Of a stretch of 64,000 bases of DNA, positions 1-64,000 are shown one piece after another. The notes under the pieces were generated by a model, which was not told the DNA's origin, ran no database searches, and worked only from the letters and a program-made list of their open reading frames with translations. The stretch's first letter is position 1, and each line of letters begins with the position of its first letter. This DNA comes from a virus. Location: positions 1-64,000 of the IMG/VR virus record IMGVR_UViG_3300033144_007704, one strand, 5' to 3'. The translations under genes and the position numbers were made by a program.

Positions 1-1
1 C

Positions 2-157
2 ATATATTTTTCTAAACAACATGTGGGGTTTGAATTTATATTTTTTGCAATAAGATTAATATTTATGCCGTTTCCGGATTTAATAGACGCTCTGCAAAAT
101 ATAGAAGACGGTTTTATATGCAGATGCAGTGTGTATGGAAAAAGACGACATAAATGA
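2..157 (+). CDS. 3' end of a small hypothetical gene entering from the left
   Basis: An open frame runs from the window edge to a TGA at 155-157 and gives about 51 residues with no recognisable domain (it contains IDALQNIEDG and ends GKRRHK). Its stop overlaps the ATG of the next small gene in an ATGA arrangement, which is the usual junction in this genome and supports it being real. The start lies outside the window. Confidence 0.4.
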   Translation: MYFSKQHVGFEFIFFAIRLIFMPFPDLIDALQNIEDGFICRCSVYGKRRHK

Positions 158-297
158 GGCGACCCGACAACTATTATTTAAAAGAGGTTGGGCTAACAGA
201 GTTAAAGGTGACTATTCCCGCGCCTAAAGACGCAGGTTTCTTGGGGCAAGCCCCAAAGTCTGTAGTCCCAGACTCAAAATATTTAAGGAAGCATTGA
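154..297 (+). pseudogene. Small gene whose 5' end is cut by the TnpB element
   Basis: An ATG at 154 overlaps the previous stop (ATGA) and opens a frame reading MRRPDNYYLKEVGLTELK. From about 210 onward the frame runs into the right end of the minus-strand TnpB element, including its terminal hairpin at 217-236, so the remaining codons to the TGA at 295-297 are probably element sequence. I infer that the original gene was interrupted by insertion. I could not find an obvious continuation beyond the other end of the element near 1340-1430. Confidence 0.35.
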
Positions 298-340
298 AAT
301 CTCTATGTAGGCGAACATTACAAACAGGGCACTTGTGCCA
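210..340 (-). ncRNA. Probable TnpB guide RNA (omega/reRNA) end of the element
   Basis: On the minus strand the end of the tnpB frame and the bases just past it form a perfect 8-bp hairpin (arms at 229-236 and 217-224, loop TTTA), a typical feature of the transposon right end that becomes the 3' scaffold of the TnpB guide RNA. The extent is a guess. The guide itself would be the flanking bases below about 205-210. Confidence 0.35.
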
Positions 341-1336
341 ACGCGTAGCGATAGTTTTCTTTACTATCGTTCCGCACTGGCTGCATCTTTGGCTTGTGTT
401 TCGTGGATCAACTGCTACGATTTCTCTTCCAGCCTCTTCCGCTTTGAAGAAAAGTTGTTGAGCAAATTGATTCCACGCCACATCTGAAATGGACTTTGCC
501 AAATAATGGTTCTTAAGCATAGATACAATATTAAGTTTTTCAATGCAAATTACACTAAATTTATTAACGATTTTCCTAGATTCTTGATGGATAAAGTTGT
601 GTCGTCTATTGGAAATTCTTTCGTAAATACGATTAACAACTTTTTTAGCTTTCTTTCTTTCAGGTGATCCCCTCTTTTGTTTAGACAGTTTTCTCTGAGC
701 TTTAGCGAGATCCTTTTGGTCGAACTTAAAGAAGCGAGGATTCTCTACTTTTTCTTTGGTAGAAAAATATGCGAAAGTTTCGAGGCCAACATCGATTCCG
801 ACGGCTTTATTGTTTTTGCGTAAGGGTTTCGGTTTATACTCAACAGAAAAGTTGGCGTACCATTTATTGTTTTGTCTTCTGATGGTACAGGTTTTTACGG
901 TTCCAATAATAGGACGATGAAGCTTAATTTTAACAAGTCCAACTTTGGAAATGCTAAGTTTATTGTCAATTAGCTTGAATCCACTTTGGGGGAAAGTGAA
1001 ACTATTATATCTATCAAAAGACTTAAATCTTGGATATCCTGGATTTTCGCCTGCTTTTACACGTCGGAAAAATGCTTTGAATGCAAGGTCAACTCTGATT
1101 TGAGCATTCGCAAGACATTGAGAATAAGCGTTTTTAATGTTCGGATTGTCTTTTTTCCATCGAGGTAAAAAGAGATTAGTATCATATAGCGACAAAGATT
1201 CTTTCTTTTCTTCATAGGAGTTCTTTCGGATTGCAAGCGTTTCATTATAAACGTGTCTACAGGCGTCAAGCGAAGCTTGCAAAGCATGAATCTGTCCCTT
1301 GTTGGGACATAAACGAAATTTATATGATTTACGCAT
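224..1336 (-). CDS. tnpB: TnpB RNA-guided nuclease (IS200/IS605 OrfB type)
   Basis: A 370-residue protein of normal TnpB length. It has the N-terminal OrfB helix-turn-helix region (CPNKGQIHALQASLDACRHVYN), the RuvC aspartate in AVGIDVGLETFA, the RuvC glutamate in ICIEKLN, a zinc finger CSQCG...CPVC, and the third RuvC aspartate in LHRDFNASLNI, so all catalytic residues are present. TnpB is an RNA-guided DNA nuclease that helps IS200/IS605 elements persist. No tnpA is adjacent, so this is a solo tnpB copy needing a transposase in trans. It is the only sizeable minus-strand gene in the window. It has inserted beside a small + strand gene. Family call is secure; activity is inferred. Confidence 0.93.
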   Translation of the reverse strand: MRKSYKFRLCPNKGQIHALQASLDACRHVYNETLAIRKNSYEEKKESLSLYDTNLFLPRWKKDNPNIKNAYSQCLANAQIRVDLAFKAFFRRVKAGENPGYPRFKSFDRYNSFTFPQSGFKLIDNKLSISKVGLVKIKLHRPIIGTVKTCTIRRQNNKWYANFSVEYKPKPLRKNNKAVGIDVGLETFAYFSTKEKVENPRFFKFDQKDLAKAQRKLSKQKRGSPERKKAKKVVNRIYERISNRRHNFIHQESRKIVNKFSVICIEKLNIVSMLKNHYLAKSISDVAWNQFAQQLFFKAEEAGREIVAVDPRNTSQRCSQCGTIVKKTIATRWHKCPVCNVRLHRDFNASLNILSLGLQTLGLAPRNLRL

Positions 1337-1432
1337 ATAAACAATTTGTTATTTATTAACGTAAATGTCAAGGAAAAAAATAAAATATTTAACAATTAAG
1401 TTTAATTTAACATTATAATAATGGGGGTGTGA

Positions 1433-1606
1433 GTGAAAGAGAAAGGCTTAGGAGTGATCCCAGATCCTAAAAGACCAGGCTATTATTGGATCCCGAAAAT
1501 TGAAAAGAGATTTCGGAAGTTAAAGAAATCAAATCAAATTGATACCATATTAGAAGAAGATGCCGCAATAGCAAAAAAGCTAACAGCGGCCATGGAAGAA
1601 GTTTAA
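1433..1606 (+). CDS. Small hypothetical protein, GTG start
   Basis: A GTG at 1433 preceded by a G-rich stretch (GGGGGTGTGA) starts a 57-residue protein: a YYWIPK motif, then a basic stretch (KRFRKLKK) and an acidic/alanine-rich tail ending AAMEEV. I do not recognise it. It lies 30 bases before the amidase and is probably co-transcribed with it. An in-frame ATG occurs only near the end, so GTG is the best start. Confidence 0.5.
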   Translation: MKEKGLGVIPDPKRPGYYWIPKIEKRFRKLKKSNQIDTILEEDAAIAKKLTAAMEEV

Positions 1607-1635
1607 TAAAACAAAACAAAAAAAAGAAGGCATTA

Positions 1636-2454
1636 ATGAGGATAATAAAAAAAACATTGCCCAAAAATTGTTATTTTGCTGAAGAATGTGAAAAGGATCA
1701 GATAGTATTACATCACCCGGAAAGTTCGACAGCAACATCGCCGATGAATTGGTGGAAGCAACAACAAAACGGAGTTGCTACGGCCTATATCGTCGATAAA
1801 GATGGAACCATATACGAGGTATTTGACCCCGCTTACTGGGCATGGCATCTAGGCAAATATGCCAACAGGGACTATAATAGGAAATCTATTGGTATCGAGA
1901 TAGTTAATGAAGGATATTTGATGAGAGATGGCGGGGATTATAAATGGATGTTTGGAAAATACACTGGCTCCGTATATGAAGTAAAAGGATTACCGTGGAG
2001 AAGCCGTAAATGGTTTGCGGCATATACGCAGCCTCAGATTATTGCGGTTGCAGAATTAATAAGTATATTATGTCCGAGATTCAATATTCCAGAGAAGATA
2101 TATGGAAAATTTGATTTCAACACAGATTTATTAAATTACAAGGGCATTATAGCTCATTGTAATGTTCATGATGGGAAAACCGATATATCGCCGGCTTTTC
2201 CGTTCAAAGACTTAGAGCCTATTGCTTTTCCTCAACTAATATTGGTTGGACCTCAGAAAGAAGCAAAATGCCCTGTCTGCAAAGAAGACGCATTGATATA
2301 TGGAGAAGAACACAATATTGTTTCGAGAAAAATTTATATAGGCAATTGGAAATGCTCTAATTGCGGGAATATCGGACAAGCTGAATATTCTATGGAATTT
2401 AAAAGACATATTTTGCAACCCAAAGGAGATATGAATGTTAAAAATAGTGGGTAA
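1636..2454 (+). CDS. N-acetylmuramoyl-L-alanine amidase (Amidase_2) with C-terminal zinc ribbon
   Basis: A 272-residue protein. The Amidase_2/PGRP fold is recognised from IVLHHPESS (first zinc histidine, about residue 26), GVATAYIVDKDGTIYEVFD, and SIGIEIVNEG. The later zinc site is IIAHCNVHDGKTDISP, where the histidine and the aspartate after GKT match the AmpD-type ligand set rather than the cysteine of T7 lysozyme. The enzyme would cut the bond between MurNAc and L-alanine in peptidoglycan, acting as an endolysin. After the catalytic domain a zinc ribbon follows (CPVC at about 214 and CSNCG at about 245), an unusual attachment that could serve in binding. No signal peptide is seen. It overlaps the next gene by 20 bases. 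Confidence 0.85.
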   Translation: MRIIKKTLPKNCYFAEECEKDQIVLHHPESSTATSPMNWWKQQQNGVATAYIVDKDGTIYEVFDPAYWAWHLGKYANRDYNRKSIGIEIVNEGYLMRDGGDYKWMFGKYTGSVYEVKGLPWRSRKWFAAYTQPQIIAVAELISILCPRFNIPEKIYGKFDFNTDLLNYKGIIAHCNVHDGKTDISPAFPFKDLEPIAFPQLILVGPQKEAKCPVCKEDALIYGEEHNIVSRKIYIGNWKCSNCGNIGQAEYSMEFKRHILQPKGDMNVKNSG

Positions 2455-3160
2455 ATTCGGCATGTATAACGGAAATGGAGATGAAATTAATATAACATTT
2501 TCTTCAGATGATGTAATCGATTGTTTTACTCAATTACATCCTTTTTTAGAAATGCCAGCTATATTAACATTTGATGAATTCTTAAGACTCGAGGGTGTGA
2601 TCCATTCATATTCTGGAAAAAGAAATAAAATATCGTTATATATTACCATAAATGATGATTCCGACAATACTCAGAAATTAGTAGCTTTAAGGGGTAAAAC
2701 TATACTTCTTGAAGCAAAAATCGATAAAACCAGACCTATGCCTCTCCAGAAGGTCGATCATCAATTTTTAAGTAAAATCCGGGCCATTATCTGGAAAGCG
2801 GCAAAATATGCGGGAATGATTAGCTCGGAGTTAGAACCATTAATTAAAGATTATTGGGGAAACCCTAATTTTTCACTAACCACAAATACCTATCATGTTG
2901 ACGCAGAAGAATATTATAATATTATCAAGAGATATATTATAGACAATAAAATTCCGGGCGTTTTAAATGAGGAATTTATGGATTCTGTTACAATGGACAT
3001 CAGGAGAGCCAGGCGAGAGAAAATATGCGTTATCTGTGGTCAATCAGCAGAAGATAGCGAAGGTATATTCAGTCTATGCTTAGAACATAAGAAAGAATTT
3101 CTTAATCTTGGTAAAAAAGCATTTACAGAACTACATCATCTTGGACAGGGGGCAATATAA
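2435..3160 (+). CDS. Putative HNHc_6-like phage nuclease or recombination protein (degenerate)
   Basis: A 241-residue protein. The middle (FLSKIRAIIWKAAKYAG, then NPNFSLTTNTYHVDAEEYYNIIKRYI, then IPG) resembles the helical part of the putative HNHc_6 family found in siphophage recombination modules. The C-terminus has CVICG, then SLCLEHKKEF and ELHHLGQ, like an HNH-type zinc region, but the usual His-rich HNH core after the first CxxC is poor, so catalysis is doubtful. The N-terminal 90 residues are unique beta-rich sequence. Resemblance is by eye only. The gene overlaps the amidase and leads directly into a small membrane peptide. Confidence 0.4.
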   Translation: MLKIVGKFGMYNGNGDEINITFSSDDVIDCFTQLHPFLEMPAILTFDEFLRLEGVIHSYSGKRNKISLYITINDDSDNTQKLVALRGKTILLEAKIDKTRPMPLQKVDHQFLSKIRAIIWKAAKYAGMISSELEPLIKDYWGNPNFSLTTNTYHVDAEEYYNIIKRYIIDNKIPGVLNEEFMDSVTMDIRRARREKICVICGQSAEDSEGIFSLCLEHKKEFLNLGKKAFTELHHLGQGAI

Positions 3161-3258
3161 AAAAGATACTTAAAGAAATTATAATTGCTATTGTGGTGAC
3201 TACAATACCAGAATTAATTCGAACCATATTTGGCGGAAATAAAAAGAAAGAGAAATAA
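3157..3258 (+). CDS. Small single-span membrane peptide, apparent ATA start
   Basis: The frame 3157-3258 reads KKILKEIIIAIVVTTIPELIRTIFGG and a lysine-rich tail, about 33 residues with one hydrophobic span. There is no ATG, GTG or TTG in the right place; an ATA (3157-3159) follows an AGGGGG ribosome-site-like run by four bases and overlaps the preceding TAA. The hydrophobic span, basic tail and position near the amidase suggest a small holin-like or membrane-anchored peptide, which is an inference. See the finding on ATA starts. Confidence 0.4.
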   Translation: MKKILKEIIIAIVVTTIPELIRTIFGGNKKKEK

Positions 3259-3260
3259 TA

Positions 3261-3470
3261 ATGAAATATATACTATATAGTTATGAAAGAAAAAAGGTTG
3301 CCAAGGTATATGGTAAAGGAAATCTGGAAAAAGTAAGGGACGAAGTTTATTTTAAAGGGAAAAGAGACGGATTGGTTATTCATTATTTAGATGAGGATTC
3401 ATTTTTTAAGCTTAAGAATTCCGAACATGCATATGATCTATGGACGGAAAGGGAAGTAGATGGAAAATGA
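3261..3470 (+). CDS. Small hypothetical protein
   Basis: 69 residues, ATG two bases after the previous stop, overlapping the next gene by 11 bases. It is rich in K, E, Y and D, with GKGNLEKVRDEVYFKGKRDG in the middle. It looks like a small alpha/beta cytosolic protein. No family recognised. Confidence 0.65.
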   Translation: MKYILYSYERKKVAKVYGKGNLEKVRDEVYFKGKRDGLVIHYLDEDSFFKLKNSEHAYDLWTEREVDGK

Positions 3471-4062
3471 AATAAAAATAAGCAAGATGTCTGGAAAGTT
3501 ATTTGGAATTCCTTCTATTAATACCAATCCCCTAAGTAATCCCTTTTGTATAAAAATGCGCAAGACTGATACTATTTGCAAAAAGTGTTATTCGATAGCG
3601 ATGCTTAATAGATTTAGGACTTCGTGCATTCTTCCGTTTCAGCATAATTCGGAAATATTGGCAGCAAGCATAATAAAATGGAATGAGTTGCCTATATTTA
3701 AAGAAAAGATAGTGAGATTTAATTCTCACGGAGAATTATTGAACAAAATTAATTATCTTAATTATGTAAGAATAGCTCAGAGAAATCCAGGAACCAGGTT
3801 TGCTCTTTGGAGCAAACGAAAAGATATTATTAAAAAAGAGATGATTCATATAGATAATTTAATATTAGTATATTCCGAACTGAAGATTAATAAAATAAAT
3901 TTAAAAATTCCACGAGGATTTGATAAGATTTTTGCAGTATACGACGAGAAATTTGCAAAAGAGAATAATATTAAAATCAATTGTGGCGGGAAAAAGTGTA
4001 TGAGATGCATGTTGTGTTATCGTAATAATGGACCTAAATTTATTAGGGAATTAATAAAATAG
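3460..4062 (+). CDS. GP88-family-like cysteine-cluster phage protein
   Basis: 200 residues. N-terminal KMSGKLFGIPSINTNPLSN is followed by a cysteine cluster (C-x9-CKKCYS) and a second cluster near the end (NCGGKKCMRCMLCY). The layout, in which a substrate-like N-terminus is followed by CxxCY and a late CxxCxxC, resembles the phage 'gene product 88' family, whose function is unknown; the cysteines suggest a metal or iron-sulphur site. ATG at 3460 overlaps the previous gene. It is the first of a three-gene run ending at the terminator at 4424. Confidence 0.5.
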   Translation: MENEIKISKMSGKLFGIPSINTNPLSNPFCIKMRKTDTICKKCYSIAMLNRFRTSCILPFQHNSEILAASIIKWNELPIFKEKIVRFNSHGELLNKINYLNYVRIAQRNPGTRFALWSKRKDIIKKEMIHIDNLILVYSELKINKINLKIPRGFDKIFAVYDEKFAKENNIKINCGGKKCMRCMLCYRNNGPKFIRELIK

Positions 4063-4072
4063 GAAAGCAGAA

Positions 4073-4399
4073 ATGGAACAATCATTTAACGAAGTAATAA
4101 TTAAACATGAAGAGGCGGCGGCTAAATGTGAGGAAAAACTCAAAGTTGCCTATAAAAGGAATGTCGCCTTAGAAAAAGGTATCGTTGTGGGAAAAGTGTT
4201 TTCGATTCCCACGGGGGATGGACACGCTTTTTATGAAATAATGGCAATCCAAAAAACGTTATGTCGAATAAAATGGCGGCCTGATTTAGATATTGATGAA
4301 TGGCAAGATTGTGTGCTTGGAAATGGCGGTAGGTTTCGTAACGAAAATATTGAAAGAATAATTTTAATGGAAGAGAAGATGGATGAGTTGATTTATTAA
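4073..4399 (+). CDS. Hypothetical protein
   Basis: 108 residues with a good GGAAAGC ribosome region ten bases upstream. It begins with a charged, helical stretch and then a beta-rich part (KVFSIPTGDGHAFYEIMAIQKTLCRIKWRP) that could be a small barrel. A rho-independent terminator follows 25 bases after the stop. No family recognised. Confidence 0.65.
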   Translation: MEQSFNEVIIKHEEAAAKCEEKLKVAYKRNVALEKGIVVGKVFSIPTGDGHAFYEIMAIQKTLCRIKWRPDLDIDEWQDCVLGNGGRFRNENIERIILMEEKMDELIY

Positions 4400-4423
4400 A
4401 ATTAAGTGATTAGAAAACAGAAG

Positions 4424-4450
4424 AGCAGGTCTTAACGACCTGCTTTTATT
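4424..4450 (+). terminator. Rho-independent terminator
   Basis: Perfect 8-bp stem AGCAGGTC (4424-4431) / GACCTGCT (4437-4444) with loop TTAAC, followed by TTTATT. It closes the transcription unit that starts with the amidase region. Confidence 0.85.
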
Positions 4451-4462
4451 GGAGCAAAAAAA

Positions 4463-4870
4463 ATGTTATGCAGAAAATTAGGTCAATCGATAGAAATGGC
4501 TTCATGTGCAATCTGCGATAAAAAAAATAAGTGCCAAATGTTCATTAGGTGGCATGAAGAAAATCAGAATAAGTATGATAGATTTATTCTGAATCATGTT
4601 AATAAATATCCGGAAAAATACAAGTTGGAGGTAATTATAGTGGCTACAAATCCAAAAAGAAAAGAAAATTTAATCATAGTTCTTGACGGTAAAGAAATAG
4701 TAGAAGTGATCCCAAAAAGCAAACTGAACGGTTTGTCAAATGAAAAAAAAATGAAATACGCAGGAATGGAATTATTGGAAGCACTCCCAAGAAAACTCAA
4801 GTTAATATTAAGCATAAAGACGGTACAAGTAGATTGGGATGGAAAAATTAACATCAAAAAAGCGAGGTGA
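4463..4870 (+). CDS. Hypothetical protein with N-terminal cysteine motif
   Basis: 135 residues. The start MLCRKLGQ...CAICDKKNKCQMFIRWHEENQ carries CxxC-x5-C, probably a small zinc site, followed by a beta-rich and a helical part (NEKKMKYAGMELLEALPRKLK). Its TGA lies just before the GTG of the next small gene. No family recognised. Confidence 0.65.
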   Translation: MLCRKLGQSIEMASCAICDKKNKCQMFIRWHEENQNKYDRFILNHVNKYPEKYKLEVIIVATNPKRKENLIIVLDGKEIVEVIPKSKLNGLSNEKKMKYAGMELLEALPRKLKLILSIKTVQVDWDGKINIKKAR

Positions 4871-4872
4871 TA

Positions 4873-5007
4873 GTGCAAAAAATATTAACATTATTAAAAG
4901 ACATAAAAACAACGTCCAGGTTAATGTATAGCCCTGTATTCAAAGATTTTGCAAAAAGAATTGATGAAGCCATAGAACAGTTAGAATCTCGCAGGGGTTT
5001 AAAATAA
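4873..5007 (+). CDS. Small helical hypothetical protein, GTG start
   Basis: GTG at 4873, preceded by GAGGTGAT, starts a 44-residue product that reads QKILTLLKDIKTTSRLMYSP, then FAKRIDEAIEQLESRRG. It is predicted to be helical and basic at its end. It lies two bases after the previous stop. No family recognised. Confidence 0.5.
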   Translation: MQKILTLLKDIKTTSRLMYSPVFKDFAKRIDEAIEQLESRRGLK

Positions 5008-5069
5008 TCTAAAAATATCTTGACAAATAATGATAAATATATCAAACTGTTTTATGGAGAATATAAATA

Positions 5070-5633
5070 ATGAAATTATCTCAGTATGCAAAATTAAATA
5101 ATGTCACCTATAGAACAGCATATCGACATTGGAAGACTGGTATTATCAAGGGAAAACAATTACCAACTGGCACTATAGTAATCAATGAAGAAAGATTGAA
5201 CAATAATTATATCATATATTGCCGAGTATCTTCTCACGATCAGAAAAAGGATCTAGAAAGACAAAAGCAAAGACTTCTTGATTATTGCAGTGCCAAGGGC
5301 TGGCTGGTAAAACACGTATATTCAGAAATTGCGTCCGGATTAAACGACGATAGGAAAATCCTAAACAAGATATTGTCTTCTGATAGTAATATCGTTGTTG
5401 AATACAAGGACAGATTAACCAGATTTGGATTTAATTACATCCAATTATTAATGGACAGGATAGGTAATCATGTTATAGTTATTAATGAAGACGAGAATAA
5501 GGATGATCTTATCCAGGATTTTATATCTATCATTACGTCCTTTGCTGCGAGAATTTATGGACGGAGAAGAAGTAAACGAAAAACAGAACGCCTAATAAAG
5601 GAATTGAAATATGAAGCTTCAGCGCAGCAGTAA
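5070..5633 (+). CDS. tnpA: IS607-family serine recombinase transposase TnpA
   Basis: 187 residues, full length for the family. Residues 1-45 form the MerR-like helix-turn-helix (SQYAKLNNVTYRTAYRHWKTG); then YIIYCRVSSHDQKKDLERQ carries the catalytic serine and arginine of the resolvase fold; VVEYKDRLTRFGF is the conserved arginine segment; and the C-terminus is basic. It would catalyse excision and integration of the IS607 element through a serine-DNA link. It overlaps tnpB by 23 bases. It seems intact, unlike its tnpB, so it could still mobilise this or related elements. Confidence 0.92.
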   Translation: MKLSQYAKLNNVTYRTAYRHWKTGIIKGKQLPTGTIVINEERLNNNYIIYCRVSSHDQKKDLERQKQRLLDYCSAKGWLVKHVYSEIASGLNDDRKILNKILSSDSNIVVEYKDRLTRFGFNYIQLLMDRIGNHVIVINEDENKDDLIQDFISIITSFAARIYGRRRSKRKTERLIKELKYEASAQQ

Positions 5634-6791
5634 AATACACTTTGACAAGTGGTTAACGAAAGCGAAAAAGGATAAAATTAATCTTATCCTCAACGAGTAC
5701 GCTTCGGTAGTTAATTATTTTATTATCACTTATGAAACCGATATTCCCGATACGTCTCAATTTGATTTGAGTTATGCCGTTTACATACAAAAATGCATAA
5801 AGGATACCAAAACATGGTTATCTGCCAGAATGATAAAGAACGCGTTCTCAGAAGGCTATGGTATGGTTCTTGCTGCAAAAGAAAAAGCAGATAAGGATAA
5901 TCCTTATGTCAGGCCAGTACATCATGGAAAGAAGGCTATTTTATCATCTACAATTAACACTCAATCAGAAGATGTTTCTACCGTAGATTTTGATTTTAAT
6001 GTGACCTTATGCTGTATTGGAAACAAAATGAAAATATCCGTTCCGCTTAAGAAACATAAACATTGGAACAAATTGAACACTCTCGGAAAAAGATCGAAAT
6101 CCATCACTCTCACCAGAAAATATATTCAATTCAGCTTCGAGATTAAGACCGAGCCGAAAAAAGAAAGCGGAAAACTGCTTGGTGTAGATATCGGAATCAA
6201 TAAACTATTTGCAACCAGCGACGGGAGTTTCTTTGGAAGGGGATATAAGCTTCTTCTCGAAAAACTTACCAGGAAAGAACGTTGCAGCAAAGGCTATTAT
6301 CGTACCAAGAATGAAATCAAAACTTTTATTAATGTCGCAATAAATAATATCTTCAAAGACGACTTGCAACTCATTGTCGTTGAAAAGCTAAAAGGCTTAA
6401 AGAATAAAATGAAAGAGAGACGGCGACTTTCTAAAAATATTCGTCGATTTATCAGTGCTTGGGCGTATAGATATATTTTAAAAATATTCGTCGATTTATC
6501 AGTGCTTGGGCGTATAGATATATTTTAAACCGAATCGAACAGGTTTGCGAAATCAACCGTGTTAGTTTTCGGTCTGTTCCGGCGTATAATACTTCTATAA
6601 CCTGCCCGAGATGTAGCCATGCCGATAAGGGAAACCGAAAGACACAAGAGAATTTTCGATGTCTGAATTGTGGTTATGCAGGCAATGCCGACTTTGTGGC
6701 ATCCCAGAATATCCTTGTTCGATTTCTTACGGGACCCTACTGTGCCCGTTTCAAACCCGATGACTATTTGGCTTATTTGTCAATAGAATAG
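5611..6791 (+). pseudogene. tnpB: tnpB disrupted by a 47-bp tandem duplication
   Basis: The frame from 5611 is TnpB-like (first RuvC aspartate in LLGVDIGINKLFATSDG, glutamate in LIVVEKLKGLK) but ends at 6528, because 6434-6480 is exactly repeated at 6481-6527 and 47 is not a multiple of three. The missing C-terminus continues in another frame from about 6528 to a TAG at 6789-6791 and still encodes the zinc finger CPRC...CLNCG and the third catalytic region NADFVASQNI. Removing one 47-bp unit would restore a full protein almost identical to the intact copy at 60740-61912. The truncated product lacks the zinc finger and one catalytic aspartate, so it should be inactive. Confidence 0.88.
6434..6527 (+). 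repeat. Exact 47-bp tandem duplication inside tnpB
   Basis: Positions 6434-6480 and 6481-6527 are identical, each beginning AAAATATTCGTCG and ending ATATATTTTA. The related tnpB at 60740 has only one unit at the matching place, showing that this is a recent duplication. Confidence 0.95.
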
Positions 6792-6873
6792 GGAACGGTC
6801 GATTGTTATATCGATATTACCTCATGCACGTAAGGGAATGCTGTTAATCCCTTTCCCGCGACCATTATTATGT

Positions 6874-7230
6874 GGGGCTGAATTGGTTTCGACATGAGAC
6901 TTGAATTACCTCATGCATGCCGAGAGGTGTCGTAAACTCTCGTGAATAATTACGGCATAGTAGAATAATCGGCGAAGAATTACTTAAAGCTGCTTAAAGC
7001 AGCGCTGCGGAATGCCTTATCGTTTTGGTGTTTAATCGCGGTTCGATATAAACGATAGCCCGTGATCGCGAGGGGGTGAATAAGTTGTCTCGCGAGATCT
7101 TCCTACGTAACGAATAGTGCGTCGATTTTGCCGGTTAAATGTTTATCGATAAAAACCAACCGGACAAGCATGTAGAGTGAGATATGAGAGTTATCATGGA
7201 CAGGAATTTCGATATTCCTCAGCTCCACCA
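6874..7230 (+). ncRNA. ssrA: tmRNA (one-piece), with short tag GEELLKAA
   Basis: The 5' end GGGGCTGAATTGGTTTCGACA is the tmRNA signature. The 3' end has a T-arm (GGAAT, loop TTCGATA, ATTCC) and CAGCTCC-A-CCA, which pairs with GGGGCTG over 7 bp and encodes the CCA tail. The tag frame most likely resumes at GGC (6971), preceded by TAATC as E. coli has TAGTC, and reads G-E-E-L-L-K-A-A before a TAA (6995-6997) that sits in a GCTGC/GCAGC hairpin loop, as in other tmRNAs. The molecule would release stalled ribosomes with host SmpB. No smpB is visible in the window. Length 357 is normal. The tag resume codon is inferred. Confidence 0.92.
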
Positions 7231-7295
7231 TATATCAGTAGATGGTATACGGTTATAAGAAAACTATTGATTAACGATTAATAAAAAGATTATTT

Positions 7296-7353
7296 ATGGA
7301 TTGTTTACAAGGTGTTTATGAGGCACTAACCTTGCATTTGATCCATTTTTTAA
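7296..7353 (+). terminator. Terminator after the tmRNA
   Basis: ATGGAT/ATCCAT and CAAGGT/ACCTTG form a two-part stem (outer arms at 7296-7301 and 7341-7346) followed by TTTTTTAATT. It lies between the tmRNA and the next ribosome site, so it probably ends the tmRNA transcript. Confidence 0.6.
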
Positions 7354-7368
7354 TTAAGGGGAGAAAAA

Positions 7369-7683
7369 ATGAAAGAAAGAGAATATGAAATAGCCGTGGA
7401 TTATAGAATCTGCGGAACAGTTAGAGTTAATGCAAAGTCGTTCCAAGCCGCGATGCTTCTTGCTTGGGCTTGTGGAACTGAAGACGTGCACCATAAAGAA
7501 TATATCGAAGACTCATGGATGGTAAATAAGGAAATGTCAGAAAATTTTTTAAAGAACAAGAATGTCGTGGATGATGATGAAATGAGCTCAGAGAAAAGGG
7601 AAGCTCTGAGAGAAGATATTTTAGAAAGATATGATAACGAAGAATATTGGAATCTCGATATATTGGGAGATCCGGAATTATGA
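7369..7683 (+). CDS. Hypothetical protein
   Basis: 104 residues after a strong AAGGGGAGAAAAA ribosome site. The N-terminus (EYEIAVDYRICGTVRVNAKSF) looks like a beta-rich strand region, followed by a helical, strongly acidic C-terminus. The stop overlaps the next ATG (ATGA). First gene of a unit running to the terminator at 9410. No family recognised. Confidence 0.65.
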   Translation: MKEREYEIAVDYRICGTVRVNAKSFQAAMLLAWACGTEDVHHKEYIEDSWMVNKEMSENFLKNKNVVDDDEMSSEKREALREDILERYDNEEYWNLDILGDPEL

Positions 7684-7919
7684 AGCTCTGGCTAAGATTA
7701 GGCGACGTTGCAGAATATGAGGATTATGATATTATCGAAGAAATTAAAGAGATTTTTGAAGAAAGAGAATTAACGAAAGATTTCACTCGTTCTCATCAAT
7801 ATGGAATTAAGAACGCTGAGTTTTATGGGAATAACTACATTTCTTTATATTATGGTGATGGGGAAGCTCAAGCCATAAAACCGATAAACGACGACGAGTT
7901 GAATTATTTAAATGATTAA
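7680..7919 (+). CDS. Small acidic hypothetical protein
   Basis: 79 residues starting at the ATG that overlaps the previous TGA (ATGA junction), which is preferred over an earlier in-frame start. The sequence is strongly acidic (EDYDIIEEIKEIFEERELTKD), then has tyrosine-rich strands (NNYISLYYGDGEAQ). No family recognised. Confidence 0.6.
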   Translation: MKLWLRLGDVAEYEDYDIIEEIKEIFEERELTKDFTRSHQYGIKNAEFYGNNYISLYYGDGEAQAIKPINDDELNYLND

Positions 7920-7937
7920 TTTAAAAGAGGAGAAAAA

Positions 7938-8498
7938 ATGACAAGAGGAACAGCGATCATTATTACAAAGAACAATGTATATTCGACTGTCGAATATAAC
8001 GGCGATATGTATCCTGATGGTAAAGGGGACGCAATGTTGCAAGATTTAAGAAAGATCCACGCCAAAAAGGATTTACTCGAACTTCAGGCAAAATGGATTG
8101 ACAACTACGGATATACTGAGGAAGAAAAGAAGAAGCTATATCCTTACATTCATACCACAAAGTGGCTTATTGAAGAATTGAAATGGCTTACCAAACACGA
8201 AAATATGACAAAGAAAGACTTGTTTAAAGCTGTGGTAAATTATTTTAAAATAAGCAATAATTTCAAAAAACAGATTATTGATTTTAGAATTGATTATTAC
8301 AAATATTGGTTTTCTGATTGGCTATTCATTAAAAATATATCTAATGAAAAGTTTGTTATTGTTGAGAATGATGATGAGAAATTAAGACAATTTGATATCT
8401 TGCCTGGCAAGACGATACGTCTCAGCTTTGGACAGGAGCCAGATGATCCTGAGATGTTAGAAAAAACATTAACGGAAATCGAAGATGAAAAAATATAA
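7938..8498 (+). CDS. Hypothetical protein
   Basis: 186 residues, AGAGGAG ribosome site. It starts with TRGTAIIITKNNVYSTVEYNGDMYPDG, a strand-rich region typical of small N-terminal-nucleophile-like or viral accessory folds, and continues with mostly helical, lysine/aspartate-rich sequence with a WLIEELKWLTKH segment. No family recognised with any confidence. Confidence 0.65.
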   Translation: MTRGTAIIITKNNVYSTVEYNGDMYPDGKGDAMLQDLRKIHAKKDLLELQAKWIDNYGYTEEEKKKLYPYIHTTKWLIEELKWLTKHENMTKKDLFKAVVNYFKISNNFKKQIIDFRIDYYKYWFSDWLFIKNISNEKFVIVENDDEKLRQFDILPGKTIRLSFGQEPDDPEMLEKTLTEIEDEKI

Positions 8499-8519
8499 AA
8501 TAAAAAGGGGAAGACAAAA

Positions 8520-9401
8520 ATGTCACATATTGCAGTATTAGTAATTGGAAAAAATGTAGAGAAGCAACTTAGGAAATATGACGAAAATATCGAAGTAAAG
8601 AGATATGTAAAATATAACAAAGAAGAGCTTATCAATCAAGGACGAAAGCATATTGAAGATTATAAGAATGGAATATATGCTAAGTTTCTTAAAGATCCGG
8701 AAAAATATAAGGCTGAATGCAAAAACAATGGACATCTTAATTACGTAGAGAACGAATTTCCGAAGAAACTGGACTGGACAGATGAGCAAGTTTATGCTGA
8801 TGAAATAAAAGGGTATGAATCGGGAGATGTAGGCAAAAAAGGAGAAGTTTATTCCACCTACAATCCAAGATCACGATGGGATTGGTATGAAATTGGCGGC
8901 AGATGGAGAGATACTTTTCCGATTAAAGATGGATGTGTGGGCATAAAAAATAGAAGATTAGAACAATTCGCGGGAAGTCTTTACAGGAAATCTGAATCTG
9001 GATATGCGGACAGTGCGATGAAAGGAGATATCGACTGGGCGAAGATCCATCAGTCCAAGAAAGCTTATGATAAAGCAATTCGATTTTGGGAGATGAAGGT
9101 TAATGGCGATAAACCTACTACAAAACAAGAAAAAACAGAATTGAATTGGGATATGCATAAGGACGAATATTATCTCGATCGCTATAAAACAAAAGAGAAT
9201 TATGCCAGGTGTCAATCTAATTTCGCAATGTGGGCTGTTGTTAAGCGTGGTAAATGGTATGAAAAGGGCTCAATGGGAATGTTTGGTTGTGCCGACGAAA
9301 CCCATGATGAAGCGGTTGATTGGGAATTGAATTTCTATGATCACTTTATTAAGGATTTACCCGACGATACTGTTCTCACCGTAGTAGATTGCCATATTTA
9401 A
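8520..9401 (+). CDS. Phage/bacterial conserved hypothetical with WDWYEIGGRW motif
   Basis: 293 residues. The hallmark is RSRWDWYEIGGRWRD near residue 120, shared by a widespread family of phage and bacterial proteins of unknown role. The first residues HIAVLVIGKNVEKQL form a strand-helix. The C-terminus has WELNFYDHFIKDLPDDTVLTVVDCH, also typical of this family. It is the last gene before the terminator at 9410. Confidence 0.65.
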   Translation: MSHIAVLVIGKNVEKQLRKYDENIEVKRYVKYNKEELINQGRKHIEDYKNGIYAKFLKDPEKYKAECKNNGHLNYVENEFPKKLDWTDEQVYADEIKGYESGDVGKKGEVYSTYNPRSRWDWYEIGGRWRDTFPIKDGCVGIKNRRLEQFAGSLYRKSESGYADSAMKGDIDWAKIHQSKKAYDKAIRFWEMKVNGDKPTTKQEKTELNWDMHKDEYYLDRYKTKENYARCQSNFAMWAVVKRGKWYEKGSMGMFGCADETHDEAVDWELNFYDHFIKDLPDDTVLTVVDCHI

Positions 9402-9409
9402 TTTAATAA

Positions 9410-9442
9410 AAGGGAGAACGCCGAGGTGTTCTCCCTTATTTA
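9410..9442 (+). terminator. Rho-independent terminator
   Basis: Perfect 10-bp stem AAGGGAGAAC (9410-9419) / GTTCTCCCTT (9428-9437) with an 8-base loop and an AT-rich tail. It ends the unit 7369-9401. Confidence 0.85.
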
Positions 9443-9454
9443 TTGGGAGGGAAA

Positions 9455-9637
9455 ATGAAAGAAAATGAAAAATCGGAAAATAAACTGATAGATGGAATCT
9501 GGAAAATGTTCAGTTTCAATGGATTATCAAACAAAAAAATTGAAAATATCGAATCAAATTGCGGAACGGTTTGGTTTAAAATCGATGATCAAGATTATTA
9601 CATATCCATTCAGGAATGTGAAGTGAGGGACGAATGA
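9455..9637 (+). CDS. Small hypothetical protein
   Basis: 60 residues from the ATG at 9455, which follows GGGAGG by five bases; an in-frame TTG 12 bases upstream would lie inside the ribosome site and is rejected. Charged N-terminus then CGTVWFKIDDQDYYISI. It overlaps the next gene (ATGA). Confidence 0.6.
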   Translation: MKENEKSENKLIDGIWKMFSFNGLSNKKIENIESNCGTVWFKIDDQDYYISIQECEVRDE

Positions 9638-9876
9638 GAATAATCATTGCAGAAAAATGTTTACGTTGCGGAGGAAAAGGCATTGAGCCGTCAACAGAAA
9701 AATATCTACCGGAAAATAGCCTGCCAGAAAAATGTCATCATTGCAAAGGAGAAGGATCTATTTCTTTTGAAAAAGAAGTGCTGGAAGTTCAAATTCCCCT
9801 AGGCGGCAAATTGCAGCATATGTCTGGGAAGGGATATTTAATATATTGGAAACCGGAGGATCAATTATTATTGTGA
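9634..9876 (+). CDS. DnaJ-type zinc-finger small protein
   Basis: 80 residues with two CxxCxGxG repeats (CLRCGGKG and CHHCKGEG), the pair that binds one zinc in the cysteine-rich domain of DnaJ chaperones. The rest is unique. Small stand-alone proteins with this domain are common in phages and have no fixed role. It overlaps the next gene in a GTGA junction. Confidence 0.7.
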   Translation: MRIIIAEKCLRCGGKGIEPSTEKYLPENSLPEKCHHCKGEGSISFEKEVLEVQIPLGGKLQHMSGKGYLIYWKPEDQLLL

Positions 9877-10052
9877 CTGAATGGTGCTCGAATTGCAGCA
9901 GGGAAGTTGAAATTCCATCAGATAGAGTTTCGCGGTGTCCTGTCTGTAATGCGGAAATATATCCGTGTTGCATGTGCGACATGGACGAGGTTGTCTGTAA
10001 TTGGAGCAAAAAGAACGGTTGTTCAAGATTTCCGAAGGAGGGAAAATGTTAA
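9873..10052 (+). CDS. Cysteine-rich zinc-binding small protein, GTG start
   Basis: 59 residues from GTG at 9873, which overlaps the previous TGA. It has CSNC, CPVC, then CCMC and two further cysteines (C-NW, GCSRFP), enough for two or more zinc sites. The C-terminus (VCNWSKKNGCSRFP) resembles small phage proteins with unknown role. It overlaps the next gene by 7 bases. Confidence 0.6.
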   Translation: MTEWCSNCSREVEIPSDRVSRCPVCNAEIYPCCMCDMDEVVCNWSKKNGCSRFPKEGKC

Positions 10053-10453
10053 GAAAAGAATTAGCGAAGAGAGTGTTGGAATTTCATAGAAGGAAAGCCA
10101 AGGTAATTTTTAAGGAAACTGGCGTAGCATATTTATTACCGGCTGATGAAAAAGATATTCTGAAAGCTCGGAAGAGTGTCCTTATTGACTTTATAAAGGG
10201 AGCACGTTCTGTCGAAACTGACGGCAAAATATGCTTTTGGTGCTTTACTAATCGTATCAATGGGGAGAGTCTACATTGTTTTGGCTGTAAATATGGAAGA
10301 AGGCATGGATTTTGTAATGATGATTGGAGTGATTACAGTAGAATTGGTGCGGTTTCCGATAGTTGGAATGTTGGAATAATAGGATTAATAGGTAAGGGTG
10401 TAATCGAGCAATGGATTGAAGAATTATTTGGGGAGGAAGAATGGCAGAAATGA
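10046..10453 (+). CDS. Hypothetical protein with central cysteine pair motifs
   Basis: 135 residues from ATG at 10046 behind GGAGGGAAA. A basic helical N-terminus (LRKELAKRVLEFHRRKAKV) is followed by CFWC...CFGCKYGRRHG, a probable zinc site, and a hydrophobic helix. No family recognised. It overlaps the next gene by 13 bases. Confidence 0.6.
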   Translation: MLRKELAKRVLEFHRRKAKVIFKETGVAYLLPADEKDILKARKSVLIDFIKGARSVETDGKICFWCFTNRINGESLHCFGCKYGRRHGFCNDDWSDYSRIGAVSDSWNVGIIGLIGKGVIEQWIEELFGEEEWQK

Positions 10454-10734
10454 GAAGATGTATTTTTGAAAACTGTGGACATGTGACAGAAAGGGATGAT
10501 TTTCTTGATCATTTAATAGAAGTTCATGGATATAGGCTTGTTCAGACATTATCAGATTTAATTGAAGAAGACGAGGGAAAAGAAGTGGAATTAATTGCAA
10601 GCGGATATGAATGGACATGCCCTAATTGCGACACTCTCAATAAGGAAATGGAAATACCAAATGATGAAACAGTTAGATGTAGCTATTGTAAAAATCGTTA
10701 CAAAATAAGCAATTATGCTCACGCCCAGGAGTAA
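10441..10734 (+). CDS. Two-part zinc-finger protein (C2H2-like plus CxxC)
   Basis: 97 residues. The start RRCIFENCGHVTERDDFLDHLIEVHG fits a C2H2-type finger (C-x4-C ... H-x4-H). The second half has CPNC...CSYCKNRY, a zinc ribbon. A DNA- or RNA-binding or protein-binding role is possible but not shown. GGGGAGGAAG ribosome site. Confidence 0.65.
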   Translation: MAEMRRCIFENCGHVTERDDFLDHLIEVHGYRLVQTLSDLIEEDEGKEVELIASGYEWTCPNCDTLNKEMEIPNDETVRCSYCKNRYKISNYAHAQE

Positions 10735-10742
10735 CGAGAAAA

Positions 10743-10994
10743 ATGCCGTGGATAATGAAATATATATATGAAAACGGGAATGGCGAATTAATATATACGG
10801 GAATTCCTCAAGAAGAAAAAGTGGACCCAAATGATCTTACTAACGATTTAGACGAGCTGGTTGCTTTAAAATATTATCTTAACAAATACCATACAGATAT
10901 TCTGAGAAAATTTGATAAATTTTATGGAGATTTCATAACTGTAAGCGAAGTGAGACAAGCTATGATGAACGGAGAAAACAATGAGGCGCCTTAA
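10743..10994 (+). CDS. Hypothetical protein
   Basis: 83 residues, acidic, with DLTNDLDELVALKYYLNKYH forming a probable helix. It overlaps the next gene by 14 bases. Ribosome site is weak (AACGAGAAAA). No family recognised. Confidence 0.6.
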   Translation: MPWIMKYIYENGNGELIYTGIPQEEKVDPNDLTNDLDELVALKYYLNKYHTDILRKFDKFYGDFITVSEVRQAMMNGENNEAP

Positions 10995-11190
10995 CAAAAA
11001 ACAAAAGAAAATGTTGGACGAATGGTATGAAGAGCATGGCGATCTGCCGGGATTAGGAATATTTAGCCTGGAAAAATGCGATGAATTTACTTATAGGTTT
11101 CTTGAGGAACTCAGAGCTGTAAATGATTTTGAGACATTACATTGGCACATTAATGGATATATTAGTGACTTGGCAATGAATAATTGTTAG
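10981..11190 (+). CDS. Small hypothetical protein
   Basis: 69 residues starting RRLNKKQKKMLDEWYEEHGDLPG, a basic-then-acidic helix, with a helical remainder. The ATG follows GGAGAAAACA of the preceding gene's end. No family recognised. Confidence 0.6.
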   Translation: MRRLNKKQKKMLDEWYEEHGDLPGLGIFSLEKCDEFTYRFLEELRAVNDFETLHWHINGYISDLAMNNC

Positions 11191-11201
11191 ATGGAGAAAT
11201 A

Positions 11202-11288
11202 ATGAATGAAAATGAAGAATTAAATCAAATATTGAATAAAAAAATTAAAAAGGGGGATGTGAGACCTATAAGTAAGGAGGAAAAATGA
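11202..11288 (+). CDS. Very small charged peptide
   Basis: 28 residues (NENEELNQILNKKIKKGDV...KEEK) after AGATGGAGAAATA. Its TGA overlaps the ATG of the next gene (ATGA), and it holds that gene's AAGGAGGAAAA ribosome site, so it may mainly serve translational coupling. Confidence 0.4.
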   Translation: MNENEELNQILNKKIKKGDVRPISKEEK

Positions 11289-11800
11289 ATGAAACCTATG
11301 AACACGATAAGCGAATTAATATTTATGGCTCAGGAACTGATATTAAAAGAGCAATATTATTCTTAGATAAACAATTCAGCAAGATAGATTTATCTAAAAA
11401 CAATGAATACGATATGAGGATTATGCTGCAGAGCATTATTGATGGCAATAAATTGAAGGCAGATATTCTGTTTAACGGAAATCGGGTTTGGAGCCTTAAA
11501 AGGATCATCAGAGATTTCAAGAGAGCTTTAAAAAGCAAACCTTGTTTAGTTAGCGAATACGGTTCTGGAGAATGGAATATGACCAATTATCTATATGAAT
11601 TTTTGCATTTGGCATGCGGAAGCATAGCTCATTATAATAAATATGGATGGATCGGCACATATCCTGAGAAAATAGATCTGAAAAATTTCTTTTATAGGAA
11701 CGAATTTGGAAGAAAGGTTGTGGACGATATACCGGGATGGAAATCGGATGCTCACAGGATTCTCCTTGAAATCATGCAAATAATTAATAAGGATGGATAA
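11285..11800 (+). CDS. Hypothetical protein
   Basis: 171 residues behind a perfect AAGGAGG site. It starts with an ETYEHDKRINIYGSG segment and is mostly helical, with LYEFLHLACGSIAHYNKYGWIGTYP in the middle, a patch of conserved-looking H, C and W residues. No family recognised. It overlaps the next ATG by one base. Confidence 0.65.
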   Translation: MNETYEHDKRINIYGSGTDIKRAILFLDKQFSKIDLSKNNEYDMRIMLQSIIDGNKLKADILFNGNRVWSLKRIIRDFKRALKSKPCLVSEYGSGEWNMTNYLYEFLHLACGSIAHYNKYGWIGTYPEKIDLKNFFYRNEFGRKVVDDIPGWKSDAHRILLEIMQIINKDG

Positions 11801-12120
11801 TGAAACTTTTAACAAAAGAAATAATGACTGCTTTTAAAAAGCAAGGCTACACGGGAAATAAAAAACCGGAAGACATCAAAATTATCGTTAAGTTTTTTAC
11901 TCCTGATGGCCCAGCTACTTGGTTTTGTTATGAATTGGAAGATAATGGCGATATCCTCTGGTGTTTTGCGAATCTTGGTAACGATATGTTTGCTGAATTA
12001 GGAACAGTGAGATTATCGGAATTAAAAAACATAAGAGGACAATTAGGGTTGCCCGTCGAACGCGATAAATATTTTGGCGAGCACACGCTCAATGAAGTAA
12101 TAAATTTTAAAATGAGGTAA
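11800..12120 (+). CDS. DUF2958-family protein
   Basis: 106 residues, whole length of DUF2958: KLLTKEIMTAFKKQG at the start, IIVKFFTPDGPATWFCYELE in the middle, LGTVRLSELKNIRGQLGLPVERDKYF at the end, all in the family order. DUF2958 proteins are common on plasmids and phages, often near conjugation or anti-restriction genes; function unknown. The ATG overlaps the previous stop. Confidence 0.8.
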   Translation: MKLLTKEIMTAFKKQGYTGNKKPEDIKIIVKFFTPDGPATWFCYELEDNGDILWCFANLGNDMFAELGTVRLSELKNIRGQLGLPVERDKYFGEHTLNEVINFKMR

Positions 12121-12122
12121 AA

Positions 12123-12344
12123 ATGGGAATACACACAGATATTGGCGAATGCCCAAATTGCGGCAAAGAAATGGAAGTCGGTATGAGTAATAAGCCATTT
12201 GACGCTGTCTGGGGGTTTTGTCTTAATTGTGGATTTACTTATGAGACAATAACGAAATATTTGTCTTTGGAAGACTTAAATAAAGAGCGTGACGATGTTA
12301 ATTTAGATGCTCTTAAAAAATTACCAAAACAAAAGGCGATTTAG
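12123..12344 (+). CDS. Zinc-ribbon small protein
   Basis: 73 residues with CPNCGKE and CLNCGFTYE spaced 22 residues apart, a clear zinc ribbon, followed by a helical, basic C-terminus. It lies three bases after the previous stop; AATGAGGTAAAA supplies the ribosome site. Confidence 0.6.
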   Translation: MGIHTDIGECPNCGKEMEVGMSNKPFDAVWGFCLNCGFTYETITKYLSLEDLNKERDDVNLDALKKLPKQKAI

Positions 12345-12345
12345 G

Positions 12346-12552
12346 ATGAAGGAATTTAAAAATGATTGGTGGATTAAACAAATAATTCCTTTAATTAATG
12401 AATATAAATGCGGAAGTGAAGATCCTCTGGATGGCGATGAAGTTGATAACTTGTGTAATATCATAAAAGCAAAGATCAATTTACATCAAGGGAATATAAC
12501 TGAAAAAGAATTTAGAGCAATGAAATTATATGTAGTGGAAGGGGAGCGGTAA
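12346..12552 (+). CDS. Small hypothetical protein
   Basis: 68 residues from the ATG directly after the previous stop (TTAGGATG). An earlier in-frame start would overlap the zinc-ribbon gene and has no ribosome site. Contains DWWIKQIIPLINEYKCGSEDP and then a helical part. It overlaps the next ATG by one base. Confidence 0.6.
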   Translation: MKEFKNDWWIKQIIPLINEYKCGSEDPLDGDEVDNLCNIIKAKINLHQGNITEKEFRAMKLYVVEGER

Positions 12553-12812
12553 TGGAAAAATTACATTTCGGGCAATTTGTTTGGAATAACAAAGAAGGAT
12601 GGACGTATTTAGGAATGGATGAAGATGGGACTATTCAATTATGTCGACCTATACACAGGCATCCATTTCAGATCATTGAATTTGATCAAGTATATGTAGA
12701 CGAGTTCGACGTGTTCTATAGGGAAAATGGGATCAAGGTTAAGTCTTCAATAAAAGAAGCAGGATTGAATGAATCACTCAAATCTTATTACACAAATATC
12801 TTGACGAATTAG
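12552..12812 (+). CDS. Hypothetical protein
   Basis: 86 residues after GGGGAGCGGTA. The first 55 residues look like a small beta-barrel (HFGQFVWNNKEGWTYLGMDEDGTIQLCRP), then a helical end. Another open frame overlaps its 3' end (see 12773). Confidence 0.6.
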   Translation: MEKLHFGQFVWNNKEGWTYLGMDEDGTIQLCRPIHRHPFQIIEFDQVYVDEFDVFYRENGIKVKSSIKEAGLNESLKSYYTNILTN

Positions 12813-12916
12813 CTGCTGATTATATAGGCCACACTGGAAAGTTGTCTTCTGGAAATTCAATTAAAGATTTAATAGATTGGTCATATAGGCAGACAATTAA
12901 TCCAACAGAAAAATAA
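12773..12916 (+). pseudogene. Start-less open frame, conserved-looking small protein
   Basis: Directly after a TGA, the frame 12773-12916 reads through HKYLDELAADYIGHTGKLSSGNS and IKDLIDWSYRQTINPTEK, a pattern known from small phage proteins (DELxAxYIxxTGKLPS...ELMEWSxxQT). There is no ATG, GTG or TTG upstream of the conserved part; an ATC at 12773 follows AGCAGGA. It may be a gene that lost its start, a frameshifted tail, or one using a rare start codon. Confidence 0.4.
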
Positions 12917-12924
12917 AGCAACTT

Positions 12925-12992
12925 AGAACGGCAGGAAAAGAGATTATCCTCCTTCAGTAGTTTCTCTCTGATGTTGCCGTTCTTTTTTTTTT
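12925..12992 (+). terminator. Rho-independent terminator with long inner hairpin
   Basis: AGAACGGCA (12925-12933) pairs with TGCCGTTCT (12975-12983), followed by nine further T residues. The 41-base loop includes GGA..TCC complementarity. It ends the run from about 9455. Confidence 0.8.
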
Positions 12993-13006
12993 AAGAGGAG
13001 AGTATT

Positions 13007-13594
13007 ATAAAAATTATTGATTTAAAAGCAAAAAAAATCATCATAAACGACGATTTTGCTTTTGCAAACGTTGTTAATGATGAATTCGATTCAATCGTAA
13101 AAACAACGACAGAATCTGGAGAGAGTATTGATTTTGATGACTATATAGTAGAAGTCATCGCAAATGAAGAAGAATTGAAAAATTTTTACTTATCTGCATT
13201 ACATCTATCAATCGTAAGTTATTTTGCGTGTAAAACATCAGAGATTCTTTTTTCTCGAAATATCGACACTATCATTGATGATAGTGAGATAGTCTGTAAA
13301 TATTTTAGAGATTCTTTCAATGAAAAAATAAATATCATTGAAAGTTTTGATGAAAACGAAATAGAATTTCTTGAAATAGATTCTTATTATGAATCTATTG
13401 AGAAATTCTTGAAAAAAAAGGACTTAACAGTCATTAATATTCATCCTGCTGATCTTGTAGAAGAAGCTGATTTTTATGATGATTTTGTCAATGGGTACAA
13501 AGATACTCGCTCTGACGATTTCGGATTAATTGAAATTCCTTCAGATACTAATGAAAACGGTATTTATGTTGTTGAAATTAATAATTACTATTGA
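13007..13594 (+). CDS. Hypothetical acidic protein, apparent ATA start
   Basis: The frame reads KIIDLKAKKIIINDDFAFA from an ATA at 13007, six bases after a GAGGAG ribosome site, to a stop at 13592-13594, giving about 195 residues. The first usual start codon in frame is a TTG at 13175, which has no ribosome site and would cut off 56 well-formed residues. An ATT at 13004 is the other option. The product is acidic and mostly alpha/beta, with no recognised family. Confidence 0.5.
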   Translation: MKIIDLKAKKIIINDDFAFANVVNDEFDSIVKTTTESGESIDFDDYIVEVIANEEELKNFYLSALHLSIVSYFACKTSEILFSRNIDTIIDDSEIVCKYFRDSFNEKINIIESFDENEIEFLEIDSYYESIEKFLKKKDLTVINIHPADLVEEADFYDDFVNGYKDTRSDDFGLIEIPSDTNENGIYVVEINNYY

Positions 13595-13677
13595 ACAATG
13601 TTGATTCCAGCAAGGATACACCTAACACGTGCAGCCCCTTTGGACTCAATGAGTTCAAAAACAAAAAGGAGATTATT

Positions 13678-13806
13678 ATGAAATTAACAAAAAAAGAACT
13701 TTTATTTCTTGCAAAAATGCAGGAAAAATTGAATCAGCATACCGAACTTACTGAAAAAGAAATTATCTTTTTATCAGCTTTAATGAAAAAAAGGAAACAA
13801 AAATGA
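13678..13806 (+). CDS. Small lysine-rich helical protein
   Basis: 42 residues from ATG at 13678 behind AAAAGGAGATT. The sequence (KLTKKELLFLAKMQEKLNQH...KEIIFLSALMKKRKQK) forms two amphipathic helices. An upstream in-frame ATG at 13591 lacks a ribosome site. Its stop overlaps the next ATG. Confidence 0.55.
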   Translation: MKLTKKELLFLAKMQEKLNQHTELTEKEIIFLSALMKKRKQK

Positions 13807-14063
13807 AAAAGATGAAAAATTTCGGAACAATAGAAGATGTAGTTAAATCGATAAATGATGAGAGCAAATTTGAATTGATAGGCGATGAGATTAACGAACT
13901 TGAATATCTTGCTAATGAAACAAGAAAAATAGGCAATGCCTTTGAGATTGTCGGAAATGAGGCCATGAGTGAAAGGCTGATCAGTAAGGCATACGGTATT
14001 GAGATGGCCTGTAGAAAACTTAAAAAGATAATCTCAGAAATCGAAAAGGAGCAGAAAAGATGA
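13803..14063 (+). CDS. Helical hypothetical protein
   Basis: 86 residues, ATGA overlap with the previous gene. All-helical and charged (IGDEINELEYLANETRKIGNAFEIVGNEAM...). It overlaps the next gene by four bases. No family recognised. Confidence 0.6.
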   Translation: MKKMKNFGTIEDVVKSINDESKFELIGDEINELEYLANETRKIGNAFEIVGNEAMSERLISKAYGIEMACRKLKKIISEIEKEQKR

Positions 14064-14257
14064 ATATTATAAAACGCTTATTTTGTAATCACGACTATAA
14101 GATTATAAATCAATTTGAAATGAAGAGCGAGTTTGATATTGTTGCAGAAAATGGATGGACACCTCGCTCATGGTGTAGGTTAAAAAGACAAACTATTACT
14201 GATTATAAATGTATAAAGTGCAAAAAGATGAAGCGACTTATAGTTAAAACAGCTTAG
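14060..14257 (+). CDS. Small zinc-site phage protein (CNHDY type)
   Basis: 65 residues. LFCNHDYKIINQ at the start and YKCIKCKKMKRL at the end pair a C-x-H with a CxxC, a layout seen in many small phage proteins of unknown function that likely hold one zinc. GGAGCAGAAAAG ribosome site inside the previous gene. Confidence 0.6.
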   Translation: MNIIKRLFCNHDYKIINQFEMKSEFDIVAENGWTPRSWCRLKRQTITDYKCIKCKKMKRLIVKTA

Positions 14258-14269
14258 GGGAGGCTTTAG

Positions 14270-14554
14270 ATGAAATTAATAGAAGCAATTAGGGATTCTC
14301 TACAAGGGATGGTCTTCTATGATGAGCATAGAGATGAATATTCTATTTTAACTGGTTATATTTCCGGTGATGGAATATGTGAATTTGTATTTTTAGACAA
14401 AACAACATTAAGGCATAAATATTATGCCTCAAAAGAAATTGCATACATGAGAGATTATGAGCAAATAACAGACAAACACCTTATTGATAGAGTTGAGAGA
14501 GCACTTAAAAATTACAGGAAAGAGATAAAGGACGGAGAAAATGGAAAAAATTAA
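14270..14554 (+). CDS. Hypothetical protein
   Basis: 94 residues behind GGGGAGGCTTTAG. N-terminal helix, central strands (GMVFYDEHRDEYSILTGYISGDGICEFVFLD) and a helical basic end. It overlaps the next gene by 14 bases. Confidence 0.6.
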   Translation: MKLIEAIRDSLQGMVFYDEHRDEYSILTGYISGDGICEFVFLDKTTLRHKYYASKEIAYMRDYEQITDKHLIDRVERALKNYRKEIKDGENGKN

Positions 14555-14810
14555 ACAAGAAGCCGCCATTAGATCTATAACAAGAACATCTGATGGGGTT
14601 GTCTTTACAATTGGCGACAATATAAACGTATTGGTGTCTCATCGAGTTAAAATTCTAGATAAAATAATTGGATTTCACATTAATATGGGAATTTTAAACA
14701 TGAATGAGCCTTTTATATTGGTGGACACTAAATTAAAGAACAATAGTTGGTGTCTATCTGACATATTAGGCGTGAGCCCGGAGGATATTGAATTAGTGGA
14801 GGAAAAATGA
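14541..14810 (+). CDS. Hypothetical protein
   Basis: 89 residues behind GACGGAGAAA. Mostly beta (GVVFTIGDNINVLVSHRVKILDKIIGFHINMG) with an acidic end. ATGA overlap with the next gene. No family recognised. Confidence 0.6.
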   Translation: MEKIKQEAAIRSITRTSDGVVFTIGDNINVLVSHRVKILDKIIGFHINMGILNMNEPFILVDTKLKNNSWCLSDILGVSPEDIELVEEK

Positions 14811-15082
14811 AAAAACATACATATCCCCAATATTGTTATGTTTATGATGAGAACGGGAAAGAGATATTGAATGTAATAACTCAATTATATAAAGTTGGAA
14901 TTTATATAGCGGTTTATTCTGCAGGCAATAGTATTCCTGATCAATTTAGCACAAATTCTATAGGTGCGAAGAAATTTATGAAGCAGTTTTCACGCAACAA
15001 TCTAAAGAAAGGTTATTCTTCTAAGTTTGGACCGGAGATTACCGTGGCTGAAATAGATGGATTTTGGGAAAAGGTAGCGTGA
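14807..15082 (+). CDS. Hypothetical protein
   Basis: 91 residues behind GGAGGAAAA. Strands with tyrosines at the start (QYCYVYDENGKEILNVITQLYKVG), a basic middle (KKFMKQFSRNNLKKGYSSKFG). No family recognised. Confidence 0.6.
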   Translation: MKKHTYPQYCYVYDENGKEILNVITQLYKVGIYIAVYSAGNSIPDQFSTNSIGAKKFMKQFSRNNLKKGYSSKFGPEITVAEIDGFWEKVA

Positions 15083-15102
15083 ATGAAAATAAGGGATGAA
15101 AA

Positions 15103-15450
15103 ATGAACATAAAAATAAAAGGTTCAAAGTTAATTATCTTTTTCGATGAAGAAGAGATAAAGGAAATTCGAGAAGATTTAGAGAGTAAAACCATTGATAT
15201 AATTTGGACCAATCTTTTTTATAATGATGTTTATTCTCTTGGAAATAATTCAGATTATGATTATTGGTGTCCTGATTCTCTAATGCATGAATATTGCGGA
15301 GCATTAACATCGAGTCCTTTAATCACCAAGGGAGCCATTATGGATGACAAAGGAGATATCAGTGATGTAGAAATAATTTCATGGTTTCCAAATTATCAAG
15401 TTGAAAATGAATTCAATCAACTTCCGGAAATCATATTCGATATAGCTTAA
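15103..15450 (+). CDS. Acidic hypothetical protein
   Basis: 115 residues, strongly acidic. The start NIKIKGSKLIIFFDEEEIKEIREDLESK resembles other small phage proteins with a strand-helix opening. Contains a DYWCPDSLMHEYCGALTSSPLI segment. Ribosome site AAGGGATGAAAA. Confidence 0.6.
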   Translation: MNIKIKGSKLIIFFDEEEIKEIREDLESKTIDIIWTNLFYNDVYSLGNNSDYDYWCPDSLMHEYCGALTSSPLITKGAIMDDKGDISDVEIISWFPNYQVENEFNQLPEIIFDIA

Positions 15451-15463
15451 AGGAGAAAGAAAG

Positions 15464-16228
15464 ATGAAAACATATGCTATTATTAGCATGAGCAAAGAAC
15501 AATGCATAGCGGTGAGAACAAAATTAATTAAAGGCGGGATAGAATGGATATGTGAAGGAGGCAAAAATCCACGCTTACACTCAGATGATAAACATATTAC
15601 TCTTGTTGCAGGTCCTGAAATGGGTCGTATCGGCAAGTATGATGCAGATAGTATTTCAGTTGCAATTAACTATGCTCAGGAGAGGAATTATGAAATCATC
15701 ACAGCCTATAAATTCTTGGAAAATCCGACAATTATTCCAGGATATATTAAGGCCTATAAAGAAAAAAAGAAAACGGGAAAGAATAAATTTGCTATTCTCA
15801 GTACAGATAGAGAACAGTGCGCTAAAGTAAGGGTAGAATTAATTAGAGGCGGAATATTATGGGAAGGCGGAAAGAAAGACCCTTATTTATACCCAAATGA
15901 TAAATATGTTACACTTGTTTATCGGAACAAGATTCATCGCTCTGTTATTTACGACATATGCGATATGTTAGCGGCTATTGATTTAGCCCAAAAATATAAT
16001 TGTTCTATAGTCATAGCAAGTAAATTTCTGAAAAATCCAACAATTATTCCGGGATGGAAAGAGCCGTCGAAGGAACCCATGTCGGAAGCGATGATAGAAA
16101 CTTCTTTCGGTAAAGTTTCCTTAAGTACAATTGAGGAAATGTTAGAAAAGCATTTTGAAAAGAGAAAAAACGAATCCGTTAATATGGCGCATTGTGATAT
16201 CCAATGGAAGTTGGAAAGTAATAGCTAA
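15464..16228 (+). CDS. Protein with two internal repeat domains
   Basis: 254 residues. Residues 2-98 and 107-200 are clear duplicates: AIISMSKEQCIAVRTKLIKGG aligns with AILSTDREQCAKVRVELIRGG, and KFLENPTIIPGYIK with KFLKNPTIIPGWK. Each repeat has a strand-helix-strand pattern with a central HITLV/YVTLV strand. A helical tail follows. No family recognised. The 3' end overlaps another small frame (16194-16355). Confidence 0.7.
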   Translation: MKTYAIISMSKEQCIAVRTKLIKGGIEWICEGGKNPRLHSDDKHITLVAGPEMGRIGKYDADSISVAINYAQERNYEIITAYKFLENPTIIPGYIKAYKEKKKTGKNKFAILSTDREQCAKVRVELIRGGILWEGGKKDPYLYPNDKYVTLVYRNKIHRSVIYDICDMLAAIDLAQKYNCSIVIASKFLKNPTIIPGWKEPSKEPMSEAMIETSFGKVSLSTIEEMLEKHFEKRKNESVNMAHCDIQWKLESNS

Positions 16229-16355
16229 ATTTAATCGAAACCCAGAATTATCTAAAGCAGATTATGTTTTTAATAATGGCACTCAGTATGAGGTTAATCA
16301 CATAACATACAATGTTGCCACTAATCGCGTAACAATAGCTATCATTAAATCGTAG
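16194..16355 (+). CDS. Small protein of the 'WKI' family, uncertain start
   Basis: A frame overlapping the end of the previous gene reads NGSWKVIAKFNRNPELSKADYVF and on to ITYNVATNRVTIAIIKS. It is clearly similar to the domain in the next gene (IWKIVAKLNFNPGLTEDDLVE) and in 16794-17030 (SWKILDELSEDPGLNKGDIVV). The start is unclear: GTG at 16194 or TTG at 16155, neither with a ribosome site. It may be translated by coupling or be a remnant. Confidence 0.4.
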   Translation: MISNGSWKVIAKFNRNPELSKADYVFNNGTQYEVNHITYNVATNRVTIAIIKS

Positions 16356-16368
16356 GAGGAGGAACAAG

Positions 16369-16650
16369 ATGTTTGAAGGAATTGTTGGAGTTATAGGAAT
16401 GGCATGGCTAACAATTATGTTGCTTATAATCGCATTATGGTTATTTATAGGTGTGCTTTTTAGAAAAAGATGGTGGATAGTATATGCAAATGATAAGAAA
16501 AACATTTGGAAGATAGTGGCAAAATTGAATTTTAATCCCGGATTAACTGAAGACGATCTGGTTGAGATAGATGGCAAAGATTGCATAGTCACCATGATAA
16601 CCTACATAAAGGGCTATACGGAAATAGTTGTTGAAGATCTGGATAAATAG
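16369..16650 (+). CDS. Membrane-anchored 'WKI' family protein
   Basis: 93 residues behind TAGGAGGAGGAA. Residues 5-35 form one or two membrane spans (GVIGMAWLTIMLLIIALWLFIG), then basic residues and the same small domain as its two neighbours (IWKIVAKLNFNPGL). The domain would face the cytoplasm if the basic residues follow the positive-inside rule. Family unknown. Confidence 0.65.
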   Translation: MFEGIVGVIGMAWLTIMLLIIALWLFIGVLFRKRWWIVYANDKKNIWKIVAKLNFNPGLTEDDLVEIDGKDCIVTMITYIKGYTEIVVEDLDK

Positions 16651-16793
16651 AATGTTTGGGCGTAATCATATGTTTGGAAAAGTTGAAGACGGTTATCAAA
16701 TATTCTAAAAGCGAGGAAAGACTATAGTCTCGCTACATAACCCTTGTTCTCATAAATGGGGCACTGGGCACGAGCTATAAAAAAGGAGACACA
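16651..16793 (+). other. Intergenic leader with a self-complementary hairpin
   Basis: No convincing gene; an 18-codon frame starts at 16651. AGCGAG (about 16711) pairs with CTCGCT around the palindrome AGACTATAGTCT, then a GC-richer stretch precedes the AAAAAGGAGA ribosome site of the next gene. It could be a regulatory leader. Confidence 0.3.
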
Positions 16794-17030
16794 ATGAAAT
16801 GTAAAATAATGTGCAAGGTTGATGATTCGTGGAAAATCCTCGATGAATTATCAGAGGATCCTGGATTAAATAAAGGAGACATTGTCGTGTTGGCTAAGGA
16901 TGATAAAATTGTTCAATATGGAGTATTGAGAAGATTTTACTTCAATACTATTGGTAAAAAGACGGGATTTGTAGGAATAATTGTAGAGAAATTAAATGTT
17001 AATTATGTGGACATCTGTTTGGTTGAATAA
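16794..17030 (+). CDS. Small 'WKI' family protein
   Basis: 78 residues. The segment SWKILDELSEDPGLNKGDIVVL matches the domain in the two preceding genes, without a membrane span. All three together look like tandem duplications that have diverged. Ribosome site AAAAAGGAGACACA. Confidence 0.6.
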   Translation: MKCKIMCKVDDSWKILDELSEDPGLNKGDIVVLAKDDKIVQYGVLRRFYFNTIGKKTGFVGIIVEKLNVNYVDICLVE

Positions 17031-17156
17031 GAAAATGTCTTGACAAAATTGTTGGGAAAGGTCAAAAATATGTATAATAATATTTTCGGCCTTTCTTATT
17101 ATTCTTGAAATAAGGGAGCAAGTAGATAAAACAAGATTATAAGGTGTAAAAAGATT

Positions 17157-17342
17157 ATGAAAACAAATAGGAAAAATGTGAATCGCGCAAACAAAGATGA
17201 TACGTCCGGTATGATTAAGTATGGGACAAATCCTCTTGAGTTGGGAGATAAAACTATTAAAAACCCTAAAGAACTCAGAAAAAATGTTGCTGATAGGAAA
17301 ATTAAAAGAAAAAAACAACTGCACAAAAAGGAAAAGGAATGA
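17157..17342 (+). CDS. Small lysine-rich protein
   Basis: 61 residues, very basic (NRKNVNRANKDDTSG ... ADRKIKRKKQLHKKEKE), probably disordered and nucleic-acid or protein binding. Its stop overlaps the ATG of the spike gene, so it may be a chaperone-like or virion accessory product of the same unit; this is inference. Confidence 0.5.
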   Translation: MKTNRKNVNRANKDDTSGMIKYGTNPLELGDKTIKNPKELRKNVADRKIKRKKQLHKKEKE

Positions 17343-18394
17343 TTATTGCCCGAAAAGTTTATGTTGAACAAGACGCAGACGGTAAATATTTTGCCCGGGA
17401 TATTAAGTCTGGAATAACGTATATACCTTTAACATTCTTGCGTTTAAACGACACAATTATAACAAAGAATTTATCATCCAGTCCAGCTCTATTATTAGAG
17501 ACCGGAGGACAGTATTTTATATTAGGATATTTCACTAGATCTCAATACCAGGAAGACGAACAAATAATATTAGTAGACGACGAGTTATTTATTAAAGCAG
17601 GAGAATCGAGAGTTATCGTGATATCGCCCACTGGAACTATTGGTATATATGATTTTATAAGAAAACCCGACGGCAAAATAATTAAAACTCCTAAAATATT
17701 ATATGATGGAGAAACCGACGATCTTACATTTAATGTTGATCAACTTATCTTATCTATGTATGGGGCTGGTTCCCACGGGAATGTTACTCTTGAAAGAGAC
17801 GCTGTGACCGGAAATTTCTCATACAAGATCGAAGGAAAGGCAAGCGATAAAGATGGATCTCCAAGATTTAGCATGAAAATAGAAAATACTTTGTCTGGAC
17901 CTGTTTTAACATACAAAATGGACAATACGCCATCTCCAATTAATCCGGCGTTTAAAGCTGCCTCATTTTTGCCTGTAACGACATTACAGATGAAGTTAGG
18001 ATCCCAGAGTCCAACTGGCAAGGTAATCGATATAACGGTTAATGAATTATTTGAATTTACCGTGGATATGCTTGGTAATGTCTCATTGAAGTCCGGTCCG
18101 GCCGGAATGGGTGAAATTAAAATGCAGCCGACAGGACAAATAGACATGAATACTGGTAAAGGATTGGGAACTATTCAAATGTTACCTACCGGAGCTATTA
18201 AGATTAATGGGAAAGCGGGAGTATCTTTAAAGGGACCGAGTGCAGAGTTAATGACTGTGTTGGCTGATTTTATGCAACTATATATGACGCATATTGTTCC
18301 GACGGGCACAGGTCCAAGCGGGCCTCCTACTAATGCTGCCGCAGCAGCTATTCTTAAGGCAAAACTTCTTGCAGGAATAAAGGGGACGGCATAA
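17339..18394 (+). CDS. Baseplate central spike / cell-puncturing protein
   Basis: 351 residues. The N-terminal 120 residues look like an OB-fold-type barrel; the middle contains spaced glycine-rich strands. From about residue 250 the sequence has short repeated beta units (MGEIKMQPTGQIDMNTGKG, LGTIQMLPTGAIKINGKAG, VSLKGPS) characteristic of the triple-stranded beta-helix of T4 gp5 or gpV-like spikes. The end is a helical, alanine-rich tail. Such proteins form the needle under the tail tube that pierces the outer membrane, implying a contractile or long-tail phage. It stands away from the head genes. ATGA overlap with the preceding basic protein. Confidence 0.6.
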   Translation: MIIARKVYVEQDADGKYFARDIKSGITYIPLTFLRLNDTIITKNLSSSPALLLETGGQYFILGYFTRSQYQEDEQIILVDDELFIKAGESRVIVISPTGTIGIYDFIRKPDGKIIKTPKILYDGETDDLTFNVDQLILSMYGAGSHGNVTLERDAVTGNFSYKIEGKASDKDGSPRFSMKIENTLSGPVLTYKMDNTPSPINPAFKAASFLPVTTLQMKLGSQSPTGKVIDITVNELFEFTVDMLGNVSLKSGPAGMGEIKMQPTGQIDMNTGKGLGTIQMLPTGAIKINGKAGVSLKGPSAELMTVLADFMQLYMTHIVPTGTGPSGPPTNAAAAAILKAKLLAGIKGTA

Positions 18395-18423
18395 ATAAAA
18401 CAAAGGAACATAAAGGGGGAGCG

Positions 18424-18627
18424 GTGAAATACGAATTAATTATATTAAAACATGGCAGAGCATCCAAGATAAAAGATTATGACACGTTGAAAGAGGCAAA
18501 GCGTGAAGCGGTCAAGGATTATGGCGATATTATCCATTGGTACAAGGATAAAGATCAATGGTTTTCGAAAGAATTAGACTTTATGAAATATCGCATTAAA
18601 AAAGTTTTTGGGAAAATGCCGTTTTAA
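18424..18627 (+). CDS. Small basic hypothetical protein, GTG start
   Basis: 67 residues from GTG at 18424 after GGGGGAGCG. Contains a strand-helix start (YELIILKHGRASKIKDYDTLKEAKREAVKDYG) and WYKDKDQWFSKELDF. No family recognised. The tRNA begins nine bases after its stop. Confidence 0.6.
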   Translation: MKYELIILKHGRASKIKDYDTLKEAKREAVKDYGDIIHWYKDKDQWFSKELDFMKYRIKKVFGKMPF

Positions 18628-18635
18628 ATTTTAAT

Positions 18636-18713
18636 GTTGGCTGAACGCAAATTGGATTAGCGGATAGATTGTGGCTCTATTGTTTGCCGGTTCGAATCCG
18701 GTCGGTCAACCCA
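18636..18713 (+). tRNA. tRNA-His (anticodon GTG)
   Basis: Acceptor TTGGCTG (18637-18643) pairs with CGGTCAA (with G-T pairs); D-arm CGC/GCG with GG in the loop; anticodon stem ATAGA/TCTAT around the 7-base loop TTGTGGC, placing GTG at 18671-18673; T-arm GCCGG-TTCGAAT-CCGGT; then C and encoded CCA. The extra G at 18636 opposite C73 is the G-1:C73 pair specific to histidine tRNAs, which supports the identity. It is the only tRNA I found in the window. Confidence 0.92.
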
Positions 18714-18936
18714 ATTTTATGTCAAAAAAGGCAAAAAATTAAGTTATTTAATACCAATAACTTAGTTAAAATGTTACTATTAGCGAAGACAACTATTTGG
18801 ATGCGGATTATTCGCGATAAATTTAACGTGAATTACAGTGATAAAATATAAGAAAAGGCGTCTCAGTTATTTTATGTGTTAAAAAATTCAGAAAAAGTTA
18901 TGTGTTTTTCTGGGAAAAAATAAGGAGGAAAGGAAA

Positions 18937-19260
18937 ACGGATAGTCTAACTACGGGAATAAAACAAAAAAGAGAGAATTGGAATAAATTTGAAGCTATTA
19001 TTCGTAAGCAATTTGAGCATGGTGCAGAGAAATATAAATTTGATGAGCAAATGGAATGGACAGATATTATATGTCAGATGTCGCCAGGAAAAACCGGATT
19101 TGATTGGATATTACAAACAATAGCAAAATATGCAGGAAGATATTTACAATTCAAAAGAGAAAAGGATTTAATTAAAATAGCTACTTATTGTTATATAGCG
19201 TGGTTAAAAGGCGGATATCATTTATTAAAAACACCAGATGACGATAGTTTATCATCGTAA
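18937..19260 (+). CDS. Conserved hypothetical protein, apparent ACG start
   Basis: The frame from 18937 reads DSLTTGIKQKRENWNKFEAIIRKQFEHGAEKYKF and then APGK-like MSPGKTGFDWILQTIAKYAGRYLQF and KIATYCYIAWLKGGYH. This matches my memory of a conserved phage/bacterial protein that starts near this point, so the ATG at 19051 would lose 38 conserved-looking residues. The only start near the AGGAGGAAAGG ribosome site is ACG (18937-18939); an ATA at 18958 is the alternative. Function unknown, possibly a nucleotide pyrophosphatase relative (weak). Confidence 0.5.
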   Translation, partial: TDSLTTGIKQKRENWNKFEAIIRKQFEHGAEKYKFDEQMEWTDIICQMSPGKTGFDWILQTIAKYAGRYLQFKREKDLIKIATYCYIAWLKGGYHLLKTPDDDSLSS

Positions 19261-19283
19261 AGAGAAATTTAAAAGGAGGATTT

Positions 19284-19461
19284 ATAAAATTTTTAGAATT
19301 ATCTGATTTGCATAATCTTGATTGCCAAAAAAAATCAGGAAACAAAAGATAGATATGAACTCTGGCAAAAATTAGAGGATGGACGTTTAATAATGCTGAG
19401 AAGCTGGAATAAAAAATCTCTTTTGTTTATTACTATTGATTTTAATTTAATTACTAATTAA
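19284..19461 (+). pseudogene. Small gene with ATA start and a frameshift at A8
   Basis: After AGGAGGATTT an ATA (19284) opens KFLELSDLHNLDCQ, but the frame stops soon after a run of eight A residues near 19327. Shifting frame at the A-run continues with QETKDRYELWQKLEDGRLIMLRSWNKKSLLFITIDF to a TAA at 19459-19461. Either the gene is broken, the ribosome slips on the A-run, or the assembled base count is wrong. Confidence 0.4.
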
Positions 19462-19477
19462 TAAAATAGGAGAAAAT

Positions 19478-19660
19478 GTGAAATGTTTAAAATGTAAGCG
19501 TGAATATTCTTTTAAAGATTTGAATAAAATTGATGATATTACAATTAATCAACTTGATGATGACCCAAATATTGAAGTTAAGTTTTATTGCCCAAACTGT
19601 GAAGAAGAAATTGCTTTTGTAAGAATACACGAAGATGATTTAATTATAGTAGATTATTAA
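19478..19660 (+). CDS. Zinc-ribbon small protein, GTG start
   Basis: 60 residues from GTG at 19478 after TAGGAGAAAAT. CLKCKREY and CPNCEEE form a zinc ribbon separated by an acidic loop. No further function can be read. Confidence 0.6.
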   Translation: MKCLKCKREYSFKDLNKIDDITINQLDDDPNIEVKFYCPNCEEEIAFVRIHEDDLIIVDY

Positions 19661-19725
19661 GTTCCATACAGGCATTTATAGAGCATAATGATATGCGTAT
19701 GCCGTGCAAAATGGAGGAGAATATT

Positions 19726-20136
19726 ATGTGGGGAGAAATAAACCTTTATTGCCCAAATTGTGAAATAGAGCTAAAAACAAAGTGGAAGGCAGGAATACTA
19801 TATCACTATTGTGATGAATGCGGTTATGAAGTTACTAATAGTTATAGCATTGCCGTAAAATTGTGGGAACAATATCTTGAAATATTAGATATGATAGAGC
19901 AGACAAAAACAATAACCTTAATATCTGCTTTTGATGAACAAAGAACAAAACTCCATCATAATCTAATAAAATTTTATGAACAGGAGAATCAAGATTTTGA
20001 TATAACATTATTTAATAATTTATGTCATAATATCAATAGGGTGGCAAGGCTGGAAGATGGAATAAAATATAACTCCAAGATATTAGCAAAAATATCATTT
20101 AGCAATAATCAATTAAAGTCTGCTATGCAGAAATGA
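19726..20136 (+). CDS. Zinc-ribbon protein with helical C-terminus
   Basis: 136 residues from ATG at 19726 behind ATGGAGGAG. CPNCEIELK and CDECGYEVTN make an N-terminal zinc ribbon; the rest is helical. Its last codons (KSAMQK) lie in a 29-bp segment repeated at 34704. ATGA overlap with the next gene. Confidence 0.65.
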   Translation: MWGEINLYCPNCEIELKTKWKAGILYHYCDECGYEVTNSYSIAVKLWEQYLEILDMIEQTKTITLISAFDEQRTKLHHNLIKFYEQENQDFDITLFNNLCHNINRVARLEDGIKYNSKILAKISFSNNQLKSAMQK

Positions 20137-20143
20137 AATATAA
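20115..20143 (+). repeat. 29-bp repeat at a gene end, copy 1
   Basis: AAAGTCTGCTATGC followed by an AAATGA/ATATAA segment; 26 of 29 bases match 34704-34732. Both copies cover the last codons (KSAM-K-stop) of otherwise unrelated genes. Confidence 0.6.
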
Positions 20144-20483
20144 TGAGAAGAGTATGCCGTGCGATTTCGGAGAAATCAAACGGCTACTACAAATAAAACA
20201 AGCACGGACACTTATGTTATGTGCTGTGGAGGAAAGTATGAAGAATTTTAAAACAAAGCCAGTGAGTAAAGCACCAGCGTTACCAAAAGACAAAGAACAA
20301 CTTATAATTGATCCACCATATATAATGTTCGGATATCCATCAATTCCAACATCTCAATCAATAATTATGAAAGTTGGTGGATTACGTAAAATATTAGACG
20401 AATTAAATGATGAAGATAGTTTGCGAATAGAATGGTTTGCTGGTTTTAGAGCTACAGAATATAGCGTAATACCACATAAATAG
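20133..20483 (+). CDS. Hypothetical protein
   Basis: 116 residues overlapping the previous stop. Contains DPPYIMFGYPSIPTSQSIIMKVGGLRKILDEL; the DPPY is unlikely to mark a methyltransferase because no other motif is present. The C-terminus is WFAGFRATEYS. The structured repeat 20486-20601 begins two bases after the stop. Confidence 0.6.
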   Translation: MKYNEKSMPCDFGEIKRLLQIKQARTLMLCAVEESMKNFKTKPVSKAPALPKDKEQLIIDPPYIMFGYPSIPTSQSIIMKVGGLRKILDELNDEDSLRIEWFAGFRATEYSVIPHK

Positions 20484-20485
20484 CA

Positions 20486-20601
20486 CATAACGACCAAACG
20501 TGCCACGTATCGAAAAAGGGTTTGTGGTAGGATGCGGAATCTGAAACCCTGAAATAACCAATCAGATCGCAGTAAACGTACCACGTGGACACAATGTTAT
20601 G
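20486..20601 (+). ncRNA. Structured RNA-like repeat, copy 1
   Basis: Outer stem CATAAC (20486-20491)/GTTATG (20596-20601), stem CCACGT (20503-20508)/ACGTGG (20583-20588), inner stem AGGGTTT (20517-20523)/AAACCCT (20544-20550), plus the conserved single-strand-like blocks GAAATAACCAAT and AGATCGCAGTAA. Copy 2 (21440-21539) keeps the two inner stems with compensatory changes. Each copy begins just after the stop of a gene. It could be a 3' UTR element, a small RNA or a recombination site. Confidence 0.6.
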
Positions 20602-20621
20602 CGATACGAAAGGAGGAATAG

Positions 20622-20720
20622 ATGTCATATAAACCAAAGGAACGGTGCAAAATTATCAGGATGAATATAACGAATTGTGTTGGTATGGGGCTTCACAGGT
20701 TTCTTTCGGAGGAAAAATGA
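20622..20720 (+). CDS. Very small basic peptide
   Basis: 32 residues (SYKPKERCKIIRMNITNC...) behind a perfect AAAGGAGGAATAG. Its TGA overlaps the ATG of the next gene and it carries that gene's GGAGGAAAA site. It may act as a translational leader; function unknown. Confidence 0.4.
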   Translation: MSYKPKERCKIIRMNITNCVGMGLHRFLSEEK

Positions 20721-20992
20721 ATGTAAAAGAAATTTTAATAGAGTGGCTTAAGGATCACGGCTGTGATGGACTTTGCAATACAGATATCGGATGTGGCTGC
20801 GGATTTACAAGTTGCATTCCAGGCGATACTTATTCAAATGATTTCATTCCTTGTGAAGACATAAATGAAAATGAATGCCAGCCTGCATATAGGTGGGAAT
20901 GTGAAAAATGTATGGAAAAATCAGAATGTTTATGGTATGATGAAGGCAAAACTGATGGATGTTGGAAAACGACTAAACAGAGGGCCGGATAA
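20717..20992 (+). CDS. Cysteine-rich conserved small protein
   Basis: 91 residues from the ATG at 20717 (GGAGGAAAA site). The opening VKEILIEWLKDHGCDGLCN, the CGCGFTSC cluster and the later PAYRWECEKCMEKSECLWY match a common small protein of phages and bacteria of unknown function with many cysteines. An upstream in-frame extension has no proper start. Confidence 0.65.
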   Translation: MNVKEILIEWLKDHGCDGLCNTDIGCGCGFTSCIPGDTYSNDFIPCEDINENECQPAYRWECEKCMEKSECLWYDEGKTDGCWKTTKQRAG

Positions 20993-21120
20993 CGTCAAGA
21001 CAAGATTCATTATTTGAATTCAAAAAAAACCCTGGAATTCAATCCACAAAACAGAATACACGTGGGAAGATAACCCTTTTGTTTTCATACACAGATTTGA
21101 ACGATATAAAAGGAAATGAA

Positions 21121-21435
21121 ATGAATAAACACGAAATTAGATTAGAATCAGAAAAAAGAATGTTGCAATTAAAAAAAGGTGATGAAGTAACTAATATTTG
21201 CACAACTGATATAGACCAGATGCATCATTGTTGCTTTGTTAAATATGTACTGAATCCATATAAAAATAAATATGGAGTTCCGATGTGTAAAAAATTTGTG
21301 AAATGTAGGAAATACATCAGTGGAAAATATCATATTAGCAACTTTAATATAAACGTGATATATAAAGGGCATTTGACACAAGAAGAATGTGATAAATTAT
21401 ATGCCCCGATATGGAAAGCAGAATTTAGTACATAA
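21121..21435 (+). CDS. Hypothetical protein
   Basis: 104 residues from ATG at 21121 behind AAAAGGAAATGA; the longer frame from 21079 has only a TTG with no ribosome site. Contains LKKGDEVTNICTTDIDQMHHCCFVKYV and YKGHLTQEECDKLY. The second structured repeat begins five bases after the stop. Confidence 0.6.
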   Translation: MNKHEIRLESEKRMLQLKKGDEVTNICTTDIDQMHHCCFVKYVLNPYKNKYGVPMCKKFVKCRKYISGKYHISNFNINVIYKGHLTQEECDKLYAPIWKAEFST

Positions 21436-21439
21436 TCCG

Positions 21440-21539
21440 GCGTGTGCCATATATCGAAAAAGAGTTTGTAGTAGCGTGTGTAATCCTGAAACTCTGAAAT
21501 AACCAATTAGATCGCAGTAAGCACATGATGTGGACACGC
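21440..21539 (+). ncRNA. Structured RNA-like repeat, copy 2
   Basis: Stems GCGTGT (21440-21445)/ACACGC (21534-21539), CCATAT (21447-21452)/ATGTGG (21528-21533) and AGAGTTT (21461-21467)/AAACTCT (21489-21495). Relative to copy 1 the inner stem changes G to A on one side and C to T on the other, and the middle stem changes G-C to A-T, keeping pairing. The loops GAAATAACCAAT and AGATCGCAGTAA are kept. Confidence 0.6.
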
Positions 21540-21789
21540 TCATTACTCAATATTTCGTTAAGTGAAGATGATAAAAGAGGAGCAGAAATGAAACTATGTT
21601 TATTGCGAAGATAAAGATGGAAACATTGTTTATATAGATATAAGTGTTACCTTGGGTTAAGGAGATATTAAACAGTAGCCATTAACGTGAAAGAATCTAT
21701 GGTTATCTAAAGAAACAGTTTGACACAAAAAGATAAAAAATAACTTGACAATACAGAAGATAACATTATTTTATAGAAAAGGAGAAAAT
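21540..21789 (+). other. Gene-poor stretch with decayed coding trace
   Basis: Around 21590-21660 a frame without a usable start reads NYVYCEDKDGNIVYIDISVTLG after a GAGGAGCAG site, which looks like a broken small gene. TTGACA occurs at 21743, upstream of the HTH gene, without a clear -10. Nothing else supported. Confidence 0.3.
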
Positions 21790-21969
21790 ATGAAATTAAA
21801 TAAATTTGCTGAAAAACTTGGGATTACATACCAGACGGCGTGGAAATGGTATAAAGCCGGCAGGATACACGGAGCTTATCAAACTGAAACAGGCACAATA
21901 CTTGTTCCTGAAGATGGCTACGTTAAACGTAAGGTCGTAACTGAAAAACTAAAAGAAGCTAAAAAATAG
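21790..21969 (+). CDS. Stand-alone IS607 TnpA-type helix-turn-helix protein
   Basis: 59 residues from ATG at 21790 behind AAAAGGAGAAAAT. KLNKFAEKLGITYQTAWKWYKAGRIHGAYQTETGTILVPE matches residues 1-45 of the IS607 TnpA at 5070 (same WKxGxIxG core), but the serine-recombinase domain is absent; the frame ends after a short basic tail. It lies nine bases before tnpB. It could be a decayed transposase or a retained DNA-binding partner or repressor of the element. Confidence 0.75.
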   Translation: MKLNKFAEKLGITYQTAWKWYKAGRIHGAYQTETGTILVPEDGYVKRKVVTEKLKEAKK

Positions 21970-21978
21970 TGTGATAAT

Positions 21979-23151
21979 ATGTTGAAAGCCTATAAAACTG
22001 AGATTAATCCAACCGGGGAACAGCGAATAAAGATGAACAAAACGTTCGGAGTGTGCCGGTTTGTCTATAACTTATTTTTACAGGAGAATAAGAAGCTCTA
22101 TAAAGAAAGCGGCAAATATATGTCGGGATATGATTTCAGTAGGTGGTTAAATAATGAATTCATCCCGAACAACCCATCCTTTTCATGGATAAAAGAAGTT
22201 GGATCGAAAGCGGTTAAGAAGTCAATCATGAATGCAGATACAGCATTTAAAAAGTTCTTTAAAAAAGAATCTGGTTTTCCGAAATTCAAGAAAAGAAACA
22301 GCAGAAAAACGTGTTATTTTCCGAAGAACAATAAATATGATTTAACAGCAGAACGTCACCGCATCAAAATCCCGACATTCGGATTTGTGAGGCTTAAGGA
22401 ATATGGGTATATTCCAATTGAAGCCAGTGTAAAATCATGTGTTATCTCAATGGATGTCGACAGATATTTCGTGTCAGCGTTATGTGAAGTGAGTGAATGC
22501 GAATCGCAGAAAAAAGGGATACTTCTGGGTATTGGAATCGATCTCGGAATCAAGCAACTTGCTGTCTGCAGTAATGGTAAGATGTTTGAAAACATTAACA
22601 AGACACAAAAAGTTAAGAAATTAGAAAAGAAGTTAAGGCGTGAACAACGTGCCTTAAGCCGGAAGATGCTGAAAAGAAAAAAAATAAAAAAGGAGGAGTC
22701 TATCAAAAGCCGTCCGGCGAATATCATAAAGAACATTTTGAGAGTGCAGAGATTACATAGACGATTACGTTTAATACGGGTCGAATATATAAGAACTGTG
22801 GTGAATTCACTTGTTTTAGCCAATAATTTACCATCTTATGTAGCGATTGAAGATTTAAACGTGCGAGGCATGATGAAGAACAAGCATCTCAGTAAAGCTA
22901 TCCAGCAACAACTGTTCGGATATTTTCGTCGATATCTTATTCAGAGAACGAATAAGTATGGCGTTGAGGTTCGGATAATTAATCGTTTTTACGCGTCCAG
23001 TAAGATATGTAATGCTTGCGGATCAATAAATGATAAGTTAAAGTTATCGGATAGGATTTATCGATGTGTGCATTGTGGAAACGTCATCGACCGCGACGTG
23101 AACGCTTCGTTCAATATACGAGATTGTAATGACTATAAAATTGCAGCATAA
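21979..23151 (+). CDS. tnpB: TnpB RNA-guided nuclease
   Basis: 390 residues, full length. OrfB helix-turn-helix at the start (GEQRIKMNKTFGVCRFVYNLFLQ), first RuvC aspartate in GIGIDLGIKQLAVCSNG, glutamate in VAIEDLNVRGM, zinc finger CNACGS...CVHCG and last aspartate in IDRDVNASFNI, so the nuclease should be active. The guide RNA would come from its 3' end and the following 140 bases. It is the only intact relative of the remnant at 37477-37665. ATG at 21979 with a weak ribosome site. Confidence 0.92.
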   Translation: MLKAYKTEINPTGEQRIKMNKTFGVCRFVYNLFLQENKKLYKESGKYMSGYDFSRWLNNEFIPNNPSFSWIKEVGSKAVKKSIMNADTAFKKFFKKESGFPKFKKRNSRKTCYFPKNNKYDLTAERHRIKIPTFGFVRLKEYGYIPIEASVKSCVISMDVDRYFVSALCEVSECESQKKGILLGIGIDLGIKQLAVCSNGKMFENINKTQKVKKLEKKLRREQRALSRKMLKRKKIKKEESIKSRPANIIKNILRVQRLHRRLRLIRVEYIRTVVNSLVLANNLPSYVAIEDLNVRGMMKNKHLSKAIQQQLFGYFRRYLIQRTNKYGVEVRIINRFYASSKICNACGSINDKLKLSDRIYRCVHCGNVIDRDVNASFNIRDCNDYKIAA

Positions 23152-23291
23152 TATTATAGTACCGTCGGCTAAGACGGGAATTTACGCCTGTGGAGTGTTA
23201 TATCAAACGCGAGTAGCTTCGGCCAAAGCGGATACAGTGAAGCAGGAAAACTCAAAAGTTTATAGATATTTATAGGCTTTTGTTAGCAGCA
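23152..23291 (+). ncRNA. TnpB guide RNA (reRNA/omega RNA) scaffold
   Basis: The sequence after tnpB shares long conserved blocks with 37666-37825: GCCTGTGGA, GTTATATCAAACG-like, GAAGCAGGAAAACTCA and the terminal TTTTGTTAGCAGCA. A GCTT/AAGC stem and a terminal TATAG-type hairpin are visible. GAAGCAGGAA followed by a 3' hairpin is typical of TnpB element right ends. The guide would be the next bases, GAAATGAAATTATATG, which hold the start codon of the next gene. Confidence 0.65.
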
Positions 23292-23294
23292 GAA

Positions 23295-23498
23295 ATGAAA
23301 TTATATGAGGTACCGAGAAATACAACGATTATTATTGTGGAAAACAAAGTAACCGTTCCCCCCGATTCGCTGGAAATAAAGAAAGGGGACATCCTTAAAT
23401 TTTCACATACGGGTGGAATGTATTCTTATTGTGAGGATAAATATGGAAATATTGTCCATCCGGCTGCCTGGACAGAAGTGGAGAATAAAGGGGGATAA
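23295..23498 (+). CDS. Conserved small phage protein (KLYEVPRNT type)
   Basis: 67 residues from ATG at 23295. KLYEVPRNTTIIIVENKVTVPP, then EIKKGDILKFSHTGGMYSYC and HPAAWTEVE match a small beta-rich protein common in phages and of unknown role. The TnpB element ends only three bases before the ATG and has removed any ribosome site, so expression may now depend on the element. Confidence 0.7.
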   Translation: MKLYEVPRNTTIIIVENKVTVPPDSLEIKKGDILKFSHTGGMYSYCEDKYGNIVHPAAWTEVENKGG

Positions 23499-23701
23499 TG
23501 ATGAAAAAAGCTATGGTAGAGCACAAAGCCATCTATGTCGATTTAATTTGGACATGTCCCTATTGCGGGATGAAAAATGAGATAAAGAATTTTTACGTGA
23601 ACCCATATAGAGCATTGGCTGAAAATTTACCAGACGAATGTTGTATGGCTTGTAACGAATTTGCGGAACTAACCTCATACATAGACAGGGATGAAGAATG
23701 A
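23498..23701 (+). CDS. Zinc-binding small protein
   Basis: 67 residues behind AAAGGGGGATA, overlapping the previous stop. CPYCGMKN and CCMACNEF supply a zinc site. A second ATG follows directly (23501). It overlaps the next gene by four bases. Confidence 0.6.
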   Translation: MMKKAMVEHKAIYVDLIWTCPYCGMKNEIKNFYVNPYRALAENLPDECCMACNEFAELTSYIDRDEE

Positions 23702-24078
23702 GACAAAATCCATTTGAAAAATATTTAGGGCAGGAGGATCATCTTCAATTCCAGATTATGTGGTATATTTATGATCAATACAGGAATAGGTGTTTGTTTT
23801 TTCACGTACCAAATGAAGCGAAGCGAAGCGCCTTTGAGCGATTCAAGTTTAAATGGCTTGGAGCAAGAAGGGGCGTTTCAGACATATTGATATTAAGATC
23901 TGGACCAAGATTTCTTGCTATGGAAGTGAAGGTTATTTATGCAAGCGGAGCTAAGAATCGATTAACTCCGGATCAGAAAACGTTCCTAGAAGACGTGAAG
24001 AAATATGACGGAGAATCTGTGGCAGTCTGGACATTTGAGGAAGCCAAGAAAATAATTGATGAATTCATGAAGGATTAA
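23698..24078 (+). CDS. VRR-NUC domain nuclease
   Basis: 126 residues, the whole length of a stand-alone VRR-NUC phage nuclease. LFFHVPNEAKRS, WLGARRGVSDILIL, and LAMEVKV provide the conserved glutamate/aspartate and EVK motif of this PD-(D/E)XK-like fold, followed by LTPDQKTFLEDVKKYDGESVAVW. VRR-NUC enzymes cleave branched or structured DNA during repair and recombination. In phages they often sit with recombination genes, not obvious here. Confidence 0.85.
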   Translation: MRQNPFEKYLGQEDHLQFQIMWYIYDQYRNRCLFFHVPNEAKRSAFERFKFKWLGARRGVSDILILRSGPRFLAMEVKVIYASGAKNRLTPDQKTFLEDVKKYDGESVAVWTFEEAKKIIDEFMKD

Positions 24079-24232
24079 TATATCTGTTATAATGAAAATT
24101 CTGGTGAATATCGCAGGAGCGATGGCGTTTTATTGGATGTTTTATTCGTTATAATGAACATTTATCCGGACATTCATCTGGACATCAACAAATAATTTAC
24201 AACATCAATTGGTATCAAGTAACGGACATTTT
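24079..24232 (+). other. Intergenic region with short GGACAT repeats
   Basis: No gene seen. The stretch holds four short CGGACAT/TGGACAT units before the terminator and a TATCGCAGGAGCGATG segment that also occurs inside the gene at 24780, suggesting a small duplication. Confidence 0.3.
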
Positions 24233-24260
24233 AACGGACATTTTGTCCGTTATTTATTTT
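24233..24260 (+). terminator. Rho-independent terminator
   Basis: AACGGACA (24233-24240) pairs with TGTCCGTT (24244-24251), loop TTT, followed by ATTTATTTT. It ends the unit with the VRR-NUC gene. Confidence 0.8.
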
Positions 24261-24270
24261 AGGAGGAGAA

Positions 24271-24783
24271 ATGTTAGAATTAAGGAAAGTATTTTTAAGT
24301 GATGAGTTTTATGAAAAATATAATGAAATATCGAGAGACTTTCTGCAATTGTTTAAAGACGGCAAGAGGGTTAGAGATGTTTTATACAGAAAGGGAACGG
24401 GATGCGGAGAGCTTGAGGATCCTTATTTTTTGTTGATAAAATATTCAGAAGACTATTATGACGATCACGTCACTAAAGATCCCAAAAAAAAATTGCATTT
24501 AAAAGAGGAGTGGTGTATATTGGATCGAAACGGTAATGAAAAAGTAATATTTGATCAATTTAAAGTACCGTGTTTACAGGGAGGTTTAATATATGTTATA
24601 GACCACAGATATTACAATATAGAGACTGGAAAATTATACTGCGAATCTTATTCTTCGATGGAATCAGAGATTTATTTATTTATTGAAAATAAATATGATA
24701 AAGACAAATCAAAACGAGGCGTTCTTAAAATAAATAAACTGGATGGCAGCGTTGAGCTTTTTAAAGATGAGGAGAAATTATGA
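24271..24783 (+). CDS. Hypothetical protein
   Basis: 170 residues behind TAGGAGGAG. Acidic, with IEDHRYYNIETGKLYCESYSSMESEIYLF-like tyrosine-rich strands in the middle that look like a repetitive beta structure. No family recognised. ATGA overlap with the next gene. Confidence 0.65.
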   Translation: MLELRKVFLSDEFYEKYNEISRDFLQLFKDGKRVRDVLYRKGTGCGELEDPYFLLIKYSEDYYDDHVTKDPKKKLHLKEEWCILDRNGNEKVIFDQFKVPCLQGGLIYVIDHRYYNIETGKLYCESYSSMESEIYLFIENKYDKDKSKRGVLKINKLDGSVELFKDEEKL

Positions 24784-24992
24784 TAGACAATTACGGCGTC
24801 TTTGCATATCGCAGGAGCGATGAAGAATATATTACTAGTGATGTTTTTTTTGAAACTGAAAAAGAAGCGATTGAATATGCAAGATGTTTAGAGGAAGAAT
24901 ATCCAAAAGATAAATATTTCATTCAAATCTGGTTAGAAGATAAAGAGGGATATTTCGGTAATAGCGGCGAACCGATATGGGATAATTATTAG
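24780..24992 (+). CDS. Small acidic hypothetical protein
   Basis: 70 residues. YGVFAYRRSDEEYITSDVFFETEKEAIEYARCLEEE has the strand-helix pattern of many small phage proteins. No family recognised. GATGAGGAGAAAT ribosome site in the previous gene. Confidence 0.6.
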   Translation: MIDNYGVFAYRRSDEEYITSDVFFETEKEAIEYARCLEEEYPKDKYFIQIWLEDKEGYFGNSGEPIWDNY

Positions 24993-25007
24993 TTAATTGG
25001 AGGGAAA

Positions 25008-25685
25008 ATGATCATATTCAAAGTAGTAAAGTGGAGCAAGTCGCGTAAATGTTATGTTTCTTGTTTAGCTTTTAATAAATATATGTTGGAATATATCGAG
25101 GGTAAAATTACTAGGGCGATAAAGGGAACGCCAGTGATGTGTTTTGATACATTTAATAATGCTAATCAATTTATGGAGGAAGTCTTTACCGGAGAAGAGA
25201 TTAGGAAATTCAAAATAAAAGTTATCAAAGTAAAATCGATAGGGAAAAGAATAATTCCTCGATATTATACCGACAATTATGACGACGATGAATTAGATAA
25301 GTTTTATGAAAATTTAAAAAAGTGGGCGGAAGGTCATTATTTATTGCATTACAGTTATAGTCAAGAATCGCCCAATCGGGGAACAGTATGTTATCCAGCA
25401 GTCAAAGTGCTGGGATTTGAGGAGAAATTAACTGAATTAGAAAAATTGCAACAATTTAAACGAGACGTTATTGCGGAAATATCTGGAAATTATTGCGATG
25501 AATGCGAAAAAATAGATGGTGATTATTCTGTTGAAACTTTTTATGATCCGGAGAAAAGAGCATTTGTTTGCAAAAGAGGGCACGAAGAAGATTTTGAATG
25601 CAATTACAGACACGAGACAGAAAAAGGGCTTATGGATAGGATTCGTGGAATAATAGAAGCCTTAGATAGATTGGAGGCAACATAA
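25008..25685 (+). CDS. Hypothetical protein with late cysteine/histidine site
   Basis: 225 residues behind TTGGAGGGAAA. The last third has NYCDECEKIDGD and CKRGHEEDFECNYRH, enough ligands for a zinc site. The first part is alpha/beta and basic. No family recognised. It overlaps the next ATG by one base. Confidence 0.6.
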   Translation: MIIFKVVKWSKSRKCYVSCLAFNKYMLEYIEGKITRAIKGTPVMCFDTFNNANQFMEEVFTGEEIRKFKIKVIKVKSIGKRIIPRYYTDNYDDDELDKFYENLKKWAEGHYLLHYSYSQESPNRGTVCYPAVKVLGFEEKLTELEKLQQFKRDVIAEISGNYCDECEKIDGDYSVETFYDPEKRAFVCKRGHEEDFECNYRHETEKGLMDRIRGIIEALDRLEAT

Positions 25686-25999
25686 TGAAACGATATAAAG
25701 TTAACATAGAGCATGGTGTTTTCGGAAACAACAGCACGCCTATTTCAATAGAAGAGAGAATTATGATGAGTAAAATCCTAACAAGACAAGAATGTCTATC
25801 ATTAGATATCGGCACATACAACAAAGCCGTGGAGTTGCAGCAAAAAAAGAGCAAAAATAGAAATGCGACTATGCATATTTGTGAATATTGTGGAAGAAAA
25901 TATTCAATTTGTTGTATTTGCGATACCGCAGAAGAGAGATGGAATAAAATTTTAGAAAAAGTACGAGAAGCGTCTGAGCTATCAGCATTTCAAGAGTGA
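25685..25999 (+). CDS. Hypothetical protein with CxxC zinc site
   Basis: 104 residues behind GGAGGCAACATA. ATMHICEYCGRKYSICCICD has two CxxC units. N-terminal VFGNNSTPISIEERIMMSKILTRQEC. A short frame follows at about 26000-26080 (helical, NEIKAELKAVKMPKQ) without a clear start. Confidence 0.6.
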   Translation: MKRYKVNIEHGVFGNNSTPISIEERIMMSKILTRQECLSLDIGTYNKAVELQQKKSKNRNATMHICEYCGRKYSICCICDTAEERWNKILEKVREASELSAFQE

Positions 26000-26077
26000 G
26001 GTCAAAGATAAGTTGAATGAAATAAAAGCCGAATTGAAAGCAGTTAAAATGCCGAAACAAGTTATGTGGGATACAAT

Positions 26078-26299
26078 ATGAGCATCGATATAGTTACCGG
26101 ATTTGGAAGGCGAACCTGTAGGATTTGTAACAAATCTATCGAAAAAGGAGATCTCCATTTGCGGTTCGATGGCGGATATAAAGGGCAGGCAGATAATATA
26201 TGTAAGAGCTGTCTGTGGAAATTAGCGTTTAAGCTTGTTATGGGAATCGATATGGATTTATCTGACTCAGAGAAAAAGGAGAGCGTAGATGAAAAATGA
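26078..26299 (+). CDS. Zinc-binding small protein
   Basis: 73 residues from the ATG at 26078. RTCRICNKSIEKGDLHLRF and ICKSCLWKLA make a treble-clef-like zinc site, as in many small nuclease-related or HNH-like phage proteins, but no catalytic residues are visible. It overlaps the next gene by 11 bases. Confidence 0.6.
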   Translation: MSIDIVTGFGRRTCRICNKSIEKGDLHLRFDGGYKGQADNICKSCLWKLAFKLVMGIDMDLSDSEKKESVDEK

Positions 26300-26648
26300 A
26301 AAAGAAGCGATAGCCTTAATGGGAAGATATGAAACAATTACATTAGAGGAGATTCAAGAAGTTTGGCGAGACGACGGATTGTCTTACGCCAGAGCATTAA
26401 CAGGTTTTGGTGAAACATCTACATGTACTCTTTGTTTAACTCGCAAGGTGGACAATAGGTGTTGGACAGACAGCTGTGATGGTTGTTTTTGGGGAGATAT
26501 GCCCACGGGACATTGCAATGCTGGCAGTAGCCATAAAACATATTTGGCCATACGAATGGCTCACACCCCGAGGGAATTATTTAATGCCTATCGTGAAAGA
26601 GCGAAATATATGCGAAAAGTCTATAACGTATGGAAGGAAAATAAGTGA
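26289..26648 (+). CDS. Cysteine-rich hypothetical protein
   Basis: 119 residues. The middle is CTLCLTRKVDNRCWTDSCDGCFWG...CNAGSSHKTY, six cysteines that could bind two metals. Flanking helices are charged. AAAAAGGAGAGCG ribosome site. GTGA overlap with the next gene. Confidence 0.6.
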   Translation: MKNEKEAIALMGRYETITLEEIQEVWRDDGLSYARALTGFGETSTCTLCLTRKVDNRCWTDSCDGCFWGDMPTGHCNAGSSHKTYLAIRMAHTPRELFNAYRERAKYMRKVYNVWKENK

Positions 26649-26992
26649 ATAGATATAAGCGAGATGTATTTTATAATGTCAGGAAGTTAACATTAGAAGA
26701 CAAGGTAGATCTGCTGAATACAGCCTATGGGATCGCAGATGAATGGTGGGTAGACATATTGGATTGTAGCAAAAGTTATGCTCGTCAGAAAATTGAAATG
26801 GATTTTGAAACCATTATGGAGAAATTTAGTGATTCTGCCTACTTTGTGTTTATTCACCGCAGATATATCGATAATTATCTTGAAATAGGATTCAGCGCAA
26901 TGTTGACGCCTGATTATTTTTTATGGTTGCATCTGGATAAAAAACATATTGCGATGTTGGTGAAAAAATTTAATTTAAAAGCCATGGAATAG
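26645..26992 (+). CDS. Hypothetical protein, GTG start
   Basis: 115 residues from GTG at 26645 overlapping the previous TGA. Helical, with aromatic-rich end (SAMLTPDYFLWLHLDKKHIAML). No family recognised. Confidence 0.55.
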   Translation: MNRYKRDVFYNVRKLTLEDKVDLLNTAYGIADEWWVDILDCSKSYARQKIEMDFETIMEKFSDSAYFVFIHRRYIDNYLEIGFSAMLTPDYFLWLHLDKKHIAMLVKKFNLKAME

Positions 26993-27004
26993 GGATGAAA
27001 TAAA

Positions 27005-27346
27005 ATGAAAGCGTTAATTAGGATTCAGTCGCTTGTTCCGGTGACTATCAAGAAAAAAGGGGAATGGTTTATCGCTAAATGTGAACAGTTCGATGTAGTG
27101 ACTCAGGGCAGAACAGAGAAGGCAGCAAAAAGAAATCTTGAAAGTGCAATAATGGAATTTTTTAAAATCGTCGGGATTGAAGAATCTTATCATCGGTGCA
27201 GCTTTAAATTAAAACAGATAAAGATATTTACCGATGCTGAAATGGAAAACATGAGAAGCTCTTGTAAGTTATATAAAGAGCATCTTAAAAAATATTCTAA
27301 TGTGAATCCGAAAATTCAGAATGAATTAGCCAAAGAGTCTTTATAA
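27005..27346 (+). CDS. HicB-like (UPF0150) domain protein
   Basis: 113 residues. VPVTIKKKGEWFIAKCEQFDVVTQGRTEKAAKRNLESAIMEFF has the ribonuclease-H-like HicB core (strand with W, then CxxxDVxxxGxTxxEAxxNLxxAI). HicB proteins are usually antitoxins for HicA, but no HicA toxin is next to it and the C-terminal DNA-binding region is not evident. It may be a solo regulator or decoy antitoxin. Confidence 0.65.
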   Translation: MKALIRIQSLVPVTIKKKGEWFIAKCEQFDVVTQGRTEKAAKRNLESAIMEFFKIVGIEESYHRCSFKLKQIKIFTDAEMENMRSSCKLYKEHLKKYSNVNPKIQNELAKESL

Positions 27347-27372
27347 AATTTAAGGAAGAGAAAGGAGAAAAA

Positions 27373-27600
27373 ATGACAAGAGCACAAGCCCAAGAGAAAG
27401 CTGAAGTATTAAACGGCATACCGAGCCGCGAGTTATATTGCCCATTAACTGGACAGATGTGTAATCCGCATTGCGTATGCTTTGTAAAACATTATATTGT
27501 TGCATATCGCGATGAGCCAAGTTCAGATGCCGCCGAAAAATTTGTTATTAAAGGCGGTCGCTGTAATAATCCAATGCTGATTGAAAGGGGGTTGGCGTGA
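27373..27600 (+). CDS. Small cysteine-rich phage protein
   Basis: 75 residues behind AAAGGAGAAAA. LYCPLTGQMCNPHCVCFVKHYIV with a later C in GGRCNNP matches a small cysteine-rich protein seen in other phages, unknown function. GTGA overlap with the next gene. Confidence 0.6.
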   Translation: MTRAQAQEKAEVLNGIPSRELYCPLTGQMCNPHCVCFVKHYIVAYRDEPSSDAAEKFVIKGGRCNNPMLIERGLA

Positions 27601-27833
27601 AAAACATTGATAAAACTTGGATATCAAAAACGAGAATACCCGAAACGGCGCAGATGAAAGAATGGACACTGGAAGAGTCCATGGATTTCTTAAGTAATTA
27701 TTACTATCAGTTTGCCCGTATTTTTGAAATGTTTGAAATTGCGGGATTAATCTGGGGGAACGGACACCATATAGCTCAGTATTTATCTGCGGAAGCCTGT
27801 AAGTTACTGAAAGAAAGATGGATCGGAAAATGA
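27597..27833 (+). CDS. Hypothetical protein, GTG start
   Basis: 78 residues from GTG at 27597, overlapping the previous TGA and preceded by AAGGGGGTTG. ESMDFLSNYYYQFARIFEMFEIAGLIWGNG forms helices. ATGA overlap with the next gene. Confidence 0.6.
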   Translation: MKNIDKTWISKTRIPETAQMKEWTLEESMDFLSNYYYQFARIFEMFEIAGLIWGNGHHIAQYLSAEACKLLKERWIGK

Positions 27834-28045
27834 AAGAAGACAAAATTGTAATAACGTTAAAGAGGAAAGTCCTTTCCGATCAAATGGAAAAAATTGAAGA
27901 TAAAATCAAAGAGCTTCTGATGAGTGAGAGCGTTGCAGCAGAGGTGTGCAACACAGTTACACACAATGAACAAATCGTTACATATGATGATATTGAAGAA
28001 TGGAGAAAAAATCAAACACCTCTAAAGGAAAGAGGGGAGGAATAA
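27830..28045 (+). CDS. Helical charged hypothetical protein
   Basis: 71 residues from ATG at 27830 (ATGA junction; an ATG 12 bases upstream is in frame). KIVITLKRKVLSDQMEKIEDKIKELLMSE looks like a strand and a coiled helix. Overlaps the next ATG by one base. Confidence 0.6.
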   Translation: MKEDKIVITLKRKVLSDQMEKIEDKIKELLMSESVAAEVCNTVTHNEQIVTYDDIEEWRKNQTPLKERGEE

Positions 28046-28416
28046 TGGGATGTTTTAGTTATTTATGCAAAGAATGTGGAGAACCGGTTAATTCTGATAG
28101 TTTTTCTGGAGAACATTGCACTATTTATTTGCTCAAAGAAGGAAAGGTTGTTGAACAAATGACAGGACAATATAACAGTTACGGAGGGGTTCTTCAGGAT
28201 AAATCATTAGAAAGTGTTAAATGGGGAACTGATGAGTGGGATAAATTGCTTGATTTACATTTTAACAGCAATAAGGGCGACGGTTTCGCTATTGTTCACA
28301 GCGATTGTCAACACGGTAATATTCCAACAACCATATCTGAAGAAGATCCTAATCAAGGATGGGGAGAATACAAACATTCTATAGGTTCTCCAAAGATCGA
28401 GAAGAAGGGAAAATAA
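28045..28416 (+). CDS. Conserved MGCFSYLCKECG-type protein
   Basis: 123 residues from ATG at 28045 behind GAGGGGAGGAATA; a longer frame has no ribosome site. MGCFSYLCKECGEPVNSDSFSGEHC, then LLKEGKVVEQMTGQYNSYGGV, is the opening of a very widespread phage and bacterial protein of unknown function with a zinc-binding N-terminus. Confidence 0.75.
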   Translation: MGCFSYLCKECGEPVNSDSFSGEHCTIYLLKEGKVVEQMTGQYNSYGGVLQDKSLESVKWGTDEWDKLLDLHFNSNKGDGFAIVHSDCQHGNIPTTISEEDPNQGWGEYKHSIGSPKIEKKGK

Positions 28417-28614
28417 ATGAGAACAGAGAGCATAAAAGTAATTCGAATCGACGGAGTTCCAGAGCAGTTTGCCTCAATAATTTTTGACGGATATCATAAA
28501 TATGAAGAATTCGAAGACGATGAGCCTATAGAATTAATCATATCTGGAAAAAGATATATGGTTAGATATAGCGAACTTCTCAAAGCCGTAACTAATTTTC
28601 TGTCTCCGAGATGA
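28417..28614 (+). CDS. Small acidic hypothetical protein
   Basis: 65 residues directly after the previous stop; GAGAAGAAGGGAAAATA is the ribosome region. TESIKVIRIDGVPEQFASIIFDGYHKYEEFEDDEP looks like a small beta-alpha fold. No family recognised. Confidence 0.55.
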   Translation: MRTESIKVIRIDGVPEQFASIIFDGYHKYEEFEDDEPIELIISGKRYMVRYSELLKAVTNFLSPR

Positions 28615-28633
28615 AGAAAACAGGGATGCCATT

Positions 28634-28840
28634 ATGAGTTCCGGATTAATTTCTAAACATGTCGGCCATAACGAATATATTCGATTACAGGAAAAATATG
28701 AAGAAGAAATGATGGATCCTTTACAGATCATAGATGCCTCTAAGCCTTCGCCTCCCGCGATAATGCCAATGCCGTTTTTTAATGATCCTGAATTCATGGA
28801 TACAATACAGGTCTTATTTGGTGAAAATCTTAAAAAATGA
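28634..28840 (+). CDS. Small hypothetical protein
   Basis: 68 residues. Helical first half (EYIRLQEKYEEEMMDPLQI), proline-rich middle (SKPSPPAIMPMPFFNDPEF). ATGA overlap with the membrane protein that follows. Confidence 0.5.
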   Translation: MSSGLISKHVGHNEYIRLQEKYEEEMMDPLQIIDASKPSPPAIMPMPFFNDPEFMDTIQVLFGENLKK

Positions 28841-29013
28841 AATTTACATTAAGGTTTATAGGTTTTATTATATTTATGGTGATAATATTTTACTATATTA
28901 TCGATGCCATTAAAATGAAGAATAGCACAGAGGCTTATTTAATATCCGGAATAGGATTTATCGTGGCGACTTCCGTAATTCTGGTATGGCTTAGTCGCTC
29001 AAAAAAAGAATAG
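28837..29013 (+). CDS. Small two-span membrane protein
   Basis: 58 residues with two hydrophobic spans (FIGFIIFMVIIFYYII and ISGIGFIVATSVILVWL) joined by a short polar loop and ending SRSKKE. It is too short for the usual minimum-length gene scans. Holin-like architecture, but no lysis gene is next to it. Confidence 0.55.
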   Translation: MKFTLRFIGFIIFMVIIFYYIIDAIKMKNSTEAYLISGIGFIVATSVILVWLSRSKKE

Positions 29014-29038
29014 CGATGTCGATAAAAAGGAGATTAAA

Positions 29039-29722
29039 ATGACATTAAAGAAATTTTTAAAAAAAGTAAATGGGAAAGAAAGCGATATTGTTGAATATAG
29101 CAATATTGAGGTTTTAGAGGCCGTAAAACAAAACGGGTATTCACTGCCATATGTGAAGAACCAAACTGAAGATATTTGTTTAGATGCCGTAAAACAAGAC
29201 GGGTATTCACTGCGATATGTGAAGGACCAAACTGAAGATATTTGTTTAGATGCCGTAAAACAAGACGGGTATTCACTGCGATATGTGAAGGACCAAACTG
29301 AAGATATTTGTTTAGAGGCCGTAAAACAAGACGGAGATTCACTGCCATATGTGAAGGACCAAACTGAAGATATTTGTTTAGAGGCCGTAAAACAAGACGG
29401 GTATTCACTGCGATATGTGAAGGACCAAACTGAAGATATTTGTTTAGAGGCCGTAAAACAAGACGGGTATTCACTGCAATATGTGAAGAACCAAACTGAA
29501 GATATTTGTTTAGAGGCCGTAAAACAAAACGGAGATTCACTGCAATATGTGAAGAACCAAACTGAAGATATTTGTTTAGAGGCTGTAAAACAAGACGGGT
29601 ATTCACTGCAATATGTGGATAAATCTATATTTTCAAGAACAAGGATTATCACATTAGATGAAAAAGAAATCGAAATATCAGAGGAATCTTATCAAAGTTT
29701 TAAGAAACAATTTAAAAGCTAA
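29039..29722 (+). CDS. DUF4116 repeat protein
   Basis: 227 residues with eight tandem 22-residue repeats (consensus AVKQDGYSLRYVKDQTEDIC with LE) between residues 28 and 193, the last one shortened. This is the DUF4116 repeat, found in bacteria, amoebae and giant viruses, where repeats stack as helix pairs. The repeat starts with a Lys/Glu-rich cap (LKKFLKKVNGKESDIVEYSN) and ends in a SFKKQFKS tail. The DNA copies are nearly identical, so expansion is recent. Role unknown, possibly protein-protein binding. Confidence 0.85.
   Translation: MTLKKFLKKVNGKESDIVEYSNIEVLEAVKQNGYSLPYVKNQTEDICLDAVKQDGYSLRYVKDQTEDICLDAVKQDGYSLRYVKDQTEDICLEAVKQDGDSLPYVKDQTEDICLEAVKQDGYSLRYVKDQTEDICLEAVKQDGYSLQYVKNQTEDICLEAVKQNGDSLQYVKNQTEDICLEAVKQDGYSLQYVDKSIFSRTRIITLDEKEIEISEESYQSFKKQFKS
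29120..29617 (+). repeat. 66-bp tandem repeats (about 7.5 copies)
   Basis: The unit starts GCCGTAAAACAAGACGG and repeats every 66 bases with very few changes, some of them at the same codons (TAT/GAT, CGA/CCA/CAA). Synonymous sites are also conserved between copies, so the array results from recent slippage or unequal crossing-over rather than protein selection alone. Confidence 0.9.
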
Positions 29723-29816
29723 GGTGCATATAGCGATAATAAGGTTTATATTAATGACCACAACTGAGGCATAAGTAAAGTTTCGAGTAAATATATAAAC
29801 CAAAATATTTTTTTTC

Positions 29817-30185
29817 TTGACAAATAAACTTAAATGGCTCGATGTCGCTTATATGAATTTTTTAACAAAAAATGATTGGAACATAATTAAAAAACAATAT
29901 CATCTTGCTTACGAAAGAATAGGACAAAACCAAAAGTTAATAGGTCATCCGGAAAACGATAGAGATCTATACGATTGCTTTGATGATAATGGAATTTATG
30001 TTTATCCAACTTGGTTTGGATTTAATATCTGCGGAATAAAAGATGATGTCTTAAACGTATTCCTTATGATTAAGGGAGTTGAAGATATGGCGGCTCGCGT
30101 AGATGCTGAGAAATCAGCTTTTATGCGAGCTTTTGAATTACTAAACAAAAAATTATTGGAGGAATATGAAAACAAAAGACATTAA
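29817..30185 (+). CDS. Hypothetical protein, uncertain start
   Basis: 122 residues if the TTG at 29817 is used, 110 from the ATG at 29853; neither has a good ribosome site. Contains NDRDLYDCFDDNGIYVYPTWFGFNICG and a helical end (DAEKSAFMRAFELLNKKLLEEYEN). It overlaps the next gene by 20 bases. Confidence 0.5.
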   Translation: MTNKLKWLDVAYMNFLTKNDWNIIKKQYHLAYERIGQNQKLIGHPENDRDLYDCFDDNGIYVYPTWFGFNICGIKDDVLNVFLMIKGVEDMAARVDAEKSAFMRAFELLNKKLLEEYENKRH

Positions 30186-31515
30186 GTTAAGTAAAAGATT
30201 GAAGGACTTATCTAACAGGGTTATAAGTTTATATGATGAAGTCGAGTCGCAGAGAATAGTGGCCAAATATTTCGGAATATCAAGAGCGGCTGTTCAAAGA
30301 ATATTGGCTGTGAACGGAAAGGCTTCGTTGCCATTTGAAAAAAGTAAAGATAGCGAAATATCCGAGTCAAACAATGAACAAGATTATGAAGAGACGGATA
30401 TTAAAGAGAAGATTATCCCGAACAACAAAAAGACGCCTATTTGGGACGAAAGACAGGAATCTGCAACCGGAACTATAATAACTGCCAAAAAACCAAAAAC
30501 ATTAGAAGATGCCACTAAGTTATTTAAAGTTGATATGGATATCTGGATAGCAGAGAGAATGGTTATTAACTCGTGGGATGTAACAAATCGGAAGGGTAAA
30601 TCTTTTACTAATTATCAAGTAAAAGTATGGTTTAAGAAAAAAGCTGATGAAGTTAATCCAAAAGAATTGGCTGAAATCTTTATAGATCAATTATCCGGGC
30701 ACGATCCCTTTGAATATAAGGATATTGTTTTTAAGGAATCACCAGAAGAAAATTTATTGGAAATCACAAATTTTGATCTCCATTTAGGACGATTAGGATG
30801 GCACCGGGAATCCGGTGAAAATTATGATATTAAAATAGCAAAAGAAAGATTCATGGATTCAATTTCCGATCTGCTCAAAAAAGCGAAACCGTTTAGTTAT
30901 TCTAAAATATTATTTCCAGTAGGTAATGATTTCTTTAATGCCGATACCTCAGAAGATACAACAACGTACGGAACTAAGGTTGATTCAGATGTTCGCTGGA
31001 AAAAAAGAACCAAAGAGGGCAATGCTTTATTGATAGCCGGAATAGACATGTTGAGACAATCGGCTCCAGTTGATGTGATAATAATTAGTGGTAATCATGA
31101 TTGGATGACCATGTTTTTCGCAGGGGAATATTTGACTGCCTGGTATAAAAAATGTAAAAACGTAAATATAGATAATAGCGAAAAACAAAGAAAATATTAT
31201 TACTGGAAAAGCGTATTATTGGGCTTTACTCATGGCGATAAAGAAAAACCGGTAGATTTGTTTGCTATTATGGCGGATGAACAAAAACTTAATTGGGCTA
31301 AAACAAAATTTCGCGAATGGCATATTGGACATATTCATCATGAGAAATCCATTGATTATAAAGGTGTAGTTGTGAGATGGTTAAAGTCATTAGCCTCAGC
31401 AGACGAGTGGACATATAGTAAGGGATATATAGGATCTATTAAAGGAAGTCAGGCGTTCCTCTGGAATGATAAACAGGGATTGATAGCCAATTTCCATAGT
31501 AATATTATTATATAA
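30166..31515 (+). CDS. Phage metallophosphoesterase with N-terminal helix-turn-helix
   Basis: 449 residues. Residues 8-48 contain a helix-turn-helix (QRIVAKYFGISRAAVQRILAVNG). After a charged linker, the calcineurin-like phosphoesterase core carries the metal motifs in order: NFDLHLGRLG, VGNDFFN, ISGNHDWMT, GFTHGD and WHIGHIHHE. Such phage enzymes probably cleave phosphodiester or nucleotide substrates. The fused DNA-binding domain suggests it acts on or near DNA. Length is usual for this two-domain phage family. Confidence 0.8.
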   Translation: MKTKDIKLSKRLKDLSNRVISLYDEVESQRIVAKYFGISRAAVQRILAVNGKASLPFEKSKDSEISESNNEQDYEETDIKEKIIPNNKKTPIWDERQESATGTIITAKKPKTLEDATKLFKVDMDIWIAERMVINSWDVTNRKGKSFTNYQVKVWFKKKADEVNPKELAEIFIDQLSGHDPFEYKDIVFKESPEENLLEITNFDLHLGRLGWHRESGENYDIKIAKERFMDSISDLLKKAKPFSYSKILFPVGNDFFNADTSEDTTTYGTKVDSDVRWKKRTKEGNALLIAGIDMLRQSAPVDVIIISGNHDWMTMFFAGEYLTAWYKKCKNVNIDNSEKQRKYYYWKSVLLGFTHGDKEKPVDLFAIMADEQKLNWAKTKFREWHIGHIHHEKSIDYKGVVVRWLKSLASADEWTYSKGYIGSIKGSQAFLWNDKQGLIANFHSNIII

Positions 31516-31565
31516 AGCAACATTTAGTAAAAATAGAGGTTTATGGAAGATACTATTTAACAAAT

Positions 31566-31790
31566 ATGGAAAAGAGAAGAGTTATATTATTAAAAGATAT
31601 TAATGTTGTGCCATGTCCTAAGTGTGGGAAGATACATAAGTTAACATATCCATCTGTGACAAAAGCCGATGGAACAAAGATAACCAACAAGGAAGCCGCT
31701 ATGGTTATTTGTACCGATGGAATATCATATCTTGTTGGTTTAAGCGGAAAATTAAAAGAAGGAATTTGGAGGGGAGATGAGAAAAGTTAG
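31566..31790 (+). CDS. Small CxxC protein
   Basis: 74 residues. VPCPKCGKIHKLTYP is a zinc knuckle-like start and a single cysteine in VICTDGISYLVG follows. The start ATG has a poor ribosome site. It overlaps the next gene by 14 bases. Confidence 0.55.
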   Translation: MEKRRVILLKDINVVPCPKCGKIHKLTYPSVTKADGTKITNKEAAMVICTDGISYLVGLSGKLKEGIWRGDEKS

Positions 31791-32148
31791 AAACAAGAAA
31801 AATACGTATATTCGTCAATATGGTTATACGTCAGGAAACATTCTCGAATTGCTTGGGAAGGCAATGCAACATCCAGGGAGAGAATTTTCCATAGCTGATG
31901 ATGTCGGCCTTGGTGGACTGTCGGCATTATTAAGAACTAAAGACATTGCCTTATCGTTAATAAATAAATTGAAATTGGAAAAAATAAAGGTAACGATTAA
32001 GAATGGAATTCTATATGTTAAATCGGAATTTTATGGATCATTGGATATCTTTCCATATAGAGAAGGATTTCCCGACGCAACAAAAGAGGATTGGGAAAAA
32101 TCGGAGTGGGTGCCGGATATGTTTAAAATTAAAAATGAGAAGAAATGA
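31777..32148 (+). CDS. Hypothetical protein
   Basis: 123 residues behind TGGAGGGGAG. GREFSIADDVGLGGLSALLRTKDIALSLINKLKLEKIKV resembles a small helical domain of unknown role. ATGA overlap with the next gene. Confidence 0.6.
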   Translation: MRKVRNKKNTYIRQYGYTSGNILELLGKAMQHPGREFSIADDVGLGGLSALLRTKDIALSLINKLKLEKIKVTIKNGILYVKSEFYGSLDIFPYREGFPDATKEDWEKSEWVPDMFKIKNEKK

Positions 32149-32330
32149 AACCTTTAATGGATAAAGAAATAGATCAATTAAAGAAAGAAAAAGAAGAAGC
32201 GGTAAAGTTTGCGGACGAAATGATTAAATTAACATTAGTAGCGACGGCTAACGTGATTAAAAGGATTGCTTCGAGGCCAGGTATAGCAGAAAAAATACTT
32301 GAAATAAAAGATCAGGACGGCGGGAAATGA
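32145..32330 (+). CDS. Small coiled-coil protein
   Basis: 61 residues, almost entirely helical and charged (KEIDQLKKEKEEAVKFADEMIKLT). ATGA overlaps on both sides place it in a tightly coupled run 31777-32938. Confidence 0.6.
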   Translation: MKPLMDKEIDQLKKEKEEAVKFADEMIKLTLVATANVIKRIASRPGIAEKILEIKDQDGGK

Positions 32331-32548
32331 AAACAATTAAAAATGAGGAAATGTCTGCGTTATTTGGAATTCCAGAAGAATTTCTGGATGAGAAAGCGGC
32401 AAATTCAAGATTAGCAAAATTTATTTGCGCATCACTTAATAATTTGGATGAAAACACAAACAGGCTAAGCAAGGCGATTCAGAAAGAGCTGGAGAGATGT
32501 AGTAGGGAAATATCTGATACGGGATCTCTTGGAGACAGGAAGGTTTAA
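32327..32548 (+). CDS. Small helical hypothetical protein
   Basis: 73 residues; EEMSALFGIPEEFLDEKAANSRLAKFICASL is helical. GGCGGGAAATG start region overlapping the previous stop. No family recognised. Confidence 0.6.
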   Translation: MKTIKNEEMSALFGIPEEFLDEKAANSRLAKFICASLNNLDENTNRLSKAIQKELERCSREISDTGSLGDRKV

Positions 32549-32938
32549 ATGAAAAAGATAATTATAGAGGAAAAAGACGGAATTTTTCCATTATCTGAGA
32601 TATTATCAGCCATTACTAATGGGAAGGCTGGAGAAACAACGGAAATAGAGGTGCGATATAAGAGGGGAAGTTCTCGAAACAAAGATAACATCGTTTTTAT
32701 GGTTATTGGATATTTATTGCGAAGCATAAAAGGGATTGATATTTTACTTTACGCAAACGATAATATTAAAAGCATGGAAACTACTTGCGGTCGTATTCAT
32801 GTGGGAAACCCAATTTATACAGCGAGAGGCATAGCTGCCGACATCCTTATAATAGCAGAGCCCGTGTTTGACGAGACAAAAGCAATTCTTACAGAGACTG
32901 TGACCAGGTCGCAAATTGGAGCGATAATTACTTTGTAG
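32549..32938 (+). CDS. Hypothetical protein
   Basis: 129 residues directly after the previous stop; AGACAGGAAGGTTTAA is the ribosome region. Alpha/beta with strands such as IDILLYAND and ADILIIAEPVFD. No family recognised. Confidence 0.6.
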   Translation: MKKIIIEEKDGIFPLSEILSAITNGKAGETTEIEVRYKRGSSRNKDNIVFMVIGYLLRSIKGIDILLYANDNIKSMETTCGRIHVGNPIYTARGIAADILIIAEPVFDETKAILTETVTRSQIGAIITL

Positions 32939-32968
32939 GATTTAATAGGTAAATAAAAGAAGAATGAA

Positions 32969-33205
32969 ATGCCGACAAGTTCATTTGATAAAGCTATAAT
33001 AATTAAAAGTAAAAAGGCTGTAAATAAATTTTATACTATCCTAGATGCTCCTGTTGAAAAGTTCATTCCGAATATCGATGTGGAGAAGGAACTCAAGAGG
33101 AGGATTAAGATATTTAAAGAAGCAGGGCGTGGCGATAGCCTGGTAAGTATTTGCGAGGAATGTTTATTAAAAGCGCTGGAGACGATAGGTACGGAGATAA
33201 AATGA
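32969..33205 (+). CDS. Small basic hypothetical protein
   Basis: 78 residues; helical, basic, with two cysteines near the end (SICEECLLKALE). Overlaps the next ATG by four bases. Weak ribosome site. Confidence 0.55.
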   Translation: MPTSSFDKAIIIKSKKAVNKFYTILDAPVEKFIPNIDVEKELKRRIKIFKEAGRGDSLVSICEECLLKALETIGTEIK

Positions 33206-33696
33206 AAACGAGAATTATTTCAGCATTTCCTGCAACGGGGAAAACATGGTATTTCAATAATCATAAAAACGTATTAGATTCTGATTCGAGTAACTTTAGC
33301 TGGATGATAGAATACGGAGATAAAATACGAAATCCCAAGTTTCCACAAAATTACATAGAACACATTAAAGATAATATTGGTAAATATGATATTATCTTGG
33401 TTTCTTCTCATAAAGTGGTTAGGGACGCCTTGCTTGATAATTGCCTCTTTTTTTATTTAATTTACCCAACCATAGACAAGAAGGATGAATTTCTCAAAAG
33501 ATGTAGAGAAAGAGCAGATAGTGAATCGTTCGTTAGTTTAATTAATGATAATTGGGAAAAATGGATAAGAGAATGTATGTTTTGTTGCTATGGATGCGAG
33601 AATATACCAATGACATTAGATAATATCGAAAATGAGATTAATCATATTGTGCGATCTGAAAAAGGAGACGCGATTGAAGGTGAAGCAGTTAGTTAA
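33202..33696 (+). CDS. P-loop NTPase / nucleoside-kinase-like protein
   Basis: 164 residues from ATG at 33202. The Walker A AFPATGKTWYFN near residue 8 opens a small adenylate-kinase-like fold (IILVSSHKVVRDALLDN, then FFYLIYPTIDKKDEFLKRCRERAD, a lid-like helix). It may be a kinase for nucleotides or nucleic acid ends, or an adaptor ATPase. A longer frame from 33151 would overlap the previous gene. It overlaps the methyltransferase gene by 23 bases. Confidence 0.65.
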   Translation: MKTRIISAFPATGKTWYFNNHKNVLDSDSSNFSWMIEYGDKIRNPKFPQNYIEHIKDNIGKYDIILVSSHKVVRDALLDNCLFFYLIYPTIDKKDEFLKRCRERADSESFVSLINDNWEKWIRECMFCCYGCENIPMTLDNIENEINHIVRSEKGDAIEGEAVS

Positions 33697-34312
33697 AAGC
33701 ATATCATATAATCAGCAGGAAATAATTAAATGGATATTAGACCTGCACTGTCAGACTTCTATCGAGTTAGACGCGACCTATGGTAGAGGCAATTTTTATA
33801 AAGGCAATTTCGAGGAGCCTAAACTGAAATTTGATTTACATTATCAGATGGAAGGAGTTAAAAAAGCTAATGCAAAAGATTTGCCGTTAAAAAACAGTAG
33901 TCTTAACACGATAATGTTTGATCCTCCCTTCCTGGCGACTAAAGGAAAATCATTAAAGATTGACGACGAAAGCAATAAAATCAATAAAAGATTTACCGTC
34001 TATCCGACGGAAATAAAATTGCATCAATTCTATATAGATTCGCTGAAAGAGTTTTACAGAATATTAAAACCAGACGGGATATTAATTTTTAAGTGCCAGG
34101 ATAAAGTAAGCAGCGGGAAGCAATATTTCAGTCACGTTTTTATAATAAACGAAGCCGAGAAGATAGGATATTATACAAAAGATTTGTTTATATTGCTGGT
34201 TAAAAATAGAATTATAGCAAATTGGCAGATTAAAAACCAGAAGAATGCACGCAAATATCATTCATATTTTATTGTGTTTGAGAAAAGCGGCAGGAGAATT
34301 AAATATGTGTAA
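33674..34312 (+). CDS. DNA methyltransferase (DPPF type)
   Basis: 212 residues. TTG at 33674, six bases after AAAGGAG, is the preferred start. ELDATYGRGNFYKG is motif I (SAM binding), TIMFDPPFLATKG is catalytic motif IV (DPPF, an N6-adenine or N4-cytosine type), and FYRILKPDGILIFKCQDK is the motif V-VIII strand. It would methylate DNA, probably to protect phage DNA from host restriction. No restriction enzyme partner is adjacent. Confidence 0.8.
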   Translation: MKVKQLVKSISYNQQEIIKWILDLHCQTSIELDATYGRGNFYKGNFEEPKLKFDLHYQMEGVKKANAKDLPLKNSSLNTIMFDPPFLATKGKSLKIDDESNKINKRFTVYPTEIKLHQFYIDSLKEFYRILKPDGILIFKCQDKVSSGKQYFSHVFIINEAEKIGYYTKDLFILLVKNRIIANWQIKNQKNARKYHSYFIVFEKSGRRIKYV

Positions 34313-34385
34313 GGATGCGGCACTGATGTGTATATTATATTTCATTTTTAGTATAGCAGGCTGGATGAAATACAATGAATTATGA
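34305..34385 (+). CDS. Very small membrane peptide
   Basis: 26 residues (CKDAALMCILYFIFSIAGWMKYNEL) behind CAGGAGAATTAA, with one hydrophobic span. It overlaps the end of the methyltransferase and the start of the next gene. Short, so uncertain. Confidence 0.35.
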   Translation: MCKDAALMCILYFIFSIAGWMKYNEL

Positions 34386-34725
34386 TTTTAATTTAGACGA
34401 TGAAGGCTATCCGACGAAAGATTGGATTAACTTTCTTAAAAAATTTGAAAGCGATACAATGCCAATAATGAAATTTGTTGATTTATGGAGATTAAATTGG
34501 TGGCACCCTAACTGGGGATTTCATATCAAACGCAAATATAAAGGCATAATAAAACTATATGTCAGTACTGGTGGTTGGTCAGGTAATGAAGAAACCATAG
34601 ATGCAATTACATCAAATTTTTGGCTGAATATATTTTTAGGTTATTATCAATGGAATCGAGGAGGACATTATATTTTCCATATTCCTGTAGATAAATATAA
34701 ACCAAAGTCTGCTATGCTAAAATGA
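34375..34725 (+). CDS. Hypothetical protein, tryptophan-rich
   Basis: 116 residues. WRLNWWHPNWGFHIKRKYKGIIKLYVSTGGWSGNEETIDAI and FWLNIFLGYYQWNRGGHYIFHIP are rich in aromatics and strands. Its last codons (KSAMLK) lie in the 29-bp repeat shared with 20115-20143. No family recognised. Confidence 0.6.
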   Translation: MNYDFNLDDEGYPTKDWINFLKKFESDTMPIMKFVDLWRLNWWHPNWGFHIKRKYKGIIKLYVSTGGWSGNEETIDAITSNFWLNIFLGYYQWNRGGHYIFHIPVDKYKPKSAMLK

Positions 34726-34732
34726 GATATAA
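34704..34732 (+). repeat. 29-bp repeat at a gene end, copy 2
   Basis: Matches 20115-20143 at 26 of 29 bases (AAAGTCTGCTATGC then AAATGA/ATATAA). It spans the final codons and the first bases after the stop of 34375-34725. Confidence 0.6.
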
Positions 34733-34802
34733 AACATCAAGCTGCTCCGAGTAGCTTGCGGAGTGGAGAGCGGCTATTATAGTCGCCGAGAGAAGGTACA
34801 AA
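34733..34802 (+). other. Intergenic leader with GC-rich hairpins
   Basis: CTCCG/CGGAG, CAAGCT/AGCTTG and GCGGCT/AGTCGC complementarities occur within 60 bases, followed by GAGAAGGTAC and the next ATG. It could be an RNA leader for 34803-35171; no known class is recognised. Confidence 0.3.
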
Positions 34803-35171
34803 ATGAAAGAAGTTAAAAGCCAAAATATCCCTCTTACGAGGAAACAAAGAAGATCCAGAACAAAAAACCAGAATAAGGCAATAGAATCGTATATAAAAGC
34901 TAATCAAAGCAAGATGCCGTCGCCGGCATTGTACGACAAAATGAAAATTACCAAAAAGTCGATTTCATTAGCTTCTCCGGATAGTACAAAAATTCGAGAC
35001 TTACCGGTGGGAGAGGTAATAGAATATTTAGGCATGAGACGTAATGTTCGATGGAATAAGTTATGGTTTTTAGTGAAAGCCGGCAACGGACAAATAGGAT
35101 TAGTTAACCAATTGGAATTAATAGCCAATACAAAATTTTACGACACTATCACTAATGACCAAAAGGAATAA
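34803..35171 (+). CDS. SH3-like domain protein with basic N-terminus
   Basis: 122 residues. A lysine/arginine-rich first 40 residues (TRKQRRSRTKNQNK) is followed by an SH3-like barrel (IRDLPVGEVIEYLGMRRNVRWNKLWFLVKAGNGQIGLVNQLEL). Bacterial SH3 domains often bind cell wall or proteins; here there is no signal peptide or catalytic domain. It overlaps or abuts the next gene. Confidence 0.6.
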   Translation: MKEVKSQNIPLTRKQRRSRTKNQNKAIESYIKANQSKMPSPALYDKMKITKKSISLASPDSTKIRDLPVGEVIEYLGMRRNVRWNKLWFLVKAGNGQIGLVNQLELIANTKFYDTITNDQKE

Positions 35172-35175
35172 TGAG

Positions 35176-35496
35176 ATGATAATGAAAAGAAGATCGATGG
35201 AAAGGCGAGAGCTGATAGAATATGAAAGAGAAAATGATTGCATTAAGATTCAGGGGAAAAAATATTGGGCAAGCGTTAATTCAGATCCTTACGGATACGT
35301 GATTATTATACATAAGAAAAATGCTCGAGATACCGTTGCGGAGAGAATTGTTTCAGGCAACAATATGTTTGATCAAAGCATCGACAGGAGTGTTCCCTAT
35401 AGTCATCCCGACGCCATCCCGGAAGATGATCTTATAGGAATAGCAGAAGAACAGGCAAGAGATTTATTAAGAGAATGGGACGGGGAGGTAATTTAA
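35176..35496 (+). CDS. Hypothetical protein
   Basis: 106 residues from ATG at 35176 behind AAAAGGAATAATG; an ATG at 35155 inside the previous gene is in frame. Contains IKIQGKKYWASVNSDPYGYVIIIHKKNARDTVAERIV and an acidic helical end. No family recognised. Confidence 0.6.
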   Translation: MIMKRRSMERRELIEYERENDCIKIQGKKYWASVNSDPYGYVIIIHKKNARDTVAERIVSGNNMFDQSIDRSVPYSHPDAIPEDDLIGIAEEQARDLLREWDGEVI

Positions 35497-35972
35497 TGTT
35501 ATCAATGAAATTATGGTATAAAAATTTTATCTATATTTGGAAGCATAGATGGCATGTTTTCGCAGAATGTTGTAAGCTCGGGATACCGTGGAGAGGGATA
35601 TTTCACGATTTAAGTAAATATTATCCAGATGAATATGCTTCTTATGCCCGCCACTTTTATAGCGGAAAAAATGAAAAAAAAAGATATAGTAAGAAATTTA
35701 AAATAAGTTGGCTTAAACATATTCACAGGAATCCTCATCATTGGCAATATTGGGTTCGCGTGCAAAAAAGCGCAGATATAAAAAATCCTTACCTGGCTGT
35801 TGTTAAGGCGCTCGAAATTCCCGATAAATATTTAAAGGAATTAGTAGCGGACTGGAGAGCGATGGGGAAAACGGGATTGTCTGCAAAGAATTTCTATTCA
35901 ACGAAGAAATACGATATAATCCTTCATAAGAAAACGCGAAAAAAATTAGAGCAAATACTGGAAGTAGAATAA
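35496..35972 (+). CDS. DUF5662-family protein
   Basis: 158 residues from ATG at 35496 behind GGGGAGGTAAT. IYIWKHRWHVFAECCKLGIPWRGIFHDLSKYYPDEYASYARHF and SWLKHIHRNPHHWQYWV are hallmarks of DUF5662, rich in conserved H and D residues that suggest a metal-binding HD-like helical bundle. Function unknown; found in phages and bacteria. Confidence 0.75.
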   Translation: MLSMKLWYKNFIYIWKHRWHVFAECCKLGIPWRGIFHDLSKYYPDEYASYARHFYSGKNEKKRYSKKFKISWLKHIHRNPHHWQYWVRVQKSADIKNPYLAVVKALEIPDKYLKELVADWRAMGKTGLSAKNFYSTKKYDIILHKKTRKKLEQILEVE

Positions 35973-36169
35973 TGACTAAATTAGAAAGAATAATATATTT
36001 AAGAAAGATGAAAATATATTTACAGGAAATAGACAGAATTCTGGATAGATTAGATAAGGTTGATATATATGGAGATATTGTGCAGAATTTTGAAGACGAG
36101 TGTCGGAAAAGGCATACAAAACGTATCATAAAAATGATTAATGACGATCTCAAGAGGACCAGACAATGA
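35972..36169 (+). CDS. Small helical charged protein
   Basis: 65 residues overlapping the previous stop by one base. All helical (KLERIIYLRKMKIYLQEIDRILDRLDKVDIYG) with a basic end. ATGA overlap with the zinc-ribbon gene. Confidence 0.6.
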   Translation: MTKLERIIYLRKMKIYLQEIDRILDRLDKVDIYGDIVQNFEDECRKRHTKRIIKMINDDLKRTRQ

Positions 36170-36321
36170 GAATTGATTTTATATGTCCTCACTGTGGTCA
36201 ATGGTGGACCGGAAATGTTCCGGTAGCAAAAGATGATAAAGATCCCATTGTGGATTATTGCCGCAAATGCAGCACGAAAACAATTGGAAGAGATAGTTCA
36301 ACAAAAGTTAAGAAAAATTAG
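36166..36321 (+). CDS. Small zinc-ribbon protein
   Basis: 51 residues (RIDFICPHCGQWWTGNVPV...VDYCRKCSTKTIG) with CxxC pairs 24 residues apart. ATGA overlap with the previous gene. Confidence 0.55.
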   Translation: MRIDFICPHCGQWWTGNVPVAKDDKDPIVDYCRKCSTKTIGRDSSTKVKKN

Positions 36322-36339
36322 CAGAAATAAAAGGAAAAG

Positions 36340-36516
36340 ATGATATATTTAACTGATAAAGAAATTGAGGAAATCATCTGGGATGCATTTTGTAAGATTC
36401 CTTCGAGCGGAAAGGCTCAACAAGAAAGAGAATGGTTAGTGGCTCTTGTTGCCGAGGTTAAAGAACGCAGAAGAAATGACAGGGAAAGTAGAATAAATGA
36501 GAAAACACACGCTTAA
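36340..36516 (+). CDS. Small hypothetical protein
   Basis: 58 residues behind AAAAGGAAAAG. IYLTDKEIEEIIWDAFCKIPSSGKAQQEREWLVALVAEVKERRR is helical, a pattern recurring in small phage proteins. It overlaps the next gene by 20 bases. Confidence 0.5.
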   Translation: MIYLTDKEIEEIIWDAFCKIPSSGKAQQEREWLVALVAEVKERRRNDRESRINEKTHA

Positions 36517-36880
36517 AACTGGAGATATTTTTATAGACGGAACAGGTTTTACGTGGATTAATGGAAAAAAATATTTTGATTTTGATATCTTTGAATACAG
36601 AGAATGTGAGAATGAAGGAAAAGGGTTTCGCTATAATAGGGACGGTTCTGAAACCTATTATTACTGGGCTCGCCCCGAAGAATCCATGCTTTTTAAAAAT
36701 GTGCCGAAAGACATAATGTTCTCATTTAAACATGGCAGCAGCGAATTTCAAATTAAACGAGAGAAGCTTGAAAAATGTAAATCAATTTCGGAAATTGTAA
36801 GAAAATCAAATTTTCAATTCAGAACGCCAGAAGAAATTAGAGCAGAGGACTCCACGATTTTAATTCAGCTATTTCCGTGA
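36497..36880 (+). CDS. Hypothetical protein
   Basis: 127 residues. Beta-rich first half (LKTGDIFIDGTGFTWINGKKYFDFDIFEYRECENEG) and helical end. Ribosome site AGGGAAAG. No family recognised. Confidence 0.6.
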   Translation: MRKHTLKTGDIFIDGTGFTWINGKKYFDFDIFEYRECENEGKGFRYNRDGSETYYYWARPEESMLFKNVPKDIMFSFKHGSSEFQIKREKLEKCKSISEIVRKSNFQFRTPEEIRAEDSTILIQLFP

Positions 36881-36919
36881 AGGAATTAAAATGATGAAAA
36901 AAAATATAAGGAGAAATTC

Positions 36920-37459
36920 ATGCCAGTAAATTGGGAATCGTTTAAATCGCAACTAACAAGCTATTTTGCTTCGAGATCTGCTTCAAGTGAAACAGAGGCA
37001 GCGCAAAAGATAGCAAATCTTTATCATGCGGCAGCAAAAACAGCTAAAGTAAATATAACCGGATGCAAATTAATAGATAATGGGAATAAAGCCAGATTCT
37101 ACCCTATTATCCTACAGGGGCTCAATTCTGCCAAGGCGTTGCAATCTGGAAATGCTGTTTCGCTTATCAGCGATGCCTGGAATGCCGCCGTTATAGCATA
37201 TTGGACGGGAGCTATTATATCGAGCAGTTATACTGGATTGCCACCAGGATTATCTACGCTTGGTCCTCCTATAACAGTACTTTCTCCGGGAGTATGTAAT
37301 TTCATAATGCCTTCAGGAGCACAGCCTCCAAGTGCTATGCCTGATGCAATGGCGATGGCATTCAAAGCCCACTTATTAACAATAACGGGTGTTTATGCTG
37401 CCATGACGTCTTCGACTCCGCCAGTACCGATTGTAATTCCGTGGACGGGGATGGGTTAG
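36920..37459 (+). CDS. Probable virion/baseplate-associated protein
   Basis: 179 residues, alanine-, serine- and proline-rich: helical N-terminus (WESFKSQLTSYFASRSASSETEAAQKIANLYHAAAKTAK), hydrophobic middle and a proline-rich tail (VICNFIMPSGAQPPSAM). The composition recalls the C-terminal tail of the spike at 17339, and such proteins neighbour spike or baseplate genes in large phages. This is an inference from composition only. Ribosome site AAGGAGAAATTC. Confidence 0.4.
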   Translation: MPVNWESFKSQLTSYFASRSASSETEAAQKIANLYHAAAKTAKVNITGCKLIDNGNKARFYPIILQGLNSAKALQSGNAVSLISDAWNAAVIAYWTGAIISSSYTGLPPGLSTLGPPITVLSPGVCNFIMPSGAQPPSAMPDAMAMAFKAHLLTITGVYAAMTSSTPPVPIVIPWTGMG

Positions 37460-37476
37460 CGCGGAAAAGGTGTTGA

Positions 37477-37665
37477 AGTCCCAATCAAAGAAAACGGAGT
37501 AGATGGTTGTTAGATCGTAAAAAAAGTCAATGCGGAAGCATTAAAAATGATCTGAAATTATCAGGCAGAATATATCATTGTAGTGACTGCGGATTCGTTT
37601 GTGACAGAGACGTAAATTCTGGCATAAACTTGAAGAATGCTCAAAAATACAGGATAACGGCATGA
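37477..37665 (+). pseudogene. tnpB: C-terminal remnant of a tnpB
   Basis: An open frame ending TGA at 37663-37665 reads SRWLLDRKKSQCGSIKNDLKLSGRIYHC then CGFVCDRDVNSGINLKNAQKYRITA, the zinc-finger and last RuvC region of a TnpB closely related to the one at 21979. The first zinc-finger cysteine pair is damaged and the rest of the gene is missing, so no protein is expected. The guide-RNA region after it is preserved. Confidence 0.8.
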
Positions 37666-37825
37666 TAAATTTAACAAAATACCGATGGCTAGTCGGGAAT
37701 CTAAGCCTGTGGACTGTTGTATCAAACGAGATTAGCAACCCCATAAAATGGGTTGTGAAATCGGACAGGGCGAAGCAGGAAAACTCATTAATCTATAAGA
37801 TAATTATAGGTTTTTGTTAGCAGCA
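37666..37825 (+). ncRNA. Orphan TnpB guide RNA (reRNA) scaffold
   Basis: Conserved with 23152-23291 (GCCTGTGGA, TATCAAACG, GCGAAGCAGGAAAACTCA, TTTTTGTTAGCAGCA). The variable internal stem differs in sequence but still pairs (AACCC/GGGTT against GCTT/AAGC in the other copy), and the end hairpin CTATAA/TTATAG is intact. The guide would be the following bases, starting CGGATTGGTTGGC. It could work with the intact TnpB at 21979. Confidence 0.6.
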
Positions 37826-37845
37826 CGGATTGGTTGGCTAAAATA

Positions 37846-38031
37846 ATGGAAAAGATTGAAGACGACAGTAGGCTGATTTGCTTCATCTATCTCTTAGGAA
37901 GAGATTATCTTCCTTTGGGAAAAATTGAAAACATAATGCAGGAGATTCCGAAAGTGGGGAATGCTTGCATATATTCAAATTCAGATCTTGCGAATTATGC
38001 TCGGAATGTTGTAAAAAGATTGCGGAGGTAA
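37846..38031 (+). CDS. Small conserved phage protein
   Basis: 61 residues from ATG at 37846 (an in-frame TTG lies 12 bases upstream). DSRLICFIYLLGRDYLPLGKIENIMQEI...SNSDLANYARNVVKRL matches a helical small protein common near phage replication or early genes. The element end 20 bases upstream may have replaced its ribosome site. Confidence 0.6.
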   Translation: MEKIEDDSRLICFIYLLGRDYLPLGKIENIMQEIPKVGNACIYSNSDLANYARNVVKRLRR

Positions 38032-38037
38032 AATGAA

Positions 38038-38277
38038 ATGTCAAAAAATAAAAAAAAGATACTTAAATGTCAGAGAAAAAAGTCTTATGGGACATTCAAA
38101 GAAGCTGAACGTTCCAGGATGCAACATCCTGAGAGAGGAAACTGGTTAATGAGTTATCATTGTGGAGTATGTGGAAAATGGCATTTAGCCAAAAAACACA
38201 GGCACATATCTCATACTATAGCAAGATTGCTCAGAGGGACTCTTTTTGCGGATAAGACTTCAAAGGAGAAAAATTAA
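38038..38277 (+). CDS. Small basic zinc-finger protein
   Basis: 79 residues. CQRKKSYGTFKEAE near the start and SYHCGVCGKWHLAKKHRH form a cysteine/histidine zinc site; very basic, so probably nucleic-acid binding. Ribosome site GCGGAGGTAAAATGA. Confidence 0.6.
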   Translation: MSKNKKKILKCQRKKSYGTFKEAERSRMQHPERGNWLMSYHCGVCGKWHLAKKHRHISHTIARLLRGTLFADKTSKEKN

Positions 38278-38280
38278 GGA

Positions 38281-38511
38281 ATGGTAAAGTGTTCGGAATT
38301 TGATATTGATTTACACATAAAAATAGGGGAATACGAAGAAATGTTAACTCTTCGATGTAATCTGTGTGGATATTCATATAAAATTCCGAACCACCATTCT
38401 CATTCTATCTGGCGATATAAATATTGTTGTGAAGAGTGCAGGGATGCGGATAAGACTTTAATGGAATTCGAAAAATTAAATCAAATTAATTCATTTAGCT
38501 TGACAAAATGA
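38281..38511 (+). CDS. Small zinc-binding protein
   Basis: 76 residues. LRCNLCGYSYKIPNHHSHS and YKYCCEECRDAD provide two CxxC pairs. Four bases after the previous stop. Function unknown. Confidence 0.55.
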   Translation: MVKCSEFDIDLHIKIGEYEEMLTLRCNLCGYSYKIPNHHSHSIWRYKYCCEECRDADKTLMEFEKLNQINSFSLTK

Positions 38512-38561
38512 GAAAATTTATTTAAAATATACAAAATGAAAAGGATTGTTCTTATTAAATC

Positions 38562-38825
38562 ATGAAATGGGATTATCGGGTTGTTAGGTTTCCGAACAAA
38601 TATCTAAAAAAAATAGTGCCTTCTTGCAATGATTTCTATTATCATATAATGGAGATCCTTTATGATGATAATGGTTCTATTGGGTCAATGATACCCCATG
38701 ACGATCTGATATTTCCTAAAAAACACGATCTGTTAATAGAGATAGAGGCAATAGTATCTGCTTTAAATAAACCCGTGATAGATCAAGACGGAAACGTGGT
38801 CGGTCCGCCCATAATGGTAGAATGA
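38562..38825 (+). CDS. Small hypothetical protein
   Basis: 87 residues. KWDYRVVRFPNKYLKKIVPS then YYHIMEILYDDNGSIGSM; the opening WDYRVVRF is common in small bacterial and phage proteins of unknown function. TTGACA at 38502 lies upstream without a clear -10. ATGA overlap with the next gene. Confidence 0.6.
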   Translation: MKWDYRVVRFPNKYLKKIVPSCNDFYYHIMEILYDDNGSIGSMIPHDDLIFPKKHDLLIEIEAIVSALNKPVIDQDGNVVGPPIMVE

Positions 38826-39298
38826 ATAATTTTAATAAGAAAGAGAGAAATTATCCTGGAGAAACTCAATTCGCTAAAAAGCTGGAAAAGGAAGCTTCTC
38901 GATATGGTTGTAAACTTATAGATATACCGGATGTTTACGTAACTGCAGAAAAATTGGAACAATTCAAAAAGACAGGAAAATTTAATGAGCGAAGAAGACC
39001 ATTTGATAAACTACTGGTATCGCCTTCCGGAAATTATTGCATAGAGATTAAATATAATAATAGCCCACTAAGGCCCCACCAGAGAGAAACACAAATAAAG
39101 ATAAATGAAATTAATCGAAGCTATTTTGTTGTTAGAAAAAAGGTGAAGATTAATAAAATATCTAAAAAGGTTATTCCGCGATATTCGATAGAACAAATTA
39201 TAAATGGTCAGAAAATAATTTACAGATATGATTACATAAAGGAAATATTTGATTTTTTTAACAAGCTTAGACTATTTATTAATGTTAATGCTAAATAG
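38822..39298 (+). CDS. PD-(D/E)XK-type nuclease-like protein
   Basis: 158 residues. PFDKLLVSPSGNYCIEIKYNNSPLRPHQRETQIKINEINRSYFVVR carries the D...ExK core (FDKL and EIKY) with a following QRETQ helix, as in phage PD-(D/E)XK endonucleases related to Holliday-junction resolvases and VSR-like enzymes. The N-terminus (GETQFAKKLEKEASRYGCKLIDIPD) adds a conserved glutamate. It would cut branched or unmodified DNA. Confidence 0.65.
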   Translation: MNNFNKKERNYPGETQFAKKLEKEASRYGCKLIDIPDVYVTAEKLEQFKKTGKFNERRRPFDKLLVSPSGNYCIEIKYNNSPLRPHQRETQIKINEINRSYFVVRKKVKINKISKKVIPRYSIEQIINGQKIIYRYDYIKEIFDFFNKLRLFINVNAK

Positions 39299-39397
39299 AA
39301 ATAACTTGACAAAAATTCTATTGGGCTTCACATCTTCAAAAGAAATAAAATTTTTTTTAGCTATCAGCCGAAAAGAACAAGGGGGATTAAGGCGATA

Positions 39398-39793
39398 ATG
39401 GATTATTTGCGCATCTATGTTAAAGAAGGTGACCAGGACAAAGTTAAAAAGAGGATTAAATTAGCTTGTCCCGCTATTATAAAAGAAGCAGTATTAGCTC
39501 CGATGTATGGACCCTCGCTCCCAAAATTAAAAAAACCAAAGGCCATGACTACCGGAATGAACACTAAAACAATGGCGTCCATGAGCGGACCTGAATTATC
39601 TCAAAGACTGAAACCGCCCACAAAATTTAGCACTCATTTCAAGACAGTTGGCAAGAAGGGTAAGTTGAAGCCAATATTTGAAACGACCCGAAAAGCAGGA
39701 AAAGGATTATTTAATAAAGCTTTTACAGGATTATGGGTTGGAAGCACCGTTTTAGATACATTAAAATATAGCCCGAAAGGCTTACCATTTTAA
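39398..39793 (+). CDS. Virion protein candidate with internal PAIIKEA motif
   Basis: 131 residues. A 28-residue lead (YLRIYVKEGDQDKVKKRIK) is followed by LACPAIIKEAVLAPMYGP, close to the MKCPEIIKEA leader of its neighbours, then a basic, proline-containing body and GKGLFNKAFTGLWVGSTVLD. If cleaved after the glutamate it would yield a small basic head protein. ATG at 39398; AAGGCGATA ribosome region. First gene of the leader family cluster. Function inferred from the shared motif. Confidence 0.55.
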   Translation: MDYLRIYVKEGDQDKVKKRIKLACPAIIKEAVLAPMYGPSLPKLKKPKAMTTGMNTKTMASMSGPELSQRLKPPTKFSTHFKTVGKKGKLKPIFETTRKAGKGLFNKAFTGLWVGSTVLDTLKYSPKGLPF

Positions 39794-39811
39794 AATAGAA
39801 AGGAGAAATAA

Positions 39812-40024
39812 ATGAAATGTCCAGAAATAATCAAGGAAGCATTATTTGGTTTAACCTTAACAACCCCTCTTTTTATTAGGAAGCGGAAAAGGATTTTTAA
39901 GGATAATGTTAAAAAAAAGAAGACAAAAATAAAAACACTTGAAAAATCTGATAAAATAAGAAATGCTTTAATTAATATGTCTAAAGACTATACAAAATAT
40001 CATGGAGATTTATATTTTGATTAA
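39812..40024 (+). CDS. Leader-family internal head protein candidate
   Basis: 70 residues behind AGAAAGGAGAAATA. It begins MKCPEIIKEALFG and the remainder is very basic (RKRKRIFKDNVKKKKTKIK). Cleavage after I-K-E by a T4-type prohead protease would release a basic DNA-binding-like peptide. It fits an internal head protein of the family described in the findings. No other domain seen. Confidence 0.6.
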   Translation: MKCPEIIKEALFGLTLTTPLFIRKRKRIFKDNVKKKKTKIKTLEKSDKIRNALINMSKDYTKYHGDLYFD

Positions 40025-40038
40025 AAGGAGAAAAATAA

Positions 40039-42042
40039 ATGAACTTATTCAAACAACCATTATCAGCTAAGGATGTTTTTTCTTTCATTAGAAAAGAAGC
40101 GTCTTTAGAGCTTTCCAATAAAATCGAAAATTGGCGAAAAGAAATCGATGAATACATGGATAGTCGCTATTCATTCTTATCGTCAGGGTTGGGAAGCGTA
40201 AATTTTAAAAAAGTAGATGAAAACACAAAAGACGCAGTGGGACAAATTATCTGGTCGGAAAATAATATGTCTTTTACTATTCCTATTATTATTGAAGACG
40301 GAAAATTAAAAGAACCCAATACAGCAGTATATAAGAACAAGATTATTCCTCTTGATGAGGAGTTTCTTTCCTGGACACAAAGTTCTAATGAAAATATAGG
40401 CGAAGCGGTTAAAGAAGATAAAGACATTACCGGCAATATGGAATACATCGCTCAAGATGGATTATTTTCATACGACGAAGAAGGACAGCAGAAAATATCT
40501 GCAGATCTGTCGACCATCGATCGTGTGAAAGGTTATCTTAAGGATAAGAGAATTAAATTAACCGAGAAGATAGCTTCTTCTATAAAAAACGCAATACCTG
40601 TAACTGCTCCTACAAAAGAGCACCTGTTGGAAGTTTTATCAGAAAATGCAGACATCCCATATCATTATAAGGTTGCCGCATTATACAGAGACGCAAAAGG
40701 TCGACTGGAAATTAAGGAAGGGACATTTAATGCAGAAGACATGAAAAAGCTGGGATATACTTCGGGTATAGGAATTGGACAAACCGATAGTCCAGACCAT
40801 CCGGATATAGAATATCATTATATTAGAAATGATAAGAACCTTCAAAAAATACCGGTAGTAAAAAGAATTACCGATACAAGACGTTGCGAGCAATTGCTTG
40901 TAGAGGGGAAAACAGCTCAAGGAAAGGTATTTAATAACCTTTTTGCAATATGGGAAAGTAAGCCTGAAATAAAAAGCCTGGCAACAATTGATAGAGAAAA
41001 AACGGAAGATGCGTACGGGTGGATATATGGGGATATATACGGAAGCGTCTCTCCGGACGACAAAGGAGAAGGCAAGGAATCGCATGGAGCATCCATAGAT
41101 ACTGAAAAAATAGATAGAGCTGCTGAAACATACGATAAAACAATAATATTTTTCGCAGGAGAAAATAATATATCCGTCCCATATCATGTTATTGGATGTG
41201 AAGACGTAAAAATCGGAGAAGAAGGCAATCGCGCCAGAACCCTTAAGGTAAAATCTCTGACAGACGATAAAATAGCTGTTCTCTGGCTTGATCATAATAT
41301 TACAAAGATACTGAAAGCAGATAATAAAAAACTAAAAGCTAAAGGTTATGCATCCTTAACATGGGCGAATTATGATGTTTATCTGATACCTGCTTCCTAT
41401 TCGATCGGAATACTTCAAGGCAGGAGAATCCCGGCAGCATCATATAAAGATGACTATCGTAAAATGATAAAAGATATCACAGGACAATATCCAATAGAGT
41501 TACAGATTCAACAAAGAGATGTGGACCTGTATAAAGTTGACATAACCGATTCCGGCGGCAAGAAAGAATATGATAGATTATCAAAAAATGCTGCAACCGT
41601 ATTAACAAGATATTTCACGGGTAATGGAATTAAAGACATTCAGGATGTAAGATATGATACTGCTTACAATATCCAGAAAGTCGCCAGAGAAGAAACTTTT
41701 CCCGTTAAATCGGTGGACCTCACCTCTCTTATAAAATATCGAGGCAATTGGATTAAAGCAGCCGGTATTATATGTAATGTTCCTGAAAAGATTCTTAAAA
41801 AAGCTGAGGTTAAGAAGGTTGTCGATGATTTAATTGGTATGGAATATATGGACAACAGTAATATTCAGGATATGGCTGAAGTAGAAACAAGAATAATGAA
41901 AGCCCTCGATGATGTTGGGCAATTGCTTTTAGTAGCGAGAATGGGAAAAACCGAATTATCTGAAGCGGTATTAGCTAAGAGTTTTAACGCCCTAACAAAA
42001 CTAATCAGTGAGATTCGAGGTAAAAACGAGGCGAAAGGATAA
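40039..42042 (+). CDS. Large virion-protein candidate
   Basis: 667 residues behind AAAAGGAGAAAAATA. The start NLFKQPLSAKDVFSFIRKEASLE contains FIRKEA, reminiscent of the leader motif. The body is alpha/beta, rich in D, K and Y, with no enzyme motif that I recognise; the C-terminal 100 residues are helical. Between two leader-family genes and the terminase, so a head or neck structural or internal protein is likely. Confidence 0.5.
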   Translation: MNLFKQPLSAKDVFSFIRKEASLELSNKIENWRKEIDEYMDSRYSFLSSGLGSVNFKKVDENTKDAVGQIIWSENNMSFTIPIIIEDGKLKEPNTAVYKNKIIPLDEEFLSWTQSSNENIGEAVKEDKDITGNMEYIAQDGLFSYDEEGQQKISADLSTIDRVKGYLKDKRIKLTEKIASSIKNAIPVTAPTKEHLLEVLSENADIPYHYKVAALYRDAKGRLEIKEGTFNAEDMKKLGYTSGIGIGQTDSPDHPDIEYHYIRNDKNLQKIPVVKRITDTRRCEQLLVEGKTAQGKVFNNLFAIWESKPEIKSLATIDREKTEDAYGWIYGDIYGSVSPDDKGEGKESHGASIDTEKIDRAAETYDKTIIFFAGENNISVPYHVIGCEDVKIGEEGNRARTLKVKSLTDDKIAVLWLDHNITKILKADNKKLKAKGYASLTWANYDVYLIPASYSIGILQGRRIPAASYKDDYRKMIKDITGQYPIELQIQQRDVDLYKVDITDSGGKKEYDRLSKNAATVLTRYFTGNGIKDIQDVRYDTAYNIQKVAREETFPVKSVDLTSLIKYRGNWIKAAGIICNVPEKILKKAEVKKVVDDLIGMEYMDNSNIQDMAEVETRIMKALDDVGQLLLVARMGKTELSEAVLAKSFNALTKLISEIRGKNEAKG

Positions 42043-42044
42043 AA

Positions 42045-43061
42045 ATGTCCTCAAAACAAACATTAAGGGCTGTGCCTCATGAAAACTATATTAAAGTTTT
42101 AATGTTGAGCGGAGTGCCGATAAAATCAACAGGCACGCAAAACAGCATAGATGATGTTTTGGTAGACGACAACTATAATAGCTTGCCGGAATATTATTAT
42201 AAATTAATAGAGGATGAATGCAGAATCATGCCCGGCGGGAGCGAAATGATCGATAAAAATCGTCTTGTCCAGGAATATAATTCTAAACTTATCAGGCCTG
42301 CAACAGCAAAGATATTAATGGTGTCTGATTCGGTTTCTAAGGAATTCAGGAGACCTGATATATTCCGTGATCTGGTTAATTATCAAAATTTTAAAAGAAA
42401 AAGATTCAAATACTCGGGGTCATACAGGATATTATATCTTCTTAGAACTGAAACTGCAAGACAGTATGTGGAATGTGCAGTTTTAACAAGAATGGCTTTA
42501 ACCGATTTGACTAAGGGCTGGAACGATATAACAGTAGGGCAGACAACCGTGAAGTTAAAGCCCATAGTGATAAGTGAGTATATATATTATTTTTGGAATT
42601 GCAGGGAATCCACCTTACGTAAACAGGGTACAACCAGATTAGATATAATGTCTTATCTCGATGCGGATAAGCAAAACAAATTTTACAGGCCTCATAGGGA
42701 ATTGTTGTTCAGGGAACCCTCTGTTACAAAACATAAATTCGGGACATTCTCAGAAGATGAAAGAAGAATAGATATTAGTGTTATGAGAGGCAAAACCAGG
42801 GATCGTATAATGGATATTCTGAGCAGCGAAAAACACAGATCGATATCTGCAGATATTTTAGATTTATTTAAATATTGCGATACACAAGTAAAAGAAAGTG
42901 CCGATCAAGGTAAAAGTGTCGATGAATATAAGGCTGTTATTGAGGATTTTAAACATAGGATAGTAGTGTGTGTTGAAGAGGATATTGCGCTGGATGATTT
43001 GAAAAACAGAAAGGTGGATCCGAGAACCATAGAAATGGATCAGCCGATTAATAAAAAATAA
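42045..43061 (+). CDS. Hypothetical head-module protein
   Basis: 338 residues, starting two bases after the previous stop behind GGCGAAAGGATAAAA. Mostly helical and charged; includes SDSVSKEFRRPDIFRDLVNYQNFKRK and RETARQYVECAVLTRMAL-like helices. The last 17 codons lie inside the 103-bp duplication (see 43011). No family recognised. Candidate small-terminase or connector partner by position only. Confidence 0.55.
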   Translation: MSSKQTLRAVPHENYIKVLMLSGVPIKSTGTQNSIDDVLVDDNYNSLPEYYYKLIEDECRIMPGGSEMIDKNRLVQEYNSKLIRPATAKILMVSDSVSKEFRRPDIFRDLVNYQNFKRKRFKYSGSYRILYLLRTETARQYVECAVLTRMALTDLTKGWNDITVGQTTVKLKPIVISEYIYYFWNCRESTLRKQGTTRLDIMSYLDADKQNKFYRPHRELLFREPSVTKHKFGTFSEDERRIDISVMRGKTRDRIMDILSSEKHRSISADILDLFKYCDTQVKESADQGKSVDEYKAVIEDFKHRIVVCVEEDIALDDLKNRKVDPRTIEMDQPINKK

Positions 43062-43113
43062 ATGGAGTAAAAGGAGAAGCGTTATGAAAACACCAGAAAT
43101 GATTAAGGAAGCG
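43011..43113 (+). repeat. 103-bp duplication, copy 1
   Basis: Covers the end of 42045-43061 and the ribosome site plus leader codons of 43084-43332. It matches 44076-44178 with a few substitutions (for example GGATCC against GGACCC). Confidence 0.85.
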
Positions 43114-43332
43114 ATTATAGGGCCACTCATAGATCTTAATTTGGTTGGGATACCGAGTATTATAGGCTATTTAAAAGGAAAAAAAGATGCTCTTAAAGCT
43201 AAAAAGATCGACAAAAGCCAATTGGATTTTGGAGATAAATTAGTGCGACATGCATTATTGCCGGGATCCTTGGGATATTGGGGAGGATATAGCTCTGGGG
43301 TAAAACAAAGAAAAAATAAGCAAGGACAATAA
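43084..43332 (+). CDS. Leader-family internal head protein candidate
   Basis: 82 residues behind AAAAGGAGAAGCGTT. MKTPEMIKEAIIGPLIDLNLVGIPSIIGYLKGKKDALKAKK starts with the leader, then a hydrophobic, glycine-rich segment and a basic end. After cleavage at I-K-E the mature peptide would be about 73 residues. Confidence 0.6.
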   Translation: MKTPEMIKEAIIGPLIDLNLVGIPSIIGYLKGKKDALKAKKIDKSQLDFGDKLVRHALLPGSLGYWGGYSSGVKQRKNKQGQ

Positions 43333-43335
43333 GTT

Positions 43336-43734
43336 ATGCCCAGTGTTAGTCGATCCCAACAATCCGCCTCAGCATTAGCATTGTCAGCTAAGCGAGGCAA
43401 AATATCTCCAAATAAATTATATGGAGCCGCAAAACAGATGTACAATAGTATGTCAGAAGAACAACTTCGGCATTACGCCGAAACAAAAACAAAAAATTTG
43501 CCTGAAAAAGTGGCAGAAGAGAGGAAATTTATGAAATGCCCGGAAATTATTAAAGAAGCGATATTTGGGATTGGCAAAAACATTTCTAAAGGATGGATAA
43601 AAACCAAGCATAAAGGTATATCCTATATGTTTAATAATACTGCGGAAACTCATAAAATTATGCAAAGACGAGATATTAATAGTGACGAAAGAATTAAATT
43701 AATGTTGAAAAATAAACTTATGAAAAAAGTTTAA
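43336..43734 (+). CDS. DUF3008 protein fused in frame to a leader-family protein
   Basis: 132 residues. Residues 1-58 are DUF3008 (PSVSRSQQSASALALSAKRGK, YGAAKQMYNSMSEEQLRHYAETKTKNLPEKV), a small basic family found in phages and bacteria. With no stop codon the frame continues through AEERKF into MKCPEIIKEAIFGIGKN, where an ATG at 43531 has its own AGAGGAAATTT ribosome site. It may be made as a fusion cleaved after I-K-E, as a separate short product, or both. Confidence 0.65.
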   Translation: MPSVSRSQQSASALALSAKRGKISPNKLYGAAKQMYNSMSEEQLRHYAETKTKNLPEKVAEERKFMKCPEIIKEAIFGIGKNISKGWIKTKHKGISYMFNNTAETHKIMQRRDINSDERIKLMLKNKLMKKV

Positions 43735-43762
43735 GCACAATGCTATAAGCAGGAGAAAACCT

Positions 43763-43954
43763 ATGAAATGCCCGGAAATTATTAAGAAAGCAGCGGATGA
43801 AAAATTATTAAACAAAAAGGTGAAAGTCCAAAAAAAGATCAGAAACTTTGTTATTATTGACAATCCGCAAGAACGAGAAGTATCCTCATTGGTCGTCGGG
43901 ATAGGCGAGGAATGGTGGAAACGTTGTTATCGCCGGGGACAGAAACTTTGTTAG
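43763..43954 (+). CDS. Leader-family protein, possibly frameshifted
   Basis: 63 residues behind AGCAGGAGAAAACCT. MKCPEIIKKAADEKLLNKKVKVQKK shows the leader with K for E at the cleavage position (I-K-K-A), so processing may be lost. The C-terminus (WWKRCYRRGQKLC) looks like a wrong frame; the other frame from 43912 reads VETLLSPGTETLLGVGLASRQLSK, so a frameshift near 43905 is likely. Confidence 0.45.
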   Translation: MKCPEIIKKAADEKLLNKKVKVQKKIRNFVIIDNPQEREVSSLVVGIGEEWWKRCYRRGQKLC

Positions 43955-44021
43955 GGGTAGGATTAGCTTCAAGGCAATTATCTAAGATGAATAAAGAAAA
44001 ATGGAGTAAAAGGAGAAGTGT

Positions 44022-44097
44022 TATGAAAACACCGGAAGCAATAAGAATTAGTTATTATGGGATAGAAAAAACAGGAAGGTGGACCCGAGAACCATAG
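44022..44097 (+). pseudogene. Truncated leader-family gene
   Basis: A leader start MKTPEAIR behind AAAAGGAGAAGTGTT at 44022 runs out of frame into the duplicated segment and stops at 44097 after 24 codons. It is also open upstream in frame to 43912. It looks like debris of the duplication that copied the leader region. Confidence 0.5.
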
Positions 44098-44178
44098 AAA
44101 TGGATCAGCCGATTAATAAAAAATAAATGGAGTAAAAGGAGAAGCGTTATGAAAACACCGGAAATTATTAAGGAAGCG
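44076..44178 (+). repeat. 103-bp duplication, copy 2
   Basis: Second copy of 43011-43113. Here the former end of the 338-residue gene is non-coding, while the ribosome site and leader codons start a new gene at 44149. Confidence 0.85.
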
Positions 44179-44358
44179 GTATTTGAAAAAATAGCTGAAC
44201 GAGGTCAAGGAATTGGTCAAGGCGGAGAAAGACAACTTGATTTTGGTGCAGATGAATGTAAATGTCCTAAATGTGGACATGTTACAAGTCATGGTAAAGG
44301 CACGCCATGTAATACAATAAGCTGCCCGGAATGTGGGACTAAAATGGTTGGGGTGTAA
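44149..44358 (+). CDS. Leader-family protein with zinc ribbon
   Basis: 69 residues behind AAAAGGAGAAGCGTT. The leader MKTPEIIKEAVFEKIAERG is followed by CKCPKCGHVTSHGKGTPCNTISCPECGTKMVG, a complete zinc ribbon. Cleavage after I-K-E would give a small zinc-binding internal protein. The combination shows that the leader is attached to unrelated cargo domains. Confidence 0.7.
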   Translation: MKTPEIIKEAVFEKIAERGQGIGQGGERQLDFGADECKCPKCGHVTSHGKGTPCNTISCPECGTKMVGV

Positions 44359-44367
44359 AACTAATTA

Positions 44368-46143
44368 ATGAGAAATTTAGATCCCAAAAAGATCATAATA
44401 GTTTCAGAGCATAAAAAAGTTCCGGGCAATTACCTTCAAGGAGGACATAAGCGCATTGCAAAAATGTACGCAGACGGAAGGGAATTGGCCGCAATAAAGG
44501 CTAGACACTTTAAGGGTGATTATAAAGGCTATATTTATAGAACGCATTTCATGAATGCATTATTAAACCTTAAGAATGAACCTTTATCTTATTGGTATCT
44601 GGAATTCTGGAAAGAAATATTAAATTCAGCAAGATTAAGCGTAGCCGTTCCTCCTGAAAGAAGGAAAATGATATGGAAATTTTCCCGCCAGACAGGAAAG
44701 TCCGTAAATGCGGGAGCATTAGCTATTACATTATCAGTTGAAAATGATAACTTTACAACAGTAATAACTCAACCGACCGATAAACAAATAAGCAGATTTT
44801 CCGTAGATATACTCAAGAGAATGAACAGGGATTCTATTATAACAGAAACATGGTATTATGATAATAAACTAAACGAGAGACAAGTTAAAAATAAATCATA
44901 TACAACTGGTTCTCGTATTGTTCTCGCCAATATATATAGTTCCGTATTGTCCGCCAGAGGTATTTCAGCAGATTTTTATCATGCAGACGAGTATCAAGAC
45001 ACACCCGAACATCATGCCACTATTATCGAAGAATCATTAAGTAGATCTCCTTTCAGATATATGATTAAAAGCGGAACTCCTTTACAGCCAGAAAATCCTC
45101 TTCAAAGAGAATTTGATAGATCTACCGGGCACGAATGGATGGTAAAGTGCGAAAAATGTAACACGTGGAACGGACCCCTCGGGATTAAAAATATAGGTAA
45201 ATACGGAACGATATGCTACAAATGTGGAGCAGAAATATATACCAGATTCGGGATATGGGCGGCAGCACAACCGTCTGCTGCTATAAAGGGATATCATGGT
45301 TGTGAATTAATGGTACCGCCGGACGCAGAATATGCCGCGACCTGGGCCGAGATATTATTTAAGCTCGAAAACAAAACAACTCTTGAATTCATGAACGAAG
45401 TCCTCGGCATGTCTTATTCCGATAATAAACATCCCATATCCAGACAAGACGTAATATCCGTATGTGTTCCCGGCAAACGTTATGTAAAAGAGATAACAGA
45501 AATAACTCCGGAAATGAAAAGATATTCTTATGCCGGCATAGACTGGGCAACGGTAATGCGCCCAGGCAGATCGAAAGAAGATATAAAATCTTTTACAACT
45601 CTCGTAATAGGTTCGTTTATACCAAACAGCAATAAGATCGAGATGAATTATATTAAGAGATATTATGATCTGGAGTTTGAGGATCCAAATAATCCGGATG
45701 CTGTTGTAGCGGATATGGTAAAGTGGATTAATGCACTTAATGTCAGGATAGTGGGAATGGATTTTGGAGCCGGACATCAAGAAAATATGCGATTAGTAAA
45801 CATATTAGGCTACGATAGAACAATGGAATTAGAATATCTGGGAGGAACAGACGATAAAGTTGTTTATGACAGCGCGTCAAATAAATGGCTTTTAAATCGA
45901 TCAAGGGTTATGGAAGATTTTATTGTAGATTTTGTTCTAAATAAAAGATTTAAAATGGCTAAGTACGATGGGGAAACATCAGAATATTCTGCCGATCTGA
46001 CAACAGTATATAAATACCATGATCCGGCTAAAAGATATTTAAGATTCGGGAAATCGGGGCCAGACGACTTGTTTCATGCAATGTTGTTTATGAGAATGGC
46101 GTGGTTGTTTGATCATGACAAATTGCCATATGTCTCAAAATAG
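44368..46143 (+). CDS. terL: Terminase large subunit
   Basis: 591 residues. The packaging ATPase has the Walker A-like KFSRQTGKSVNAG (about residue 107-112), TQPTDKQISRF, and a Walker B-like segment FYHADEYQDT (about 205). A zinc insertion (CEKCN...CYKCG) follows, as in some GpA-like terminases. The nuclease half has YAGIDWATV, RIVGMDFGAGH and SGPDDLFHAMLFMRMAW, the RuvC-like acidic sites. It drives ATP-powered DNA packaging and cuts genome ends at the portal. Start ATG at 44368 with a poor ribosome site. Confidence 0.92.
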   Translation: MRNLDPKKIIIVSEHKKVPGNYLQGGHKRIAKMYADGRELAAIKARHFKGDYKGYIYRTHFMNALLNLKNEPLSYWYLEFWKEILNSARLSVAVPPERRKMIWKFSRQTGKSVNAGALAITLSVENDNFTTVITQPTDKQISRFSVDILKRMNRDSIITETWYYDNKLNERQVKNKSYTTGSRIVLANIYSSVLSARGISADFYHADEYQDTPEHHATIIEESLSRSPFRYMIKSGTPLQPENPLQREFDRSTGHEWMVKCEKCNTWNGPLGIKNIGKYGTICYKCGAEIYTRFGIWAAAQPSAAIKGYHGCELMVPPDAEYAATWAEILFKLENKTTLEFMNEVLGMSYSDNKHPISRQDVISVCVPGKRYVKEITEITPEMKRYSYAGIDWATVMRPGRSKEDIKSFTTLVIGSFIPNSNKIEMNYIKRYYDLEFEDPNNPDAVVADMVKWINALNVRIVGMDFGAGHQENMRLVNILGYDRTMELEYLGGTDDKVVYDSASNKWLLNRSRVMEDFIVDFVLNKRFKMAKYDGETSEYSADLTTVYKYHDPAKRYLRFGKSGPDDLFHAMLFMRMAWLFDHDKLPYVSK

Positions 46144-46199
46144 AAAAATGTTGACAGAATATTAAAGATAGTTCTTATTTTGATTAGTAGGATAAATAA

Positions 46200-47132
46200 A
46201 TGGAAAAAGAAGCTTTTGTAGCGCCGCTTAGGATAAAAAGCAATGAAGAACGGCAGTCCCTTAAAGGGATTGCTAAAGAATATGCTAATGAAATGTCAGG
46301 TGGAGCATTAGGATTAGCAGCGTCATTGCCTATAGGATATGCTTTTGGTAAGGGTATGCAAAAGATTCCGGCCATTAGAAAGAGTCCTCGCCTTGCGAAG
46401 TTTATGCAGGCGAATTTAAGTATGGTTCCGACCAGGGCTATGAGGGCAGCAGCAAAGAAAGTTATTTCATCTACAACTAAAAATCCTCTTGCTTTAAAAA
46501 GGATAGATATTGCGACATCGAAATATATCCGAGCTGGAGCGAGAAAGTGGATTGGGAAACCTAAAAATTTAGCTATGTTAGCCGGGATAATGATAGCAGG
46601 AGTAGCTGGTTCATATCTGGGTGGAAAAACTTCTATAAGAAAAATGGAGAAAAGAGATAAGTTACCACCTGTAGATCAAGGTTTAATTACAGCAAGGCGA
46701 TCCGCAACATTTCTTTTTCCGGAATCGCTTAAACCTATAGAAGCTGCGGTATATTATGGAATAACAAAAAAATATTTAAAAGATAAGGAAATAAATAAAA
46801 CAGGAGAATTTATGAGAACACCAGAAATTATAAAAGAAGCAATGGGCATGCCTGCGAAAGGATTGATCATAGACACAATAGGCGGAGGCGCAATAGGAGC
46901 GGGTATTGGCGGAATATTTGGGAAAAGAACTAACACTAAGGGAAAGAAGCGATCCTTTCTTGCAAGAGCAGGGAAGGGGGCGTTGGTAGGAACGGCGATA
47001 GGTGGTGGAGTTAATTTGGCAGCAAAAGGTGCTTATAGATTGAAAACGGGTAAAAATCCCTTTAAGTTTAAGTATTCTCCTAATACATGGAAAGCCGCTT
47101 TAACAGGAGAATTCAGAAGGATCAGGACATAA
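46200..47132 (+). CDS. Fusion of a glycine-rich protein with a leader-family protein
   Basis: 310 residues. The first part begins MEKEAFVAPLRIK and has hydrophobic glycine-rich spans (GGALGLAASLPIGYAFGKG, LAMLAGIMIAGVAGSYLGG). Without a stop it reads into MRTPEIIKEAMGMPAKG, where an ATG at 46812 has its own CAGGAGAATTT ribosome site, then a second glycine-rich segment (GGGAIGAGIGGIFGKRT). Either two products arise or the precursor is cleaved after I-K-E. The hydrophobic hairpins recall membrane-inserting virion proteins ejected with DNA. Confidence 0.6.
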   Translation: MEKEAFVAPLRIKSNEERQSLKGIAKEYANEMSGGALGLAASLPIGYAFGKGMQKIPAIRKSPRLAKFMQANLSMVPTRAMRAAAKKVISSTTKNPLALKRIDIATSKYIRAGARKWIGKPKNLAMLAGIMIAGVAGSYLGGKTSIRKMEKRDKLPPVDQGLITARRSATFLFPESLKPIEAAVYYGITKKYLKDKEINKTGEFMRTPEIIKEAMGMPAKGLIIDTIGGGAIGAGIGGIFGKRTNTKGKKRSFLARAGKGALVGTAIGGGVNLAAKGAYRLKTGKNPFKFKYSPNTWKAALTGEFRRIRT

Positions 47133-47169
47133 TAATAACGAGATGTTCTAATAAAAAGGAGAAAAAATA

Positions 47170-48549
47170 ATGTTTGGAATTCAATCATTCGACGAAGAAA
47201 GAATTGAAAAATTAGCAACACAGGTCTTAGCATATGCTCAAGACACACAAATAAGCCTAACCGACGGACTTAGAAAAATAGCAACAGACTACGGTCTCTC
47301 TTCTGCTGAAATAGAAAATGTTTGCGGGAGGGTGAACCATATACATTTCAGTAATAAATTTGCAGAGGATAAACTTGTGTCGTTTAAAAGAGCAGTTTTT
47401 GAAGATGTCATTGGGTCTACTACAAAAACTGCCGGCTATAGGATTTATTCCGGCAAGCTGATGAAAAATATCTATGAATATCTTGACAAAGAAGCTGCCG
47501 ATAAAGACATTGCGCCGGAAGGAGAATTTGCTGAACCGAGAAAATATAAACAATCAGACTCACAGAGAAAAGCATCGCTGATAGATGCTGCACACAGAAA
47601 TGCCGACACTTTAAATGAAATGGAAAGCAATAGAAATGCCGAGCTCGATAAGATGCGTAATACAATTATACAACTTGTTCAATCCGGTGAATCTCTTAAT
47701 AATATATATGAAGTCATATATAAGACGTGGGGAAAGAATAACGTCGGTGAACTTGACAGATATTTCGCTGAACTTATTGGAGACTTGAAAGCGGACGGAT
47801 ATATCTCGAGTAAGGATGAGCTTAAAATACCTGGAGTAGAAAGCATCCCGGATAGAGAAATAGCCGAAACTCCATTACAGAAAAGTGCAGAGTCAATATT
47901 AAAGTTAAGCACCGATATTATAAAAAGAGAAATAGTTCATTATAATCTTCAGGATATGCTTAAGGAGGCAGGGGAACATACTTCTGCCAGGATAGTAGAT
48001 GAAATTGCCGGAGATGAATTTATGGTGGCCGATATAATGGCCACCGCCATGGAAAAGGACGCTAAGTTCTTTCAAACCATAGGGAAAGCTCTTAAATCTA
48101 CTGGTATAGGAACTGCTCTTTTTGCCGCTCCAGCCATATTAGGAGCAAGTATTGCTCGAGCAGATGATATTGCTTGGAAAATGAAAAGAAAAAAGATACA
48201 GGAAGATTTACCAAACAGATTCCCTGAACTAAAAGAGATTCCAGCCCAGAAATATGTAGATATTTATGAAACCATAACGGCTTTGACTCCAGTTCTTTTA
48301 AAAGCTCCGTATGCTTTGGCTGAGACGATCAAGGGAGTTTATGAATATGATACTATTGATACCGGAACAATAACATCATTGATAAGTGCAAGTGCAAAAG
48401 GGAAACAACCATCTATTGGGACAGAATCCCTTATGAAGAGTTTATCGCAGGGAATTAGTTCACAGATGCCGAAGCCTAAGCAACAGAGCAATGAAGTGCA
48501 TGAATTTCCAGCAACATTAACAGGATATCATGCGGAAAAATATAAATAG
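47170..48549 (+). CDS. Head-module protein, possible scaffold or internal protein
   Basis: 459 residues behind AAAAGGAGAAAAAATA. Acidic and helical (ESGNSLN, REIAETPLQKSAESILKLSTDIIKR) with a late hydrophobic segment (GIGTALFAAPAILGASIARAD). Several K-E-A sites (LDKEAAD, MLKEAGE) could be cleavage points. Position between the leader-family genes and the portal gene suggests a scaffold/core or ejected protein; not shown. Confidence 0.45.
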   Translation: MFGIQSFDEERIEKLATQVLAYAQDTQISLTDGLRKIATDYGLSSAEIENVCGRVNHIHFSNKFAEDKLVSFKRAVFEDVIGSTTKTAGYRIYSGKLMKNIYEYLDKEAADKDIAPEGEFAEPRKYKQSDSQRKASLIDAAHRNADTLNEMESNRNAELDKMRNTIIQLVQSGESLNNIYEVIYKTWGKNNVGELDRYFAELIGDLKADGYISSKDELKIPGVESIPDREIAETPLQKSAESILKLSTDIIKREIVHYNLQDMLKEAGEHTSARIVDEIAGDEFMVADIMATAMEKDAKFFQTIGKALKSTGIGTALFAAPAILGASIARADDIAWKMKRKKIQEDLPNRFPELKEIPAQKYVDIYETITALTPVLLKAPYALAETIKGVYEYDTIDTGTITSLISASAKGKQPSIGTESLMKSLSQGISSQMPKPKQQSNEVHEFPATLTGYHAEKYK

Positions 48550-48566
48550 GAAAAGGATGGTAAATT

Positions 48567-48920
48567 ATGAAAACACCGGAAATAATTAAGGAAGCGATTG
48601 TTTGGCCGTGGGGAAAACAAATGAAAGGCTTTGGAACGGTCGTGAAAACTAATCCAAAAAGTGATGAATTAAAAAAAGCCTTTACGTTATATGAAAAAAC
48701 AACAGGTAAAGGTAAAAACGATATGACAATGATGGATATTAATAAATATGTCATTAAAATAAGAGGACCGCAACCAAAGAAAGAGCCGGGAATTATGTCT
48801 CGGGCTATAAGAGACTTAAAAGATCCAAGATTTAAATCTAATATTAAGAATTTTTTTAAATCTAAAGAGAAAAGAATAGCTGCACACAAAAATCTAAAGG
48901 GATACCCCTTTAAGGATTAA
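48567..48920 (+). CDS. Leader-family internal head protein candidate
   Basis: 117 residues. MKTPEIIKEAIVWPWGKQMKGFG, then a basic body with KSNIKNFFKSKEKRIAAHKNLKGYP. Longest cargo of the family in the window. AAGGATGGTAAATT ribosome region. Predicted cleavage after I-K-E. Confidence 0.6.
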   Translation: MKTPEIIKEAIVWPWGKQMKGFGTVVKTNPKSDELKKAFTLYEKTTGKGKNDMTMMDINKYVIKIRGPQPKKEPGIMSRAIRDLKDPRFKSNIKNFFKSKEKRIAAHKNLKGYPFKD

Positions 48921-48945
48921 TTAAAAAACAAAACAAAGGATAAAA

Positions 48946-51732
48946 ATGGCCATAAGCGATATTAATGACGCGAAACTTGTACAACTCACGGGGAACAAAA
49001 ATATAGTCGATATGATATTTGCGACTAATTTAAATAAGCTATATATTCCCGTAGATGTTAAGGTGTACTATCTATTTGTTGAATACTTCTTTACTTATAC
49101 GAGTATTGGGGCGGCTATAATGAAATTAGCCAGGTTTCCAATATCTAATTTGGAATCCATATGTGAGAGCGATGCCCTTAAAAAAGCAGCCAAAAAAATA
49201 CAGCGCAAAATTAAGCTGAAAGAAAAATTAGTTAAGATAGGAATAAACTATTTTTTATACGGATCATCTTATGTTGTTCCCACATTTCCTATAAGAAAGA
49301 CAATTATTTGTCGCTCTTGTGGAAAGACGTATCAATTACGGAAGCTTGAGATGAACGGGAAAAAGCAATATACATTCCAAAGTGGCAAATACGGATTTAA
49401 ATGCACAAACAAGAAATGTAAATGGTATAGGCAAGATAAAGAATTCAAAGTTGAGGACAGGCCCGTAAGGGATATTTCTAAAATGACCTTGGCGCTATGG
49501 TCTCCGCTCAATATGGAAGCTAATGAAAATACTATTACTGATCAGCGGCAATATTTATATAAACTTGATAAGAAAATGGTCAATAAAATAAAGAGGGGTG
49601 ATCATTTCACTTTGTGTACCACCCCGGAGATGTATATAAAGGCAGCATCAGAAGGATATTCGATTAAAGTTAATTCTGATAAAATGTTTGTTTTAGAGGC
49701 TCCTACATTAAAGATAAACGGGATACCTATTCCTCCAATGGTCATGGCTATGAATGATCTAATATTGAGAACAAAATATTTAACTGCCAATAGGACTGTT
49801 TCAGAAGATCTTTTAGTTCCATTCCGAATGATGTTCCCTATCAATAAAGGTGAAGTAGGACAGAGACCTCTAACTCAACAACTTAGATCGGTAGATTGGG
49901 TTATTAAAGCTCGCAGTGAACTAAAAAAATGGGAAACAGATAAAAGCCATGTCGTAACACTTCCAATAGAGATAGGCACAAAAGATGCTTGGGGACAGGG
50001 AAAATTATTAGCACTGCATCAGGAATTGAAAGCTAATATGAGCGATATATTATCTACTATGGATATGCCCATAGAATTCTTTTACGGCGGAGCAACTTGG
50101 TCTAGGCAAAACGTATCGGCAATTATATTAGAAAATACATTTAAGCAATATTCGGCGCTTCTGCAGGATATTCTTGATTATATATCCGATGAAATAAATA
50201 AAAAGCAGATAGATCCGGATATATTGGAAATAAAAATTAAAACTCCTCGCCTGGTCGATGCCATGGCAGAAAATGTTTATTTGGAAAGAGGGTTTGATAA
50301 AGGAGATATTAGTCCTCAAACATACTACGATACTTTAGGTAAAAATTATTCGAGAGAAATGCAGATCATTAATAAAAACAGAGAGATGATCGAGCAATCC
50401 AGACAGAGTAGAGCAAAGGGAGCCGCTCTTGCTGAGGCAAAAGCTCAGGAGTCTTTACTTAATGTCCAGGAGAAAATAAGAAGCTTTGAGAGAGTAGAGA
50501 ACTTAAAAGATGGTATAGCTCAAGGAAGGGTCGAAGAAGACAGTCTTAATAGAAATATCAGGGCACAAAAAGAGTTATCCTTGCTTAACGCGGAAATACA
50601 GAAGGAGATAATGCGAGCTAATGCTGCGGTAATGTCAAAACAGATGAAGGAACAGTCTTCGAGTTCTATGGATAATATGAAGGTCCAGCTTAAACTTCAA
50701 TCCGATGAAGAGTATAAAAATGCTAAAAGAATGCAGAAGCTCGAAATAAAGGGCATGAAAGCTCAGGCAAAAGCAGAAGATCAGATAGTGGCAGAAAGAG
50801 AAGACGTGACAGCGAAAAAGCAGATTGCCGGAATATTTGAATCGCTTTCGCCCGAGATCAAAGCAGAAATAGCTAAGTTTCCTCCTGAAGAACAAGAAAA
50901 AGCCATAATGCAATATGGCGAACAGAAGAAAATGCAAACTATATTAGAATCCTTACCAGAAGAAGAAAGAGAGGCGATTAAAGATCTTCCCGAGGAAGAA
51001 CAATCGCAAAGATTAGGAGAATTAGTTCGGCAGCAGGAAGAGAAAGAACAATTGGAGCAAAGAACACAAGAAGATCCCGGTCTCGAAAAAGAGATGATGA
51101 AACAAAAAATTGAAGCAGACAAAGAAGAGGAAGGCATAGATATTCAAGCCTCGACATTAAATAAATTACAGGGACAAGAAAGAGAAGAGTTTAAAATACA
51201 GTTAATGCAAGAAGATGCGAAGAGATTTGCTAAAATTAAAGAAGTAGCGGATATGATGTTTGTGCAGGATATCGTTAACAGCATTATGCAGGCAGATCCA
51301 AAAAACGCAGAAATTATTTATAAGGAAGAGGTCGAAGCAAAAAGGCCTGAATTAGCCGATGATGTTTATAGTGAGTTGGAAAGACAATTGTTTTATCAAC
51401 ATCAATCTAACGGTTGGGCACTAAGATTGTTACAGACGGAAGGAACTCCGGAGCAGGAAGATCTTATCGAGCAACTCCGCAAAGATACTCCAAAGCAGTT
51501 CAGGCAAATGGTCTTTCAAAACTATAAAGAACTTGCCAGGGTTCCTGCTAAAAAAAGAGAGATATATCTCGATAAGGCTGCTTATGAAAAAGATAGGCGA
51601 AATGATATAGCAAAAGAACTCGCAGCAAACATAGATGTATATCCGGAAGAGGAAAAGAAAAAAATTCTCGGGGCTTTAAAGTATGAAAATCCCGAGTTGT
51701 ATAAAAATACAATGTATTTCATGGGAGAATAA
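48946..51732 (+). CDS. Portal protein with long C-terminal coiled coil
   Basis: 928 residues. The first 480 residues look like a phage portal: FFTYTSIGAAIMKLARFPIS, INYFLYGSSYVVPTFP, IPIPPMVMAMNDLILRTKYL, ELKANMSDILSTMDMPIEFFYGGATWSRQNVSAI, and DISPQTYYDTLGKNY. An inserted zinc ribbon (CRSCGKTY...CTNKKCKWY) is unusual. After about residue 500 there is a long, very charged coiled coil (KAQESLLNVQEKIRSFERVENL ... QEEKEQLEQRTQ) and a helical end; the terminase is 2.8 kb upstream. The ring would sit at one capsid vertex for DNA passage. Confidence 0.7.
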   Translation: MAISDINDAKLVQLTGNKNIVDMIFATNLNKLYIPVDVKVYYLFVEYFFTYTSIGAAIMKLARFPISNLESICESDALKKAAKKIQRKIKLKEKLVKIGINYFLYGSSYVVPTFPIRKTIICRSCGKTYQLRKLEMNGKKQYTFQSGKYGFKCTNKKCKWYRQDKEFKVEDRPVRDISKMTLALWSPLNMEANENTITDQRQYLYKLDKKMVNKIKRGDHFTLCTTPEMYIKAASEGYSIKVNSDKMFVLEAPTLKINGIPIPPMVMAMNDLILRTKYLTANRTVSEDLLVPFRMMFPINKGEVGQRPLTQQLRSVDWVIKARSELKKWETDKSHVVTLPIEIGTKDAWGQGKLLALHQELKANMSDILSTMDMPIEFFYGGATWSRQNVSAIILENTFKQYSALLQDILDYISDEINKKQIDPDILEIKIKTPRLVDAMAENVYLERGFDKGDISPQTYYDTLGKNYSREMQIINKNREMIEQSRQSRAKGAALAEAKAQESLLNVQEKIRSFERVENLKDGIAQGRVEEDSLNRNIRAQKELSLLNAEIQKEIMRANAAVMSKQMKEQSSSSMDNMKVQLKLQSDEEYKNAKRMQKLEIKGMKAQAKAEDQIVAEREDVTAKKQIAGIFESLSPEIKAEIAKFPPEEQEKAIMQYGEQKKMQTILESLPEEEREAIKDLPEEEQSQRLGELVRQQEEKEQLEQRTQEDPGLEKEMMKQKIEADKEEEGIDIQASTLNKLQGQEREEFKIQLMQEDAKRFAKIKEVADMMFVQDIVNSIMQADPKNAEIIYKEEVEAKRPELADDVYSELERQLFYQHQSNGWALRLLQTEGTPEQEDLIEQLRKDTPKQFRQMVFQNYKELARVPAKKREIYLDKAAYEKDRRNDIAKELAANIDVYPEEEKKKILGALKYENPELYKNTMYFMGE

Positions 51733-51734
51733 CA

Positions 51735-52067
51735 ATGAAACCACAATTCGAATTTAATAAAGGATTTAACGGTAAAGAATCTTCAATAGGCAGCAGACAG
51801 ACCAAGATGCAACAGGGAGCATATGGTTCTATGCCCTTGAATGCTGCCAGCGACAATACGGGAACCACCCAAATGTATCGTTGGATATTCTGTTTGAGCG
51901 CAACAGAATTTTCATCTATAGTAAATGATGATTTTCCAGACGGGCTCACAACGTTTTTGCAAGGGATAGCCTTTCCAATAGGAACATGGTTGCCTGGAAA
52001 ATTTCATAGTCTTAAATTAGCTGGCGGAACCATAATAGCTTATAAAGATATTCCCGAGGATATATAG
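51735..52067 (+). CDS. Small virion-protein candidate
   Basis: 110 residues two bases after the portal stop, GGGAGAATAACA site. FEFNKGFNGKESSIGSRQTKMQQGAYGSM then beta-rich YRWIFCLSATEFSSIV and GGTIIAYKD. Position suggests a head or neck accessory. No family recognised. Confidence 0.5.
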   Translation: MKPQFEFNKGFNGKESSIGSRQTKMQQGAYGSMPLNAASDNTGTTQMYRWIFCLSATEFSSIVNDDFPDGLTTFLQGIAFPIGTWLPGKFHSLKLAGGTIIAYKDIPEDI

Positions 52068-52068
52068 G

Positions 52069-52221
52069 ATGAAAATAGCATTAGGATTAGCATTAGGGAG
52101 AATGATAACCGAGACTGTCATTCCGTCTCCTACGGGAGAATTGGCTATAGATGTTGTTCCGTCTCTGGATGAAGCTATTGATTCCGATCTTACATTGGCG
52201 GAGGACAAATCTTTCACATAA
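52069..52221 (+). CDS. Small acidic peptide
   Basis: 50 residues (KIALGLALGRMITETVIPSPTGELAIDVVPSLDEAIDSDLTLAEDKSFT), directly after the previous stop (TAGGATG). Its acidic, non-hydrophobic nature speaks against a membrane peptide. Function unknown. Confidence 0.45.
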   Translation: MKIALGLALGRMITETVIPSPTGELAIDVVPSLDEAIDSDLTLAEDKSFT

Positions 52222-52275
52222 AAATCTTGATTAAAAATGGTATTTTTATCTAAATAAAATAAAGGAGAATAAATT

Positions 52276-52701
52276 ATGAAACAGTTAACGGAGCTATGGG
52301 AAACAGTTAACGCTGTGATAACCCTGTTGAAAAATTTTACAATAGCAGAAAGTATTGCTAGTGGAGAGTTATTGGCTCACGGAGCGATAGGAACAAAACT
52401 CGCTATTCCATATGTGTCCATAACAGCTAATGCTAAAAAAACAGACATAATAACAGCAGGATGGAAGCTGGATAGTATTATTATTAAAAATAATGGAAGT
52501 GCAACGGTAACCTTAAATATCGGAACAAGCGATGGCGGAACTCAGGTTATGATCCAGGAAGATATAGCCGCAGGAGTTCTTTTAAATTATGCAGTAGGAG
52601 ATATATTCAGCCTGTCTACAGCAACTTCGCTTTGGTTTCATGCATTAGATTGGACAAATATTAATCTTGCTGTTTATGTAATGATCGAGCGAATTAAATA
52701 A
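52276..52701 (+). CDS. Beta-rich virion-protein candidate
   Basis: 141 residues behind AAAGGAGAATAA. Helix first (LTELWETVNAVITLLKNFT), then strands such as WKLDSIIIKNNGSATVTLNIGTSDGGTQVMIQEDI, like small phage structural proteins of the decoration or tail-tip type. Directly precedes the DGR target gene. Confidence 0.45.
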   Translation: MKQLTELWETVNAVITLLKNFTIAESIASGELLAHGAIGTKLAIPYVSITANAKKTDIITAGWKLDSIIIKNNGSATVTLNIGTSDGGTQVMIQEDIAAGVLLNYAVGDIFSLSTATSLWFHALDWTNINLAVYVMIERIK

Positions 52702-52708
52702 GGAGACT

Positions 52709-55606
52709 ATGATGAAAAAAATATTAGGAATTTTATTAATATTACTGCTTACAGTAAGTGTAATACAGGCAAAAAGCGTCGAGAGAATAGATAAGCTTAT
52801 TACGGCTCTTATTACCTCGAATGCGGCTGATGGAGACATAACTCTAGATCCTCTTGGAACCGGAAAGGTTGTGGTTGCGGGAGATATTGATATCAGTAAT
52901 GATGTTCTGCTTACAACAGGCGGAGCACTCAGCTGGAATGCTGCTGATTTAATGACGCATTCGGAACATAAAATGACATTATCAGAATTCACAACTTGGG
53001 ACTTTGGAGCAGTTGCGACAATGGATTTTAATGGAGCTACAAATTTCACAAGCGCTGCTGCTGGATGGGTTTTTGACGGAATATTACAGATTGATACAAT
53101 TACAGACGTAGGCGACGATGCAACTTTATCGTTCTCTGGAACAAATGGAATTGATGTAGAAAACGCTGCAACTGTTGGAACATTGGTATCGGATGCTACA
53201 ATAGTGGCTACAACTAATATAACAGCAGGTGTATCTGGTTCAAGTGAAGTTAGACCGATCTTTTCAATAATTGCAGACGCCGATTCCGATGCTGAAGACA
53301 CAGACGAAACAATTGCTTTAACTCTAACCCCCAATGCCGATCCGACTCTTGCGATTTGGGCATTTACTACAACTCAATCTGCTGGTATAGATTTTAATAT
53401 GCCTATTACCGCTACTTCGCTTATTACAGATGGAGTGCTTCAAACATTTGGAGCTTTCACTTCTCTTGGTATTGACGATAACGCTGATGCTACTGCAATT
53501 ACTATTGACATTACAACTGAGAAAGTTCATTTTTCTGCTGACGCTGATGTAGTTGGAGATTTAACGGCGGGAACTATTACGAGCGATGCAGGTGTGTCTG
53601 GAACAACTATCACGGCTTCAACTGGTTTTGCTCTTGGAGATGGTGATTACGTTGGAATAACAGGTAATGAAACGCTTATATTCAATGCTGCTGGCACAAT
53701 AGAAGTAGTTGGCGCCGATGTAGATTTTAATGGCAATTCAATTAAAAATGCTCAACTTGAATTATCTCTGTCACAAGGTCTTGCTTGGGACCAAGCAAAT
53801 GATACTTATGAAAGGCTTGGCTCATTAGCAGGAGTATCAACGTCAGTAAGTGCTGGTGATGATTATCTGCCAATTCAATCTGATATGAAACGCTGTCTGT
53901 TACAGGATGACGGAACGGTCAATTATTATATTGATGCAGATGACCCAATTATGAAGGATGGAACTACAGTAGCTGTATCTGGTTCCGCAACGAGTCAGCC
54001 CGAATTTTTTACAACCGAAGAAGATAGAATATTAACAGGCGGAACAAGTGATTGGACAAATGCTGCTGCCGGCGATGCTTATGCTTCTTTTGACAAGACA
54101 GAAAATTTGAGTCTAACTGCTGATGCTATTGGTGATTATTGCTATATTACTTTTACAAATATTGGAACCACTCTTGAAAGTGGCAAAAGGTATGTATTAG
54201 AATATGATTATACACAGACAGTAGCAGGATTTGAATTTAAACTTACTGGAGTTACGGGACAAACAATTGGAACTGCAGTTGCAGGAACTGATAAAAAATT
54301 ATATTTTACTGCTGTAGAAGATTATGCTACTACAGACCAATTACAAATAATGGCAACAACAGCAGCTAATTCACAAGGAGATTTCGACAATTTCAGCTTG
54401 AAATGCTGTCAACTATTAGATGCAGGCGGTGATTTTGTAACTGATGGCGTAGTAGCTGGTATGTATATCCGAAACATTACAGATGATCCTGATAGCTACG
54501 CTTACATTATGCAGGTAGAAGCGACAAAACTGACCTTGAATACGGACATTTTCCCAGATGGCACTGATGCTTATGAGGTTGGAACTGCTGATTTTAGTGG
54601 GACTGACGGGCAGGTTGTGGTTCAAATTGATAAATTTTACTATAAACAATATAAAACAGGTAATATTTTCTATTGGTATGTTTCTAAATATGATTTAGCC
54701 GGTTTCGATTTACACCCTGCCTTTTGGAAGGACGGACAGGAAGTAGATTATAGATATTATTCAGCTTTTGAGGGAAGTATGTATGATGCAACTGCGGGCG
54801 GGATGACATCTAAGGCAAATATTCCTGTATCAATTTATGCAAGCGGTGATAAAATGTGCTCGGTAGCTGGGCAGTGGGCAAAGACAAACGAAACAAGGAC
54901 AGAATATCGAGCAATGGCTGCTGAAAGAGGAACTGGCTGGAGACAATTGGATTATTATCTGCATTCTGCCGTGCAATTGCTTTATCTTATCGAGTATGCC
55001 GACTTTAATTCGCAAGTAGAAATCGGAATGGGCAGAACAGAATTATCTGATGGAGTTTGGGAAGCAGACTCTTATATTGGATTTACGGGATATAGTGTTT
55101 CCGATGGAAATGGCACTAATTCTTTGTCTAACGGAACTACGATTGGTTATCTAACCGATTATATGACATATCGTGGAATTGAAAATTTTTACGGCAATGT
55201 GTGGAAAATGTTAGATGGCATTACCTGGGATGGACGTTGGATAGATCCTCCAGGCGTTGCGGCAGCTCAACCTGTTTATGTTACTAATAATGTCTCGTAT
55301 TTTCAAGATGCAGCAAGGGTTAATATGCAACATCTCTGCAACGCAAGTTATATCGGAACCAGTGCAGGATATATTGGAAATCTGGAAAATGTAACAGGAT
55401 TTATACCAAGTGCAACTGGCGGAAGTGAAACAACGAAAGTATGTGATTACTATTATCAATACTCAGAATCGGGACGAGATTACTGGCGGGTGGTTCTGGT
55501 CGGTGCGGCTGCGGATTACGGTTCGAGGGCGGGCGTGGTCGCGTTGGCGGTGTATAACGCTTCGTCGAAGGATAGTGTGGATATCGGCGCTCGGCTTTGC
55601 TTTTAA
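52709..55606 (+). CDS. DGR target protein: fibre-like with signal peptide and variable lectin end
   Basis: 965 residues. The N-terminus (MKKILGILLILLLTVSVIQAKS) is a typical signal peptide. The next 350 residues are repetitive, D/T/G/A-rich beta sequence such as ADGDITLDPLGTGKVVVAGDIDI, typical of phage fibres. The C-terminus ends in a C-type-lectin-like domain whose last 39 codons are the variable repeat (WRVVLVGAAADYGSRAGVV ... VDIGARLCF). Variable residues sit where DGR lectins place ligand contacts. I infer a receptor- or surface-binding protein under diversification. The signal peptide is odd for a phage fibre. Start ATG at 52709, with a second ATG directly after; ATAAGGAGACT ribosome site. 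Confidence 0.8.
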   Translation: MMKKILGILLILLLTVSVIQAKSVERIDKLITALITSNAADGDITLDPLGTGKVVVAGDIDISNDVLLTTGGALSWNAADLMTHSEHKMTLSEFTTWDFGAVATMDFNGATNFTSAAAGWVFDGILQIDTITDVGDDATLSFSGTNGIDVENAATVGTLVSDATIVATTNITAGVSGSSEVRPIFSIIADADSDAEDTDETIALTLTPNADPTLAIWAFTTTQSAGIDFNMPITATSLITDGVLQTFGAFTSLGIDDNADATAITIDITTEKVHFSADADVVGDLTAGTITSDAGVSGTTITASTGFALGDGDYVGITGNETLIFNAAGTIEVVGADVDFNGNSIKNAQLELSLSQGLAWDQANDTYERLGSLAGVSTSVSAGDDYLPIQSDMKRCLLQDDGTVNYYIDADDPIMKDGTTVAVSGSATSQPEFFTTEEDRILTGGTSDWTNAAAGDAYASFDKTENLSLTADAIGDYCYITFTNIGTTLESGKRYVLEYDYTQTVAGFEFKLTGVTGQTIGTAVAGTDKKLYFTAVEDYATTDQLQIMATTAANSQGDFDNFSLKCCQLLDAGGDFVTDGVVAGMYIRNITDDPDSYAYIMQVEATKLTLNTDIFPDGTDAYEVGTADFSGTDGQVVVQIDKFYYKQYKTGNIFYWYVSKYDLAGFDLHPAFWKDGQEVDYRYYSAFEGSMYDATAGGMTSKANIPVSIYASGDKMCSVAGQWAKTNETRTEYRAMAAERGTGWRQLDYYLHSAVQLLYLIEYADFNSQVEIGMGRTELSDGVWEADSYIGFTGYSVSDGNGTNSLSNGTTIGYLTDYMTYRGIENFYGNVWKMLDGITWDGRWIDPPGVAAAQPVYVTNNVSYFQDAARVNMQHLCNASYIGTSAGYIGNLENVTGFIPSATGGSETTKVCDYYYQYSESGRDYWRVVLVGAAADYGSRAGVVALAVYNASSKDSVDIGARLCF
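55486..55602 (+). repeat. DGR variable repeat (VR)
   Basis: 117 bases at the 3' end of the target gene, aligned without gaps to the template repeat 156 bases downstream (55642-55758). They differ at 25 sites; 21 are at template adenines (16 to G, 2 to C, 3 to T), the signature of adenine mutagenesis. The other four are T to G. Confidence 0.92.
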
Positions 55607-55641
55607 AATATCATGAAAAATTTATATAGGTTTTTATGCCA

Positions 55642-55758
55642 GCGGGTAGTTCTGGTCGGTGCGAATGCGAATAACAGTTCGAAAGCAGGCGTTTTCACGT
55701 TGAATGTGAATAACACTTCGTCGAATAATAATGTGAATATCAGCACTCAGCTATGCTT
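55642..55758 (+). repeat. DGR template repeat (TR)
   Basis: 117 bases starting GCGGGTAGTTCTGGTCGG, lying between the target gene and the reverse transcriptase. Its RNA is copied with mutagenesis at adenines into the VR. It is non-coding in effect, although an open frame crosses it. The AT-rich stretch on both sides and the following hairpin-prone CTCTCGCC-type segment probably complete the template RNA. Confidence 0.9.
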
Positions 55759-55869
55759 ATTTTTAACAAATATACGGCATAAAATCCTTGGCTCTCGCCA
55801 AAATACAAAGCAACCCTCACTACGTGTTAGTAGGTTAATTCTCGAAAGCTCGGAGGTGAAATAAGCAAA

Positions 55870-56925
55870 ATGAAGAGATATGGTTATTTATACGAAAAGA
55901 TTTACGACATTGAAAACATTAAGCTTGCTCATAAAAATGCGAGAAAGGGGAAATTGCATTATAAGGAAGTGAGAATGGTGGATAAAAATCCAGATAAGTA
56001 TTTCGATGAAATCCATAAGATGCTTAAGAATAAAACATACAAAACATCTAAATATGAAATTATTCAAAGAAAAATGGATAGTGGAAAAGTAAGGGAGATA
56101 TATAAACTTCCATATTTCCCTGACAGAATTATACATCACGCAATTATGCAGATTACAGAACCTATCTGGAGAAAGACGTTAATAAGAGATACTTATTCAT
56201 CTCTGAAAGGCAGAGGTATTCACGATGGTGTTAAAAGGATAAAGAAAGCTTTAAGGGGTAAGGAAAATACTAAATATTGTTTGAAAATGGATATAAAAAA
56301 ATATTATCCAAGTATTGATAATGGTATTTTAAAACAAATCATCAGAAAAAAAATAAAAGACCCTGATTTATTGTGGCTTTTAGATGAGATAATTGATAGT
56401 TCAGAAGGCGTTCCTATTGGGAATTATTTAAGTCAATATTTTGGGAATCTATATTTAACAGGATTAGATCACGAATTAAAAGAAAAATATAGATTAAAAT
56501 ATGTATTTCGTTATTGTGATGATATTTGTATCTTACATAAAAGCAAAGAATTTTTACATTCTATCAGAGAAGTAATTGAAAAATACTTAATAAAATTAAA
56601 GCTCAATCTTAAAGAAAATTGGCAAGTGTTCCCTATTAATATTCGAGGACTTGATTTTCTTGGCTATAGATTCTTTCACGATTACATTCTATTAAGAAAA
56701 TCAATTAAAATGAAATTCATAAAGAAAATAAGAAAGATAAACAAAGATTGGAAAAATTTATCTCATACTAAGGTAATTAACAGTATAATGAGTTATTGTG
56801 GTTGGTTTAAATATGCTAATTGTAAAAATCTTGCAAATAAATATATTGATAATAAGATATTTTGGATAGTGAAATATATATCTAAAAACAATAATATATC
56901 AAATCCGTTACAAGGATTAAGATGA
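55870..56925 (+). CDS. DGR reverse transcriptase
   Basis: 351 residues, normal length for a DGR reverse transcriptase. Motifs in order: DRIIHHAIMQ, YSSLKGRGIHDGVKRI, KMDIKKYYPSID (first catalytic aspartate), SSEGVPIGNYLSQYFGNLYL, and FRYCDDICIL (YxDD-type active site), then LDFLGYRFF. SQYFGN replaces the usual retroviral signatures as in DGR enzymes. No maturase or endonuclease domain follows, which separates it from group II introns. It reverse-transcribes the TR RNA with errors at adenine. AGCTCGGAGGTGAAATA ribosome site. Confidence 0.92.
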   Translation: MKRYGYLYEKIYDIENIKLAHKNARKGKLHYKEVRMVDKNPDKYFDEIHKMLKNKTYKTSKYEIIQRKMDSGKVREIYKLPYFPDRIIHHAIMQITEPIWRKTLIRDTYSSLKGRGIHDGVKRIKKALRGKENTKYCLKMDIKKYYPSIDNGILKQIIRKKIKDPDLLWLLDEIIDSSEGVPIGNYLSQYFGNLYLTGLDHELKEKYRLKYVFRYCDDICILHKSKEFLHSIREVIEKYLIKLKLNLKENWQVFPINIRGLDFLGYRFFHDYILLRKSIKMKFIKKIRKINKDWKNLSHTKVINSIMSYCGWFKYANCKNLANKYIDNKIFWIVKYISKNNNISNPLQGLR

Positions 56926-57212
56926 AAAAGTTTTCAGATTTTTCAAAAGAGAATGTTCTTGATGGCGAGAAAATGGGAATAGATAATATTCTTAATAAAG
57001 AAATATTAATATTAGGATATTCAATCAAAAATAGTAGATATAGCGATAATGGTAATGGTAAATATTTAACTTTGCAGATTGAGAAGGAAAGCAAGAAATA
57101 TGTTATATTCACGGGAAGTGAAGTTCTTATAGACCAAATAGAAAAATATAATTCTGAGATTCCATTCCTGACAACAATAAGAAAAATAAATAAGTATTAT
57201 TCATTTACGTAA
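56922..57212 (+). CDS. Small DGR-linked companion protein
   Basis: 96 residues, overlapping the end of the reverse transcriptase (ATGA). KKFSDFSKENVLDGEKMGIDNILNKEILILGYSIKNSRYSDNGNGKYLTLQIEKESKKYVIFTGSEVLIDQI looks like a small OB-type barrel that could bind single strands. I recall similar small genes next to DGR reverse transcriptases, so it may be an accessory, but this is not confirmed. No Avd-type helical bundle was seen. Confidence 0.55.
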   Translation: MKKFSDFSKENVLDGEKMGIDNILNKEILILGYSIKNSRYSDNGNGKYLTLQIEKESKKYVIFTGSEVLIDQIEKYNSEIPFLTTIRKINKYYSFT

Positions 57213-57222
57213 GGAGAATGAG

Positions 57223-57573
57223 ATGAAAAAATTAATGATTTTAATATGCATAATGCTGATTTTCGGGATATTATCAGCAGAATACATATTACGAGATTCA
57301 CAAAGCGGAACTAAATTTGAAGAATTTGAATATCTACAAGGCGGTATATTATATCGATTTGATTTCAGGCAAGTAAACGTTCAGGGAATGGATGGTGAAA
57401 CAACGAAAATGTGGAAGTATAAAGAGTTTTGGTTACCTGAAGAAATAACAGAAGACGAATTGCAGGTAATAATAAAGAAAACCAAAATGGAAAAGAAAGC
57501 AAAACCAACTTCTATAAAAGTGTGGAAAAATGAAACCATAAAACCAAAACAAAAATTAAAGAGGTACAAATGA
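57223..57573 (+). CDS. Secreted small protein
   Basis: 116 residues behind AAGGAGAATGAG. MKKLMILICIMLIFGILSAEYI is a signal peptide; the mature part is charged and ends in a basic tail (ETIKPKQKLKRYK). It overlaps the next gene. Family unknown; exported role inferred. Confidence 0.55.
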   Translation: MKKLMILICIMLIFGILSAEYILRDSQSGTKFEEFEYLQGGILYRFDFRQVNVQGMDGETTKMWKYKEFWLPEEITEDELQVIIKKTKMEKKAKPTSIKVWKNETIKPKQKLKRYK

Positions 57574-58463
57574 AAAAGATACTAATCTTACTATTGTTTT
57601 TACCTATATTTTGTTTTGCACAGACAAAGAATATTGCGCCTGATGGTGGAAATTTAGTTAAGAAAGATGAAGATGGGAATGTGAACATACAGGGGCTTTA
57701 CTTGGATGAGATAACTACACCGCCTGCGATAAACAGTAAAGGTGCTATTTATCCAAAAGACGATAACAAGTTATACTTCCAAGATGGCGCTGGAACAGAA
57801 CATACACTTAACCTTAATGGTTCAGATTATGGTGAGATGGGAAATGTGTATGGTTCAGATGCAACAGAAGTATTAGCAGAAGCAAACAAATGGTATGCAA
57901 TGTATCACGCAAATATTACTGGTTCAGCTCCTCACCTTAATTTTGGTTTCACTTTTACTGCTGGTTCTAATGGAACTATTGCCAGCGTTGCTAACAATGG
58001 AAATGGTAAACCAAGATTTACAGATAATGATCACGGTCTGTTAGATGGTGATATAGTTACTATCCAATCAACCGAAGGAAACTATGACGGCATTGGTGTT
58101 GTTGCAAACAAAACAGCTAATACCTTCGATATTGAAACAATGACCTATAATAATGCCGCAACTGGATTTTGGCAGATGGGTAGTTACCTTAAATGTGCTA
58201 CTGCTGGACAGTATAGAGGCGTTTGGACATCTATTGTAACCCAAACATCAACTAACAAGAAAGTTCACATTACGCCTTATATTGGCATTGCTCAAGCCAC
58301 GAAAGCATATTCCTGTAGGCTTTTTTCGGGAGCTTCTGATACTGGAACTCAAGCAGGGAATGGACTAATGGATTTTGGAGTAGGTGATAGAATCTGGTTT
58401 GCTGTTCAAAGCGACAATGCACAAACGATAACTTTTAAAGTTAGAAACGTGTCGGTTCGTTAA
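57570..58463 (+). CDS. Fibre-like protein with signal peptide
   Basis: 297 residues. MKKILILLLFLPIFCFAQTKN is a signal peptide with an A-Q cut site. Then NIQGLYLDEITTPPAINSKGAIYPKDDNKLYFQDGAGTEHTL resembles the start of phage tail-fibre proteins, followed by beta-rich G/N/T sequence and a compact end. It is probably another surface or fibre component. ATGA overlap with the preceding secreted protein. Confidence 0.6.
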   Translation: MKKILILLLFLPIFCFAQTKNIAPDGGNLVKKDEDGNVNIQGLYLDEITTPPAINSKGAIYPKDDNKLYFQDGAGTEHTLNLNGSDYGEMGNVYGSDATEVLAEANKWYAMYHANITGSAPHLNFGFTFTAGSNGTIASVANNGNGKPRFTDNDHGLLDGDIVTIQSTEGNYDGIGVVANKTANTFDIETMTYNNAATGFWQMGSYLKCATAGQYRGVWTSIVTQTSTNKKVHITPYIGIAQATKAYSCRLFSGASDTGTQAGNGLMDFGVGDRIWFAVQSDNAQTITFKVRNVSVR

Positions 58464-58472
58464 GGACAATAA

Positions 58473-58940
58473 ATGAATATCTATATCTTTATGCTAATCT
58501 ATTTCAGTGTTACTGTGCTCAGATGGTGGAATGACTCAGGATTGCAAGCATTAATCTGGGATATGGTTGACCCTGCTAAGAAAAAAGCAGCGGAATTTCA
58601 TTGGATTCGCAGTAAGATACTGATATTGATTTCAGCATTGAGTTGGTTTTTTTTATGGAAGCTATCAAACGAGTGGCTCTGGTCGCTTCTTTTTGTTGTA
58701 TGTATGAATGTAGTCGGAATTGTTATTTACGAGTTCAGATTCAACCAAAAGGCACACGGAAGCTGGAAATTTCATAAGACGTGGGGTTGGCAGATTAAGA
58801 TATTCGGAATGGTAATAACAATAAACTATCCGAAGTGGCGACACTGGATATTAATAGGGATAGTGAATGCTATTGGAGTTGTAATTTTAGGTAAACATCT
58901 CGCAGATGCGATTGATGATAGAATAAATAAAAAAATATAA
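58473..58940 (+). CDS. Multi-span membrane protein
   Basis: 155 residues with about four hydrophobic segments (IYIFMLIYFSVTVLRWW, ILILISALSWFFLW, LWSLLFVVCMNVVGIVIY, WILIGIVNAIGVVILG). Weak ribosome site. First gene of a membrane-linked cassette 58473-60496 that may relate to lysis or exclusion. Confidence 0.65.
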   Translation: MNIYIFMLIYFSVTVLRWWNDSGLQALIWDMVDPAKKKAAEFHWIRSKILILISALSWFFLWKLSNEWLWSLLFVVCMNVVGIVIYEFRFNQKAHGSWKFHKTWGWQIKIFGMVITINYPKWRHWILIGIVNAIGVVILGKHLADAIDDRINKKI

Positions 58941-58965
58941 AATAAAATCGTTAAGGGAATTGAAT

Positions 58966-59610
58966 ATGGTAGAATTAATGTTAGGAATAGCTCAAGCAAT
59001 AATGTCGCCGGAAGTTGTAAAAAGCTTTGTTCAATATGGAATACCGGCCGGAATAATAGTCTTGGGTTGGGCTTTCAACACAAAATATCTTAAGGTTGTT
59101 TTTATTAATCGTTTTGAGAACCTGGAAAATTTAGTTCAAAACAATACGGATATCGTAAATAAAATAGGTAAGCTTACTGAATTTAGGGAAAGGCTTCAAG
59201 ATGTTTATCAAAATGCACTTAAACAAGTTAACGACAATAAGTTGAAAATGATTTTTAATTATACTTATGAACAAGTAGTTGGTTTTGCCGGAGAATATTC
59301 CCATGGCCAATTTAATAAAATTGCTACGGAAAAAGTTAATACAGCGATCGATTATGCAATTAATGAAGCAAGAAAGAAAACATTCGAGATATTTCATGGT
59401 GATATTGATTTTGTTAATCAATATTTTGAAATAGTACGCGTTGTGCCTGGCAATAAATTCCGCGATAAAATGTTGGAAATTCTGGAAGACAATTTTAATA
59501 ATAAATCCCGTAAATTCGAACGTGCGGCTATAAGCTTTATGGAAGATACGTTTTCGCTGTTTTCAAGATATTGGACCATCTATTTGATAAACAAAGCTCG
59601 AGGGGAATAA
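58966..59610 (+). CDS. Hypothetical protein with N-terminal membrane span
   Basis: 214 residues from ATG at 58966 (TTG just upstream rejected). VELMLGIAQAIMSPEVVKSFVQYGIPAGIIVLGWAF carries a hydrophobic span, followed by a long helical, charged domain. It overlaps the next ATG by one base. Role unknown. Confidence 0.6.
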   Translation: MVELMLGIAQAIMSPEVVKSFVQYGIPAGIIVLGWAFNTKYLKVVFINRFENLENLVQNNTDIVNKIGKLTEFRERLQDVYQNALKQVNDNKLKMIFNYTYEQVVGFAGEYSHGQFNKIATEKVNTAIDYAINEARKKTFEIFHGDIDFVNQYFEIVRVVPGNKFRDKMLEILEDNFNNKSRKFERAAISFMEDTFSLFSRYWTIYLINKARGE

Positions 59611-60005
59611 TGTTTTTGGCGATAGCGGCTGTTCCTAAAGGCGAGGTTACCGATATTATAACGCAAGTATCTGATAAAATAATGCCAGTTTTAATAGGAT
59701 TAGCTACTGTTGTTATATTGTTAATGCTGAAGCAAAGTATTTTTAATCTATTTGAGGGAATCGCTTTCCGTAGAGATCCAAGATTCAGAGAAGACGACGA
59801 AATTATGCTTGGAAAAGAACGTGCGATAATTGGCTCTATTGCATTATTTAAAACAAAGATATACATGTTGAATCCAGACGGCACCATTAAGTCGGCTCGA
59901 TATTTCCCAAATTATTTAATGAAAACCTTAAGGATCGAAAAAATTATTAATATAAAAGATTTGACAAAAATAATCAAAAATAAAATTGTCGAAACTGACA
60001 AATAA
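59610..60005 (+). CDS. MscS-like small membrane protein
   Basis: 131 residues from ATG at 59610 behind GAGGGGAATA. A membrane span (IMPVLIGLATVVILLMLKQSIF) leads into DPRFREDDEIMLGKERAIIGSIALFKTKIYMLNPDGTIKSARYFPNYLMKT, which resembles the beta domain of MscS mechanosensitive channels (FxxGDxIxxG...G.V..I.LFxT...). Only one span is present, so it is a short relative. A phage role in lysis timing or osmotic control is speculative. Confidence 0.55.
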   Translation: MFLAIAAVPKGEVTDIITQVSDKIMPVLIGLATVVILLMLKQSIFNLFEGIAFRRDPRFREDDEIMLGKERAIIGSIALFKTKIYMLNPDGTIKSARYFPNYLMKTLRIEKIINIKDLTKIIKNKIVETDK

Positions 60006-60024
60006 AAATAAGGAGAGTGGCAAA

Positions 60025-60294
60025 ATGGCAGAAAACACAGAAATTAAGGATGTGATAAGAATTTTGACTGAAATATCACAAAAAACCTGGGCAGAATATA
60101 AGGATGATGATAAAATCACCCTTCGTGAGATCATCGGAGTTATTACGTCCGAAATCCCGGATGTATTACAGAATGTAAATTTTAAAGAGTTCACAACTGA
60201 ATTGAAAGGTTTTAAACTCAAGAACAACAAAAAACTATTTAAGGAAGATGGTGGCTTAATAGATTTAATATGGGCTATTGCTTTTGATAAATAA
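60025..60294 (+). CDS. Hypothetical helical protein
   Basis: 89 residues from ATG at 60025 behind AAGGAGAGTGGCAAA. Helical with EIKDVIRILTEISQKTWAEYKDDDKITLREIIGVITSEIPDV. No membrane span. Overlap region with the next gene is two bases apart. Confidence 0.55.
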   Translation: MAENTEIKDVIRILTEISQKTWAEYKDDDKITLREIIGVITSEIPDVLQNVNFKEFTTELKGFKLKNNKKLFKEDGGLIDLIWAIAFDK

Positions 60295-60295
60295 T

Positions 60296-60496
60296 ATGAA
60301 AACGTTTTTTAAATTTCTATCGGGCAATAAAACTATTTTATGTACAACAATTTTTGGTTTTATTGCAAGATTTGGCCTCGATATCGGTATGTCTGAGAAA
60401 TTAATTGAAATAATTCTTTGGGTTATGACAGCTTTAGGTATTACGAGCTTCGGGCACCATGTTAAGAAGGGAAAACTTACAGTCAAATCTGATTAA
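60296..60496 (+). CDS. Holin-like small membrane protein
   Basis: 66 residues with two hydrophobic segments (TILCTTIFGFIARFGL and IIEILWVMTALGIT-like) and a basic end (HHVKKGKLTVKSD). Architecture fits a holin, but no adjacent endolysin is present; the amidase is at the other end of the window. Start ATG two bases after the previous stop without a clear ribosome site. Confidence 0.5.
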   Translation: MKTFFKFLSGNKTILCTTIFGFIARFGLDIGMSEKLIEIILWVMTALGITSFGHHVKKGKLTVKSD

Positions 60497-60739
60497 ATTA
60501 ATATTTTTCTGAAATTGTGCCTCCTGGCAGCCAAGCTGATAGATAGTGGCGCAAGTGGCAAGATGCCTGGAAAATAAAATTAGACTCCTGACGGCTAAAG
60601 TTTCTTAACGGCGAATGCTAGACTAGTAGTCGGAAACGAGAGGACGTACGAGCCTCAGTTGGGGGTATAATATGATTAAGGAAACATCTTAACAAATAAG
60701 GTTAAAATAAAAACAAGTATTTTATAGGGAAATAGAATA
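60497..60739 (+). ncRNA. Structured non-coding block upstream of tnpB
   Basis: No gene. From about 60520 to 60680 the DNA is much richer in G and C than its surroundings and full of complementary segments (GACTA/TAGTC, CCTGGCAG/ TGCC-type, ACGG/CCGT-like), ending GGGGGTATAATATG. It might be a group I-intron-like or other RNA fused to the TnpB element, as in IStrons, or a separate small RNA. I could not match it to a known class. Confidence 0.4.
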
Positions 60740-61912
60740 ATGAAACTTCAACGCAGCAGTAAGATGTACTTCGATAAGTGGTTAACGAAAGCAAAGAAGA
60801 ATAAGATTAATCTTATCCTCAATGAGTACGCTTCGGTAGTTAATTACTTTATTGCCACTTATGAAGCCGATGTTCCCGATATGTCTCAATTTGATTTGAG
60901 TTATGCCGTTTACATACAAAAATGCATAAAGGATACCAAAACATGGCTATCTGCCAGGATGATCAAGAACGCATTTTCAGAAGGATATGGCATGGTTCTC
61001 TCTGCAAGAGAAAGAGCGGCTGAGGATAGTAGCACTTATGTTCGTCCAGTACATCGCGGAAAGAAGGCAATATTATCGTTAACAAATAATATTCAATCAG
61101 AAGAAGTTTCTACCGTAGATTTTGATTTCAATGTCACTTTGGGGTGTATTGGAAACAAAATGAAAATATCCATTCCGCTAAAGAAACATAAACATTGGAA
61201 TAAATTGAATGCTTTCGGAAAAAGATCGAAATCCATCACTCTCACCAGAAAATATATTCAATTTAGTTTCGAGATTAAGACTGAGCCGAAAAAAGAAAGC
61301 GGCAAACTGCTTGGTGTAGATATTGGAATTAATAAATTATTTGCAACCAGCGACGGAAGTTTCTTCGGAAAGGGATACAAGCTTCTTCTCGAAAAACTTA
61401 TCAGAAAAGAACGCCACAGCAAGGGATATTGTCGAACTAAAAGCGAGATTAAAACACATATCAACGTCGCAATAAACAATATCTTCAAAGACGACTTACA
61501 GCTCGTCGTTGTAGAAAAGCTAAAAGGCTTAAAAGATAAAATGAAAGAGAGACGGCGACTTTCTAAGAATATTCGTCGATTTATCAGTGTTTGGGCATAT
61601 AGATATATTTTAAACCGAATCGAACAGATGTGTGAAATCAATCGTATTAGTTTCAGATCTATTCCGGCGTACAATACTTCTATAACTTGCCCGAGATGTA
61701 GCCATGCTGATAAGGGGAATCGAAAGACACAAGAGAATTTTCGATGTCTGAATTGTGGTTATGCAGGCAATGCCGACTTTGTGGCATCCCAGAATATCCT
61801 TGTTCGATTTCTTACGGGACCTTACTGTGCCCGTTTCAAACCTTTAGGGAACGGTCCTGGTCAGAGGCTATTATTTTATCGAGATTTCAATGGAAATACG
61901 ACAAGAATTTAA
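60740..61912 (+). CDS. tnpB: TnpB RNA-guided nuclease, intact
   Basis: 390 residues. First RuvC aspartate in LLGVDIGINKLFATSDG, glutamate in LVVVEKLKGLK, zinc finger CPRC...CLNCG and last aspartate in GNADFVASQNI. It is the intact counterpart of the broken copy at 5611, about 90% similar by eye. No tnpA is next to it, but the IS607 TnpA at 5070 could act in trans. The guide-RNA end probably runs from about 61800 to AGGGAACGGTC at about 61859. Its stop lies inside the next gene. Confidence 0.93.
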   Translation: MKLQRSSKMYFDKWLTKAKKNKINLILNEYASVVNYFIATYEADVPDMSQFDLSYAVYIQKCIKDTKTWLSARMIKNAFSEGYGMVLSARERAAEDSSTYVRPVHRGKKAILSLTNNIQSEEVSTVDFDFNVTLGCIGNKMKISIPLKKHKHWNKLNAFGKRSKSITLTRKYIQFSFEIKTEPKKESGKLLGVDIGINKLFATSDGSFFGKGYKLLLEKLIRKERHSKGYCRTKSEIKTHINVAINNIFKDDLQLVVVEKLKGLKDKMKERRRLSKNIRRFISVWAYRYILNRIEQMCEINRISFRSIPAYNTSITCPRCSHADKGNRKTQENFRCLNCGYAGNADFVASQNILVRFLTGPYCARFKPLGNGPGQRLLFYRDFNGNTTRI

Positions 61913-62060
61913 AGATAAATTTAGAGAATTAAGAAAAGAAGGCAGAAATATCTCATTTATTACGGATGAGCTATATCAAATGAAAGCAACAGCAGAAGAA
62001 ATAGATGAATTAATCTTAATAGAATTTAAAATTAACGGAAGATTGTGGGAGAAAAAATGA
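61890..62060 (+). CDS. Small helical charged protein
   Basis: 56 residues (EIRQEFKDKFRELRKEGRNISFITDELYQMKATAEEIDELI...) overlapping the end of tnpB by 23 bases and the next gene by four. The tnpB element lies directly against its start, so its own promoter and ribosome site may have been displaced. Confidence 0.5.
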   Translation: MEIRQEFKDKFRELRKEGRNISFITDELYQMKATAEEIDELILIEFKINGRLWEKK

Positions 62061-62209
62061 AACAATGTATTAATCACAGCTGTCCTATATGGAAGGCCGG
62101 ACAATTCGACGAAAACAGGCCAGTTTGTAAAACCTGTCCTCAATGTGTTGAGGCGGGAGGAGATATGTTTCAATATTTGAAAGATATTGTCGGGGGAAAG
62201 AAAAAATGA
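62057..62209 (+). CDS. Small cysteine-rich protein
   Basis: 50 residues with CINHSC and CKTCPQC (four to five cysteines), likely one zinc site. GGGAGAAAAAATGA start region overlapping the previous gene. ATGA overlap with the following exported protein. Confidence 0.5.
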   Translation: MKQCINHSCPIWKAGQFDENRPVCKTCPQCVEAGGDMFQYLKDIVGGKKK

Positions 62210-62976
62210 AAAAGATTATATTGTTAATATTGTTAACGTCGTGCTTATCTCTATTTTCGGGAGAAATTAATGTTCTGGTAAAATTTGGAGATTCTGAAAC
62301 GCTAATAAATACAATAAATTATGAAGCAGGAGTGGAATTAAGAACAGATAATTTTTATATTGAAACAGTTAAGGGGTATAAAGATTCTCTTGATTACTGG
62401 AATTATGAGATATCAGCAAGGCATACATATAGATTTAAGAAAAAAGTATGGAGCGAGGATGTGTTGGACTTTAAAAGATGGGCAGAAAGAGATACTTCTG
62501 GAACAGCTGTATATGAGTTGATATGCAGAGATAATCCTCCAAAAATAATAGAAACACCCTTTGGTATCCAGGTCGGAGCAAAGGTAATTAAAATTGACCT
62601 TAAGAATATTGGATTCACGGAAATTAACCTGAAAGCATTATATGAATATAAGAATAGTAGGACTAAATTTTTCCTATTCAAATATGCTTTACAGGGCAAT
62701 TATCTTATAGGGGTGGCTCATCAATGGAAAGACAGTAAAACTTCTCCTTCCACAAAGATGGTTATAGAAAGAACTTTGAAACACAAATTGTGGCATATTA
62801 TGTCGATGGATTATTCCATATCTTATCTGAGTTCGGATTTAAAGACCTTTGATAACGAAATACAGATAAGATTATCGGCTGATGTATATATTTTTAATGT
62901 TTTTTTTAGATATTCGCAAAAGAATTACGAAAGATCGACCATGACAGGGCAGTTTGGGATTGGTTATAAATTTTAA
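62206..62976 (+). CDS. Beta-barrel-like exported protein (outer membrane candidate)
   Basis: 256 residues. MKKIILLILLTSCLSLFSGE is a signal peptide. The rest alternates short polar and hydrophobic segments (ISARHTYRFKKKVW, LIGVAHQWKDSKTS, LSADVYIFNVFFRYSQ) and ends FGIGYKF, with the C-terminal phenylalanine that marks outer-membrane beta-barrels. Such a phage-coded protein could block superinfection or change the host surface. Barrel topology is inferred, not proven. Confidence 0.6.
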   Translation: MKKIILLILLTSCLSLFSGEINVLVKFGDSETLINTINYEAGVELRTDNFYIETVKGYKDSLDYWNYEISARHTYRFKKKVWSEDVLDFKRWAERDTSGTAVYELICRDNPPKIIETPFGIQVGAKVIKIDLKNIGFTEINLKALYEYKNSRTKFFLFKYALQGNYLIGVAHQWKDSKTSPSTKMVIERTLKHKLWHIMSMDYSISYLSSDLKTFDNEIQIRLSADVYIFNVFFRYSQKNYERSTMTGQFGIGYKF

Positions 62977-62989
62977 ATAAGGTTAAGTT

Positions 62990-64000
62990 ATGCAATATTC
63001 CGGTAGTAATGATCTTCCTACAGATATTGGCTTATTAAAGTTAAAGGTTTTTGGGGCTTACGACAAAGTTAATAGCGATGTTTATATTGCAAACAATATA
63101 AGAGCATATCATTTCTATTTACAAGCATCAGATAAAACCTTAGCTGCAGGAGAAAGAAATTTTGGTAAATCATCTGAAGTAATGACGATCCCTTTACCGG
63201 CAATTGCTTTATCCGGAGATCCCCCTTTTACATTAAAGGTCACAGATGCTAATGTTGTTGAATTCGATCCGGCAGATGATGAAATCGGAAAAGATATAGC
63301 TAAAACCAATATCGATGGCGCAACTTGTCTTTATATTCCGTATGCTGAAAGATCGAAGATTGGCGAAGAGAGATTATTGGGCGATTATGCTACCACGACA
63401 ATTGCTGGCAATAAAATACTCTTAACAGATGTACCTTTATCATTACAGGATCATGTTTATATTGGGACACACGCCAATCATGGAACTGAATTACATCGGG
63501 TTATAGATATAGATGCTACACACGGCACATTAGATGGAGATATAGATGATGACGATTATGATTTCGTTGTTTATAATTGTTATGATCCATATTTCTATGA
63601 TAATGTTATTATTGTTCCGACATACAATCTTACAGAGGGAAGTGATTGGCTTAAATTTGTTGCAGGTGAACGTCATAAATTTCTTTTCATTATAGCTGCG
63701 ACTAACCAATGGATCCCGGATATGTATCTTTATTATTGGTCCATTTCAGAAGATTATGCCGGGAACCTTGAGTGTGATGGAAAAGATTTTGTAACCGAAC
63801 CAGATTCTCCTTATAAGAATTCGCATTATGCGATAGGATTAATTAATGCTGATAATGCATATTTCTCTAATGTTTTAGCTAATAATCGTATTGGATGCGT
63901 TACAACCAGAAAAATTAATACGGTAATAATTTCGATTAATATTACTAATCCTCCTCCTCCAAATCATGCTGATAAATCTTCAAATATTCCGTCTGATGCA
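62990..64000 (+). CDS. Virion-like protein, runs off the window
   Basis: An open frame from ATG at 62990 (AAATAAGGTTAAGTT region) reaches the end of the window with no stop, at least 337 residues. Sequence is beta-rich with repeated D/T/G segments (SLQDHVYIGTHANHGTELHRVIDIDATHGTLDGDIDDDDYDF) and ITNPPPPNHADKSS, fitting a tail or fibre protein. No signal peptide. The C-terminus lies outside. Confidence 0.6.
   Translation, partial: MQYSGSNDLPTDIGLLKLKVFGAYDKVNSDVYIANNIRAYHFYLQASDKTLAAGERNFGKSSEVMTIPLPAIALSGDPPFTLKVTDANVVEFDPADDEIGKDIAKTNIDGATCLYIPYAERSKIGEERLLGDYATTTIAGNKILLTDVPLSLQDHVYIGTHANHGTELHRVIDIDATHGTLDGDIDDDDYDFVVYNCYDPYFYDNVIIVPTYNLTEGSDWLKFVAGERHKFLFIIAATNQWIPDMYLYYWSISEDYAGNLECDGKDFVTEPDSPYKNSHYAIGLINADNAYFSNVLANNRIGCVTTRKINTVIISINITNPPPPNHADKSSNIPSDA

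Follow-up and report, generated by a model that had tools for sequence, protein, structure and literature searches.

The ten-residue leader MK(C/T)PEIIKEA, carried by short and otherwise mostly unrelated phage proteins encoded near head genes, is probably a head-targeting propeptide that is built on a K-x-A maturation protease site and loads cargo into the head. We found eight copies of this leader and one decayed copy in the window, by which we mean the whole 64,000-nucleotide stretch analysed, which covers almost the whole of a linear virus record of 64,432 bp. Two IMG/VR relatives carry the same leader. One is close (G002, IMGVR_UViG_3300005917_000540; terminase 85% identical to that of the window) and one more distant (G001, IMGVR_UViG_3300009314_000008, 78 kb; terminase 50% identical). 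The features around the leaders, compared where possible with these relatives and with Salmonella phage Arash, were as follows.

39398..39793, + strand: 131-aa basic protein with an internal leader LACPAIIKEA (39461-39490) that lacks Met (open reading frame, relatives, leader table)
39812..40024, + strand: 70-aa protein with leader MKCPEIIKEA (open reading frame and pattern search)
40039..42042, + strand: 667-aa conserved protein of the head gene cluster (conserved in both relatives)
42045..43061, + strand: 338-aa conserved protein of the head gene cluster (positional counterparts in L009 and G001)
43018..43113, + strand: one copy of a duplication of about 100 bp, repeated at 44073-44178
43084..43332, + strand: 82-aa protein with leader MKTPEMIKEA (body resembles G001 rc29307, by eye)
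43336..43734, + strand: DUF3008 domain (PF11450, E 2e-19), then leader MKCPEIIKEA (43531-43560)
43763..43954, + strand: 63-aa protein with leader MKCPEIIKKA (open reading frame and pattern search)
44023..44097, + strand: decayed leader MKTPEAIRIS..., then a duplicated fragment from the end of gene 42045
44149..44358, + strand: 69-aa zinc-ribbon-like protein with leader MKTPEIIKEA (open reading frame and pattern search)
44368..46143, + strand: terminase large subunit (PHROG 675, E 5.9e-51; PF05876)
46200..47132, + strand: 310-aa Gly-rich protein with N-terminal MEKEAF and an internal leader MRTPEIIKEA (46812-46841)
47170..48549, + strand: 459-aa virion protein with several K-x-A sites (profile match to Arash gp220, detected by mass spectrometry)
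48567..48920, + strand: 117-aa basic protein with leader MKTPEIIKEA (open reading frame and pattern search)
48946..51732, + strand: portal protein, 928 aa (tblastn to Arash gp204, annotated as portal, E 1e-29)

All the leader copies listed in the earlier note were present, with some corrections of position. The decayed copy (MKTPEAIRISYYG...) begins at 44023 and not at 44022, and the leaders at 43531 and 46812 sit within the longer open reading frames (ORFs) 43336-43734 and 46200-47132. A ribosome-binding-like stretch precedes both of these ATG codons (AGGAGA in the case of 46812), and translation may therefore begin internally. A degenerate DNA pattern for PEIIKEA gave eight + strand sites in the 64,432-bp record, and the reversed-pattern control gave none. 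The seven canonical copies showed 18, 18 and 73 differences at codon positions 1, 2 and 3, respectively, and 55 of the 85 differing codons were synonymous. The 30 nt after the leader, compared at all nine sites, showed 248, 224 and 242. Because the differences between leaders fall mostly at third positions, the peptide and not the DNA is conserved. The codon test and the leader table thus upheld the proposal of a peptide tag carried by mostly unrelated proteins. A reading as a DNA-level element was dropped on the codon test, and a signal peptide or lipobox reading was dropped because some copies of the tag are internal and lack Met.

The leader genes sit among head genes, where the earlier note had placed them, as profile and tblastn matches for the terminase large subunit, the portal and virion proteins confirmed. 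The N-terminal FIRKEASLEL of the 667-aa protein has K and A invariant in two relatives. This protein gave no PHROG or Pfam match, and no cultured phage matched it by tblastn. Its profile comparison with Arash gp218 was not significant (E 0.011, probability 4%), so the pairing of these two is one of position alone. PHROGs and Pfam gave nothing for most virion proteins of the window and recognised no capsid gene in its contig. The identifiable pieces of the leader-protein bodies were DUF3008 and zinc-ribbon-like only; a scan of six leader ORFs assigned no effector family, and the ORF at 43336-43734 yielded only DUF3008.

Several leader proteins had counterparts in the relatives. The internal leader of the 39398 ORF corresponds to KLACPLIIKEA (L009 4084) and KLACPIVLKEA (G001 rc28792). 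The body that follows the 43531 leader is found in L009 (14535) as a separate protein with a leader of its own, at a different place, and the counterpart of the 44149 protein (L009 9233-9526) has a tandem double leader. A leader-like mini-ORF, MKCPGIIKS followed by a stop, was also seen at L009 6144, overlapping the end of a 446-aa ORF.

Outside this region, the window contains a diversity-generating retroelement (52709-56925) with its reverse transcriptase at 55870-56925. The variable repeat (55486-55602) lies where a tail protein gene ends (3'), and 21 of its 25 mismatches with the template repeat (55642-55758) fall on template adenines. Several transposase genes (224-1336, 5070-5633, 21979-23151 and 60740-61912) were TnpB-like and IS607-like, judged by PHROG name or by sequence, and an amidase/endolysin-like gene lies at 1636-2454.

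A motif search of phage genomes, proposed in the earlier note, found the leader pattern in IMG/VR in two relatives only: M-K-C-P-x-I-[IV]-K-x-A matched the G001 and G002 contigs and no others. Two exact matches in a genome collection of 257 Gb were both due to chance and lay outside a phage context. G002 has ten intact leaders and one interrupted by a stop. A single G002 ORF carries two leaders in tandem, and in another a GNAT-like domain lies between two leaders, the second of which lacks Met. G001 has about 15 leaders with the conserved core C-P-x-[IV]-[ILV]-K-x-A, in which K was kept in 14 of 15 and A in 12 of 15 (S in two more). The E before A was present in only seven of 15, and leaders without it include MNCPVILKRA and MKCPQIVKMA. 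Two G001 leaders (rc11377 and rc29625) had no standard start codon.

The cargo-like domains behind leaders come from these relatives. A 615-aa G001 ORF is ordered as leader, kinase-like region (called by eye, with no library match), inorganic pyrophosphatase (InPase, E 7e-51), second leader and M91/M48-like peptidase. G001 rc18002 combines an InPase (E 7e-51) with an M91/M48-like peptidase (E 5e-5, just below the Pfam cut-off), and so has the at least two effector-type domains in one phage polypeptide that characterise polyvalent proteins. The G001 InPase region also matched PHROGs named DarB-like antirestriction and virion structural protein. In both relatives the leaders stand before and between modules of the polyvalent-protein type (kinase-like, inorganic pyrophosphatase, metallopeptidase and GNAT). 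Two G001 ORFs near head genes have J-domain-like HPDKGG regions (rc17105 and rc27132, L034:460-1341 and L033:10421-11314; DnaJ E 1e-4 and 2e-4, below the Pfam cut-off), and one of them also carries DUF3008.

The earlier note had asked for a prohead protease and a major capsid gene in the rest of the genome. Both were found in G001, which also encodes a portal, while a protease profile search of the 64-kb window contig, a linear fragment, gave no match. As no protease gene was found in the contig, the window phage is linked to the protease via G001 and Arash. The G001 protein (662 aa) is related to Arash gp222, and lies upstream of the capsid gene in both phages. We modelled its N-terminal 333 residues using an alignment with 38 IMG/VR relatives (pLDDT 80); the single-sequence model reached a pLDDT of only 34, and the 39-sequence alignment worked. 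By this model the G001 protease is predicted to have the herpesvirus/T4 gp21-type prohead protease fold with conserved His and Ser. VIA-align comparison of residues 46-288 gave Z 10.8 for the VZV protease and Z 9.4 for T4 gp21. Foldseek gave weak PDB matches (E of 0.1 or higher, with gp21 second), matches in BFVD were named prohead proteases (E < 1e-6), and a profile search of PDB sequences gave no match. A PHROG named head maturation protease was matched by 25 of 39 protease relatives. A His and a Ser were invariant in 45 of 45 aligned proteases, all of which had a K-x-A pair just before the catalytic domain; in a second alignment the K of this pair was slightly below invariant.

To characterise the code around this protease, we scanned 79 other phage loci that encode it for all residue pairs with gaps of 0-3. 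K-x-A was the most over-represented pair (z 25.6). With h standing for a hydrophobic residue, hxKxA occurred 1373 times against 411 expected (3.3-fold), and exceeded 1.5-fold in 57 of 60 loci. Variants of the motif did not share this excess: hxRxA stood at 0.98-fold and hxKxS at 1.07-fold, and replacements by R, E, S and G gave about 1.0-1.1. The favoured context was [LMIF]-E-K-x-A-[SA], and the sites were spread along entire proteins. Unlike the general K-x-A site, where S or A is favoured in the next position, the leaders usually have a hydrophobic residue after the A, which weighs against the propeptide reading. At the capsid protein N terminus, K was present in 30 of 37 and A in 33 of 37 sequences, and ten of 20 non-redundant family members had the full hxKxA within their first 60 residues (2.0 expected). 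In the open-licence literature we found no description of K-x-A in connection with a prohead protease; an earlier description is possible.

In the window, hxKxA occurred 11 times in leader ORFs (2.9 expected) and 13 times in core virion proteins (4.7 expected), compared with 17 upstream (14.0 expected) and 4 downstream (4.0 expected). G001 had 47 in its head region (15.2 expected) and 10 in its tail region (10.4 expected). These per-region counts place the enrichment solely in head and leader ORFs of the two phages. The motif test found no hxKxA in the window's terminase large subunit.

The Arash virion data comprise 116 proteins identified by mass spectrometry and 136 undetected. The motif clusters in virion proteins so detected: those of the Arash head that are encoded near the protease and the capsid gene carried up to ten-fold the expected number of hxKxA sites (gp220, 9 vs 1.0; gp223, 8 vs 1.1; gp225, 6 vs 0.6; gp222, 6 vs 1.3), and the undetected proteins were at expectation (31 vs 32.3). 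The G001 capsid protein and gp220-like protein each matched no cultured phage by tblastn. Some K-x-A-rich Arash virion proteins had 100% peptide coverage, so not every site is fully cut. This high coverage, the spread of sites over whole proteins and the same sequence evidence as above would also fit a docking role in which hxKxA binds the scaffold, the protease or the inner face of the capsid, with the leaders as uncleaved packaging tags. However, the near-invariant site just before the protease catalytic domain is as expected of self-processing, and other sites are located between cargo modules. We therefore regard docking as unlikely.

The earlier note had read the leader as a T4-type capsid-targeting sequence, cut IKE/A after I-x-E. 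The IIKE/A of the leader does fit the T4 (I/L)xE/A, and [LI]xE[AGS] exceeded expectation both in the window leader ORFs (7, with 1.8 expected) and in the head region of G001 (33, with 15.0 expected), in part because IKEA satisfies both motifs. However, T4-type [IL]xE[AG] reached only 1.2-fold in the 79 loci against the 3.3-fold of hxKxA, fewer than half of the G001 leaders have the E, and the protease and capsid protein retain K and A. Identical statistics applied to T4 recovered [LI]xE[AGS] in the gp67/68/21/22/23/24 group only (19 vs 5.1), and hxKxA was not enriched in that group. With this positive control working, the leader agreed with T4 as a shared N-terminal peptide on unrelated head-region proteins and departed from it at the (I/L)-x-E cut site, which makes the T4-type reading quite improbable.

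The leaders at 43084 and 44149 share the recent duplication of about 100 bp, which includes upstream DNA (98 of 106 aligned positions identical) and comprises the end of gene 42045, a ribosome-binding site and the leader. The decayed copy lies between these two leaders, and together they suggest that leaders spread by recombination and then diversify. That the leader is a functionless by-product of such a cassette (ribosome-binding site plus first codons) would fit this pair and the decay at 44023, but is hardly credible, since the other copies differ mostly at synonymous sites and two other phages retain the leader, including internal and start-codon-less copies.

As a head-targeting propeptide, the leader would have as its core the cutting site of the phage head-maturation protease. 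The general form of that site, hydrophobic-x-K-x-A, would be shared by head proteins with the major capsid protein and the protease. Onto it, this lineage would have fused a fixed MK(C/T)P element, in which Cys-Pro presumably has a role. Leader-bearing proteins would be recruited into the forming head and probably trimmed near K-x-A, perhaps just after A if the P3-x-P1 sites of other phages are a guide; the remainder would stay in the head and could be ejected with the DNA. The tag may have been reused for cargo proteins that are unrelated to one another, whether small or modular, including at positions between the modules of a single polypeptide.

Other K-x-A tags were MNKYLEKIA in L101, L113 and L124, and MNHFxxGFxxELxKxA in L060. 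Tags on unrelated proteins were identical at at least 5 of 11 variable positions in 2.5% of comparisons within one genome, on the small basis of 14 within-genome pairs, and in 0.26% between genomes. The MKCPEIIKEA family thus seems to be the form that a more widespread practice takes in one lineage. A broader claim, which in our judgement could go either way, is that a large, mostly uncultured phage group uses a K-x-A head-protease code, and that its lineages build genome-specific, recombination-swapped N-terminal loading tags sending arbitrary proteins into the head for injection. Predicting which phage proteins travel inside the head into the cell is difficult. Should K-x-A prove to be the protease code and the tag a loading label, the sequences of many uncultured phages would reveal such cargo, among it predicted kinases, pyrophosphatases, peptidases and J-domain proteins. 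Cultured Arash, for which virion mass spectra are already recorded, offers a direct test of the code.

Among known systems, the heads of Arash and Vibrio phage D181 share a homologous protease and portal, a gp220-like protein and K-x-A-rich virion proteins with the leader phages. However, protein identity is about 25%, and no MKCP leader was present among the head-region proteins examined. Polyvalent proteins such as the P1 DarB type are thought to be packaged and injected (PMC5512222), and have InPase, GNAT, kinase-like and metallopeptidase modules like those of the relatives' leader ORFs. In the relatives, in contrast, the modules are preceded or separated by a leader, and no such leader was found described in the consulted part of that source. 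Propeptides of the giant phages SPN3US and phiKZ are cut by gp245-type proteases at A-x-E (PMC10052503). These phages likewise place a single two-residue-spaced code on many head proteins with multiple sites each, but the code residues differ, and the consulted part of that paper reports no shared short N-terminal tag. The T4 capsid-targeting sequence of IPI-IPIII, cut by gp21, is also a short N-terminal tag with a maturation-site-like core on unrelated small proteins near head genes, and gp21 matches the fold modelled for the G001 protease. In contrast to T4, the leader has K-x-A instead of (I/L)-x-E at its core and a near-invariant Pro, usually with Cys or Thr before it, stands also inside ORFs and between modules, and tags more genes per genome.
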